Under the pieces are notes generated by a model, which worked only from the letters and a program-made list of their open reading frames with translations, made no database searches and was not told where the DNA came from. Below are positions 1 to 64,000 of a DNA stretch of 64,000 nucleotides, piece by piece (the stretch's first letter is position 1; each line of letters begins with the position of its first letter). Source of the DNA: Bolinopsis microptera (Eukaryota; Ctenophora; Tentaculata; Lobata; Bolinopsidae); contig NC_087083.1 of the NCBI RefSeq assembly GCF_026151205.1, positions 3,362,536-3,426,535 on the forward strand, in the 5' to 3' direction. Both the position numbers and the translations under genes were made by a program.

Positions 1-129
1 AATGTTACACCAGTTGAAAGCTGGAAGTTTGACAATATAACACTTATTACAGTGTTACATTAGTGGTATATTAGTGGTATATCCTCACTGCTCCTCTCAT
101 TGTATAATATTCACGTTATAATTGATATT

Positions 130-206
130 ATGTATGATATGTATGATATGTATGATATGTATGATATGTATGATATGTATGATATGTATGATATGTATGA
201 TATGTA
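130..206. repeat. 9-bp microsatellite (ATGATATGT)n
   Basis: About eight perfect copies. It lies in the calcineurin intron that runs off the left edge. No gene is seen in 1-410. Confidence 0.9.
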
Positions 207-449
207 CTATAATATAATAATATGTCTACATGACCGCACTATAATGATGTATGAGCCCTATGCTTATTGTGTGGCTAGAGTATATCATATTTGATTGTAG
301 CTTTTCAATATGAAACTGCCACACAAAATATGCAAGAAACATTTTATTTCAAGCCTTACAATTTGTAAAATCTGTGTCCACCCTGAATAAATATGTCCTG
401 ATAAGTTGTACTAGAGAACATGAGCCCCAAAACTCCAAAAGGTAACTGA

Positions 450-571
450 CCCTCTCCCTTTCCCTCTCCCTCTCCCTCTCCCTCTCCCTCTCCCTCTCCC
501 TCTCCCTCTCCCTCTCCCTCTCCCTCTCCCTCTCCCTCTCCCTCTCCCTCTCCCTCTCCCTCTCCCTCTCT
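450..571. repeat. Hexamer array (CCCTCT)n next to the PPP3C exon 9 donor
   Basis: About 20 near-perfect hexamers. In the minus-strand transcript it reads as a (GAGGGA)n purine tract starting a few bases after the exon 9 donor site. Confidence 0.95.
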
Positions 572-577
572 TCTTAC

Positions 578-14885
<14,308 letters not shown>

Positions 14886-15019
14886 GTTGGGAAGCAAAAG
14901 GAGGTGTGAGGTTGGAAATCAGATCTTCTAAGTCAATAGCTATTCATCTCACTAACAACATATTCTGCATCAATCAAAGTTGTTACATTTTTGAAAACAA
15001 CAATATTCATTATATATAC

Positions 15020-15400
15020 CCTATTTTTTAGGGGGGGGGGGGGGGGTCTTCATTAAAATTCTCTCGAAAATTGACAAAAAACGAGGTCCAAGATTTTCAA
15101 AATCGAATTAAAAATCTCTAAGGCTTATCTCAAAATTCTGGGTCTAGAGTTCTCTTCTAACTGATCCTAAGAACATGTCCTGAAAGTTTGAGGGTGCTTG
15201 CTCAAAAAATGTAGGAGAAGATAGATTTTTGGACCCGATCTTCAGGACGTGCGATTGAAATTTGCTCACGCAATGATTTGACAAATTCCTCGAACCAGTG
15301 ATAGTAGTAAGTCATATAAGAAAGAATTATTTCAATTGGGCACTCAGTGACTGAGCTATTAGGCTAACGTATGCCCACTGACTTTTGGCCCACCCTGTAT
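15020..15400. mobile_element. Solo mariner-type terminal end after a poly-G run
   Basis: A poly-G run near 15031 is followed by unique sequence ending GGCCCACCCTG and then TA, the inverted form of a CAGGGTGGGCC mariner-type terminus. No matching left end is seen nearby, so this looks like a truncated copy related to, but distinct from, the element at 3880-5381. Confidence 0.55.
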
Positions 15401-16704
15401 GATATTAAAATATTATGATGAATTGGAGTAATAAAGTTATTTCAAACAGTATGTATAATATATATATATACAATAAATTAAATTAAGTGATGCAATTGGC
15501 AGAGCACAATCGCAAATCCTGAGCAATAGATATTAGATATCATCTATTCCTCGTAGATCTTCTCCTCAGGTGTCCGGTTGAAGGAGAGATTGGATATATC
15601 GGATATATTGGAGTAATAAAGTGAACATCACTGTGTTTTAAAATTAAAATTATAATTAGCAGTGTTTAATCTGAACATCTTAGAAATTGACCTACACCTG
15701 AGGTGTGGACTGGAAACTTATGCTTCTGCAAGCATAAAATCTCAATAAATGGTATCATGGGGGTGCCAAATTGTCATTTGAATATGGAAAATTTTTTGAA
15801 AAACCTAAGGTATTAGCAAAATTGCTCGTTCAACTAAAGAAACACATGGTTTTAAAATTTTTATCAGTGAATCCCCTAGTTTACCTTTCTATTTGCTTAG
15901 GGGAGGGGGCACCACTGTGTACGAAATGGTTCAGACTAATAAAAGGGTCGATATCGAGTTTGGAGAACAGAGGGAGCCAGCTGGGAATGGATGGATTGAC
16001 AAGGAAAAAAAGAAAGGCTGCCAGTAATTGTATGACTATTTCCATTATTGAGACGTTTTTAATATTTAATTTAAGAGGGTTTTTAAAATTTTTATAGGAC
16101 TGGTTCACAGTGTGAACAGATTCCAGATTTATATAATTTTACACTGATATTTAATAAATGATTAAAAGAACCAATTTAAAAGTTGCCATACTAAAGCCTT
16201 TAGGTCCAAAAATATACCTATTATGTTCACTTAAAAACAACTCTAAATCAGTAGGCTATCACTCTATTAATGCACCACACCGCTACCTCCACAGCACTAA
16301 AAGTTATACAATAAATTCTACAATACTACTTTTGCATAGTGATGGAGACCGGTGTCCATACAAAACATTTACTAGGTTGCCGTTTGATTTGAGCAATAGC
16401 GAACAGCACGCACACTCCTTTTCCCCGTCAACTAAACCTATATCTAATCTATTTAAAGAGTGACAACCATACTACACATTGAATTAGGATACCTTTAAAT
16501 ATCAAATTGATTTATCGTAAACTTGTTTACTCTGTAATAAATGGCATAAAATTGAAATTTTGGTTTAACTGAGTAAAGTTGCAACCCCCACAGATTGTGA
16601 AATATGACATAGCTGAAATCGGGAAAACGTGAAAGGAGGTTTAAATTGTGTTTACTCACATTATATGATAAGATTGTATGATAAAATTGTATGTATAAAA
16701 TTGT

Positions 16705-17730
16705 ATGTATGACAGTTATTACATCAGTAACCCTGTTCGTTTCTTATACAAACGGTATGTAGATGATGCTGGTTCCTTAGCCAAATCCAGAGAAGAAGCA
16801 CTGGATATGTTACAACGCATAGCCGACCAGGATCCCGATAACAGAATCAAGTGGGAGATCGAGTTCCCGTCTACCCCTGCGGATTTTGTCCCGTTCCTGA
16901 GTACGGAAATCCGGATCGATGAGGAAGGAAAAGTGCACCACAGATTCTACAGGAAAACCCAGAACAAGGGGATAACATTACACCAGAAGTCACACCACCC
17001 GGACTCAGTGAAGGAGGAGTGTAAGAAGAACTTCTACCGTAATGCCACCATTGCTTCCTCAGGACCCCAGGAACTCGATCATTCAGTTAAGATCATCGAT
17101 GATCTCTTAAAGAAAAATGGACACCAACCTCTGAGTCATAACGCAAGGAACAGGAGGACTAGGAGAAGACGTCAAACCACACCTGACTCTGTCCCACTCA
17201 CCTTACCATTCATCTCTGGAACAGTTTGTAATAAGATTCGCAACTACATCAAATCTAACAAACTCCCCATCAGAGTTATTTTTACACCTGGTAAGAAGTT
17301 ACAGGACATCTTCTGCCGCTCTCGTCCACTGGATAAGAAGACTTGTGACCTTGGTAACCCTAACAATTGTGAGATCTGCCCTAGACTCACAGGAACAACA
17401 TGCTCAACAAAAGGAGCTATTTACTTAGTTACTTGCGAGTTATGTGGTAAGAGATACTGTGGGGAAACTGAGAGAAGCCTCCATGCTCGTCTGATGGAGC
17501 ACAGACAGGCTGCTAGGAATCCTAGAGCACATCCAGAGAATGGGGTTGGACAGCACTACGCATCTCTACATCCTAACCGAACCCCAGTTTTATCTTTTAA
17601 GTTACTTGATTTACAGAGTAAAACTGTTCGTAGAAAGATTGTAGAAGCGATGTATATATTGAGATTAAGTCCTGAAATGAATGATCGTTCTGAGTTGAGT
17701 TATTTGTACAAATATTTAGTCGATGTTTAA
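16705..17730 (+). pseudogene. Penelope-like reverse transcriptase C-terminus plus GIY-YIG endonuclease
   Basis: The frame opens at the RT palm motif RYVDD (residues 17-21) and continues through thumb-type sequence (FPSTPADFVPFLSTEI, KNFYRNATIA). A cysteine-rich linker (CDLGNPNNCEICPRLTGTTC) and a GIY-YIG nuclease follow: GAIYLVTCELCGKRYCGET, then the R of LHARLMEHR and E of KIVEAMYI. This order, RT then zinc-binding linker then GIY-YIG, is diagnostic of Penelope-like retroelements. Upstream RT motifs are absent, so the copy is inactive, though its 341 codons have no internal stop. Confidence 0.92.
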
Positions 17731-18125
17731 CTAGTAAATAATGTATTGATAGGACTATCTTGGATAGTAACCATGACAACCGAGTTATCGTTGCTTAAGT
17801 GCTGATTTTATCATTAGTTTTTACACATGAACTGTGAATTCTGAACAACCAGTTTTACGTTTACTAATTAGTTTAGTATCATGAGTCGTACAGTATTTAG
17901 TTGTATTAGCTTACATTTCTTCTTGTCGTATTTTTTGTTGTTTTGACATTTTTTGCAATTACATTTTTGGGTCATATTTCGTAAATTTTATTTCTCTGTT
18001 TTTGTTTTAATGTTATTTTAAATTTCTTTCCGTCGTTAATTTTTACACATGTTTAACAATTTTATTACAGAACTGAAGAAGACGTTGTTACGTGGAATGA
18101 TTATTTCAATTCAATAAAGTTTCTA
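16705..18125 (+). mobile_element. Penelope-like element, 5'-truncated 3' part
   Basis: Contains the C-terminal half of a Penelope-type polyprotein (16705-17730) and a 3' tail to about 18125 with AATAAA at 18113-18118. The start of the element is lost or unrecognisable; 15400-16700 upstream is AT-rich with no clear coding content. It lies between the two host genes, opposite in strand. Confidence 0.8.
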
Positions 18126-19141
18126 GCCTAAAGTTTGCTGCTTCAATTTGTTCGCAAGTTAAGAGTCTAAAGAGAAATTCTCCAAGAGAAATCAAGTTCA
18201 AATGCGACTCATAAATATAGCCCCCTTGAACTATTGTATGTACACATGCAAATTATCTTTTCTCAAATTACCATTAAATCTAAAGTAGCTAGTAACTTGA
18301 CCAATTATTATATATTAACCGGTCCCTTCTTATTATTGATGCATGGAAAATTAAATTATTCACCTTACTGAGGCAGCCAACCAACGCGCGGCTTTATTTT
18401 TATGATACGATACAATTAATACCAAAATTTAAATTTGTTTTCCTACAAATTTGTTTTTCTATCCAGAAGAAAATTCTATTTCTAATGATGTCATTATACT
18501 CGTCTGGATGTCTTGATATGAGAGCGATGCTCTCAAATAGCTATAGCTGTCTATCAGCTGTCCAGACCCTTCGACGGTCGCACGCTACTGCAAGCGAAAG
18601 GGCTCTGGTTAGATGTTAGAGCAACTTTGGTTAAAGCAATAAAATATTTGTTTCGTCAACGAGTTCAATTCGGCGCGCGTCCTGATAAGTTATAAACCTA
18701 AAAGAAGAGCATTATGAATATTTTAGGTTCAAATATATATGCCATGTTCAATGTTGCAAATAAACGTTTTATTATGTATTAGCTCTGAGCTTATAATATA
18801 GTATATTAGTTGGTAGTGGAAAGTATTGTAATTATGTAGATTTTTACTGGGTCTTTTAACCTTTGGCCGGGATTCAGGATTGTTGACGGATGTTACTCGT
18901 CTAAATTTCTTCGAAGTAGCGCGCGCCGCTTTCTTCTCGAAATGTTATGATGGCAAGTAGCGCGCGCCGGGCCTGATTATTAACAATGGTCAACCGGGAT
19001 TGCACCATGCGTCGTACTTGAAACGGTGCAAAAGTATAAACTCGCTCAGTGGAAACCGGCCGCATTAAAGTAAATTATATTTATTTATAAAATACTTCGT
19101 AGTACTTTTCGAAATGAAGAAATTTGTAGCGCAATGCACAA

Positions 19142-19487
19142 AAGGGGCTAAGTGCAAAAAAAGCTGCTGCTCACTGCTGCTCACTGCTGCTCACTGCTGC
19201 TCACTGCTGCTCACTGCTGCTCACTGCTGCTCACTGCTGCTCACTGCTGCTCACTGCTGCTCACTGCAGTGAGCAGCAGTGAGCAGCAGTGAGCAGCAGT
19301 GAGCAGCAGTGAGCAGCAGTGAGCAGCAGTGAGCAGCAGTTAGTAGCAGTGAGCAGCATTAATTGACGATGTCAATTCATGGCAGCTCGGCGCGGCACAG
19401 TAGCGCATCTCGCGGCACAGTAACGCATCGCGCTACAATGAGCAACAGTGAGCAGCAGTGAGCAGCAGTTTCTTTGCACTTAGCCCC
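19142..19487. repeat. Palindromic element of CTGCTCACTG/CAGTGAGCAG repeats
   Basis: The ends are inverted: GGGGCTAAGTGCAAA (from about 19144) and TTTGCACTTAGCCCC (to about 19487). Inside, about ten CTGCTCACTG-type units run up to a centre at 19266 and are mirrored by CAGTGAGCAG units. A further inverted pair lies at 19356-19407 and 19558-19613 (around CAATTCATGGCAGCTCGGCG). No target duplication is apparent. Confidence 0.8.
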
Positions 19488-20377
19488 GCCTGTGAATGTG
19501 TTACTGTGCCGCGCCGCGCACTCATTTATGCTTCTCGCTAGATCGGCGAAATTGGAAATGCGCTACTGTGCCTGGCCTCGCCGAGCTGCGATGAATTGAC
19601 ATCGTCAATTAATGAAGACATCATGTATGGCGGTCTATTGAATGACAATGTCAACCCTTTGAGATTGTTGCTTTGCGAAGCACAGCAATGTTCTTCAATG
19701 CGAAGAAAGATTGATTGTTGATAGATCGCGCGGCGCGAGTCCTCCAAAGCGGTCTATAATGGAAAAGATACATAAAACGAACGAGCGTGCTAAATCACTC
19801 TACATAACAGTCGATCTTCAAGATTGTTCTAAAAGGGGCCCCGACAGTTGAAACCAACTTCAATCGATGTATTTTCGGACGCTGATTCCGAATCACCCCC
19901 ATGATGGATACGATCTAAATTTTTTCGAAACGACCCCAGGATCGCAAAGTTCTATGATTGAATTAGAAATAACGAGCCAGTTCAGTCCAACAAAAACGAG
20001 CAAATACTATGACTATGAGCATGGAGCATATGTGATTTGACATCATAAGACTTTAGTTAACTAATAACTATCATTATGGATAGTTTATTGTATTTGTACA
20101 TTGTATATTGTACTTGTATAACTATAACTGTAGTACTCTATAAGTATAAGTATAACTATAACTATAAGTATGATATTCCTGAGGAAAATTTGAGACAAGA
20201 CAAACTAAAATTGTACGATTAAAAATTGTTGAACTATAATGCTAGACAAATAACACCAAATATCAAAGAAATAACACCAGAGAAAATATTTTGCATCATA
20301 TGAAAAATAAATCAACTTCTCAACTTGATTTTTATTGCCATAATAATAACAGCCACCGACTGAGTAACTAAACGTAT

Positions 20378-20411
20378 GCGGTTACCATGGTTACCATGGT
20401 TACTATGGTAT
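20378..20411. repeat. Cluster of GTTACCATGG motifs
   Basis: GGTTACCATGGTTACCATGGTTACTATGG downstream of the BK gene; three overlapping X-box-like half sites. Confidence 0.8.
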
Positions 20412-20625
20412 CGGTGAGTTATAGTCATCGTATACATTTTGAGAATTTGCTCAAATCACAGGGATAATTCGATATCTTCATTTCGGCTGATTTCGCAGTG
20501 GGCTGTTATAAAACGCTATAAAACAGTCGTTCGATAACACAAATAGAGTAAGAAAATATAAATAGATCATCTGAGCAACACTCCATCACAACTGTTACCA
20601 TGACAACACTCTATCTTAGCGCGCC

Positions 20626-20708
20626 TCAACCCTCCTCCAAGTTGATGGTGTGGTCGTTTTCCATCGCGTAAAAGTGAGGTGGTAAGGGTGACATCCCGTC
20701 TACATCCA
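20626..20708 (-). CDS. slo/KCNMA1-like: BK exon 30: possible last exon
   Basis: Acceptor tcttttcag. Encodes VDVDGMSPLPPHFYAMEND then HTINLEEG and TGA. No homology anchors it; supported only by a good acceptor and phase. Confidence 0.55.
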
Positions 20709-21753
20709 CTGAAAAGATACGGCAACTAATTACTCGGTACAATCACATCTAGGTTGAGAGACGAGAGTTCAGTTTATAACTTTATTGGATTTGTTACCAT
20801 GACAACACTACTAAAACCTGTGAATATCGAAAGTTTCAGTCAGAATGTTTCCAGGCTTCAACGACAATTAGTTGTAATCAGTTAGCTCCCAGTCTCAAAT
20901 CCTCATAACTTAATTTAGCTATACAATTATTTATTATTAACGATGAAATTACATACTGTCAGGAGGGTTGGGCACCAGGTGAGTTTCCTGAACTACACCT
21001 CCCTGAACTATCCCTCCTCGCTCTGTGTTTTCTCTTATTCCACAGTCTCAGCAGACGCCTGTGCTTCATGGCGAACAGTTTGAGGTTTGGAGACCTGTGA
21101 GGAGAGGCCAGCTCCTCGGAGAGAGTCGTGCTGATTTGTATTGTGTCTGGCTGGTCTGAAGTCTGTAGAAGTGGACAGCAAGCTGAGCTCTCCTCTTCAA
21201 TTGTTAAGGCTACTTGATGCTGGGATCTTTGCTTTTCCCGCTTCTTATCTGTAGCAGTTGATTTTAGAGGGGCTCTTTTTGTCCAGCTGTGTAGCTCTCA
21301 TCTTTGCTAGCGACTCAGCAGTAACCATGACAACACTACTGTTACCAAGCAACTCCCGTGTAAAGGACACAGCATTTTCTGCTCTGGCTGATGTTCACCT
21401 CAGAACACTCAGCAAGTTATCTTTCTCCCAGCTTCAAATACTGCTCTATTGTTATAATTCTCAGTCTGCTAGCAGTTTTTGCCTCGTTTCTTCAAGTATA
21501 CAACGACAAACGTCGCCCAGCCAAAATGTTACTTATAATAGCGTCAAATTTATAATTTATATCGTGTAATATTTAGCAGTCAGTCGGCTTTAATTATTGT
21601 GTACAAATTTTTGGAATTAAACAGGCTGTAATTGAAAACATTCGCTAATGTAATAATTGATGAAAATTAACGGTGTTAACAGAATTATTAATGAGGCTAA
21701 CTCTGGTTACAAAATGTGCTGGTATCAATACAACTCTGCATGCGAAAGTAGTG

Positions 21754-21808
<55 letters not shown>

Positions 21809-24800
21809 AAGTGTACTAACTGCCTGTGGGAGGTAGGGGTGAGTTTGAGTAGCTGTACTCGTTGTCTGACGAGTCGCTCTCGTCATTCTTGTCAGTGTCT
21901 TCTAGAGGAAAGTTGTGCTCCATCTCCGACTGGGCCAGTACAAATACCTGCCGGACAATGCAGAGCTAAAACATACACTATATACTATACATTACTATAC
22001 ACTACTATACACTACTATACCATATACATACACTATATACACTACTATACGCTATACACTATACACTCTAACTCGGGCATATACCAGTGATACCACAGTT
22101 ATACTCGAGAACATTCTCTTTTTCATAAAATAATTTAAGATTTAAGCGTTATATAACGGCGTTATTGGATCATTAACTGTCTTATTAAGAAAAGGTTCCT
22201 TTGCTGGCGACCTTCTGATTTAATAAATGCGATTATGGAGAGTCTGCTAATGTCAGCCTTGGAGTTGGAGCAACCTTTACGAAACCAATCTGAAATAATG
22301 GGTAAAGTAACCACTAATAAATACCTTGTCACTAGGACGGAGCTTAGCGTCGTAAGGTGGCGCTGTGTTCACATATCTGTCCTCATTGTCTCTACCATTC
22401 CTCCCTCTCTCCCTGCTGATAAGAATTGAATGATAGACTAGCAGGATCACTTGGCTCTTTATTTGGGTAGAAACTTCTGAGCAGCCGTATAAACCAGTCT
22501 AGAATAACAACTTTATTTCGAATAAAATATTTCATAACCATGTTTTGCGCGGGATTTCTTCAAATTCGAGTACAATTTTAGATCAGTTTATAGTACTGTA
22601 AGCAGTGTAAACACTACTGTTACCATGACAACACTACTGTTACCATGACAACACTACTGTTACCATGACAACACTACTGTTACCATGACAACACTACTGT
22701 TACCATGACAACACTACTGTTACCAAGACAACACTACTCAACATGAGGACTCTAACTAAATATAGTTAGACGACTCTAATTACTATATTTACTCGCTGGA
22801 GGTGGGGGATTTCTTGTTAGATCCTTTGTGTGTTTTCTTGTAGCAGCGGTAGAGACCGAGAGCAAGCATCGAGTGTCTTCTAAGTAGCATCTCGAATAGT
22901 TCCCCGTATACCTGGTCAGTGATAAATTAATCTACTTACTGCTTAGTTGCACCTATATACAACTATCAACCATGTAACAACTATGTAACAACTATGTAAC
23001 AACTATGTAACAACCATGTAACAACTATGTCACAACTATGTAACAACTATGTAACAACTATGTAACAACCATGTTACAACTATGTCACAACTATGTAACA
23101 ACTATGTAACAACTATGTAACAACTATGTAACAATTAAATTACCCTTATTCCAGAGAAGCGCTCGTCAGCTAAAGAGATCTGAGCTATTCTGCAGCTCAT
23201 TCTCGTCCTTAACCAAGGACGGAACTTGTTCAGACCTATTGCGATTCCACAATCATCTGGAAGAGAAAACAACTTTTAGTATTACTTTAATAATAGAGTT
23301 ATAATTGTTTAATAATGTTCGATTAAAGCGCCAATCAGAAATTCTTGATAAAGTGATACTCAATTTGGAGGAAAATGTACAAATAGAAATAACTTTGCGA
23401 AGGAGGAAAAAGTTTGCGGAGGGGTTTGATAAGGAGTTTGATAAGGAGTTTGATAAGCGTATATCACACGCTCATGTTTGCGATGCAAACATTATAGTGT
23501 GTCATGAGTTGGTTTTTTTAGATACAATTCATTAAAACACTGACCGAGGTCTGTGAAAGCCAGGTAACCAGGTAACCAGGTAACCAGGTAACCAGGTAAC
23601 CAGGTAACCAGGTAACCAGGTAACCAGGTAACCAGGTAACCAGGTAACCAGGTAACCAGGTAACCAGGTAACCAGGTAACCAGGTAACCAGGTAACCAGG
23701 TAACCAGGTAACCAGGTAACCAGGTAACCAGGTAACCAGGTTATTAAAACACTGACCGAGGTCTGCGAAAGCGTCGTCAGGGTCCTGGGAGTGAGAGTCA
23801 ATCCCAGTTATCAGAGTTCTGATTATCCTCATCAGCTTCTCATTGTAGAACGTCTGTAATTTTATAAAACATGTTAATTAGTAAGGATTAATTAATTGAA
23901 TAGACGTTGTAACAGGGTTGATGAATGAGGACAGTAGTGACAATATAGTATTCTTATATAGTGACTATGTGCCCTGTAAACTCCTGGCAATTTTGTTATT
24001 AGAAAAATGTGGTCCTTCAAATTCAATGGTTCATGCAATCATGTCATCCTCCATTATTCGGCGATAATTAAACAATTGTTGACGATAATTCAACCCTTTT
24101 CAAAATACACTCTGATATTTCAAAACTATGCAAAATCTTCGATTGTAATCCACAGAGCTCCGACTAAAGAATGTAATTACATGATTATACCTCATACGTT
24201 ACTATGATTCCTAATAAGTCACGTGTATTTACATCTACTGTTCAATGCACACTTAACATGGATAATGCTAATAGCTGGTCATGTGCTATCTGGTTAGGGA
24301 GTGGAGTCAAACAATACACAATACAATACAATACATTTGTAAATACAACATGCGCTATCTGGTTAGGGAGTGGAGTCAAACAATACACAATACAATACAA
24401 TACATTTGTAAATACAACATGCGCTATCTGGTTAGGGAGTGGAGTCAAACAATACACAATACAATACAATACATTTGTAAATACAACATGCGCTATCTGG
24501 TTAGGGAGTGGAGTCAAACAATACACAATACAATACAATACATTTGTAAATACAACATGCGCTATCTGGTTAGGGAGTGGAGTCAAACAATACACAATAC
24601 AATACAATACATTTGTAAATGTAAATACAACATGCGCTATCTGGTTAGGGAGTGGAGTCAAACAATACACAATACAATACAATACATTTGTAAATACAAC
24701 ATGCGCTATCTGGTTAGGGAGTGGAGTCAAACAATACACAATACAATACAATACATTTGTAAATACAACATGCGCTATCTGGTTAGGGAGTGGAGTCAAA

Positions 24801-27800
24801 CAATACACAATACAATACAATACATTTGTAAATACAACATGCGCTATCTGGTTAGGGAGTGGAGTCAAACAATACACAATACAATACAATACATTTGTAA
24901 ATGTAAATACAACATGCGCTATCTGGTTAGGGAGTGGAGTCAAACAATACACAATACAATACAATACATTTGTAAATACAACATGCGCTATCTGGTTAGG
25001 GAGTGGAGTCAAACAATACACAATACAATACAATACATTTGTAAATACAACATGCGCTATCTGGTTAGGGAGTGGAGTCAAACAATACACAATACAATAC
25101 AATACATTTGTAAATACAACATGCGCTATCTGGTTAGGGAGTGGAGTCAAACAATACACAATACAATACAATACATTTGTAAATACAACATGCGCTATCT
25201 GGTTAGGGAGTGGAGTCAAACAATACACAATACAATACAATACATTTGTAAATACAACATGCGCTATCTGGTTAGGGAGTGGAGTCAAACAATACACAAT
25301 ACAATACAATACATTTGTAAATACAACATGCGCTATCTGGTTAGGGAGTGGAGTCAAACAATACACAATACAATACAATACATTTGTAAATGTAAATACA
25401 ACATGCGCTATCTGGTTAGGGAGTGGAGTCAAACAATACACAATACAATACAATACATTTGTAAATACAACATGCGCTATCTGGTTAGGGAGTGGAGTCA
25501 AACAATACACAATACAATACAATACATTTGTAAATGTAAATACAACATGCGCTATCTGGTTAGGGAGTGGAGTCAAACAATACACAATACAATACAATAC
25601 ATTTGTAAATACAACATGCGCTATCTGGTTAGGGAGTGTAGTCAAACACTACAGAACAATACATTTGTAAATACAACAAACACTCTTAACACTACAGGAC
25701 ATGCGGGTTATCTGGACACTAGATATTATTGTATAACATAGTAACCATGGTAACCATGGTAACCATGGTAACCTTCACGCTACATGCTCTCTGGGAACAT
25801 AGTTAACATTAACACGTGTAGCAGAATCTCGCGTTTTACCAACGATAAGATAGAGTCGAGTACTGACACGATGAAGGCTTGGCCCTTAGCGAAAGGGGGT
25901 GAGGCGGTGCCGAGAGACTGGTCGCTGTCCCCTCGGTCCAGCACCATGAATTCTACATTCGTATCCTGCACTGCATGGGGCGCGTGTGAGGCGAGTGCTG
26001 CTTAATTAATTAAGAAGCTGACCAGATCCCCTTTTTTGGATTGTCTTAATCCTCAAACTTTGTTATTTTCATTTAAAATAAGTCAATAAGTGCTCTATCC
26101 GGTCAGCTTCTTTATAAAACTATCTGATAAATTTACCAAAGAGAGAATAGCGTCCAGCACGGAAACAATGAAGGCTTGTCCTCGAGTGAAGGGCAGAGCC
26201 ATGTGCAACCCCCTTTGTGAGGAGTCCTTCGACTTCTCCATGAATTGCACATTAGAATCATTTACTGTAAAAGGGTTATTCAAAATACATGCACATTAGA
26301 ATCATTTACATGCATCAAGCTAATTACATAACTTATTACATGCATCAAGCTAACTACATATCGCAAGATTAAAATGTCAAATATTGGAAAGGGTTTGTAC
26401 ACAATGTACAGGTGAAACCTATTTAAATAACGTTACCTATCTCCGAGATAATGGGTACTTGCATCCTGTTTCTCTTCGGTTTCTCGTTCAGAGCATACTT
26501 GAAGGAGCGTGGAGCTATCAGCTCAGTTCCACCGCAGCCTTTTATCTGCCACAAGTTTATTATTAGTGTAACTATGGTAACTAGTAGTGTAACTATGGTA
26601 ACTAGTAGTGTAACTATGGTAACTAGTAGTGTAACAGGGCATAATTAAAGGAGCGTGGAGCTATCAGCTCAGTTCCACCGCAGCCTTTTATCTGTCACAA
26701 GTTTATTATTAGTGTAACTATGGTAACTAGTAGTGTAACTATGGTAACTAGTAGTGTAACTATGGTAACTAGTAGTGTAACTATGGTAACTAGTAGTGTA
26801 ACTATGGTAACTATTAGTGTAACTATGGTAACTAGTAGTGTAACTATGGTAACTAGTAGTGTAACTATGGTAACTAGTAGTGTAACTATGGTAACTAGTA
26901 GTGTAACAGGGCATAATTAAAGGAGCGTGGAGCTATCAGCTCAGTTCCACCGCAGCCTTTTATCTGTCACAAGTTTATTATTAGTGTAACTATGGTAACT
27001 AGTAGTGTAACTATGGTAACTAGTAGTGTAACTATGGTAACTAGTAGTGTAACTATGGTAACTAGTAGTGTAACTATGGTAACTATTAGTGTAACTATGG
27101 TAACTAGTAGTGTAACTATGGTAACTAGTAGTGTAACTATGGTAACTAGTAGTGTAACTATGGTAACTAGTAGTGTAACTATGGTAACTAGTAGTGTAAC
27201 TATGGTAACTAGTAGTGTAACTATGGTAACTAGTAGTGTAACTATGGTAACTAGTAGTGTAACTATGGTAACTAGTAGTGTAACTATGGTAACTAGTAGT
27301 GTAACTATGGTAACTAGTAGTGTAACAGGGCATAATTAAAGGAGCGTGGAGCTATTAGCTCAGTTCCACCGCAGCCTTTTATCTGCCACAAGTTTATTAT
27401 TAGTGTAACTATGGTAACTAGTAGTGTAACTATGGTAACTAGTAGTGTAACTATGGTAACTAGTAGTGTAACTATGGTAACTAGTAGTGTAACTATGGTA
27501 ACTAGTAGTGTAACTATGGTAACTAGTAGTGTAACTATGGTAACTAGTAGTGTAACTATGGTAACTATTAGTGTAACTATGGTAACTAGTAGTGTAACTA
27601 TGGTAACTAGTAGTGTAACTATGGTAACTAGTAGTGTAACTATGGTAACTAGTAGTGTAACTATGGTAACTAGTAGTGTAACTATGGTAACTAGTAGTGT
27701 AACTATGGTAACTAGTAGTGTAACTATGGTAACTAGTAGTGTAACTATGGTAACTAGTAGTGTAACTATGGTAACTAGTAGTGTAACTATGGTAACTAGT

Positions 27801-30800
27801 AGTGTAACTATGGTAACTAGTAGTGTAACAGGGCATAATTAAAGGAGCGTGGAGCTATTAGCTCAGTTCCACCGCAGCCTTTTATCTGCCACAAGTTTAT
27901 TAGACTCCATCATCATTATCGCGGAATTTGGGAGAAATACAAATAATTTTGATAGTAATTACTTGATAGCCTATATATAAATAGCCTAATAATAACCTGC
28001 AGGAATGACAGAATAGTCTCCTTATCCACTAAGTTAGGATCCGTTGCTTTTCCCTGTAACGCGGAGGACAGGATAAGGCACATCAAGCAGTTCTGCACTC
28101 CCGCTGAAATAACGTCTTCTCTTCTCATGGGGGACCCCTGGTGGAGTTATGTGAATCTTTAGGAGCGAATATTATTGCCTTTTATTTAATGACAAGTTAC
28201 ATTAGAGTGAAAAACCCAGTTTTCTGTTAAAAGCAAATGTAGAGTGTACGATGATAAAATCATACCTCCATGAAATAAACGTCTTGGAAGTCGTTCAAAT
28301 CTTTCCACTCTTTTTCGATGTAGTCTTTTTGTCCCAAAAGTAGAACTTTTTTCACCTCCGCCATGGGAAGATTACTGCTTCTCAGCGGTAAGAGCTGAAA
28401 TTGGTGAGATTTGAAAATAAAGTGGCAAATGAAGTTGGAGTATTTGACATTGACAGTAACGGTGAGGGTGACAGTGACGGAATAGTTACTCACCAGATTC
28501 CTAAGCCCAACAGTGGGAGAGTTAGTGTCTCCAAAAACGCACACTATGATATGGTCAGTTAGAGTAGCCACATCTTCTTTCGTCTGAAATTGCAAGCCGG
28601 TAAATGACTGGTAACCATGGTAACCGGTAACTGACTGGTAACTGACTGGTAACCATGGTAACCGGTAACTAACTGGTAACTGTCAGATATATACTACTCA
28701 ATTGCTATAACGGAGATAAAAACAAAAGTAAAAGTAAAAGTAAAAGTAAAAGTAAAAGTAAAATTAAAAGTAAAAGTAAAAGTAAAATTAAAAGTAAAAG
28801 TAAAAGTAAAAGTAAAAGTAAAAGTAAAAGTAAAAGTAAAAGTAAAAGTAAAAGTAAAAGTAAAAGTAAAAGTAAAAGTAAAAGTAAAAGTAAAAGTAAA
28901 AGTAAAAGTAAAAGTAAAAGTAAAACTAAAAGTAAAAGTAAAACTAAAAGTAAAACAATTTATGAAGGTACCATGGTAACGTCGTCCAGAGCACATGGTT
29001 CCCGCCAATGATAAGCCCCTGTTCCATCTAGCGTCAGTTTCTGGTCGTACTTAGCCCGTTCTTCTTTACCAAGTGTCTTCCAAAATGGCACCTGGTTAGG
29101 AACATCCGGACCAGGTCTAGGTGGCATTTCTGTGAATCCCTCCGTTAACTCAAAACTGTGGGGAAACTTATATAGAGACCTCTTCCTTCATATAAACAGA
29201 ATCACTGCAATTATTATATGCTAATAGCATGTTAATTATGCTAATTATGCTCATTATGCTAATAACATGTTAATGAAATAAAAAGTACTTTAAAAAGTGG
29301 ACATACTTGTTAACAGTGCGATATTGTCCGTCAAACTGTCCGTCAGGAACAGGAACAGACAGCCCGGTCCTTATGAACTTGGCTGAGGAGAAAAAACTTG
29401 TTAAAAATTGTTATTTATTAAATAATAGCAGAGGGGTTAACGTAATTCAAATAAAATTGTTAACGTAAAAATAGTTTATTATATATAGCAGAGGGGTAAC
29501 AACTCAGATTTAACATGACATTCAGGGTAGCTTTTACATTTCAAGAAGCAGATTAGTAAATTAATTAATAACTGTATTCAAACTGTCGAATGGTAAGATG
29601 CTCAAATGGAAACTTATAATTAAAGTTGGGACTTACTTTTATCGCAGTTGCATTTGGATATCTCGTTGTTAGATGTATACTCGTGACACTGGTAGCAGTA
29701 GAAGGCTGCACTGTAAATTAATTATGTAATATAATATGTAATTAATGTAATTATCTGAGATATTTATTAACTGGGATGAAACGAGGTTATAGAAAGAAGA
29801 AATGAGCGAGGAAATGAGCAAAGAAATGAGCCAGATGGTTACCATATGAGAATGGTGGATACGTTAACTTATTGGCAGTTAACCTACCTTTTAACTGCTT
29901 GAGGGTTTTGAGCGATGAATATACCCCTACTGTTTTCAGAGAACCTAAAAATACTAGGACTAGGATTAAAGAGGATGCCAGAGCTGTCAGCATTAGTTTC
30001 CACCTCCACTCCTATCAGGAGAATGTGAAGCTTTATCAGACAAATCTCCGCCACCATTGGGAAACTCATTCCCACGAAGTCACTACTCATAGCCCCAGTG
30101 TAGAGCTCATTGGAGGCCCCGAACCCATACTCGTACTGCCAGTGGTCCCGTACGTCGTTAGACGGGTTCTGAATGAGGGAGCGTTATTATTGTGAAGAGC
30201 TGAAAACGATTTACACAAGTATTTTGAAAGCTCCTGCTAATAAAATCCTTTCATATATCACTTATATGTTTTAAATATCCCCCTCCAGGTTATTATTGTG
30301 ATGGGGTTCAGTGGCGTAACTAATCACATAATTTGTCTAATTTAAGGGAGGGCGCTAAAAGGGGAGGGGGCGCCAAAAGGGTAGGGAGCGCCAATAGGGG
30401 AGGGGGCGCTAAAAGGGGAGGGGCGCTAAAAGGGGAGAGGGCGCTAAAAGGGGAGGGGGCACTAAAAGGGGAGGGGGTGCATATAGGGGGACGCTAACAT
30501 GCAAAGTTACGCCACTGATGGGGTTTAGACGGTTATCAATCTAAGCCGCGAACAAGTATCTATATTGCATTGCTGTATTGTATAATGTATAATGTATATG
30601 TTCTATTTGTGAACGGTTCAAATCAAATGGAGTTGTTAGTGAGATAAAAGATTGAGATAAGGATTTGAAAGTGTATGAATGTGAATGCTAACATTATAAT
30701 TGCCGGGCTGGAAGGAACTCATCATGATGAGATTAGCCACCATGGTGCTGAAACCAGGACACAGACAACTCTTTCCGAGCAGTCCTAACTTTAGCTCGTT

Positions 30801-31271
30801 AATACATATCACCTCGTCACCGTGTACTTTATTCCAGTCTGGCACATTGAACAGATGCTCCTGAACGGATACATGTTGACTGGGAGGAGAAATTAAATAT
30901 AAGCAGTGTTAGAATACAATGTTTTATATAATATATATAATCAGATAAACAGATTCGTTTTTGAAATTGTAATGAAAATATTTATAAAGTAAGATTGAAA
31001 TTGATAAAAAGCACCTCATTGTGGTAGTTTAGTATCTGGATGATGACTCGTACACAGGCTCGGAAGTTCTTTATAGATATCACCCTGAATACAAACAACG
31101 TGTTACAATGAGAAACTACACTTACTTGAAGTAAACTAGTAACTATAACACTTACTTATAGTTGTACACAGAAACTATTAACTACACTTTATACTTAGTT
31201 GTACACAGAGATTCAAGATATGAGCACAAATTTGTGCAGGGGCCATGCTAATCATCTCTGTATCGTTCCAA

Positions 31272-31304
<33 letters not shown>

Positions 31305-34300
31305 GTGAGGATAACGTATGTAGGGTTATAGCTTATAGAATATAGGGTTAATGTTATAACTTATAGAGTTATATAATATAGGGTTAATGTTATAACTTAT
31401 AGCCTCTCACCTGAGAATATTAGCGGCGTCCTCTGCGTCAGGTTCGTGCGAGTGCTTGTTTGCAATTACCAGGCACGCTTTAGCTGTGTCACACTGCGGC
31501 AAGCTGCATTAAACTCTTTAAAATCATTTTCTTTTATACTTATTCGCAAAATAAATTATTGTGACGCTCTCTAAATCTAAATTAGCTATTAGAACCGCCA
31601 ACTCCGTCCAGCTCATTTGTTGAATAACCAGATATCCAATAAACCGTTGTATTGTAAAAATAGCTTGTAAGTACTATTATTGAAAGTATTTTGTTGCTGA
31701 GTTTCCTTGATGATTAGGTAATTAGCATGGTAACGCTAGTCGTTACCATAGAAACACCTAGTGTGTAGTTTACCTTGACCCGCTGTAAGTCTCCTGACCC
31801 TAAAGGACTGCCCTGGAAGTACTGACACCGGTAAAAATGTCGGTGCATTAGATTCTGTAATTCTTCTGGTGGTGGGGTACTGAAACGAAATGTTCAAATC
31901 TCACTGTGCAAATCTAGTTGATTTTGTAATATCTGACAGATAAATGTTCTAAGCACTTAAACATATGGATTTGAAACAAACCGAACGAAACTTACGGATT
32001 TAAAAATACGGCAGTAGTTTCTTGGTTTTCGTTTTCCGGATGTAGAAAGTCGCGCATAAAGTTGCTGACAGTACTGGTGGTTATATAACCACTCACAATT
32101 ACGTGACTGAGGGGAGTTAGTTGATTAAATGAGAGAGTTACCATGGTAATACTACTAGTTACCATGGTAACACTACTAGTTACCATGGTAACATTACTAG
32201 TTACCATGGTAACACTACTAGTTACCATGGTAACATTACTAGTTACCATGGTAACACTACTAGTTACCATGGTAACATTACTAGGTACCATATAGGTATC
32301 ATGCTACAGAGTGAAATTAATGGAGAAGAAAATGTGTAATCACCTTGAGTGAGTCAAGGTTTATAAAGCAGATAGCATAACACACGTAATAATATCTCAT
32401 GAGATTAAACAGAGTCACATTAAACAAGCATATCCTGCAAAATCATATCTACAAACCCCGCACAAAAAAGATGCATCAAAATCAAGTATGTATATCTGCC
32501 AAAACTCTCTTACGATTACCTAAGGAACATGTTGCTAATGGATATGTTGCTAAGGAGTAAGGAACATGTTGCTAAGGAGTAAAGAACATGTTGCTAAGGA
32601 GTAAGGAACATGTTGCTAAGGAACGCCTCATTCTATATCAAGGATGGATCTTCAGAGTACGCGGAGTTAAAAAATAATGGGGTTTTATAGAATCATAAGA
32701 ATTAAATATAGGCCGGATAGCGTTTATACGCTCTTAAATTATAGAACTAAAATGTATTTTAAAAATTCCAATAATGTCAATTTTTGAAATGTCCAATTTC
32801 AGTTTTTCAAAATTGCAATTGAACATTGGTTCCCCCCTCACTATCATCGCATTTAGTTTTCTATATATATATATCACTTCTATAATCTATATATGAAGAT
32901 ATATCACTTCTATAATCTGTATAATATGAAGATATCACTTCTATAATCTATATATCACTTCTATATATGAAGATGTAAATATTTACCTAGATCTACTATC
33001 ATCGTATTCCCCGAGGAAGGAAGGTTGTTTATGAAACAATTCTACTACTGCTGGCCCGAAAGAAGCAAATACAGCCTAAAACAAGAGGTGAAGGAAGTGT
33101 TAGCAGTAAGCAGAACATAAACACACAAACAATGCTGAGCATGCTGTTTAGCAGGCTGCTAAGGTGTGGTTACCATGGTAACATCACTAGTTACCATGGC
33201 AACACTACTAGTTACCATGGTAACACTACTAGTTACCATGGTAACACTACTAGTTACCATAGAAACACAGTAGGTGCAGTTAAAAAGAGAAGATATAATA
33301 GGTGGAAATTAAAGATAAAACAAAGCACCGAGCCATTAAGCAGCCTGCCAAGCAGTAAAACACACATGCACTATGTTTCCATAGTAACATAGCAAACAGA
33401 GCATGCACTATGTTTCGTAACATAGCACACAGACCATGCACTATGTTTCCATAGTAACATAGCACACAGAGCATGCACTATGTTTCCATAGTAACATAGC
33501 ACATAGAGCATGCACTATGTTTCCATAGTAACATAGCACACAGAGCATGCACTATGTTTCCATAGTAACATAGCACACAGAGCATGCACTATGTTTCCAT
33601 AGTAACATAGCACACAGAGCATGCACTATGTTTCCATAGTAACATATCACACAGAGCATGCACTATGTTTCCATAGTAACATAGCACACAGAGCATGCAC
33701 TATGTTTCCATAGTAACAAAGCACACAGAGCATGCACTATGTTTCCATAGTAACATAGCACACAGAGCATGCACTATGTTTCCATAGTAACATAGCACAC
33801 AGAGCATGCACTATGTTTCCATAGTAACACCCAGTTACCTAGACTTAGAATCGTCGTATTCGCCCAAAAAAGAGGCAGGTTTTTGGGAGAGTTCCACGAG
33901 GGCCGGCATAAACGAGGCAAAAACTGCCTAAAATAGAAAATATTTTGCAATTTGGTAGTTTTTACAGCTCCGAATTATTTGCAATCAGACCTCTAGCCTG
34001 TAATGTGCTGTTTGGCTGACTACGACTTGAATAGTTACAATAGTTGAAAGAAGATTCACAATAATACATATTTACTTGGAGTAAGTAATAAATAAAATAA
34101 CTGGAATTAATGAACGTACCAGTCCGATTATGATAATAAATATAACGATTATTTGGCTTTCTCGACTACTGGGGTGTTTGTCACCGTACCCAATCGTTGA
34201 TAAAGTAATCTGCGGAGTTGTAATTTTATTAAATATATAAAAATATATAATTATTAATTATATATATACATATAATCATATGCTGATCAACTTTATAATT

Positions 34301-37300
34301 TCTAATTGTAAAATGTGATATCATGAAAATTAAGGCAGAAAAGTGAAAAAATTAAAATTTGTATTCTTTTAACTGTAAGATGAATGCGAAGTTGAATATA
34401 TATGTATGTATACTTACAAATAAAAAATAAAGTGACTCCCAAAACGTTAAACCGCAAGGAGATTTTGTACACTGGGTGTTCTGCGCTGACATATTATCAA
34501 CCTGGGATAATTTACTGTTCTAGTAAGCTCCGAATAAAGTATGTTTTTGAAAAGTAAAATGAATTGAAGTAAGCAAAGCTTTGTCAAATCTAATAATATC
34601 AGCAACTCTGCAAAAGGAGGAGTTTATTGAAGAGTTAAATGGTTCTTGTATCTTGTTGTTCAGTGATTACTTCATAACATAATGGTTCTTGTATCTTGTT
34701 GTTCAGTGATTACTTTATAACATAATGGTTATTGTATTTTGTTGTTCAGTGATTATTTTATAACATCTCACCAGAAAATAAAGTCCCCCAGCAGTTAACC
34801 AGAAGCTAACACACACAGACACACAGACAGACTACTAGTAGTACTCACCAGAAAATAGAGTCCCCCGGCAGTTAACCAGAAGCTAACACACACACAGACA
34901 CACAGACAGACTACTAGTAGTACTCACCAGAAAATAGAGTCCCCCGGCAGTTAACCAGAAGCTAACACACACAGACACACAGACAGACTACTAGTAGTAC
35001 TCACCAGAAAATAGAGTCCCCCGGCAGTTAACCAGAAGCTAACAAACTGACAGACACACAGACAGACTACTAGTAGTACTCACCAGAAAATAGAGTCCCC
35101 CGGCAGTTAACCAGAAGCTAACACACACACAGACACACAGACAGACACACAGACACACAGACACACAGACAGACTACTAGTAGTACTCACCAGAAAATAA
35201 AGTCCCCCGGCAGTTAACCAGAAGCTAACACACACACAGACACACAGACAGACACACAGACACACAGACACACAGACAGACTACTAGTAGTACTCACCAG
35301 AAAATAAAGTCCCCCGGCAGTTAACCAGAAGCTAACACACACACAGACACACAGACAGACACACAGACACACAGACACACAGACAGACTACTAGTAGTAC
35401 TCACCAGAAAATAGAGTCCCCCGGCAGTTGACCAGAAGCTAACACACACAGACAGACACACAGACACACAGACACACAGACAGACTACTAGTAGTACTCA
35501 CCAGAAAATAAAGTCCCCCGGCAGTTAACCAGAAGCTAACACACACACAGACACACAGACAGACACACAGACACACAGACACACAGACAGACTACTAGTA
35601 GTACTCACCAGAAAATAGATTCCCCCGGCAGTTAACCAGAAGCTAACACACACAGACACACAGACAGACTACTAGTAGTACTCACCAGAAAATAGAGTCC
35701 CCCGGCAGTTAACCAGAAGCTAACACACACAGACACACAGACAGACTACTAGTAGTACTCACCAGAAAATAGAGTCCCCCGGCAGTTAACCAGAAGCTAA
35801 CACACACAGACACACAGACAGACTACTAGTAGTACTCACCAGAAAATAGAGTCCCCCGGCAGTTAACCAGAAGCTAACACACACAGACACACAGACAGAC
35901 TACTAGTAGTACTCACCAGAAAATAGAGTCCCCCGGCAGTTAACCAGAAGCTAACACACACAGACACACAGACAGACTACTAGTAGTACTCACCAGAAAA
36001 TAAAGTCCCCCGGCAGTTAACCAGAAGCTAACACACACACAGACACACAGACAGACTACTAGTAGTACTCACCAGAAAATAAGTCCCCCGGCAGTTAACC
36101 AGAAGCTAACACACACACCTGACACACAGACAGACTACTAGTAGTACTCACCAGAAATAGAGTCCCCCGGCAGTTAACAGAAGCTAACACACACGACACA
36201 CAGGACAGGACACCGAAAGAGTCCCCCGGCAGTTAACCAGAAGATAACACAAACACAGACAGACTACTAGTAGTACTCACCAGAAATAGTAGTCCCCCGG
36301 CAGTTAACCAGAGCTAACACAACACAGACACACAGACAGACACACAGACAGACACACAGACACACAGACAGACTACTAGTAGTACTCACCAGAAAATAGA
36401 GTCCCCCGGCCAGTTAACCAGATGCTAACACAACAGACACCAGACAGACACACAGACACACAGACACACAGACAGACTACTAGAGTACTCACCAGAAAAT
36501 AGAGTCCCCCGCAAGCTACAAAACAGAAGCTAACACACACACAGACACACAGACACACAGACACACAGACAGACTACTAGTAGTACTCACCAGAAAATAG
36601 AGTCCCCCGGCAGTTAACCAGAAGCTAACACAAACACAGACACACAGACAGACTACTAGTAGTACTCACCAGAAAATAGAGTCCCCCGGCAGTTAACCAG
36701 AAGCTAACACACACAGACACACAGACAGACTACTAGTAGTACTCACCAGAAAATAGAGTCCCCCGGCAGTTAACCAGAAGCTAACACACACAGACACACA
36801 GACAGACACACAGACAGACTACTAGTAGTACTCACCAGAAAATAGAGTCCCCCGGCAGTTAACCAGAAGCTAACACACACACACAGACACACAGACACAC
36901 AGACAGACTACTAGTAGTACTCACCAGAAAATAAAGTCCCCCGGCAGTTAACCAGAAGCTAACACACACAGACACACAGACAGACTACTAGTAGTACTCA
37001 CCAGAAAATAGAGTCCCCCGGCAGTTAACCAGAAGCTAACACACACACAGACACACAGACAGACACACAGACACACAGACAGACTACTAGTAGTACTCAC
37101 CAGAAAATAAAGTCTCCCAGCAGTTAACCAGAAGCTAACACACACAGACACACAGACAGACTACTAGTAGTACTCACCAGAAAATAGAGTCCCCCGGCAG
37201 TTAACCAGAAGCTAACACACACACACAGACACACAGACACACAGACAGACTACTAGTAGTACTCACCAGAAAATAGAGTCCCCCGGCAGTTAACCAGAAG

Positions 37301-40300
37301 CTAACACACACAGACACACAGACAGACACACAGACAGACACACAGACAGACTACTAGTAGTACTCACCAGAAAATAGAGTCCCCCGGCAGTTAACCAGAA
37401 GCTAACACACACACAGACACACAGACAGACACACAGACACACAGACAGACTACTAGTAGTACTCACCAGAAAATAAAGTCCCCCGGCAGTTAACCAGAAG
37501 CTAACACACACACAGACACACAGACACACAGACAGACACACAGACACACAGACAGACTACTAGTAGTACTCACCAGAAAATAGAGTCCCCCAGCAGTTAA
37601 CCAGAAGCTAACACACACAGACACACAGACAGACTACTAGTAGTACTCACCAGAAAATAGAGTCCCCCGGCAGTTAACCAGAAGCTAACACACACACACA
37701 GACACACAGACAGACTACTAGTAGTACTCACCAGAAAATAGAGTCCCCCAGCAGTTAACCAGAAGCTAACACACACAGACACACAGACAGACTACTAGTA
37801 GTACTCACCAGAAAATAGAGTCCCCCGGCAGTTAACCAGAAGCTAACACACACAGACACACAGACACACAGACACACAGACACACAGACAGACTACTAGT
37901 AGTACTCACCAGAAAATAAAGTCCCCCGGCAGTTAACCAGAAGCTAACAAACTGACAGAGAGTCCTGGAGAGGTTTAGCATTTTGTGGGAGGAGATTAGC
38001 TTCACAGCTGCTACGTCATCACCGAACCAGTTTAGACGCACTGCTCGAATAAACCGCAAACCTGGGGTCATAAACACATTTACAATTTATACATATTATA
38101 CATTGTACATTGTACATTGTACATTGTACATTGTACATTGTACATTGTACATTGTACATGTAGTTACATAACATAAACACATTTACAATTTATATAGTAA
38201 AATTACATAATCAGTGTCTTATTCATAAGATCGTATTATTCATAATTGAGAATTGTTTGAATAAAAGTTAAAACGCATTCAGTGAAGTTATATCATATCT
38301 CATAGTAGTAGTAGTAGTAGTGAAGTTAAAACTGAAATAAAAACACTGTGTTGCCATGGTAACCAGCTAATCGTACTCACCAAGCCACGTAGTACCCAAA
38401 TACATTGTCAGAAATGCCGGAGGAATTGTACAAAAATCAATTAGCGAATTCAGTTCAACCCAAAAACTTAGTTTGTCTTTAGCAACAATACACTGAAATG
38501 TGGTTATTTAGCTTCATTTCACCCCGAGTTATAACTTCATAACACACATTCACCTAATATTATACACAGTAAAATGTTCTCATTAATGGGTTTCGGAACA
38601 TTTCAATTGTAAGCAAATTTGGAAAGGTAATTGCGAATCAATACAAATTTGTGTAAGCAAATTTGGAAAGGTACTTACCATAACTGTGAATCGCCAGAGG
38701 AAAAAAATGTTACATATAAAATCTAAAATAACGCCTATAGCAGACCGTTCTATACAGCGTTCCAAACTCCTGAAATAGAGTATAAAATGTTAATAAATAT
38801 AAATTAAATAAATAATAAATATGTTACAAATTTGGAATGAAGTCCCTCAAAGACGTATTTTTTTGGAATCGAATTATAATTAGGTTATTTGCAATCTAAT
38901 ATAGAAAACCGGGAATAAAATAGAAAATGTTAACAAATTTAATTAAATGGTTATTCTTATTTGAATAAAAGATGGAGAATAGAAAAATCTAGTAAGGCTT
39001 ATTTATAACTTATAACTTATAACTTATAATATAATAAACTTTATAACTTATAACTTATAACTTATAATATAATAAACTTTATAACTTATAACGTATAATA
39101 TAACTTACTCAGATGTGTCTATAAGGTATAATATTATCGCCACTATAGTGAATAGCATCGTCAACCACGTCTGAAATACACAGTGATAACAACAGAATGT
39201 CTCATAGTTAAACAACTTTAACTCACTTTCACGCGCAGACTGGCAGTGTCACGTGATCACTAGGTGCTATGTTACTATGGTAACATACCATGTTACTATG
39301 GTAACATACCATGTTACTATGGTAACATACCATGTTACTATGGTAACATACCATGTTACTATGGTAACATACCATGTTACTATGGTAACACACCATGTTA
39401 CTATGGTAACACACCATGTTACTATGGTAACACACCATGTTACTATGGTAACACACCATGTTACTATGGTAACACACCATGTTACTATGGTAACACACCA
39501 TGTTACTATGGTAACACACCATGTTACTATGGTAACACACCATGTTACTATGGTAACACACCATGTTACTATGGTAACACACCATGTTACTATGGTAACA
39601 CACCATGTTACTATGGTAACACACCATGTTACTATGGTAACACACCATGTTACTATGGTAACACACCATGTTACTATGGTAACACACCATGTTACTATGG
39701 TAACACACCATGTTACTATGGTAACACACCATGTTACTATAATGGTAACACACCATGTTACTATGGTAACACACCATGTTACTATGGTAACACACCATGT
39801 TACTATGGTAACACACCATGTTACTATAATGGTAACACACCATGTTACTATGGTAACACACCATGTTACTATGGTAACACACCATGTTACTATGGTAACA
39901 CACCATGTTACTATAATGGTAACACACCATGTTACTATGGTAACACACCATGTTACTATGGTAACACACCATGTTACTATAATGGTAACACACCATGTTA
40001 CTATGGTAACACACCATGTTACTATGGTAACACACCATGTTACTATGGTAACACACCATGTTACTATGGTAACACACCATGTTACTATGGTAACACACCA
40101 TGTTACTATGGTAACACACCATGTTACTATGGTAACACACCATGTTACTATGGTAACACACCATGTTACTATGGTAACACACCATGTTACTATGGTAACA
40201 CACCATGTTACTATGGTAACACACCATGTTACTATGGTAACACACCATGTTACTATGGTAACACACCATGTTACTATGGTAACACACCATGTTACTATGG

Positions 40301-41359
40301 TAACACACCATGTTACTATGGTAACACACCATGTTACTATGGTAACACACCATGTTACTATGGTAACACACCATGTTACTATGGTAACACACCATGTTAC
40401 TATGGTAACACACCATGTTACTATGGTAACACACCATGTTACTATAATGGTAACATACCATGTTACTATGGTAACATACCATGTTACTATGTTAACATAC
40501 CATGTTACTATGGTAACATACCATGTTACTATAATGGTAACATACCATGTTACTATGGTAACATACCATGTTACTATGGTAACATATCATGTTACTATGG
40601 TAACATGCCATGTTACTCTGGTAACATACCATGTTACTATGGTAACATACCATGTTTACTATTAATTTAACAGACATCCCTTGTACTTGAGAGATGAATT
40701 CACATGTAATTTCATCTGAAACGCTCTATAGCCATTGATTCACTAATTTGGTGCACAGTTCAGCGAATAAACACTGAGATCAGGTGATCTTAGCCACATT
40801 CCACAACCACCTACCACTACACATACGCACCTAATAACACTTTCAGTGAACATGAGCAGAATGCGACGGGAAGGAAATGACGAATTTTAAAAAGTTGGAA
40901 TTATTAAATTATTAAACGAGATTGACTCACCATTATCCGGCCCTTCCTAGTTTTAGGATAGCTGAGATCCTCGGCAAATATCTTTACCATTCTTTGGACA
41001 CTGAAGACGCGACGGAAGATGCGGGCCAGGCACATGTCTCTTGCGCTGCCGCTAGTCTTCTTTCCCTTCTGCATTATGTAAATGTACACGCTTCCTGAGG
41101 GTATCACATCTTAGTTGAGACGATAATATATAATATATAATATCATATAATAATAATATAATAATATATAATATCAGTCCTTAACAGTTCATGGAAACCA
41201 GTATTTAAGCTACTTGCTCGAGAGGTATGAGCGGCTGTTTTACTTACTGATGAGTCTCCAGATAAGGATAAAGATGAGGCCCCCAACAAAAGGGACAGTG
41301 GTTGAGATTATGAATTTTCTCCATGATCCTGCCGGCAAGCAGTTCTTGGTGCTACCCAT
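20626..41359 (-). CDS. slo/KCNMA1-like: BK (Slo1) calcium- and voltage-gated potassium channel alpha subunit, 30 exons
   Basis: Pore-forming plasma-membrane channel. Thirty exons join in phase into 1202 codons, the usual Slo1 size. Order: S0 (exon 1), S0-S1 linker (2), S1 (3), S2 (4), S3 (5), S4 RFIRAVRL and S5 (6), pore turret (7), selectivity filter STIGYGD with S6 start (8), S6 end (9), RCK1 (10-15), RCK linker (16-18), RCK2 (19-27), tail (28-30). The S0 segment separates it from Slo2. Conserved RCK1 blocks include ACLVIANKHSHEPDAEDAANI and VISIKNF. Exons 9 and 23 each have a second, frame-compatible copy, and the calcium bowl lacks the Asp cluster of bilaterian BK. Start MGSTKNC has an in-frame TAG upstream. 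Exons 29-30 and donors of exons 14 and 18 are the least certain. Confidence 0.95.
20976..21248 (-). CDS. slo/KCNMA1-like: BK exon 29: basic C-terminal tail (end uncertain)
   Basis: Acceptor gctacag; only one frame is open. Tail with LKLFAMKHRRLLRLWNKRK and RSPN. Either a weak donor gtgccc after 20976 joins exon 30, or the frame ends at TGA (20959-20961) and this is the last exon. Confidence 0.65.
21733..21813. repeat. (GTGAAA)n array
   Basis: About 12 hexamers directly downstream of the BK exon 28 donor. Confidence 0.93.
21821..21947 (-). CDS. slo/KCNMA1-like: BK exon 28: acidic C-terminal tail
   Basis: Acceptor ccggcag. VFVLAQSEMEHNFPLED continues the VF(V/C)LMQFD strand of RCK2, then an acidic, serine-rich tail. 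Donor could be gttagt (end 21821) or a GC donor 4 bases earlier. Confidence 0.82.
21968..22076. repeat. (ACTATACACT)-type irregular repeat
   Basis: Imperfect repeats of CTATACACTA in the intron just upstream of BK exon 28. Confidence 0.8.
22325..22415 (-). CDS. slo/KCNMA1-like: BK exon 27: end of RCK2
   Basis: DRYVNTAPPYDAKLRPSDK aligns with KRYVITNPPYEFELVPTD. The acceptor is a NAGNAG (atcagcag), so one codon may be optional. Donor gtattt. Confidence 0.9.
22612..22735. repeat. 20-bp minisatellite TACTGTTACCATGACAACAC
   Basis: Six copies; GTTACCATGACAAC is an asymmetric variant of the X-box-like motif. The same sequence also occurs singly near 20594, 20794 and 21323. Confidence 0.92.
22793..22911 (-). 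CDS. slo/KCNMA1-like: BK exon 26: RCK2
   Basis: Acceptor tgaccag, donor gtaaat. VYGELFEMLLRRHSMLALGL then YRCYKK matches [21 protein letters not shown]. Reading on into the intron gives an immediate GAG TAA stop, so intron retention would make a short C-terminus. Confidence 0.92.
22968..23135. repeat. 11-bp array AACTATGTAAC
   Basis: About 15 copies with occasional CATG and GTCAC variants, ending close to the exon 25 donor. Confidence 0.92.
23144..23256 (-). CDS. slo/KCNMA1-like: BK exon 25: RCK2
   Basis: Acceptor cttccag, donor gtaatt. RTRMSCRIAQISLADERFS aligns with NRDRCRVAQLALLDGPFA. Confidence 0.92.
23531..23772. repeat. 8-bp array (AGGTAACC)n between two copies of the BK exon 24 end
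   Basis: About 22 perfect octamers (23560-23741). Both flanks read ATTAAAACACTGACCGAGGTCTG-like sequence: the right copy is the genuine exon 24 end and donor, the left copy (23534-23559) a duplicate with one change. Confidence 0.93.
23757..23853 (-). CDS. slo/KCNMA1-like: BK exon 24: RCK2
   Basis: Acceptor aattacag, donor gtcagt. TFYNEKLMRIIRTLITG matches YFNDNALTLIRTLVTG. A copy of its last bases and donor lies beyond the 8-bp array at 23531-23559. Confidence 0.94.
24281..25665. repeat. 69-bp satellite-like array, about 20 copies
   Basis: Near-identical copies of a unit with CGCTATCTGGTTAGGGAGTG and (ACAAT)n. Some units carry an extra GTAAAT. Because 69 and 75 are multiples of three, long frames (over 460 codons) stay open on both strands; these are not genes. 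Located in the intron between BK exons 23b and 24. Confidence 0.96.
25737..25778. repeat. GTAACCATG repeat
   Basis: Four tandem GTAACCATG units, another X-box-like cluster. Confidence 0.85.
25840..25970 (-). CDS. slo/KCNMA1-like: BK exon 23b: calcium-bowl exon, version B
   Basis: Acceptor catgcag, donor gtaaaa, 131 bp. Encodes VQDTNVEFMVLDRGDSDQSL, then QAFIVSVLDSILSL. Phase equals exon 23a; one codon longer and more acidic. Including both 128 and 131 bp would shift the frame. Confidence 0.93.
26137..26264 (-). CDS. slo/KCNMA1-like: BK exon 23a: calcium-bowl exon, version A
   Basis: Acceptor ttttacag, donor gtaaat, 128 bp. Encodes VNDSNVQFMEKSKDSS, then QAFIVSVLDAILSL. Aligns with VNDTNVQFLDQ and AFAVSVLDSLMS. 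The run of aspartates of the classical bowl is absent. Confidence 0.93.
26437..26545 (-). CDS. slo/KCNMA1-like: BK exon 22: lead-in to the calcium bowl
   Basis: Acceptor gtggcag, donor gtaacg. Ends NRMQVPIISEI, matching VNIPIITEL. Its acceptor and first ~43 bases recur four times upstream (26647-27890). Confidence 0.9.
26563..27898. repeat. Higher-order array: 21-bp units plus copies of BK exon 22 start
   Basis: Units of TGTAACTATGGTAACTAGTAG (3, 9, 16 and 20 or so per block) alternate with ~95-bp segments starting near 26647, 26919, 27338 and 27840. Each segment contains, in transcript sense, TGT(G/A)(G/A)CAG followed by the first ~43 bases of exon 22. Confidence 0.95.
27997..28137 (-). CDS. 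slo/KCNMA1-like: BK exon 21: RCK2
   Basis: Acceptor ccaccag, donor gttatt. GSPMRREDVISAGVQNCLMC then LILSSAL and DPNLVDKETILSFL match [22 protein letters not shown]...SLQDKECILAS. Confidence 0.94.
28266..28394 (-). CDS. slo/KCNMA1-like: BK exon 20: RCK2
   Basis: Acceptor atttcag, donor gtatga. LLPLRSSNLP and DYIEKEWKDLNDFQDVYFM match MPLRASN...EYLKREWETLHNFPKV. Confidence 0.94.
28494..28583 (-). CDS. slo/KCNMA1-like: BK exon 19: RCK2 start
   Basis: Acceptor atttcag, donor gtgagt. DHIIVCVFGDTNSPTVGLRN matches [20 protein letters not shown], a signature BK sequence. Confidence 0.96.
28606..28682. repeat. Repeats of GGTAACTGACTGGTAACCAT
   Basis: Short irregular array with the CCATGGTAAC motif between BK exons 18 and 19. 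Confidence 0.8.
28722..28956. repeat. (AAAAGT)n microsatellite
   Basis: About 39 hexamers, starting about 16 bases after the BK exon 18 end. Confidence 0.95.
28972..29155 (-). CDS. slo/KCNMA1-like: BK exon 18: linker to RCK2
   Basis: Acceptor ccccacag. LDGTGAYHWREP aligns with YDSTGMFHWCAP. The donor gtacct lies within GTTACCATGGTACC, an X-box-like motif; it is the phase-consistent choice but not a strong donor. Confidence 0.85.
29307..29382 (-). CDS. slo/KCNMA1-like: BK exon 17: RCK linker
   Basis: Acceptor ctcctcag, donor gtatgt. Encodes KFIRTGLSVPVPDGQFDGQY, with no strong homology; included because phases fit both neighbours. Confidence 0.78.
29637..29710 (-). CDS. slo/KCNMA1-like: BK exon 16: cysteine-rich linker
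   Basis: Acceptor tttacag, donor gtaagt. FYCYQCHEYTSNNEISKCNC parallels [21 protein letters not shown] of vertebrate BK. Confidence 0.93.
29888..30168 (-). CDS. slo/KCNMA1-like: BK exon 15: RCK1-RCK2 linker start
   Basis: Acceptor cattcag, donor gtaggt, the longest exon (281 bp). SNELYTGAMSSDFVGMSFP, AEICLIKLHILLIGVEVE and GIFIAQNPQAVK match the corresponding Slo1 blocks. Confidence 0.95.
30309..30517. mobile_element. hAT-type MITE (209 bp) with internal minisatellite
   Basis: Terminal inverted repeats CAGTGGCGTAACT and AGTTACGCCACTG are flanked by a perfect 8-bp duplication ATGGGGTT (30301-30308 and 30518-30525). CAGTGGC ends with 8-bp duplications are typical of hAT elements. The interior is about eight copies of GGGGAGGGGGCGCTAAAA. 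Non-coding; it lies between BK exons 14 and 15. Confidence 0.88.
30693..30860 (-). CDS. slo/KCNMA1-like: BK exon 14: RCK1 end
   Basis: Encodes EHLFNVPDWNKVHGDEVIC then INELKLGLLGKSCLCPGFST, matching HLLNIPSW...ICLAELKLGFIAQSCL. Acceptor gttcag chosen by homology; donor gttagc is poor but is the only one that keeps phase with exon 15. Confidence 0.85.
31015..31084 (-). CDS. slo/KCNMA1-like: BK exon 13: RCK1
   Basis: Acceptor attcag, donor gtgctt (weak). VISIKNFRACVRVIIQIL then NYHNE aligns with VISIKNYHPKIRIITQML. Confidence 0.92.
31224..31276 (-). pseudogene. U6: U6 snRNA fragment
   Basis: On the minus strand the sequence CTAAAATTGGAACGATACAG continues AGATGATTAGCATGGCCCCTGC, matching the central part of U6 including the ACAGAGA box (with A to T just after it). 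It then passes to CACAAATTTGTG, resembling the U6 3' stem with about 12 bases missing. The 5' stem-loop is replaced by a poly-C run. Therefore a degenerate pseudogene. Confidence 0.88.
31277..31306. repeat. Poly-G run
   Basis: About 28 G residues directly abutting the U6 fragment. Confidence 0.92.
31411..31493 (-). CDS. slo/KCNMA1-like: BK exon 12: RCK1
   Basis: Acceptor placed by phase at ccgcag, donor gtgaga. Encodes CDTAKACLVIANKHSHEP and DAEDAANILR, a highly conserved BK block. Confidence 0.93.
31774..31879 (-). CDS. slo/KCNMA1-like: BK exon 11: RCK1
   Basis: Acceptor gtttcag, donor gtaaac. LMHRHFYRCQYFQGSPLGSG matches LFKRHFTQVEFYQGSVLNP. Confidence 0.94.
31996..32106 (-). CDS. slo/KCNMA1-like: BK exon 10: RCK1 start
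   Basis: Acceptor cccctcag, donor gtaagt. HVIVSGYITTSTVSNFMRDF aligns with the RCK1 beta-A/alpha-A unit ([20 protein letters not shown]). Confidence 0.94.
32138..32292. repeat. 20-bp array ACTAGTTACCATGGTAACACT
   Basis: About seven copies with CACT/CATT variants, containing the full palindrome GTTACCATGGTAAC. Lies just upstream of BK exon 10. The same unit recurs at 33169-33270. Confidence 0.93.
32528..32625. repeat. Repeat of GGAACATGTTGCTAAGGAGTAA
   Basis: Four to five imperfect copies between BK exons 9b and 10. Confidence 0.85.
32866..32970. repeat. Repeat of ATATCACTTCTATAATCTAT
   Basis: Four imperfect copies immediately downstream of the exon 9b donor. Confidence 0.85.
32987..33075 (-). 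CDS. slo/KCNMA1-like: BK exon 9b: S6 end and RCK linker, version B
   Basis: Acceptor ttgttttag, donor gtaaat, 89 bp. Encodes AVFASFGPAVVELFHKQ and SFLGEYDDSRS. It differs from 9a at the residue before the conserved S6 proline (G versus M) and in the linker. Both being spliced in would shift the frame, so use must be mutually exclusive. Confidence 0.92.
33169..33270. repeat. Second copy of the ACTAGTTACCATGGTAACACT array
   Basis: Five copies, upstream of exon 9b, of the same unit found upstream of exon 10. Confidence 0.92.
33364..33830. repeat. 37-bp array with TTTCCATAGTAACATAGCAC
   Basis: About 12-13 copies with unit GCACTATGTTTCCATAGTAA plus CATAGCACACAGAGCAT. Lies between the two alternative S6 exons. 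Confidence 0.94.
33839..33927 (-). CDS. slo/KCNMA1-like: BK exon 9a: S6 end and RCK linker, version A
   Basis: Acceptor ctattttag, donor gtaact, 89 bp. Encodes AVFASFMPALVELSQKP and SFLGEYDDSKS. Same length, phase and layout as exon 9b, so the two are alternatives at one position. Confidence 0.93.
34120..34209 (-). CDS. slo/KCNMA1-like: BK exon 8: selectivity filter and first half of S6
   Basis: Acceptor tccgcag, donor gtacgt. Encodes ITLSTIGYGDKHPSSRE followed by hydrophobic SQIIVIFIIIIGL. GYGD is the potassium filter of Slo1 rather than the GFGD of Slo3. Confidence 0.96.
34418..34501 (-). CDS. slo/KCNMA1-like: BK exon 7: turret and pore helix start
   Basis: Acceptor tatcccag, donor gtaagt. 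Encodes VDNMSAQ...GLTFWESLYFLF, aligned with LTYWECVYLLM. Confidence 0.93.
34636..34768. repeat. 43-bp tandem repeat, three copies
   Basis: Three copies of ATGGTTCTTGTATCTTGTTG followed by TTCAGTGATTACTT(C/T)ATAACAT. Confidence 0.9.
34758..37909. repeat. 3.1-kb array of BK exon 6 ends, each with a splice donor
   Basis: About 36 units of roughly 75-130 bp. In transcript sense each contains TTAGCTTCTGGTTAACTGCC, the rest of the exon 6 end through TATTTTCTG, then GTGAGTACTACTAGTAG and a variable (TGTGTGTC)n tract. The array directly abuts the genuine exon 6 and fills the intron before the pore exon. Sequence near 36060-36500 is more degraded and one unit has lost its donor. Confidence 0.96.
37910..38061 (-). 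CDS. slo/KCNMA1-like: BK exon 6: S4 voltage sensor and S5
   Basis: Acceptor accccag, donor gtgagtac. Encodes GLRFIRAVRL (S4 arginines retained) through VSFWLTAGGLYFL (S5). The last ~38 exon bases with the donor are copied about 36 times in the following intron. Confidence 0.95.
38092..38160. repeat. (ATTGTAC)n array
   Basis: About nine heptamers upstream of BK exon 6. Confidence 0.92.
38381..38492 (-). CDS. slo/KCNMA1-like: BK exon 5: S2-S3 loop and S3
   Basis: Acceptor catttcag, donor gtgagt. AKDKLSFWVELNSLIDFCTI and PPAFLTMYLGTTWL match the S3 signature FVDYFTIPPSFV. Confidence 0.95.
38679..38769 (-). CDS. slo/KCNMA1-like: BK exon 4: S1-S2 loop and S2
   Basis: Acceptor ctatttcag, donor gtaagt. 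Has the extracellular cysteine (SLERC) and IGVILDFICNIFFLWRF for S2. Confidence 0.92.
38999..39100. repeat. (ACTTATA)n and ATAATATAATAAACTTTAT repeats
   Basis: AT-rich tandem repeats just downstream of BK exon 3. Confidence 0.88.
39109..39170 (-). CDS. slo/KCNMA1-like: BK exon 3: S1 helix
   Basis: Acceptor tatttcag, donor gtaagt. Encodes TWLTMLFTIVAIILYLIDTS, aligned with the S1 end LIIYFID. Confidence 0.92.
39264..40665. repeat. 1.4-kb array of CCATGTTACTATGGTAACACA
   Basis: About 66 copies of a 21-bp unit, some with an extra AAT. Outer copies read CATACCATG and inner ones CACACCATG, suggesting expansion from the centre. Three long open frames are artefacts. Intron between BK exons 2 and 3. 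Confidence 0.96.
40931..41094 (-). CDS. slo/KCNMA1-like: BK exon 2: S0-S1 cytoplasmic linker
   Basis: Acceptor ccctcag, donor gtgagt. Basic linker (KGKKTSGSARD, RIFRRVFSVQRMVKIFAEDL) ending TRKGRIM, which aligns with TTTGRIL just before S1 in other Slo1 proteins. Confidence 0.88.
41248..41359 (-). CDS. slo/KCNMA1-like: BK exon 1: start codon and S0 helix
   Basis: Starts MGSTKNCLPAGSW and continues with a hydrophobic S0 segment ending FILIWR, matching the S0 pattern of animal Slo1. An in-frame TAG 63 bases upstream supports this start. Upstream lies (GAAAGT)n and a possible 5'UTR acceptor gttgcag near 41429. Donor gtaagt. Confidence 0.88.
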
Positions 41360-42089
41360 CCAATACTTTCACTTTCACTTTCAGTTTCTCTTTCACTTCT
41401 CTCGCTTGTTTCACGGTCCCTAGCGGCCCTGCAACATGCTAGCATTTCTCCTAGAAGTCAGTCTTCATTAGATAAATCAACTAGAATGTAATTCATGCAT
41501 CACATTTAGTTGTTTGTAAATAAATAGTGAACAAGTAGTACTATATACTATATACTATATTATATACAAATAACAAGCATTTCAAAGCAAATACAGTTTA
41601 CCGAACTGTAAACAAAAACTAATCAGCTGTAAAAGCTTCACGTAAAAATACTGAACACAAAACAATTCCTTCACTCTGTTCTTATAACAATATTCCTTTA
41701 CAAAACTATTCTTATAAATCATGTAAACTAAGATCTGTTAAAACGGTAAACGTACTGTAGTGCGACACGTACTGTAGTGCGAAACCTGAAGTTCGACAAG
41801 ACCTCCCTCTTTCGCACTAGAGTTCGTGTCGCACTACACTCCAGGTAGCGTACTGTAGTGCGACACCAGATCCTGTCATATCTCCAAGTTCAGGTCAGAT
41901 CCTATCCTTCTTATGGACCATTAAGTGATTCGTCGATTCGGCTCACGTCACGTATTCGGTATTTCGAAGTGATCCACTGATCCAGTCGTAAGCAGCAGAT
42001 GATCCTAATTCCTATCACACGCATCGTATAAAGACATATCTCTGATTGGGATAACAAGTTTATATGCTTGGGCCATACAGAAGGTCACG

Positions 42090-42221
42090 ATGATTCTACC
42101 GAAGCATACTTCTGGTTCAAGAAACGTTATCCACGACGGATACCGCTACTGCCTGGATAAGAAGCGCGACGACAAGACCTACGACGACACAGTTGGTGAC
42201 TGTCCGCGGACTGTATCCTGA
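42090..42221 (+). pseudogene. FLYWCH-like zinc-finger fragment
   Basis: Reads SGSRNVIHDGYRYCLDKKRD then DKTY and a stop at TGA. The pattern of a GY.Y core followed by basic residues and KTY fits the FLYWCH domain often fused to animal MULE transposases. The terminal WRC and histidines are missing. Confidence 0.6.
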
Positions 42222-42248
42222 AGGCTGTAAGCATTCTGCTTACTCCTC

Positions 42249-42530
42249 GGAAAGACACAAGCTCATTACAAAGCCCTCCTGGATGAGCTCCCTGCCTTTG
42301 AAGACAGCCCTGAATCTGTGATGAGTGACTACGAGAGAGCCCTGATCGACACTGTGGAGACGACCTGCCCCATAGGATGCTTCTTCCACCACATACCCGC
42401 CAGGAAACACGACCTGGTCCCGGAATACAACGCAGGTCGCAGAGAACTCTTTGTGACACTTAAGTTCTTGTCGCACTACAGTCCGGGTAACGTAGTGCGA
42501 GAGTGTCGATCTTGGAGGTTTTCGCACTAG
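42249..42530 (+). pseudogene. Mutator-like transposase fragment
   Basis: Frame contains TQAHYKALLDELP, then SVMSDYERALIDTVETTCP and GCFFHHIPARK. The D(Y/F)E.A..........P...GCFFH pattern is the MULE transposase core around its second catalytic aspartate. It is out of frame with the FLYWCH part and runs into the terminal repeats, so it is dead. Confidence 0.75.
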
Positions 42531-42719
42531 GGTACGTGTCGCATTAGGGTACGCGTCGCACTACAGTACGTGTTTCACTACAGTACGTGTCGCACTAAAG
42601 TACGTGTTGCACTACAGTACGTGTCGAACTACAGTACGTGTTGCACTACAGTACGTGTCGCACTACAGTACGTGTCGCACTACAGTACGTGTTGCACTAC
42701 AGTACGGGAATCACATAAC

Positions 42720-44500
42720 AGTATGTTAAACTAACGCTACAGGGCAGTTTACAGGCAGCCTTAGAACATGAATTATAAAGTTCATCAAGACAAGTCTACC
42801 TTATCAGTCTGCTAGTAGCAGTCTACTAACTTATTCTTATTTAATTAATTAATCATTCTAATTTGTTACTATTAACTTATTAAGAGCCTTACCTCTCACA
42901 CCGTGATCTGGAGAGCTGCCCTTAATAATATAAACATAGAAAAGATTAGTTAGCGATATTCTTATTTATCTGTGAAAATTACTAATATCATGACAAACAG
43001 GCAAAAATGAATTAGCCAAAAAGATAAATCGTACAGTTTTGTATTGTATTGTATACAATACAGTTTTGTAGGAGGCAAAACTAGGAGATTAAAAGAAGTC
43101 AGTAAAAATACGGAGTAATATCTGATATAGTATCAGTAAAAATACGGTGTAATATCTGATATAACCTAACTACAGATATGCATCAGCAGCGACCAGTTGT
43201 AAACTTGTAAAGTTAACTCATTACTGCAACTATGTACCAAATTAAAAGCGGAAAGTGCGAAACGCTCAAATTACTCAAATTAGGAAACTATCGACGGAAT
43301 TGTGAGAGTTAGTAAAACAATAAGCACTGTGGGACCAACAAGTGTTTAATTAAATAGTTTATGAAGGAGTAGCTGGGTAAACAAGTGTTTAATGCTTAAC
43401 TCACAGATCACTGGCTTCTACTTCAGAAGAGGAGGAGGAGTAAAAACATTACAATAGCTTGATATACAATACAGTTGCTGTTCCAACAAGCAAACCTGAA
43501 GTACTCGTGTCCGGGTAGGAGTAGTTAGTAATTAAATAGTTTATGAAGGAGTAGCTGGGTGATTGTCAAGAAGAAGTTCGTATAATGAGGAATAAGTTAT
43601 CTCGTGGAGTGTTAATTGTATTTATGAAGGAGTAGTGTTAATTGAAGTGTTCAGCTCATAAGTCACAGAGATTGGTTAATGAAAGTCCAATGTACGCATT
43701 GTGTAGGAAATATAGATTAATATTTACGGCAGATTTTCCCGACAATTCTGGTCGATGATCTTTTGCTCGCAAAAGAAGCCCAGAAGCAATTGGATGTGAG
43801 CACGTATGACTTGGTTTATGAAGGAGTAGCTTGGTTGCAGACAAAGCAGAGATGATTAGCTGACTACATATAATTTGATAAGGATATTTGGCAGCTAAAA
43901 ACGAAAACTCCTGATCGCACATTAACAGCTTATTAGATTTCGACCGAATCAGTCGCTGATGTAAGAACGGTCAGCAGTAATACGGCGGACAATTGTTGTG
44001 AGTCACTACAAGCCATCATTCGTGTGTCAGCAATTACAAGTGTAAATAACAGTGTATAAAGGTATAACAACACAAGTAGCAGCCTGAAAGATAAGCCTAA
44101 AAGATAAGTTACGTTCCTAATCGGAAATCACAACGTGGCTCTCATGTGAACTTATGCAGTTTAACTCGAACGTTTAAACCATTTGACAAATATCTTTATG
44201 AAGGAGCAAAGGTCATGTTAACTTTCATATCTGAACCTAAAGAAGCTAAATGAACATCATAAAACAGACGTAAATCGTGAAACTGGTGGGAAGTTTAGCC
44301 ATTATTTAACCATGAATCAGCTTCCAGTATTTAACCAATCCAGTATTATAACAAACTAAAAGCTGCAGAATAACTACTAGATGGTACCAGTGTCAAATGT
44401 CGTTGTGAATACTAGAATAGCCGCCCTAAGATACAGTCTGTCGTTACCACGTTACCAATCTTCTTATTGCCTCTATTGTAAGCAAGCAAATAGGCGAACA
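42720..44500. other. Upstream region of BK gene, no exon recognised
   Basis: AT-rich. Carries several TTTATGAAGGAGTAG or -GAGCA motifs (about 43360, 43540, 43620, 43815, 44208). Noncoding 5' exons could be hidden here. Confidence 0.5.
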
Positions 44501-44536
44501 CTCAGCACCTCATGATTGCTTCTGACATGGGGGCCG

Positions 44537-44567
44537 GAGCCGGGGGGGGGGGGGGGGGGGGGGGGTG
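44537..44567. repeat. Poly-G run
   Basis: Long G tract following CCGGAGCCG. Confidence 0.9.
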
Positions 44568-45048
44568 TTTGGAGGCGCGCTCCGATAAAAACAAATCCTG
44601 CTATTAACTTGAATTACAGACTATTTTTAACGATGAATGGCGTCAATAAGAGAATCTACAAGCATATAGTAGGTGTTATTTATTCGGTTTATTCAAAGCT
44701 TTTACACCTTTAAAAATGTCTTTTATCATTGCTCTAAGAATCAGATATAGACGATTTTAGACGTTATTAATGTTTTATCATTATGGAGTAGTCTGCGTCA
44801 GGAAGGCTCTGATATCATTCTAATTCTGCCCAGTTTTATTCAGTTTACTTCGAACTATTGGAAAAGTAATACAAAGTAACACTGATTTAACACAAGCAAA
44901 GTCCGTACATGGGGCTATACAGGTAGCGTATATCAAGATTATATATCTTACTAGTATTCGCTCTCATACAAACTAGTAAGCTGTTCATTTCCTAGCTTCA
45001 CACCTAGTGATACAATCAATATACTGATATCATTATTAATATCATTAC

Positions 45049-45652
45049 CACTCTGATACTCACTATCCTTAGTAAGAAATGCTGTGTAGTCACGCACTCT
45101 GATACTCACTATCCTTAGTAAGAAATGCTGTGTAGTCACGCACTCTGATACTCACTATCCTTAGTAAGAAATGCTGTGTAGTCACGCACTCTGATACTCA
45201 CTATCCTTAGTAAGAATGCTGTGTAGTCACGCACTCTGATACTCACTATCCTTAGTAAGGAATGCTGTGTAGTCACGCACTCTGATACTCACTATCCTTA
45301 GTAAGAAATGCTGTGTAGTCACGCACTCTGATACTCACTATCCTTAGTAAGAAATGCTGTGTAGTCACGCACTCTGATACTCACTATCCTTAGTAAGAAA
45401 TGCTGTGTAGTCACGCACTCTGATACTCACTATCCTTAGTAAGAAATGCTGTGTAGTCACGCACTCTGATACTCACTATCCTTAGTAAGAAATGCTGTGT
45501 AGTCACGCACTCTGATACTCACTATCCTTAGTAAGAAATGCTGTGTAGTCACGCACTCTGATACTCACTATCCTTAGTAAGAAATGCTGTGTAGTCACGC
45601 ACTCTGATACTCACTATCCTTAGTAAGAAATGCTGTGTAGTCACGCACGGAC
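45049..45652. repeat. 47-bp array, 13 copies
   Basis: Near-perfect unit containing CACTCTGATACTCACTATCC and TTAGTAAGAAATGCTGTGTAG. In minus sense each unit has an AG (GAGTATCAG) and a GTGAGTATC donor-like site 35 bases later. Confidence 0.95.
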
Positions 45653-45734
45653 CACACTCATAGACCACACACAACAATACTACTACTAATTATCATTCCT
45701 ACTTCATAAGAATCAGACTTAATTTGGGAACTAA

Positions 45735-45855
45735 TTACATACCTGAAGTACGCGTGAGGTACGGTGATGCGCTCGTAACCATGGTAACAGCACTGATACA
45801 TAGTCAATACACAGCATAACGCGCTGGACAGAGCGGACAAGGCAATTGTACACAA
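45735..45855 (-). other. Possible exon with hydrophobic segment, unassigned
   Basis: Minus-strand frame MCTIALSALSSALCCVLTMY then QCCYHGYERITVPHAYF, followed by AG/gtatgt. A membrane segment is plausible, but there is no recognised family, and the BK start codon with its upstream stop argues against joining it to BK coding sequence. It includes an X-box-like motif. Confidence 0.25.
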
Positions 45856-46479
45856 GCTTAATATATAGAATTAGATTAACGAGACTGCACTATTGTATTG
45901 TATTTGTATTATAATATTTATAAAGGAGTATATAATATGTATATATATATTTAAAAACCCCTTCGGCTGTAACCTGGAGGGGATTATTTAAAACATATAA
46001 GTGATAAGAAAAGTTTGTTTTTAGCAGGAGATTTCAAAATACATGTGTAAATCATCTTCAGCTGGGGATGATGTTGTGAAGGGGTGATTATATAGTATGA
46101 TGTAGTGGTGACAATGATGTAGGGGTGTGTGACGTGCAAGGGTGCAGTGGACAGGGTGGACAAAATGTTTTAAGTTTACAATACAATAACATTAAAAAAC
46201 TAGGCTTCTGAGGTAGATGAAAAGGAAATGCCAGATGGCGTGGGCTTTAGAGATGAAGCAATCTTGGGAAGGATTGGGACTTGGGTCCCATAGTGAGCTT
46301 TATTTGGTGTAGCTCATTATGTACTTCAGCTGTATTGGTGGATTATCCCCATTCTACATCACTTCGTTATCTTGATAAAACGATCAATTATCATAACAGC
46401 AAAATATCTGACAAGGTCAAGTTATCCCCTTTAAAGAAGTAGGGAGAGGGAGGGTGAGCTAGTATCTTCTTCTGGAATT

Positions 46480-46615
46480 TAATCAAAAGTTAACTAAACG
46501 TTAACTGAATGTTAACTGAATGTTAACTGAATGTTAACTGAATGTTAACTGAATGTTAATGTTAACTGAATGTTAACTGATGTTTAATGGATGTTTAATG
46601 GATGTTTACTGTCAT
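46480..46615. repeat. 11-bp array TTAACTGAATG
   Basis: About nine copies with TTTAATGGATG variants at the end. Confidence 0.9.
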
Positions 46616-47490
46616 TAAATCGAATGTCGTGAAGTTTTGCTTACTAACAAGCTGCACCAGAAAACGTTCCAATACGAACAAAACGTCGTGTTTTTACAGA
46701 TAATCTAATAATGATATTTCAGAACTGAGCGGAATCTACAAAACCATCCTCTCTCACTTTCACTTGACACTAATAAAGTGTTAATAATGAGACTCTCTCT
46801 CTCTGTTCTGGTTAACGGTTTCTGGCCTCCTACTTAAAAGAGGGAGGTCTTATCACCGTGCCCACAGAATGCAACTCCTGCTAGCTGCATGCCAGGACTC
46901 CCAAAGTATATACGAAATCATAAATAATAAATATCAATGCAACAGACCTCTGGAGTCTGATGATAATAAGTACGGAAGTGGGGCTGCAAATTAATGAAGT
47001 GTAAAAATGGGGGCGTGGGTTTAATTCATTACCCTGCTACTACCAGGATTATAGGTTCATTGTTCATGTTATCATGGTAACAAAACTCACTGAACCTGAG
47101 AAAATGCTTGTGATTCTGGTAGCCATGGCAAGACACGGCCCTGAATAACCATGGGAACAAAGCATACCATACTCACAAAGAATTTAAATTATCTGGGTAG
47201 GTAAATAACCATGGTAACAAAAGCAAATTAGGGATAAATATACGTAAATTAAAAGTGAACGAAAAAGCAAACAAAAGGTTAATTTTCCTGGTGAAACGAC
47301 GTGAAGAGAAAATGAAATTGATTGATTGAGGATGTTTAGATGTTTAATGTTTATACATACAACAAATACTATATATTGTACAGTGTAATCGCTATAAAAT
47401 ACAACATTGTACAGTAGCTAAGCGTAGTTTAGGCTATTTTCCAATTACTGTATAAAGGCTTGTGTAGCAACATTCACTTGGATTGTGCAA
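46616..47490. other. Nothing recognised
   Basis: AT-rich sequence with scattered CCATGGTAAC motifs at 47075, 47126, 47150 and 47208. No exon or RNA gene seen. Confidence 0.5.
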
Positions 47491-47496
47491 AGGAGC

Positions 47497-48455
47497 TTGC
47501 ACTGTACAGACAAGATTACCTGTAATGTACAGCCAAGATTACCTGTAATGTACAGACAAGATTACCTGTAATGTACAGACAAGATTACCTGTAATGTACA
47601 GACAAGATTACCTGTAATGTACAGACAAGATTACCTGTAATGTACAGACAAGATTACCTGTAATGTACAGACAAGATTACCTGTAATGTACAGACAAGAT
47701 TACCCGCAATGTACAGACAAGATTACCTGTGATGTACAGATAAGATTACCCGCAATGTACAGACACGATTACCTGTGATGTACGGACAAGATTACCTGCA
47801 ATGTACAGACAAGATTACCCGCAATGTACAGACAAGATTACCTGTGATGTACAGAAAAGATTAACTGTAATGTACAGACAAGATTACCTGTAATGTACAA
47901 ACAAGATTATCTGTAATGTACAGACACAATTACCTGCAATGTACAGACAAGATTACCTGTAATGTACAGACAAGATTACCTGTAATGTACAGACAAGATT
48001 ACCCGCAATGTACAGACAAGATTACCTGTAATGTACAGACAAGATTACCTGTAATGTACAGACAAGATTACCTGCAATGTACAGACAAGATTACCTTTAA
48101 TGTACAGACAAGATTACCTGTAATGTACAGACAAGATTACCTTTAATGTACAGACAAGATTACCTGTAATGTACAGACAAGATTACCCGCAATGTACAGA
48201 CAAGATTACCCGCAATGTACAGACAAGATTACCTGTAATGTACAGACAAGATTACCTGTAATGTACAGACAATATTACCTGTAATGTACAGACAAGATTA
48301 CCTGTAATGTACAGACAAGATTACCTGTAATGTACAGACAAGATTACCTATAATGTACAGACAAGACTACCCACAATGTACAGACAAGATTACCTTTAAT
48401 GTACAGACAAGATTACCTGTAATGTAAAGACAAGATTACCTGTAATGTACAGAGC
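47497..48455. repeat. 23-bp array AATGTACAGACAAGATTACCTGT
   Basis: About 41 copies with CCTGT, CCCGC and CCTTT variants. Confidence 0.95.
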
Positions 48456-49340
48456 ATACACACAGCATCAATTTTAATAAACTCGTTTACCTGATTAGCT
48501 ATTATTTAATTAACTAACACCCTCATAACCTGGTAACCTTGGTAACGCCCTCATTTTACTTGGTCAGCTCTCGTTATATGCTCTCATTATACTCCCCTAA
48601 TAGAATTAGGCTATTAGCACGTCGAGCCCAAGAAATACTGAACAATTGCTCATTTGACTAAACACAGGGTATAATAATGTAACAATGGTAACGTGTATTA
48701 ATTGCAGCTGTGATGGTAGGTAGCAGCCAAAACCCCATTAATAAGTAACAAATTATTGCAGATTCTACAGACCGAAAAGTATAATGCTCCAATCACCCGA
48801 GTCAACTCTTGTGTAAAACAAACGGCTAATTTGTAGAATGAAAGGAACTGCAAGTTTCTGAAAGCTACGGGCTAAAGGCACTTAAAGCCCAATTGAGTAC
48901 TTAAAATGTATAGTCTAGTATAATCAGACGGAAGTATAGATTCGAGAGTTCTGCAAGAAACATTTCGTAGAAATTTATTCGTAACAATAGTTCTGCACAG
49001 CAAAAAAAAAGAAGAACGTTCAATTTGTGCCAACGCACAGAAAACTAGCTGGGACGATTGTATTCAGAGGGAGAAATACCACCCGATTACAGCGTTCGAG
49101 AATAATCTTTATTTACAAATGGCAAAACAGAAGCATACGAAACGAATGCAAAAAAGAGATTCTACCGGTCCTGTTCTCTATCCAGATAAACTATCACTTC
49201 ATTACGAACCGCATTCCTCAGTCAGCCAGGCTAGTTGTCATGGTCACCAGGCTAGGTATTTCCGGGCAAATGCGCGTGAAGGTCGTCGGATTATTTCAGC
49301 AACTGCAATATTCATTCCATCTTCTTAGTTCGGTATCAAG
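48456..49340. other. Nothing recognised
   Basis: No tandem array. Overlapping plus-strand frames of 69-105 codons at 49027-49344 have no recognisable domain and no codon pattern that I trust. Confidence 0.45.
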
Positions 49341-49359
49341 CTGATCGTGAACTTGTCCT

Positions 49360-49470
49360 ACCACTGATTGGTTGTTATCTGGTCACGTGCGCGTTGCCAT
49401 GGTCATGTGCGCGTAACTGTGATCACGTGGGCGTTACTGTCGTGATGGGCACGTGACTAGTGATTTAGAT
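49360..49470. promoter_or_regulatory. Cluster of CACGTG-type E-boxes and an ATTGG box
   Basis: ATTGG (inverted CCAAT), GTCACGTGCGCG, GTTGCCATGG, CATGTGCGCG, ATCACGTGGGCG and GGGCACGTGAC occur within about 110 bp. GC content is higher than the surroundings. Promoter-like, target gene unknown. Confidence 0.4.
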
Positions 49471-50044
49471 ATGGTACGCTTGTACTTTGTAGTTAAGGAA
49501 CTAGACACATTTCTTGTACGGTTGTGTTTGATGCTGGTTATTTTGTAATTGCAGCCTTTTTGTGGTCCGGAAGTTTCTGGCAGAATACAGATTTGGGCGG
49601 GAATTTACGTGTATTTTAATTGCATTACTGGTTGGATTTTTGCCCGACTTTTTATTTTATGATATCAGCTGTTATACTACAATTTATTCTCGCCGGTGAA
49701 TCAAGAACTGCAAATGATTGAACTATTCCTCCCTTCCCTCCCTTTTGCTTTTGGTTCACTGATTGTTCTGTTTCTGTATTGTTGGGGGTGGGCCCGGGTG
49801 GGTGGTCTTCAACTTATGGAACTAAAAACTGGACTGACGGCAGATCCGCTCAGACAGAGCAGGTTTTAGTACCGGAAATTTCTTCTGTTCCCTAGATTTT
49901 TCCTCAAGTGTTTCCCATATATATTTTTCTGAATGTGCCCCAAGTTATTTTGCCCCCCCCCCCGCCCCACGTTCCACAAGTTTGGTTAGATCCAGATTCC
50001 CGCCCCGAATAAGGATTGGACCGAAAAAACGCTAATCTGGAGAA

Positions 50045-50142
50045 AAGGGTCACCAGGGTTACCAGGGTCACCAGGGTCACCAGGGTCACCAGGGTTACCA
50101 GGGTTACCAGGGTTACCAGGGTTACCAGGGTTAGTGGTTACC
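50045..50142. repeat. 9-bp array (GGGTTACCA)n / (GGGTCACCA)n
   Basis: About ten nonamers. Confidence 0.92.
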
Positions 50143-50329
50143 AGGAGATATATTGCTCAGTGGAGGAGACATCACATGTACATTCAACATATTTATATTT
50201 AATATAGTTAGTAGTTACAATGTATAAATATGCTCTATTAGCAAATTAGATTAAACATACCGGAAATCGGATTTATTAGGCAGATTAATTTGGAACTAGT
50301 TATAAATACCCAGTACATGTGATGATTGT

Positions 50330-50402
50330 ACATAATTAAGGTTAGTTAATATTAGTTAATATTGGTTGATATATTAGTTAATATTAGTTAATATTAGTTA
50401 AC
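50330..50402. repeat. TTAGTTAATA repeats
   Basis: Six or seven copies of TTAGTTAATA with minor variants. Confidence 0.85.
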
Positions 50403-50482
50403 AGACTTCCTACTTTTTAAATTGCTGACTGGATAATACTTTCAGCACTACTACATATATATAATATATATATTATATATAT

Positions 50483-50525
50483 CCATAGACACAGTGTTTC
50501 GTCCTATTAGGACTCATCAGTATGG
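50483..50525 (-). ncRNA. Hammerhead ribozyme (type I), Penelope-associated
   Basis: The minus strand reads CCATA, CTGATGA, GTCC-TAATA-GGAC, GAA, ACAC-T-GTGT, C, TATGG. This supplies every core element: the CUGAUGA and GAAA boxes, a 4-bp stem II, a short stem III and the GUC-type cleavage position (here U-C), with a perfect 5-bp stem I (CCAUA/UAUGG). Such minimal type I hammerheads are known from Penelope-like elements. It lies at the start of the endonuclease fragment but on the opposite strand. Confidence 0.88.
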
Positions 50526-51166
50526 CTCAAATCATCAGGGTTGGTTTTGCCGATATATTATTAATATATATATATAGAGAGAAAACAACTGCAAGCCAGA
50601 TCCAGGAACCAGACTCCGAAAGTCTAAGGGCGGTTCCCGGGGCTGTCGACCCAGGGTGCCATGCTTGTGGTAAATGTTATGTTTGTAAGCAAAATTTCCT
50701 GTCCCCCTGTTCCAATTTTAGTAGTCACCATTCTAAACAAGTTTTCCCTATAACTAAGTATATATCTTGTCAGAGTTATAACCTCATTTATTTAATGGAG
50801 TGTAAGACTTGTAAACAGTCGTATGTCGGTTATACTACCTCAAATCTCCCTAAGAGATTCTCTAACCATAAGAGTCACATAAAGAAAGGTATAAGAAGTT
50901 GTAAATTAGTTAACCATTTTTTAGATATTGATCATGATTTAGATTTTAGTACCATGGCCTCCTATAATTCCTCACTTAGTAAGCACCTTTCTGTCATTAT
51001 AGTAGACGCTTTAGTATTTGAGCCTAATATTAGTAAAGCAGACAAAGAAAAGGCTATGGAAGCTAGAGAGGGGTTCTACCAGACCCAATTGAAAACCCTT
51101 GAACGGTTTGGGGGTATGAACACCCTTGATAGTAACCATCTACTTTTTAAATCTGCCGGAGCTTAG
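50522..51166 (+). pseudogene. Penelope-type GIY-YIG endonuclease fragment
   Basis: Cysteine-rich linker CHACGKCYVCKQNFLSPC precedes LIYLMECKTCKQSYVGYTTS (GIY and YVG motifs), then LPKRFSNHKSHIKKG and a C-terminal EAREGFYQTQLKTL helix. Only about 30% similar by eye to the copy at 16705-17730, so a different Penelope lineage. The first codons are probably not a true N-terminus. Confidence 0.88.
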
Positions 51167-51500
51167 TTTTAATTTTAGTATATTTTGTAGATTTTATTTA
51201 GTTATACCATTATTCCAGAGACGTGCATATTACATTTTTTACTTAAGTATAAATTTTACAGGTTTTTGTTGTGATTTTAAGTGATTTTGCGAGAATCAGT
51301 TATCAGTATTTAGATAAGAGATAAGATAAGAGTACATTTTTAACGGCTTTCAGTTTCTTTTTTAAATTTCAGTTCATCAGATTTTCCCACTGCTTTTAGT
51401 TTGTATTTATTCTCAATTGTATATGATTCGTATTTGTTGTAGTTACTTTAATGATATAATTTCTCAGAATTGATGTAAATAAACGATGCAAAGACTTTCG
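50522..51500 (+). mobile_element. Second Penelope-like element relic
   Basis: Contains a GIY-YIG endonuclease frame (50522-51166) and a 3' tail to about 51500 with AATAAA near 51478. The reverse transcriptase is missing. It adjoins the hammerhead ribozyme on its left. Confidence 0.8.
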
Positions 51501-51704
51501 AAGATCTAATCACAACCGCTTTCTTTTATTGTGTAGAAGTCCAGCCATGAAATATATATATATATATTATATAAGTAATAAATAGTTGTTGCTTGGTTTC
51601 CCAAAGAGAGTGCTCGACTGCGGTTAAGCAGGAGCATTATAATTCCAACAATTGAAACAAATCAAATTGGCGGGCAAACGATCCGTTTCATGATATGTTT
51701 AAAA

Positions 51705-51740
51705 CAATACCAATCATCAGTGCCCTGATGATTGGTATTG
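51705..51740. repeat. Perfect 16-bp stem hairpin
   Basis: CAATACCAATCATCAG and CTGATGATTGGTATTG separated by TGCC. Confidence 0.9.
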
Positions 51741-51984
51741 TCGAATTATATATATTATATATATATATAACAAATGATATAACAAATGATACATGTATGA
51801 ATGGAAAAACTAGAAATTAGGAGAAAAAATTATTTTAAAAAGAGTACTAACTATTTAACCAACTATTTAACTGATATTCTAATTATCACAACGTATCATG
51901 ACTTGCTCTAATCTGACTAAAATGTTAGACCATTGGAAGAAGTAGATTGAAAGCGCACAAATCAATTGCGGGGAGGCATGAATT

Positions 51985-52060
51985 AATCCTGGTAACCCTG
52001 GTAACCCTGGTAACTGTGGTAACTCTGGTAACCCTGGTAACCCTGGTAACTCGCACAAGG
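51985..52060. repeat. 9-bp array (CCTGGTAAC)n
   Basis: Seven to eight nonamers. The same nonamer recurs at 52248-52290. Confidence 0.9.
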
Positions 52061-52247
52061 GAAAAAGAAGTTGTCAACAAAAAGAGGAGAAAAGCTTTAA
52101 ATTAAGGTAAAACTAAAATAACCGGATGAGAAAAGTGTTAAATTAAGGTAAAACTAAAATAGCCCTTCCTGGAGCAGTACCAAACAGTTAGCACTGTCAG
52201 AGAATACAGGTCAGTATGTATATACTGTCATTCTCCCCGTGTAATTG

Positions 52248-52290
52248 CCCTGGTAACCCTGGTAACCCTGGTAACCCTGGTAACCCTGGC
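52248..52290. repeat. 9-bp array (CCTGGTAAC)n
   Basis: Four to five nonamers, same unit as 51985-52060. Confidence 0.88.
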
Positions 52291-52671
52291 ATTAACTCGG
52301 CTACCGGTATTGTTCACACTCACCCAGAGGAACGAGCAGATGCATTAATTATGCTTAATTTGCGGTCATAATCTTAATTTAGTTTTCCAGTTATTCAAAA
52401 ATATGCATACCTTTAATAAAGAAATAGAATATGTCCAAATTACATCAAAATTAGCTAGTATGAAATTCAGGAATATCGTCAGATAAGGCACGGTCACATT
52501 ATATTTATATAATGTTGTTTATAACTGGTGATTTTATAATTCCATGTAAATGCTTGGTTGATATGTCGAAAATTGGAAAATTACTGCGCTACACTCGCTA
52601 ACACTAACAGTCAGAATGCAGATTATAAAAAACAGTATATTAAAGTCTGATGGAGTAAGGTAACCACTAAC

Positions 52672-52917
52672 CATGGTGACCCTGGTAACCCTGGTAACCC
52701 TGGTGACCCTGGTGACCCTGGTAACCATGGTAACCCTGGTAACCCTGGTGACCCTGGTAACCCTGGTAACCCTGGTAACCTTGGTAACCCTGGTAACCTT
52801 GGTAACCCTGGTAACCCTGGTAACCTTGGTAACCCTGGTAACCCTGGTGACACTGGTAACCCTGGTTACCCTGGTTACTCTGGTAACCCTGGTAACCCTG
52901 GTAACCCTGGGTAACCC
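52672..52917. repeat. 9-bp array (CCTGGTAAC)n
   Basis: About 27 nonamers. Collagen-like GLP reading in one frame is an artefact of the 9-bp period. Confidence 0.94.
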
Positions 52918-53432
52918 CAGAATAGACACAGAGCAGCTGCTGACCTAGATAGTACAGTATAGACAAGATTTAAGATTACTGTACTGTATATACTACTGTA
53001 TATAGTATATATATATATATATACAGTACTGTGGCATGACTCACTAGAGATTAGTGACGCTGTGTCAATACTATTCCAGTCAGAGTGTAGATTAGTGTAG
53101 ATTATAATGGCTGATATCTAGACAAGTCAGCTTGCTTTCTTAATCCTTGATGACAACTTTATTACTATTCTCTTTCTGTGGCGGTTCTAAAATACTATTG
53201 CAGTAATTCTTTTCTCCTGATAATAACGATGTCAACAGCTTAACCAGTACATCAGATTTCCGTTTTTCAGATTTCAGAGCAAAAAACGGAAAAAACAAGC
53301 CAACAAGAATCAGAACAATCTAGATCTATGTTTAGTAGTAAGATCTGCACGGAGCCTTGCAGCTTCCTTGTTTAGCTAACCGTACAAATAGAGTCACTTA
53401 TAGGCACACATAACACCCAACACAAGTACATA

Positions 53433-53704
53433 TCAGGGTTACCAGGGTTACCAGGGTTACCAGGGTTACCAGGGTTACCAGGGTTACCAGGGTTACCAGG
53501 GTTACCAAGGTTACCAGGGTTACCAGGATTACCAGGGTTACCAGGGTTACCAAGGTTACCAGGGTTACCAGGGTTACCAGGGTTACCAGGGTTACCAAGG
53601 TTACCAGGATTACCAGGGTTACCAGGGTTACCAGGGTTACCAGGATTATCAGGGTTACCAGGGTTACCAGGGTTACCAGGGTTACCAGAGTTACCAGGGT
53701 TACT
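53433..53704. repeat. 9-bp array (GGTTACCAG)n, opposite orientation
   Basis: About 30 nonamers, inverse complement of the unit at 52672-52917, so the two arrays form a loose 1-kb inverted pair. Confidence 0.94.
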
Positions 53705-54404
53705 CAACACAACTACATACAAGTAACCAAATGAATGATGATAATGCGAGCATGTTACATTCCTCGGTGGAAGAAACAAAGGTTACAATGTTACAGCACG
53801 TGCGGGAGAGAATCAAGTCTTCATTATACTATTATAGTAAGTGTAGTTGTTCGTTTATAGCTGTAAACCAAATTAGCAGCATTAAACTCTGCTGTTAGAG
53901 CAGTGTTCAGAAGGAGAGGACATGTCTTGCCAAAACCTGTGTGAAGCTAGACAAGTTTGTGAGGTGACGATATTTGTAACCCTGGTAACCCTGGTAACCC
54001 TGATATTTGTAACTGAAACTACGAGAAAATGAGTTGCTATAGTGTGACATGTAACTAAACATTCTGGTGAAGATCCATGCAGTTACATTTACAGCAGCCA
54101 CGTCACCCTGCAAGTGTTACAGGGTAACACTTGCAATGTGAACAGCTCCACTTGCAATGTGAACAGCTTGAAAACGACCTTTTTAACACCAAGAAAACCA
54201 AGACACAGACAGGCTGATCTTCTTGAGATACACGAAATAACTATCTAGCAATGTTTAGCGGTTGTCGAATATAAAAAAATGAAAAGTTTAAATTACCTCG
54301 GTCAGAGATCAAGTCAACCGTACAGACAATTGTGCAATCAATATCATGGATACGTTTTAAAAAATGAACTGTGGAAAACCGGATTTAACGTCTTGTCATA
54401 AAAG

Positions 54405-54612
54405 AACCGAAAGAGGACAACAGGGGGAGAAAGAGGACAACAGGGGGAGAAAGAGGACAACAGGGAGAGAAAGAGGACAACAGGGGAGAAAGAGGGCTTT
54501 CTGATGAGGATTGAAAGAGGACAACAGGGGGAGAAAGAGGACAACAGGGGGAGAAAGAGGACAACAGGGGGAGAAAGAGGACAACAGGGGGAGAAAGAGG
54601 ACAACGAAGGGG
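54405..54612. repeat. 20-bp array GAAAGAGGACAACAGGGGGA
   Basis: About ten copies, interrupted once near 54500. Confidence 0.93.
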
Positions 54613-54833
54613 AGGGGGTTTAAAGTAAAACAACTGCTTGTCAGGAATCAAAATTACTTGATCTGTCCACATCTGCCAGATCACTGGAAGAGCGACAAAT
54701 AAATTCTCGAATTTAAAAGATGAAAACGAACGAACCTCACATTTTATTTAAAGGGAATTTGTACTACTGCTACTGCAGTGAAAATTAAAATAATATTTTA
54801 TCTCGAGGAACCAGCGATAAACGGCACATAATG

Positions 54834-54928
54834 ACTTGGTTAGGGTTAGGGTTAGTTTATCTAGTTTGTATAAGCGATAAAAGGCACATAATGACTTGGT
54901 TAGGGTTAGGGTTAGGGTTAGTTTATTT
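54834..54928. repeat. Interstitial telomere-like TTAGGG repeats
   Basis: Two tandem copies of a ~63-bp segment, each containing GGTTAGGGTTAGGG(TTAGGG)TTAG followed by TTTAT(C/T)TAGTTTGTATAAG. Confidence 0.88.
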
Positions 54929-55369
54929 AGTTTGTATAAGACAAAATATGAAATTGTAGTGTTCTTAATTCCTATGTCTAAATTCTAAACCACGAAATAG
55001 ACGAACATAAAGAATTAAGATGTTCGGATAAAAATGAAATATTGTTTAAAAATAAATTTAGGAATCCTCAAAAATGCAGGTTTACTGCACATGCTGCAAC
55101 CTCACAAGTGTATGCTAAGATCGGGATCTGTTCGGCTGTAAAGTTTGAAAGAATACAGACATTAGTACTTCTACTACTACTGTATAGCTCCTTATATGGG
55201 CATCACGTGATATTAGTACTTCTCCAGGTCTTCACTCTGACGCTGTATATTCTAGACTGTAAAGTTACAGGATCTGCAGTTTGAAAATTTTATAGAACAA
55301 CTCAAACAAACGTGATCAGTAATAAGAAAATGTGCAACAGACGTCCAGACGAGTAAGAAATAAAAAGAG

Positions 55370-55452
55370 TAGTGGTTACCAGGCGATTACCATAGTTACC
55401 AGGCGATTACCATGGTTACCAGGCGATTACCATGGTTACCAGGCGATTACTA
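55370..55452. repeat. 20-bp array GGTTACCAGGCGATTACCAT
   Basis: Four copies. Confidence 0.9.
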
Positions 55453-55579
55453 GACGTAGGTAAAACAAAGTACACTAGACATATGTATTGAGGGAGTGAT
55501 GCAGGCTGTAAAGGAAGAGCAAGCCACTGTGTACATGTCTATACTGATCCAAGGAGTCAAGCTTCCAGCATTATATAGT

Positions 55580-57177
55580 AAGTAACTCAACCTCGCTCGT
55601 AATTGGTCCAAATTAGAGCACATCCTGAATTATAGGCCTGCAATTACTGGTTACCGACTGCATACTGCTTATACTACTGTATAGCTCCTTATTTAGGTAG
55701 CACGTGAATTATAGGCCTGCAATTACTGGTTACCGACTGCATACTGCTACTGTATAGCTCCTTATTTAGGCAGCACGTGAATTATAAGCCTGCAATTACT
55801 AGTTACCGACTGCATACTGCTTATACCACTGTATAGCTCCTTATTTAGGTAGCACGTGAATTATAAGCCTGCAATTACTGGTTACTGACTGCATGCTGCT
55901 ACTGTATAGCTCCTTATTTAGGTAGCACGTGAATTATAAGCCTGCAATTACTGGTTACTGACTGCATGCTGCTACTGTATAGCTCCTTATTTAGGCAGCA
56001 CGTGAATTATAAGCCTGCAATTACTAGTTACCGACTGCATACTGCTTATACCACTGTATAGCTCCTTATTTAGGTAGCACGTGAATTATAAGCCTGCAAT
56101 TACTGGTTACTGACTGCATGCTGCTACTGTATAGCTCCTTATTTAGGTAGCACGTGAATTATAAGCCTGCAATTACTGGTTACTGACTGCATGCTGCTAC
56201 TGTATAGCTCCTTATTTAGGCAGCACGTGAATTATAAGCCTGCAATTACTAGTTACCGACTGCATACTGCTTATACCACTGTATAGCTCCTTATTTAGGT
56301 AGCACGTGAATTATAAGCCTGCAATTACTGGTTACTGACTGCATGCTGCTACTGTATAGCTCCTTATTTAGGTAGCACGTGAATTATAAGCCTGCAATTA
56401 CTGGTTACTGACTGCATGCTGCTACTGTATAGCTCCTTATTTAGGTAGCACGTGAATTATAAGCCTGCAATTACTGGTTACCGACTACATACTGCTTATA
56501 CTACTGTATAGCTCCTTATTTAGGTAGCACGTGAATTATAAGCCTGCAATTACTGGTTACTGACTGCATACTGCTACTGTATAGCTCCTTATTTAGGCAG
56601 CACGTGAATTATAGGCCTGCAATTACTGGTTACTGACTGCATACTGCTACTGTATAGGTCCTTATTTAGGTAGCACGTGAATTATAAGCCTGCAATTACT
56701 GGTTACTGACTGCATACTGCTTATACTACTGTATAGCTCCTTATTTAGGTAGCACGTGAATTATAAGCCTGCAATTACTGGTTACTGACTGTATACTGCT
56801 ACTGTATAGCTCCTTATTTAGGCAGCACGTGAATTATAGGCCTGCAATTACTGGTTACTGACTGCATACTGCTACTGTATAGCTCCTTATTTAGGTAGCA
56901 CGTGAATTATAAGCCTGCAATTACTGGTTACTGACTGCATACTGCTTATACTACTGTATAGCTCCTTATTTAGGTAGCACGTGAATTATAAACCTGCAAT
57001 TACTGGTTACTGACTGCATACTGCTACTGTATAGCTCCTTATTTAGGTAGCACGTGAATTATAAGCCTGCAATTACTGGTTACTGACTGCATACTGCTAC
57101 TGTATAGCTCCTTATTTAGGTAGCACGTGAATTATAAGCCTGCAATTACTGGTTACCGATTGCATACTGCTACTGTA
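55580..57177. repeat. 66-72-bp satellite-like array
   Basis: About 22 copies of a unit with TGTATAGCTCCTTATTTAGG, TAGCACGTGAATTATAAGCC and TGCAATTACTGGTTACTGAC. Two length forms alternate (GCTACTG versus GCTTATACTACTG). It continues at 57703-57825 after a MITE insertion. Confidence 0.95.
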
Positions 57178-57179
57178 TA

Positions 57180-57702
57180 CCTTACAAGACTTTTTTGTGG
57201 CGGACCAATTTGCGACGACCGAAATTTTGGCGGTCCGAAAATATGGCGAAATTGAACAAAAACCGTCACATTTCGGACGTCACAGAAAATAAGGGTATTT
57301 TTCATCATTTTTTGTGACAGTAAGCAGTAAGGAAATTTCTGAAATTCGGTAAAATCATGTTCAAACTTAGTCTGTATTAAGACTGTAAGACTTTCATGTT
57401 AGCACATAATATACATGTATTTTAATGCAAATTTAAACTGTATTGCTTGACATTCAATTCGTCATTGGTGTGGTGATAATTTGTAATTGTCCCAAGGGCA
57501 AGATGCCAGAATTTATTTATTTATTTTACTTGATATTACTTTTTAGAAACAAAATAAAGCAGTGAAGGCACAGTCATTGAAATAAGCTAAAATATAATGC
57601 GACGGATTCTATTACGACGACCGAAATTTTGACGGTCCGAAAATATGGCGAAATTTTCGGAAAACCGCCACATTTCGTACGTTATAAATATGTCTTGTAA
57701 GG
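57180..57702. mobile_element. 523-bp MITE with TA target duplication
   Basis: Ends CCTTACAAGAC and GTCTTGTAAGG, flanked by TA, inserted into a satellite unit whose empty form TGTATAGCTCC is seen in every neighbour. Near each end it has a direct ~68-bp copy around CGACGACCGAAATTTT. No coding sequence; TA duplication suggests a Tc1/mariner-type mobiliser. Confidence 0.9.
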
Positions 57703-57825
57703 TAGCTCCTTATTTAGGCCGCACGTGAATTATAAGCCTGCAATTACTGGTTACCGACTGCATACTGCTACTGTATAGCTCCTTATTTAGGTAGCACGTG
57801 AATTATAAGCCTGCAATTACTGGTC
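57703..57825. repeat. Continuation of 66-72-bp array
   Basis: Two more units after the MITE. Confidence 0.93.
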
Positions 57826-57965
57826 ACACACAAACAAGTCAGTCTGTCTAAAATTGGGGGTCACACACAAACAAGTCAGTCTGTCTAAAAGTGGGGTCAC
57901 ACACAAACAAGACAGTCTGTCTAAAAGTGGGGTCACACACAAACAAGTCGGTCTGTCTAAAAGTT
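57826..57965. repeat. 36-bp array with TCACACACAAACAAGTCAGT
   Basis: Four copies. Confidence 0.92.
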
Positions 57966-58479
57966 GTAACTTTCATCGCACCGTCATGCATCCGTCATGC
58001 ATCCTAATTTCTTAAGATAGTTACGAAAGATCAAAACAAATGAAGAAATAGCAAAAATAAGTTAAAATTAAGTTAAATTAAAAATAAGTACTGTATTAAA
58101 GCATTGACGGAGTATAGTCACACGACTGCTATTAGATAGCACAAGAAGACTGAAATTCATAATGTATTAGCAATAAAAGTCGGCTGTGTTGAAATTATAA
58201 AGTGTGTGTTAAAATCTGGAAAAAACTTTCAACACCGAGATAGGTTGAAGCACTTAGCAATCAATACGATACTACATGACGAGTTGTTAATCGTCTGATT
58301 TTCAACAAGTCTGGGTGGCGTGAGTTACTGGTCGAATTAGAAAGTAGAAGATTTGTAGAGACGTATAAGAGAAGTAGAGGAGTAGAAGATGAATAGAGGA
58401 GTAGATGAGAAGTAGAGGAGTAGAAGAGGAGTAAAAGAGGAGTTGCAGAGAGATCTTATTTAACCAGGCTTTAACCAGG

Positions 58480-58645
58480 AATGGTGGTTCCGTTACCAGG
58501 GGTTGAGTTCTATTACCAGGGGTTGAGTTCCGTTACCAGGGGTGGTAGTTCCGTTACCAGGGGTGGTAGTTCCGTTTACCAGGGGTTGAGTTCCGTTACC
58601 AGGGGTGGTAGTTCCGTTACCAGGGGTTGAGTTCTGCATTTACCA
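58480..58645. repeat. Array of GTTCCGTTACCAGGGGTGGTA
   Basis: About eight irregular units alternating GGGGTTGAGTTCCGTTACCA and GGGGTGGTAGTTCCGTTACCA. Confidence 0.9.
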
Positions 58646-59285
58646 GGCCAGTGACCTCTACAAGGAAGTGTGGGACGCCCTTATATGGGCATCACGTGAC
58701 ACAGACAAGTGCAGTGTAGTGTGGGACGCTGGAGTACGCTCGGAGTGACGGACTTGGTTAATCTCTTTCTACTGAGTAATTTGAAGCAGAATTACATTTA
58801 TTAGGCACTACTCGTATGAACCGGGTTTTATAATTCTGTACTACACTGTAATTCAGACAGATCCACAGAGTTTATTAACTCCTTTATAAATTATTAACTC
58901 TTTTATAATTTCCAAATTATTAGTCTAAATTTATTTCTGTGAATTTGTGGTGCTTCACAAAAAAGTACCTATAAAACTTGTAATAAAAAAGTAAGTCAGC
59001 GGCTGACTGCAAGAAAAACAGGGTATCTCAGGAGGTATGCCTCTAGATAATATTTAGTACTTGGAGCGAGGCTAACTAGGCTAGTGAGCTTGAGGATATA
59101 AATCTAACAAAGCATCTTATCATGTGGTTCCAGGGTCGAGGGAGTGACAAGGTCTCAAACACAGGGCCGGTAATGTCAGCGGGGTGGGTCTCCGTTTAGC
59201 AGGAATCAACACAAATTAATCTTACCAATTATGTAATATTATAATGGGATAATTAGTTTGTTAGAGCTGCAGTGTACTGGGCGCC
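58646..59285. other. Nothing recognised
   Basis: No exon or RNA gene seen. Includes a dispersed CCTTATATGGGCATCACGTGA motif near 58679, also found near 55190 and (variant) 62224. Confidence 0.45.
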
Positions 59286-59309
59286 ACGACGCAATCTATT
59301 GTCTGGACT

Positions 59310-59825
59310 TTTATACTGAGAGACTATAGTAACTGCTATACTGAGAGACTATACTTATAGTACCTGCTATACTGAGAGACTATAGTACCTGCTATACTGA
59401 GAGACTATAGTACCTGCTATACTGAGAGACTATAGGACCTGCTATATTTAGAGACTACAGTACCTGCTATACTGAGAGACTATAGTACCTGCTACACTGA
59501 GAGACTATAGTACCTGCTACACTGAGAGACTATAGTACCTGCTATACTGAGAGACTATAGTACCTGCTATATTGAGAGACTATAGTACCTGCTATACTGA
59601 GAGACTATAGTACCTGCTATACTGAGAGACTATAGTACCTGCTATACTGAGAGACTACAGTACCTGCTATACTGAGAGACTATAGTACCTGATATACTGA
59701 GAGACTATAGTACCTGCTATACTGAGAGACTATAGTACCTGCTATACTGAGAGACTATAGTACCTGCTATACTGAGAGACTATAGTAACTGCTATACTGA
59801 GAGACTATGGTACCCACTAAACTAT
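59310..59825. repeat. 25-bp array CTATACTGAGAGACTATAGTACCTG
   Basis: About 20 copies with single-base variants. Confidence 0.95.
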
Positions 59826-60444
59826 AGTACCTGCTGTGAGACCAACTAATTGTTGGAATTTTTGTTATTTGTGCATGGTGAAAATATCATAACATTAGGC
59901 AATACGTATGATTTTAAGCAACTCAAGTCTTTCTTGATAGATTGTTTAACCAAGGTTCAAGGTAGTAAATAATCGTGATATGGAGCGGTTACAATGTTTG
60001 GCTTTAAATACCATTTCCAGCCTCTTTCTTCTGACTAACAATTAAATTTTAAAACTTATGAAACTTAAAAACGTAAAGCTGAACGAACAACTTCCAATTT
60101 GACTTAACAAGTAAAAGTAGATACACTGCAAAACAAACTATCAATTGACTATTCTGAGTTAATTTCTAAAATAAAAGCAGATTGTACGGGACTACTACAC
60201 GGTGCCAGACATTGTGTGAGCCGAGCAAGCATTCCTTCTCACATTGTATAGCCTTTTAAACAGTGCTTCCAAACGAATATCTCTCCTGCTTGGCAGAATA
60301 CTTAATATAAAAACACAACACTTATATATATATTTAATTCTTAACTGCTTGATTATTGTGGGGCTTATTGTGTGGTGTTTTTAGATGCTTAATTTGAGTC
60401 ATCTGATGTGAGTACATGCTCAATGCTATACTGAGTTATTCTAA

Positions 60445-62055
60445 TGTTGGCCCGGACAGTACTCCTAAAAAATACCTACGCACCGGCCCGGACAGTACTC
60501 CTTAAGAAAGTACATACACACCGGCCCGGACAGTACTCCTAAAGAAAATACCTACACACCGGCCCGGACAGTACTCCTTAAGAAAATACCTACACACCGG
60601 CCCGGACAGTACTCCTTAAGAAAATACCTACACACCGGCCCGGACAGTACTCCTTAAGAAAATACCTACACACCGGCCCGGACAGTACTCCTTAAGAAAA
60701 TACCTACACACCGGCCCGGACAGTACTCCTTAAGAAAATACCTACACACCGGCCCGGACAGTACTCCTTAAGAAAATACCTACACACCGGCCCGGACAGT
60801 ACTCCTTAAGAAAATACCTACACACCGGCCCGGACAATACTCCTTAAGAAAATACCTACATACCGGCCCGGACAATACTCCTTAAGAAAATACCTACACA
60901 CCGGCCCGGACAATACTCCTTAAGAAAATACCTACACACCGGCCCGGACAGTACTCCTTAAGAAAATACCTACACACCGGCCCGGACAGTACTCTTTAAG
61001 AAAATACCTACAAACCGGCCCGGACAGTACTCCTTAAGAAAATACCTACACACTGGCCCGGACAGTACTCCTTAAGAAAATACCTACACACCGGCCCGGA
61101 CAGTACTCCTTAAGAAAATACCTACACACCGGCCCGGACAGTACTCCTTATAAAGATAATACCTACACACTGGCCCGGACAGTACTCCTTAAGAAAATAC
61201 CTACACACCGGCCCAGACAGTACTCCTGAAGAAAATACCTACACACCGGCCCGGACAGTACTCCTGAAGAAAATACCTACACACCGGCCCGGACAGTACT
61301 CCTGAAGAAAATACCTACACACTGGCCCGGACAGTACTCCTGAAGAAAATACCTACACACTGGCCCGGACAGTACTCCTTAAGAAAATACCTACACACCG
61401 GCCCGGACAGTACTCCTTAAGAAAGTACATACACACCGGCCCGGACAGTACTCCTAAAGAAAATACCTACACACCGGCCCGGACAGTACTCCTGAAGAAA
61501 ATACCTACACACTGGCCCGGACAGTACTCCTGAAGAAAATACCTACACACCGGCCCGGACAGTACTCCTTAAGAAAATACCTACACACCGGCCCGGACAG
61601 TACTCCTTATAAAGATAATACCTACACACCGGCCCGGACAGTACTCCTTAAGAAAATACCTACACACTGGCCCGGACAGTACTCCTGAAGAAAATACCTA
61701 CACACTGGCCCGGACAGTACTCCTTAAGAAAATACCTACACACCGGCCCGGACAGTACTCCTGAAGAAAATACCTACACACTGGCCCGGACAGTACTCCT
61801 GAAGAAAATACCTACACACTGGCCCGGACAGTACTTCTGAAGAAAATACCTACACACCGGCCCGGACAGTACTCCTGAAGAAAATACCTACACACCGGCC
61901 CGGACAGTACTCCTGAAGAAAATACCTACACACCGGCCCGGACAGTACTCCTTAAGAAAATACCTACACACCGGCCCGGACAGTACTCCTGAAGAAAATA
62001 CCTACACACCGGCCCGGACAGTACTCCTGAAGAAAATACCTACACACCGGCCCGG
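60445..62055. repeat. 38-bp array with CCGGCCCGGACAGTACTCCT
   Basis: About 42 copies, unit continuing TAAGAAAATACCTACACA. Two main variants (CTTAAG and CTGAAG) cluster in blocks. Confidence 0.96.
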
Positions 62056-62544
62056 AGTAGCGGCAGTATGTTATATAAGAAATAGAAACGTTGACCACTC
62101 CGCAAGCAACCCTAGTATGAGCCACAATGTTAGGGTGGCATCAATTTAATAAAATGATAACTGTAACCACATACCAAAATGTAGCCAAGGTACGACTAAG
62201 ACGTCTTTAAAAATGTACAACGGCCCTTATATGGGCAGCGTGCTATATTAGCTATTCAAGAGTCAAGTACCTGTCACCCAGTTACTGCGGGTCCCTTACT
62301 ATCACCCACACGTAAACCAACTTCGGCCCAAGGTAACATTGGTCGAAGTTGGCTACATCTTGGTAACAGTAATAGTACAACAATTGCCATGTTACAATAA
62401 GTAAAACCCGTGACTTCTCAGCTGAATCATTACCCATTTGTACAATTTCAATATTGTCATAGCAATCAGATTAAACCTAATGTTTGTTATTGTCCAAGAA
62501 GGTACGTTGTTGTCATAAAACATTGAGGATCAGTAGCCATGGCA

Positions 62545-62612
62545 ACTGTAGTAACTGTAGTAACTGCGGAGTGTGGTAACTGCAGTAACTGCAGTAACTA
62601 TGGTAACCAATA
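62545..62612. repeat. GTAACTG(T/C)A repeat
   Basis: Short array of GTAACTGTA / GTAACTGCA ending in CTATGGTAACC. Confidence 0.85.
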
Positions 62613-62784
62613 TGTTAAGGTGGCATGAAGAAGAGGGAGCTAACAAAATACAGATTAATGGTAGCAGACTACAAGGTAAATAACAAGCCAGGAGAGAGCT
62701 GACTAAGGCACTGTATGACGGCGAGATGTACACTGTGTGTGTACTCTGCTCACAATACCTGCTGATTAAAGATTCAAATGTCAG

Positions 62785-62890
62785 CTCCGCTAGTGGCGTT
62801 CCCCGCCCACGTGACTCCTCCCGCCCACGTGACTCCTAATCAGACAAGGGTCGACTAATTACGCAGTGACGTAACCTGGAGTAGCAGAGA
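62785..62890. promoter_or_regulatory. Promoter-like patch with GC boxes, E-boxes and CRE-like site
   Basis: Two copies of CCGCCCACGTGACTCCT (GC box fused to a CACGTG E-box) are followed by GCAGTGACGTAACC, a CRE-like site. The surroundings are AT-rich. Likely regulatory, target unknown. Confidence 0.45.
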
Positions 62891-62919
62891 GTGCTCTATA
62901 CCTACAGCACATTATAGAG

Positions 62920-63482
62920 CCTTTCAAACAAGGCCTTTCAAACAGGGCCTTTCAAACAGGGTCTTTTAAACGGGGCCTTTCAAACAGGGCCTTCCAAACA
63001 GAGCCTTTCAAACAGGGCCTTCCAAACGGGGCTTCCGAACAGAGCCTTTCAAACAAAGCCTTTCAAACGGGGCTTCCGAACAGAGCCTTTCAAGCAGGGC
63101 CTTCCAAACAGGGCCTCTCAAACAGGGCGTTCCGAACAGAGCCTTTCAAACAGAGCCTTTCAAACGGGGCTTCCGAACAAGGCCTTCCAAACAGAGCCTT
63201 TTAAACAGGGCCTTCCAAACAGAGCCTTTTAAACAGGGCCTTTCAAACAGAGCCTTTCGGACGGGGCTTTTCAATCAAGGCCTTTCAAACAAGGCCACTC
63301 AAACAGGGCCTTTTAAACAGAAACTTTCAAACAGAGCCTTTCAAACAGGGCCTTTTAAACAGGGCCTTTCAAACAGGGCCTTTCAAACAAGGCCTTTCAA
63401 ACAGGGCCTTTTAAACAGAGCCTTTCAAACAGGGCCTTTCGGATGGGCCTTTTAAACAGGGCCTCCCAAACAGAGCCCTTTC
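62920..63482. repeat. 14-15-bp array (AAACAGGGCCTTTC)n
   Basis: About 38 diverged units such as AAACAGAGCCTTTC and GAACAGAGCCTTTC. Confidence 0.94.
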
Positions 63483-64000
63483 AAGTTAATTATAATATCG
63501 ATCCTTTTATTTTAAGGTAATTGGTTTGCAAACATGTAAAACTCCAGCAATCCTAAAACTTTGTCTAAGGATTGAGAAGGTGGTTAGTACCTGACAGTGT
63601 TAATATTAGAGAATTAGGTGAGATGAACAAAATTAAACCTTATTGAGAGAGCTTGAAATGATATTTTATATCATCAAGATCGCTTTGTTTCACGAATTTC
63701 ATTGTTGATGTCTCTGCAATTTTTACGTTTTTTCAAGTCAGCACTATCATCAAATTAAAATGAACATTTTGGTACTCGATAAAAGGCATACCCACAAGAA
63801 CCAGTATGATCCTACCTACCTGCTATGCCGAGAAGCATTTCGTTTAAAAGTTATAGTCGTTTTGCAGAGTTACAGAATAATAGCCACTGACGACGACACA
63901 GATACGTATACTACGTATTATATACGTATTATATACGTATTATACACGTAATATAAGGGGTGTGAAGAGATTTCAGGTTACAAGGCAAGAAACAAAATAA
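63483..64000. other. Nothing recognised to right edge
   Basis: AT-rich; ends with a short (TACGTATTATA)n repeat at 63905-63955. No exon seen. Confidence 0.5.

Follow-up and report, generated by a model that had tools for sequence, protein, structure and literature searches.

The intron that follows the S4-S5 exon of a BK (Slo1-type) channel gene in the ctenophore Bolinopsis microptera consists largely of a tandem array in which the end of that exon and its splice donor recur 35 times, and we consider it probable that the array is a minisatellite straddling an exon-intron junction, an ordinary mutational by-product that is tolerated since exon definition picks the exon-proximal donor. The array lies in the window, by which we mean the whole stretch of 64,000 nucleotides that was analysed, and its features are collected in Table 1 with those of its host gene and neighbours. 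The host gene was traced with the protein model P0041, in which the array-bearing exon is exon 6 and whose spliced alignment crosses the junction of this exon with the turret exon canonically; a PDB sequence search with the array-bearing exon alone gave weak support (best E 0.00063, to BK channels). P0041 differs from the BK of the window at 8 of 1084 residues and is transcript-sized, with source contigs of at most 3,761 bases against a BK gene span of 19.5 kb, and it may come from an individual or species that lacks the array.

Table 1 Features of the BK array, its host gene and other exon-edge copies in the window
Feature	Coordinates	Strand	Basis
Extent of the BK gene under the P0041 alignment; 28 exons aligned, frame open once joined	21822..41359	-	Spliced alignment, 1084/1111 residues placed
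BK (Slo1-type) S4-S5 exon, 152 nt; last 38-40 nt are the array source	37910..38061	-	tblastn and spliced alignment
Genuine donor GTGAGT, donor 1 of 36	37904..37909	-	Joined to 34501 in P0041 protein model
Next exon (turret, VDNMSAQ...LYFLF), 84 nt, phase 0, acceptor CCCAG	34418..34501	-	Spliced alignment
Pore exon with TIGYGD	34120..34209	-	tblastn and spliced alignment
Exon-end tandem array	34767..37949	-	TRF, unit split at GTGAG, donor list
Founder-like unit retaining the exon's CTGTCAGTTTG ahead of TTAG	35005..35083	-	Exact search
Indel-dense unit patch, probably unpolished long-read sequence	36072..36600	-	Many single-base indels; assembly methods in PMC10232365
Calcineurin A exon 12600-12489 edge: last 15 nt, GTAAGT and intron start make up a 29-bp unit; 3 donors, counting the genuine one	12407..12600	-	
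Distal array of the calcineurin exon 12600-12489 end unit; 16 further AATGTAAGT donors	9570..10335	-	
Third donor-edge case, BK exon 23853-23757: end and donor copied once beyond a (TTACCTGG)n array	23531..23853	-	
Acceptor-edge mirror case, BK exon 26545-26437: four upstream copies of its start and acceptor, set among 21-bp repeats	26437..27900	-	
Degraded copy: 20 nt near the end of calcineurin exon 8558-8413, donor excluded, repeated 94 nt downstream	8329..8558	-	

Structurally, each repeat unit is made of the last ~38 nt of the BK exon, GTGAGTACTACTAGTAGT and a variable TG tract, with GTGAGTAC... following the copied exon end, and the units are 77-129 nt long when split at GTGAG. The same split yields 36 donors, the genuine one at 37909 and 35 intronic ones from 37808 to 34771, of which 34 are identical to the genuine one over the 9-nt donor; the exception is the last, where GTGAGT is replaced by GTGAGA. 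The copied exon piece measures 38 nt (TTAG plus 34), and a loose pattern running from TT[AT][GT] up to the next GTGAG delimits 34 pseudo-exons, 30 of them exactly 34 nt long and 18 of one identical sequence. A first-pass annotation had placed about 36 exon-end copies, each with its own donor, at 34758-37909, had described 34-base pieces between AG and GT, and had called the intron almost wholly array; these descriptions agree closely with our measurements, in which the limits shift slightly and now include 40 copied exon bases, the copies number 35 in the intron (36 near-equal donors with the genuine one), and the array accounts for 3,143 of the 3,408 intron nucleotides (~92%). Exact matches to CTGTCAGTTTG ahead of TTAG occur only at 37958, in the exon, and at 35053, so that the unit holding the latter, the sole copy besides the exon itself to keep this sequence, appears the most founder-like. 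Across 29 clean copies, 5 of the 34 columns in the exon half vary and none of the first 18 intron bases does, a direction that would fit constraint on the donor, from events too few for a test.

Single-base indels are dense at about 36072-36600, unlike in the remaining array, and the assembly was built with wtdbg, TGS-Gapcloser and Illumina/pilon polishing according to PMC10232365; the exact copy number is therefore uncertain in this patch. By the same source, RNA-seq and Iso-Seq data went into the annotation. The patch and the pipeline also speak for the possibility that the array, or most of its copies, stems from misassembled or badly polished long reads, which we judge very unlikely: most units are clean, yet their tracts are of unequal length and they differ by a few substitutions that several of them share, a pattern that random read error does not produce, and like arrays recur at other exons, though in the same assembly. 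An exact genome search with the intron start sequence GTGAGTACTACTAGTAG returned 35 matches, 34 in the array and one elsewhere. With a single exact match outside the array, a transposon or introner family was rejected, this intron start not being shared by many genes as it would be for introners. Chance origin was rejected in view of the 35 near-exact copies, and so was an Rfam RNA element, as the array has no match at gathering scores; the only Rfam matches in the window at those scores, one U6 and one hammerhead, lie elsewhere.

In terms of reading frame, all 35 decoy donors are predicted to lead to the same premature stop, the channel frame ending ...VLASG* one unit further on, and a stop is also reached whenever the commonest 34-nt microexon is included one to six times. 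Two 33-nt array pieces would keep the frame open, and besides the simple forms 26 of 144 AG-to-next-donor routes are open, starting at TAGTAG (23), TTAG (2) or TGTCAG (1, unscored). Scored on an acceptor matrix whose ranking is somewhat circular, since the ends of the exons from which it was built were partly picked by an aligner rewarding pyrimidines and AG, all 35 array TTAG acceptors fall below all 79 real acceptors compared, the TAGTAG acceptors have a median below every real acceptor compared, and the genuine acceptor of the 152-nt exon is weak yet within the real range (13th percentile). With the 35 TTAG acceptors ranked below the 79 real ones, the decoys appear to carry donors without a usable upstream partner. 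Cassette microexons would have a usable acceptor for each 34-nt piece and would keep the frame on inclusion, and the array shows neither. Recursive splice sites, or ratchet points, have an AG adjoining GT after a pyrimidine tract; they resemble the array in repeating splice signals within an intron, whereas here 34 nt separate AG and GT in most units and the acceptors score below real ones. AG directly next to GT is seen in a 26-bp array located outside the window, and there too the acceptors score low.

These results change several functional claims of the first-pass annotation. The 34-base pieces are not borne out as real microexons, given the rank of all 35 TTAG acceptors, and channel variants fare no better, with the 35 decoys and one to six of the commonest microexons all stopping and 25 of the 26 open routes starting from kinds of AG whose scores lie at the lower end of the real acceptors or beneath them. 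The picture of a donor chosen from 37 equals stands as regards the equality of the donors, but only the genuine one ends a 152-nt exon whose acceptor scores within the range of real ones; likewise, read-through into further SFWLTAGGLYFL copies is found in frames opening inside the TG tract but not in the channel's own frame. The exon-end array with its 36 near-equal donors is supported, as is the proposal that its units may serve as splicing decoys; a timer role is not supported. We hold it extremely improbable that microexons or read-through add extra S5-like segments to the channel: the 26 open combinations would allow it, but the simple forms all stop, the open routes rely mostly on low-scoring TAGTAG or TTAG acceptors, and a channel with a second S5 end before its pore would be unlikely to work.

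Mechanistically, we posit that a tandem duplication straddling the exon-intron junction founded the minisatellite, and that the founder duplicate would then have been expanded and homogenised by unequal exchange or slippage, possibly helped by the TG tract. The spliceosome would define the 152-nt exon from its real acceptor, so that the exon-proximal donor wins, while the decoys, lacking an acceptor and lying outside any definable exon, would leave the array tolerated; decoy use, if any, would be rare and would end in nonsense transcripts. A regulatory role, in which some transcripts use decoys or microexons and undergo nonsense decay, with array length or U1 availability tuning BK dose, seems to us improbable. 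The common stop of 35/35 decoys speaks for such poison splicing, and a human parallel exists in the ABCA7 VNTR, which starts with an exon donor and shows out-of-frame retention of one unit, longer alleles going with lower expression and more exon-19 skipping; against it, unit retention in ABCA7 is independent of VNTR length (all from PMC5954066), and in our data a protein query ending in the array read-through gave 0 of 467 candidates at E<=1e-20, a weak negative.

The ABCA7 intron-18 VNTR, with a 25-bp unit described as intronic and 12 to about 427 units (PMC5954066), is the closest known system to the BK array, and our literature search on exon-boundary minisatellites, donor-bearing repeats and Bolinopsis tandem repeats found nothing nearer. 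In both, a tandem array adjoins an exon, includes its donor and repeats the donor in each unit, and use of the next donor would add one unit and shift the frame; the BK array overlaps the exon end at 37910 together with the genuine donor. They differ in that the VNTR has measured effects on splicing and expression, in that 38 nt of coding exon are part of the BK unit, and in that arrays like the BK one are found at several exons within one region. A looser likeness is with decoy exons promoting intron retention (PMC8706089), since in both cases non-productive splice sites could sequester splicing factors and so delay the genuine reaction; for the BK array such retention would be hypothetical.

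Evolutionarily, the array also recalls intron gain by duplication of exonic proto-splice sites (PMC2891723, PMC4974935), in which exon sequence and splice signals are likewise duplicated and the surplus is spliced out. In that model one duplication makes both sites, donor and acceptor deriving from copies of one AG/GY site (PMC2891723), whereas what has been amplified in BK is an exon-intron junction, within an intron that ends in an unrelated acceptor. At the array position the intron is absent from a BK paralogue of the same chromosome, which has S5 and turret in one 139-nt exon and instead has an intron between S4 and S5 that is absent from the array-bearing gene. The lack of this intron in the paralogue and the share of the intron taken up by array would suit a recent intron gain that arose or became established together with the exon-end duplication, a scenario we consider highly improbable, given that the donor side (CTG|GTGAGT) and the acceptor side (CCAG|GTTGAT) do not match and that the paralogue may just as well have lost the intron.

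The exon-end array is not unique to the BK S5 intron: further cases occur in calcineurin A and in BK, where two more exons have edge copies, one on the donor side and one on the acceptor side, and exon-edge copies are probably also present in nearby genes. At the acceptor-side BK exon all four decoy starts keep the AG acceptor, the two that were scored reaching 7.11 (equal to the genuine one) and 4.72, and none of the four is followed by a GTRAG donor within 150 nt. Elsewhere, the two segmental copies of a 70-bp exon-end array contain 77 and 20 donors (counted with one pattern) although the two exon copies show 2 synonymous differences in 219 nt, so array length seems to move freely. Five short exon peptides belonging to neighbouring arrays matched 0 Pfam families each, the 73-aa exon that goes with the 70-bp array had no PDB match, and COX1 gave no match in the assembly.

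Copies at >=28 bits were found at 9 exon-sides among 82 exons, none of them inverted, and under looser settings, applied to 31 exons, 4 exon-sides each had a single short inverted match; among the 37 BK and calcineurin exons, edge copies occur on both donor and acceptor sides. Tandem repeats occupy 56% of the BK and calcineurin introns and 113 of 4,240 exon nucleotides, and by a rough random placement of 47 repeat clusters 1.5 of 70 edges would be captured, with three arrays observed capturing one; the frequency of exon-edge copies thus fits random placement in repeat-rich introns. Preferential targeting of donors by repeats was rejected, since distances from exons to the nearest repeat are similar on both sides and random placement suffices. 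No special function need be invoked for the minisatellite, as occasional edge captures are expected where tandem repeat makes up more than half of the intron sequence. In five myosin-head loci, where the first and the last exon were left out of every alignment, 0 of 45 exons had an edge array, one exon having an internal 80-nt copy, and tandem repeat made up 4-29% of the loci, which suggests that exon-edge arrays go with repeat-rich regions and are not general to all genes; in a cruder test of 38 Pfam-matched stretches, one upstream array reached 16 nt into a stretch (L038) and was no longer counted once splice boundaries were drawn.

In a broader and, in our estimate, unlikely form, exon-edge minisatellites would be a route by which introns in this ctenophore have grown repeatedly, junctions being captured and amplified at both exon edges and leaving identical sites that only exon definition can separate; at its boldest, some introns, that of BK S5 among them, would owe their existence to such arrays, and the length of an array would set the level of poison splicing in ion-channel and signalling genes. 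For the probable junction minisatellite itself, the significance is that tandem repeats, as they grow, can bring copies of coding sequence and of splice signals into introns, which may mislead gene prediction. Ctenophores are a candidate sister group to other animals (PMC10232365), and the BK array, with 36 near-identical donors in series of which only the first leads to a working channel, is an unusually clean natural competition test that offers a long-cDNA readout of whether ctenophore splicing relies on exon definition.

The minus strand of the window carries a BK (Slo1-type) channel gene, recognised by exon-by-exon alignment of human BK and then of P0041, a transcript-sized BK protein for which spliced alignment placed 1084 of 1111 residues between 41359 and 21822, in 28 aligned exons with an open joined frame and 8 residues differing from the window gene. 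A tandem array (TRF 34767-37949, exon end included) fills 3,143 nt of the 3,408-nt intron after the S4-S5 exon; its unit consists of GTGAGTACTACTAGTAGT, a variable-length TCTG/TG tract, TTAG, and a piece of exon, in most units 34 bases, that ends in CTG. The first-pass annotation had described about 36 copies of this exon end, each with a donor, and this is confirmed: there are 36 donors including the genuine one, and 34 of the 35 decoys are identical to it over the 9-nt donor, the last decoy reading GTGAGA. A loose pattern recovered 34 pseudo-exons, of which 30 measure 34 nt and 18 share a single sequence. Among the 29 copies outside a patch at 36072-36600, 5 of the 34 columns in the exon half vary and none of the first 18 intron bases does; within the patch single-base indels are numerous, perhaps due to short-read polishing failing in repeats, and PMC10232365 describes the published B. 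microptera assembly as built with wtdbg, TGS-Gapcloser and pilon. In the unit at 35083-35005 the TTAG is still preceded by CTGTCAGTTTG, as otherwise only in the exon itself; judged by its sequence, this unit is the most founder-like copy. The sole other exact genome copy of GTGAGTACTACTAGTAG lies at locus L028 (~4989, minus strand; C12:3648508), with a similar TG tract after it and an exon-like 32-nt stretch ending in CTG before it.

Elsewhere in the gene, S6 has two alternative exons (33927-33839 and 33075-32987, minus strand), each with an open frame and splice sites, and the Ca-bowl has two (26264-26137 and 25971-25843, minus strand), which along a stretch of 47 nt are 79% alike; in each pair it is the first that P0041 uses. 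A BK intron also holds a U6 snRNA match (31197-31281, minus strand) barely over the Rfam gathering score.

The source contigs of P0041 (source label lgn) are at most 3,761 bases long, against a gene of 19.5 kb, and we therefore infer that this protein reflects spliced RNA. Its junction AGGLYFL-VDNMSAQ corresponds to donor 37909 joined to acceptor 34501, which supports use of the first donor without proving the choice on the window allele. When the query ended in the read-through product, none of 467 candidates reached E<=1e-20. Two proteins named Bolinopsis microptera represent a BK paralogue (~70% identity) distinct from the window gene, and a protein so named for the window gene appeared neither among the best 120 of 4,435 matches listed nor in the read-through-query search.

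Compared with 78 other donors, genuine donor 37909 ranks at the 78th percentile. Relative to 79 real acceptors (BK, calcineurin and five myosin loci, S4-S5 exon excluded), whose exon ends were picked by an aligner that rewards consensus signals, the S4-S5 exon's own acceptor ranks at the 13th percentile, all 35 array TTAG acceptors score under every one, and the median of the 34 TAGTAG sites does likewise. Because of the donor identity and these acceptor scores, the array amounts to many strong donors with no convincing acceptors, so that the earlier interpretation of the units is supported for their donors but not for their microexons. The suggestion that the array might generate channel variants is not supported at the protein level: all 35 decoy-donor products, when computed, end at the same stop within the first array unit, and the commonest 34-nt microexon, inserted singly or in up to six copies, brings a stop every time. 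Of 144 AG-to-next-donor combinations, 26 remain open (23 starting at TAGTAG, two at TTAG with 33-nt pieces, and one at an unscored TGTCAG).

Most likely, we infer, exon definition is at work: the exon's own acceptor and donor 37909 would delimit the 152-nt exon, leaving later array donors without a partner acceptor. The BK array is a donor-bearing exon-junction minisatellite, a known kind, with an analogue in the ABCA7 VNTR, for which PMC5954066 reports that the array opens with the two bases of the exon-18 donor, that retention of a single unit occurs at times and is out of frame, and that length goes with exon-19 skipping and lower expression. ABCA7, in that account, shows that such arrays can matter, so the BK array may have a modest poison-splicing effect.

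The neighbouring calcineurin A gene shows the same arrangement, with three donors of a 29-bp unit, the genuine one included, at its exon 12600..12489, and further exon edges in the window are copied as well (table).

Exons and exon-edge copies (window positions unless marked concatenated, i.e. window plus downstream DNA; slash, exon/intron boundary)
Feature	Position	Strand	Description
BK S4-S5 exon	38061..37910	(-)	152 nt, phase 0 end, CTG/GTGAGT
BK turret exon	34501..34418	(-)	next after S4-S5 exon
BK pore exon	34209..34120	(-)	after turret exon
BK exon	26545..26437	(-)	mirror image: four upstream copies of its start with the acceptor
BK exon	26264..26137	(-)	single shorter copy
BK exon	23853..23757	(-)	end and donor copied once past (TTACCTGG)n array
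Calcineurin A exon	12600..12489	(-)	exon end CCTTCAAACTAGAAT/GTAAGTACACC, 29-bp unit with that donor
Second calcineurin array	10335-9570	(-)	16 more donors of 29-bp unit
Calcineurin exon	8558..8413	(-)	single shorter copy
Putative 70-bp exon-end arrays	concatenated 154279-160033 and 220168-221644		two segmental (or unpurged haplotype) copies

Across 82 exons (29 BK, 8 calcineurin, 45 myosin), with thresholds of at least 28 bits and at least 10 exon bases, nine exon-sides have copies, none inverted; looser settings on 31 exons turn up a few single inverted matches as well. The nine comprise six edge cases, four on the donor side and two on the acceptor side, and three exon duplicates, namely the two Ca-bowl exons and a single myosin exon; none of the 45 myosin exons has an edge case. 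At BK exon 26545..26437 the decoy acceptors are not weak, one of two scored equalling the genuine site, but no GTRAG donor follows any of the four exon-start copies within 150 nt. Because the BK array's acceptors are weak and these copies are without a donor, donor-side and acceptor-side copies alike go without the other exon half. Short-unit arrays also crowd either flank of calcineurin exon 672-579 (450-570 and 688-1248, minus strand).

Tandem repeats make up 39.6% of the window and 56% of BK/calcineurin intron sequence. By a rough calculation, random placement of the founder units of 47 repeat clusters in the two genes would lead to capture of 1.5 out of 70 exon edges, against three edge-capturing arrays counted (BK 38061, BK 26545, calcineurin 12600), and exon-to-nearest-repeat distances look similar for both exon sides; a special capture mechanism is thus not needed. 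Chance capture of an exon edge, followed by array growth and homogenisation, would suffice. The paralogue (C12:11.69 Mb) has S5 and turret in one 139-nt exon and an S4/S5 intron absent from the window gene, with S3, pore and S6 exons of equal length in both (112, 90 and 89 nt), and the array-bearing intron was either gained in the window gene or lost in the paralogue. Open frames at 16699-17730 and 50489-51166 (plus strand) resemble the GIY-YIG end of Penelope-like elements; an Rfam type I hammerhead match (50481-50527, minus strand) adjoins the latter.

In 190 kb of downstream DNA, two further families look, from sequence, like exon-end arrays. One, of 26 bp (concatenated 76918-79657, C12 ~3439-3442 kb), has 86 AG/GT sites by one pattern, with donors at about the 99th percentile and weak acceptors; with AG directly before the donor, it looks like a series of recursive splice sites. 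The other, of 70 bp, has 77 donors versus 20 in a nearby segmental copy, again by one pattern; over 219 nt its two exon copies show just 2 differences, both synonymous, so that the protein is identical. The exons of both families are open frames for which database searches gave no support. What is new in the BK case is that the unit carries coding sequence and that the arrangement recurs across a region.
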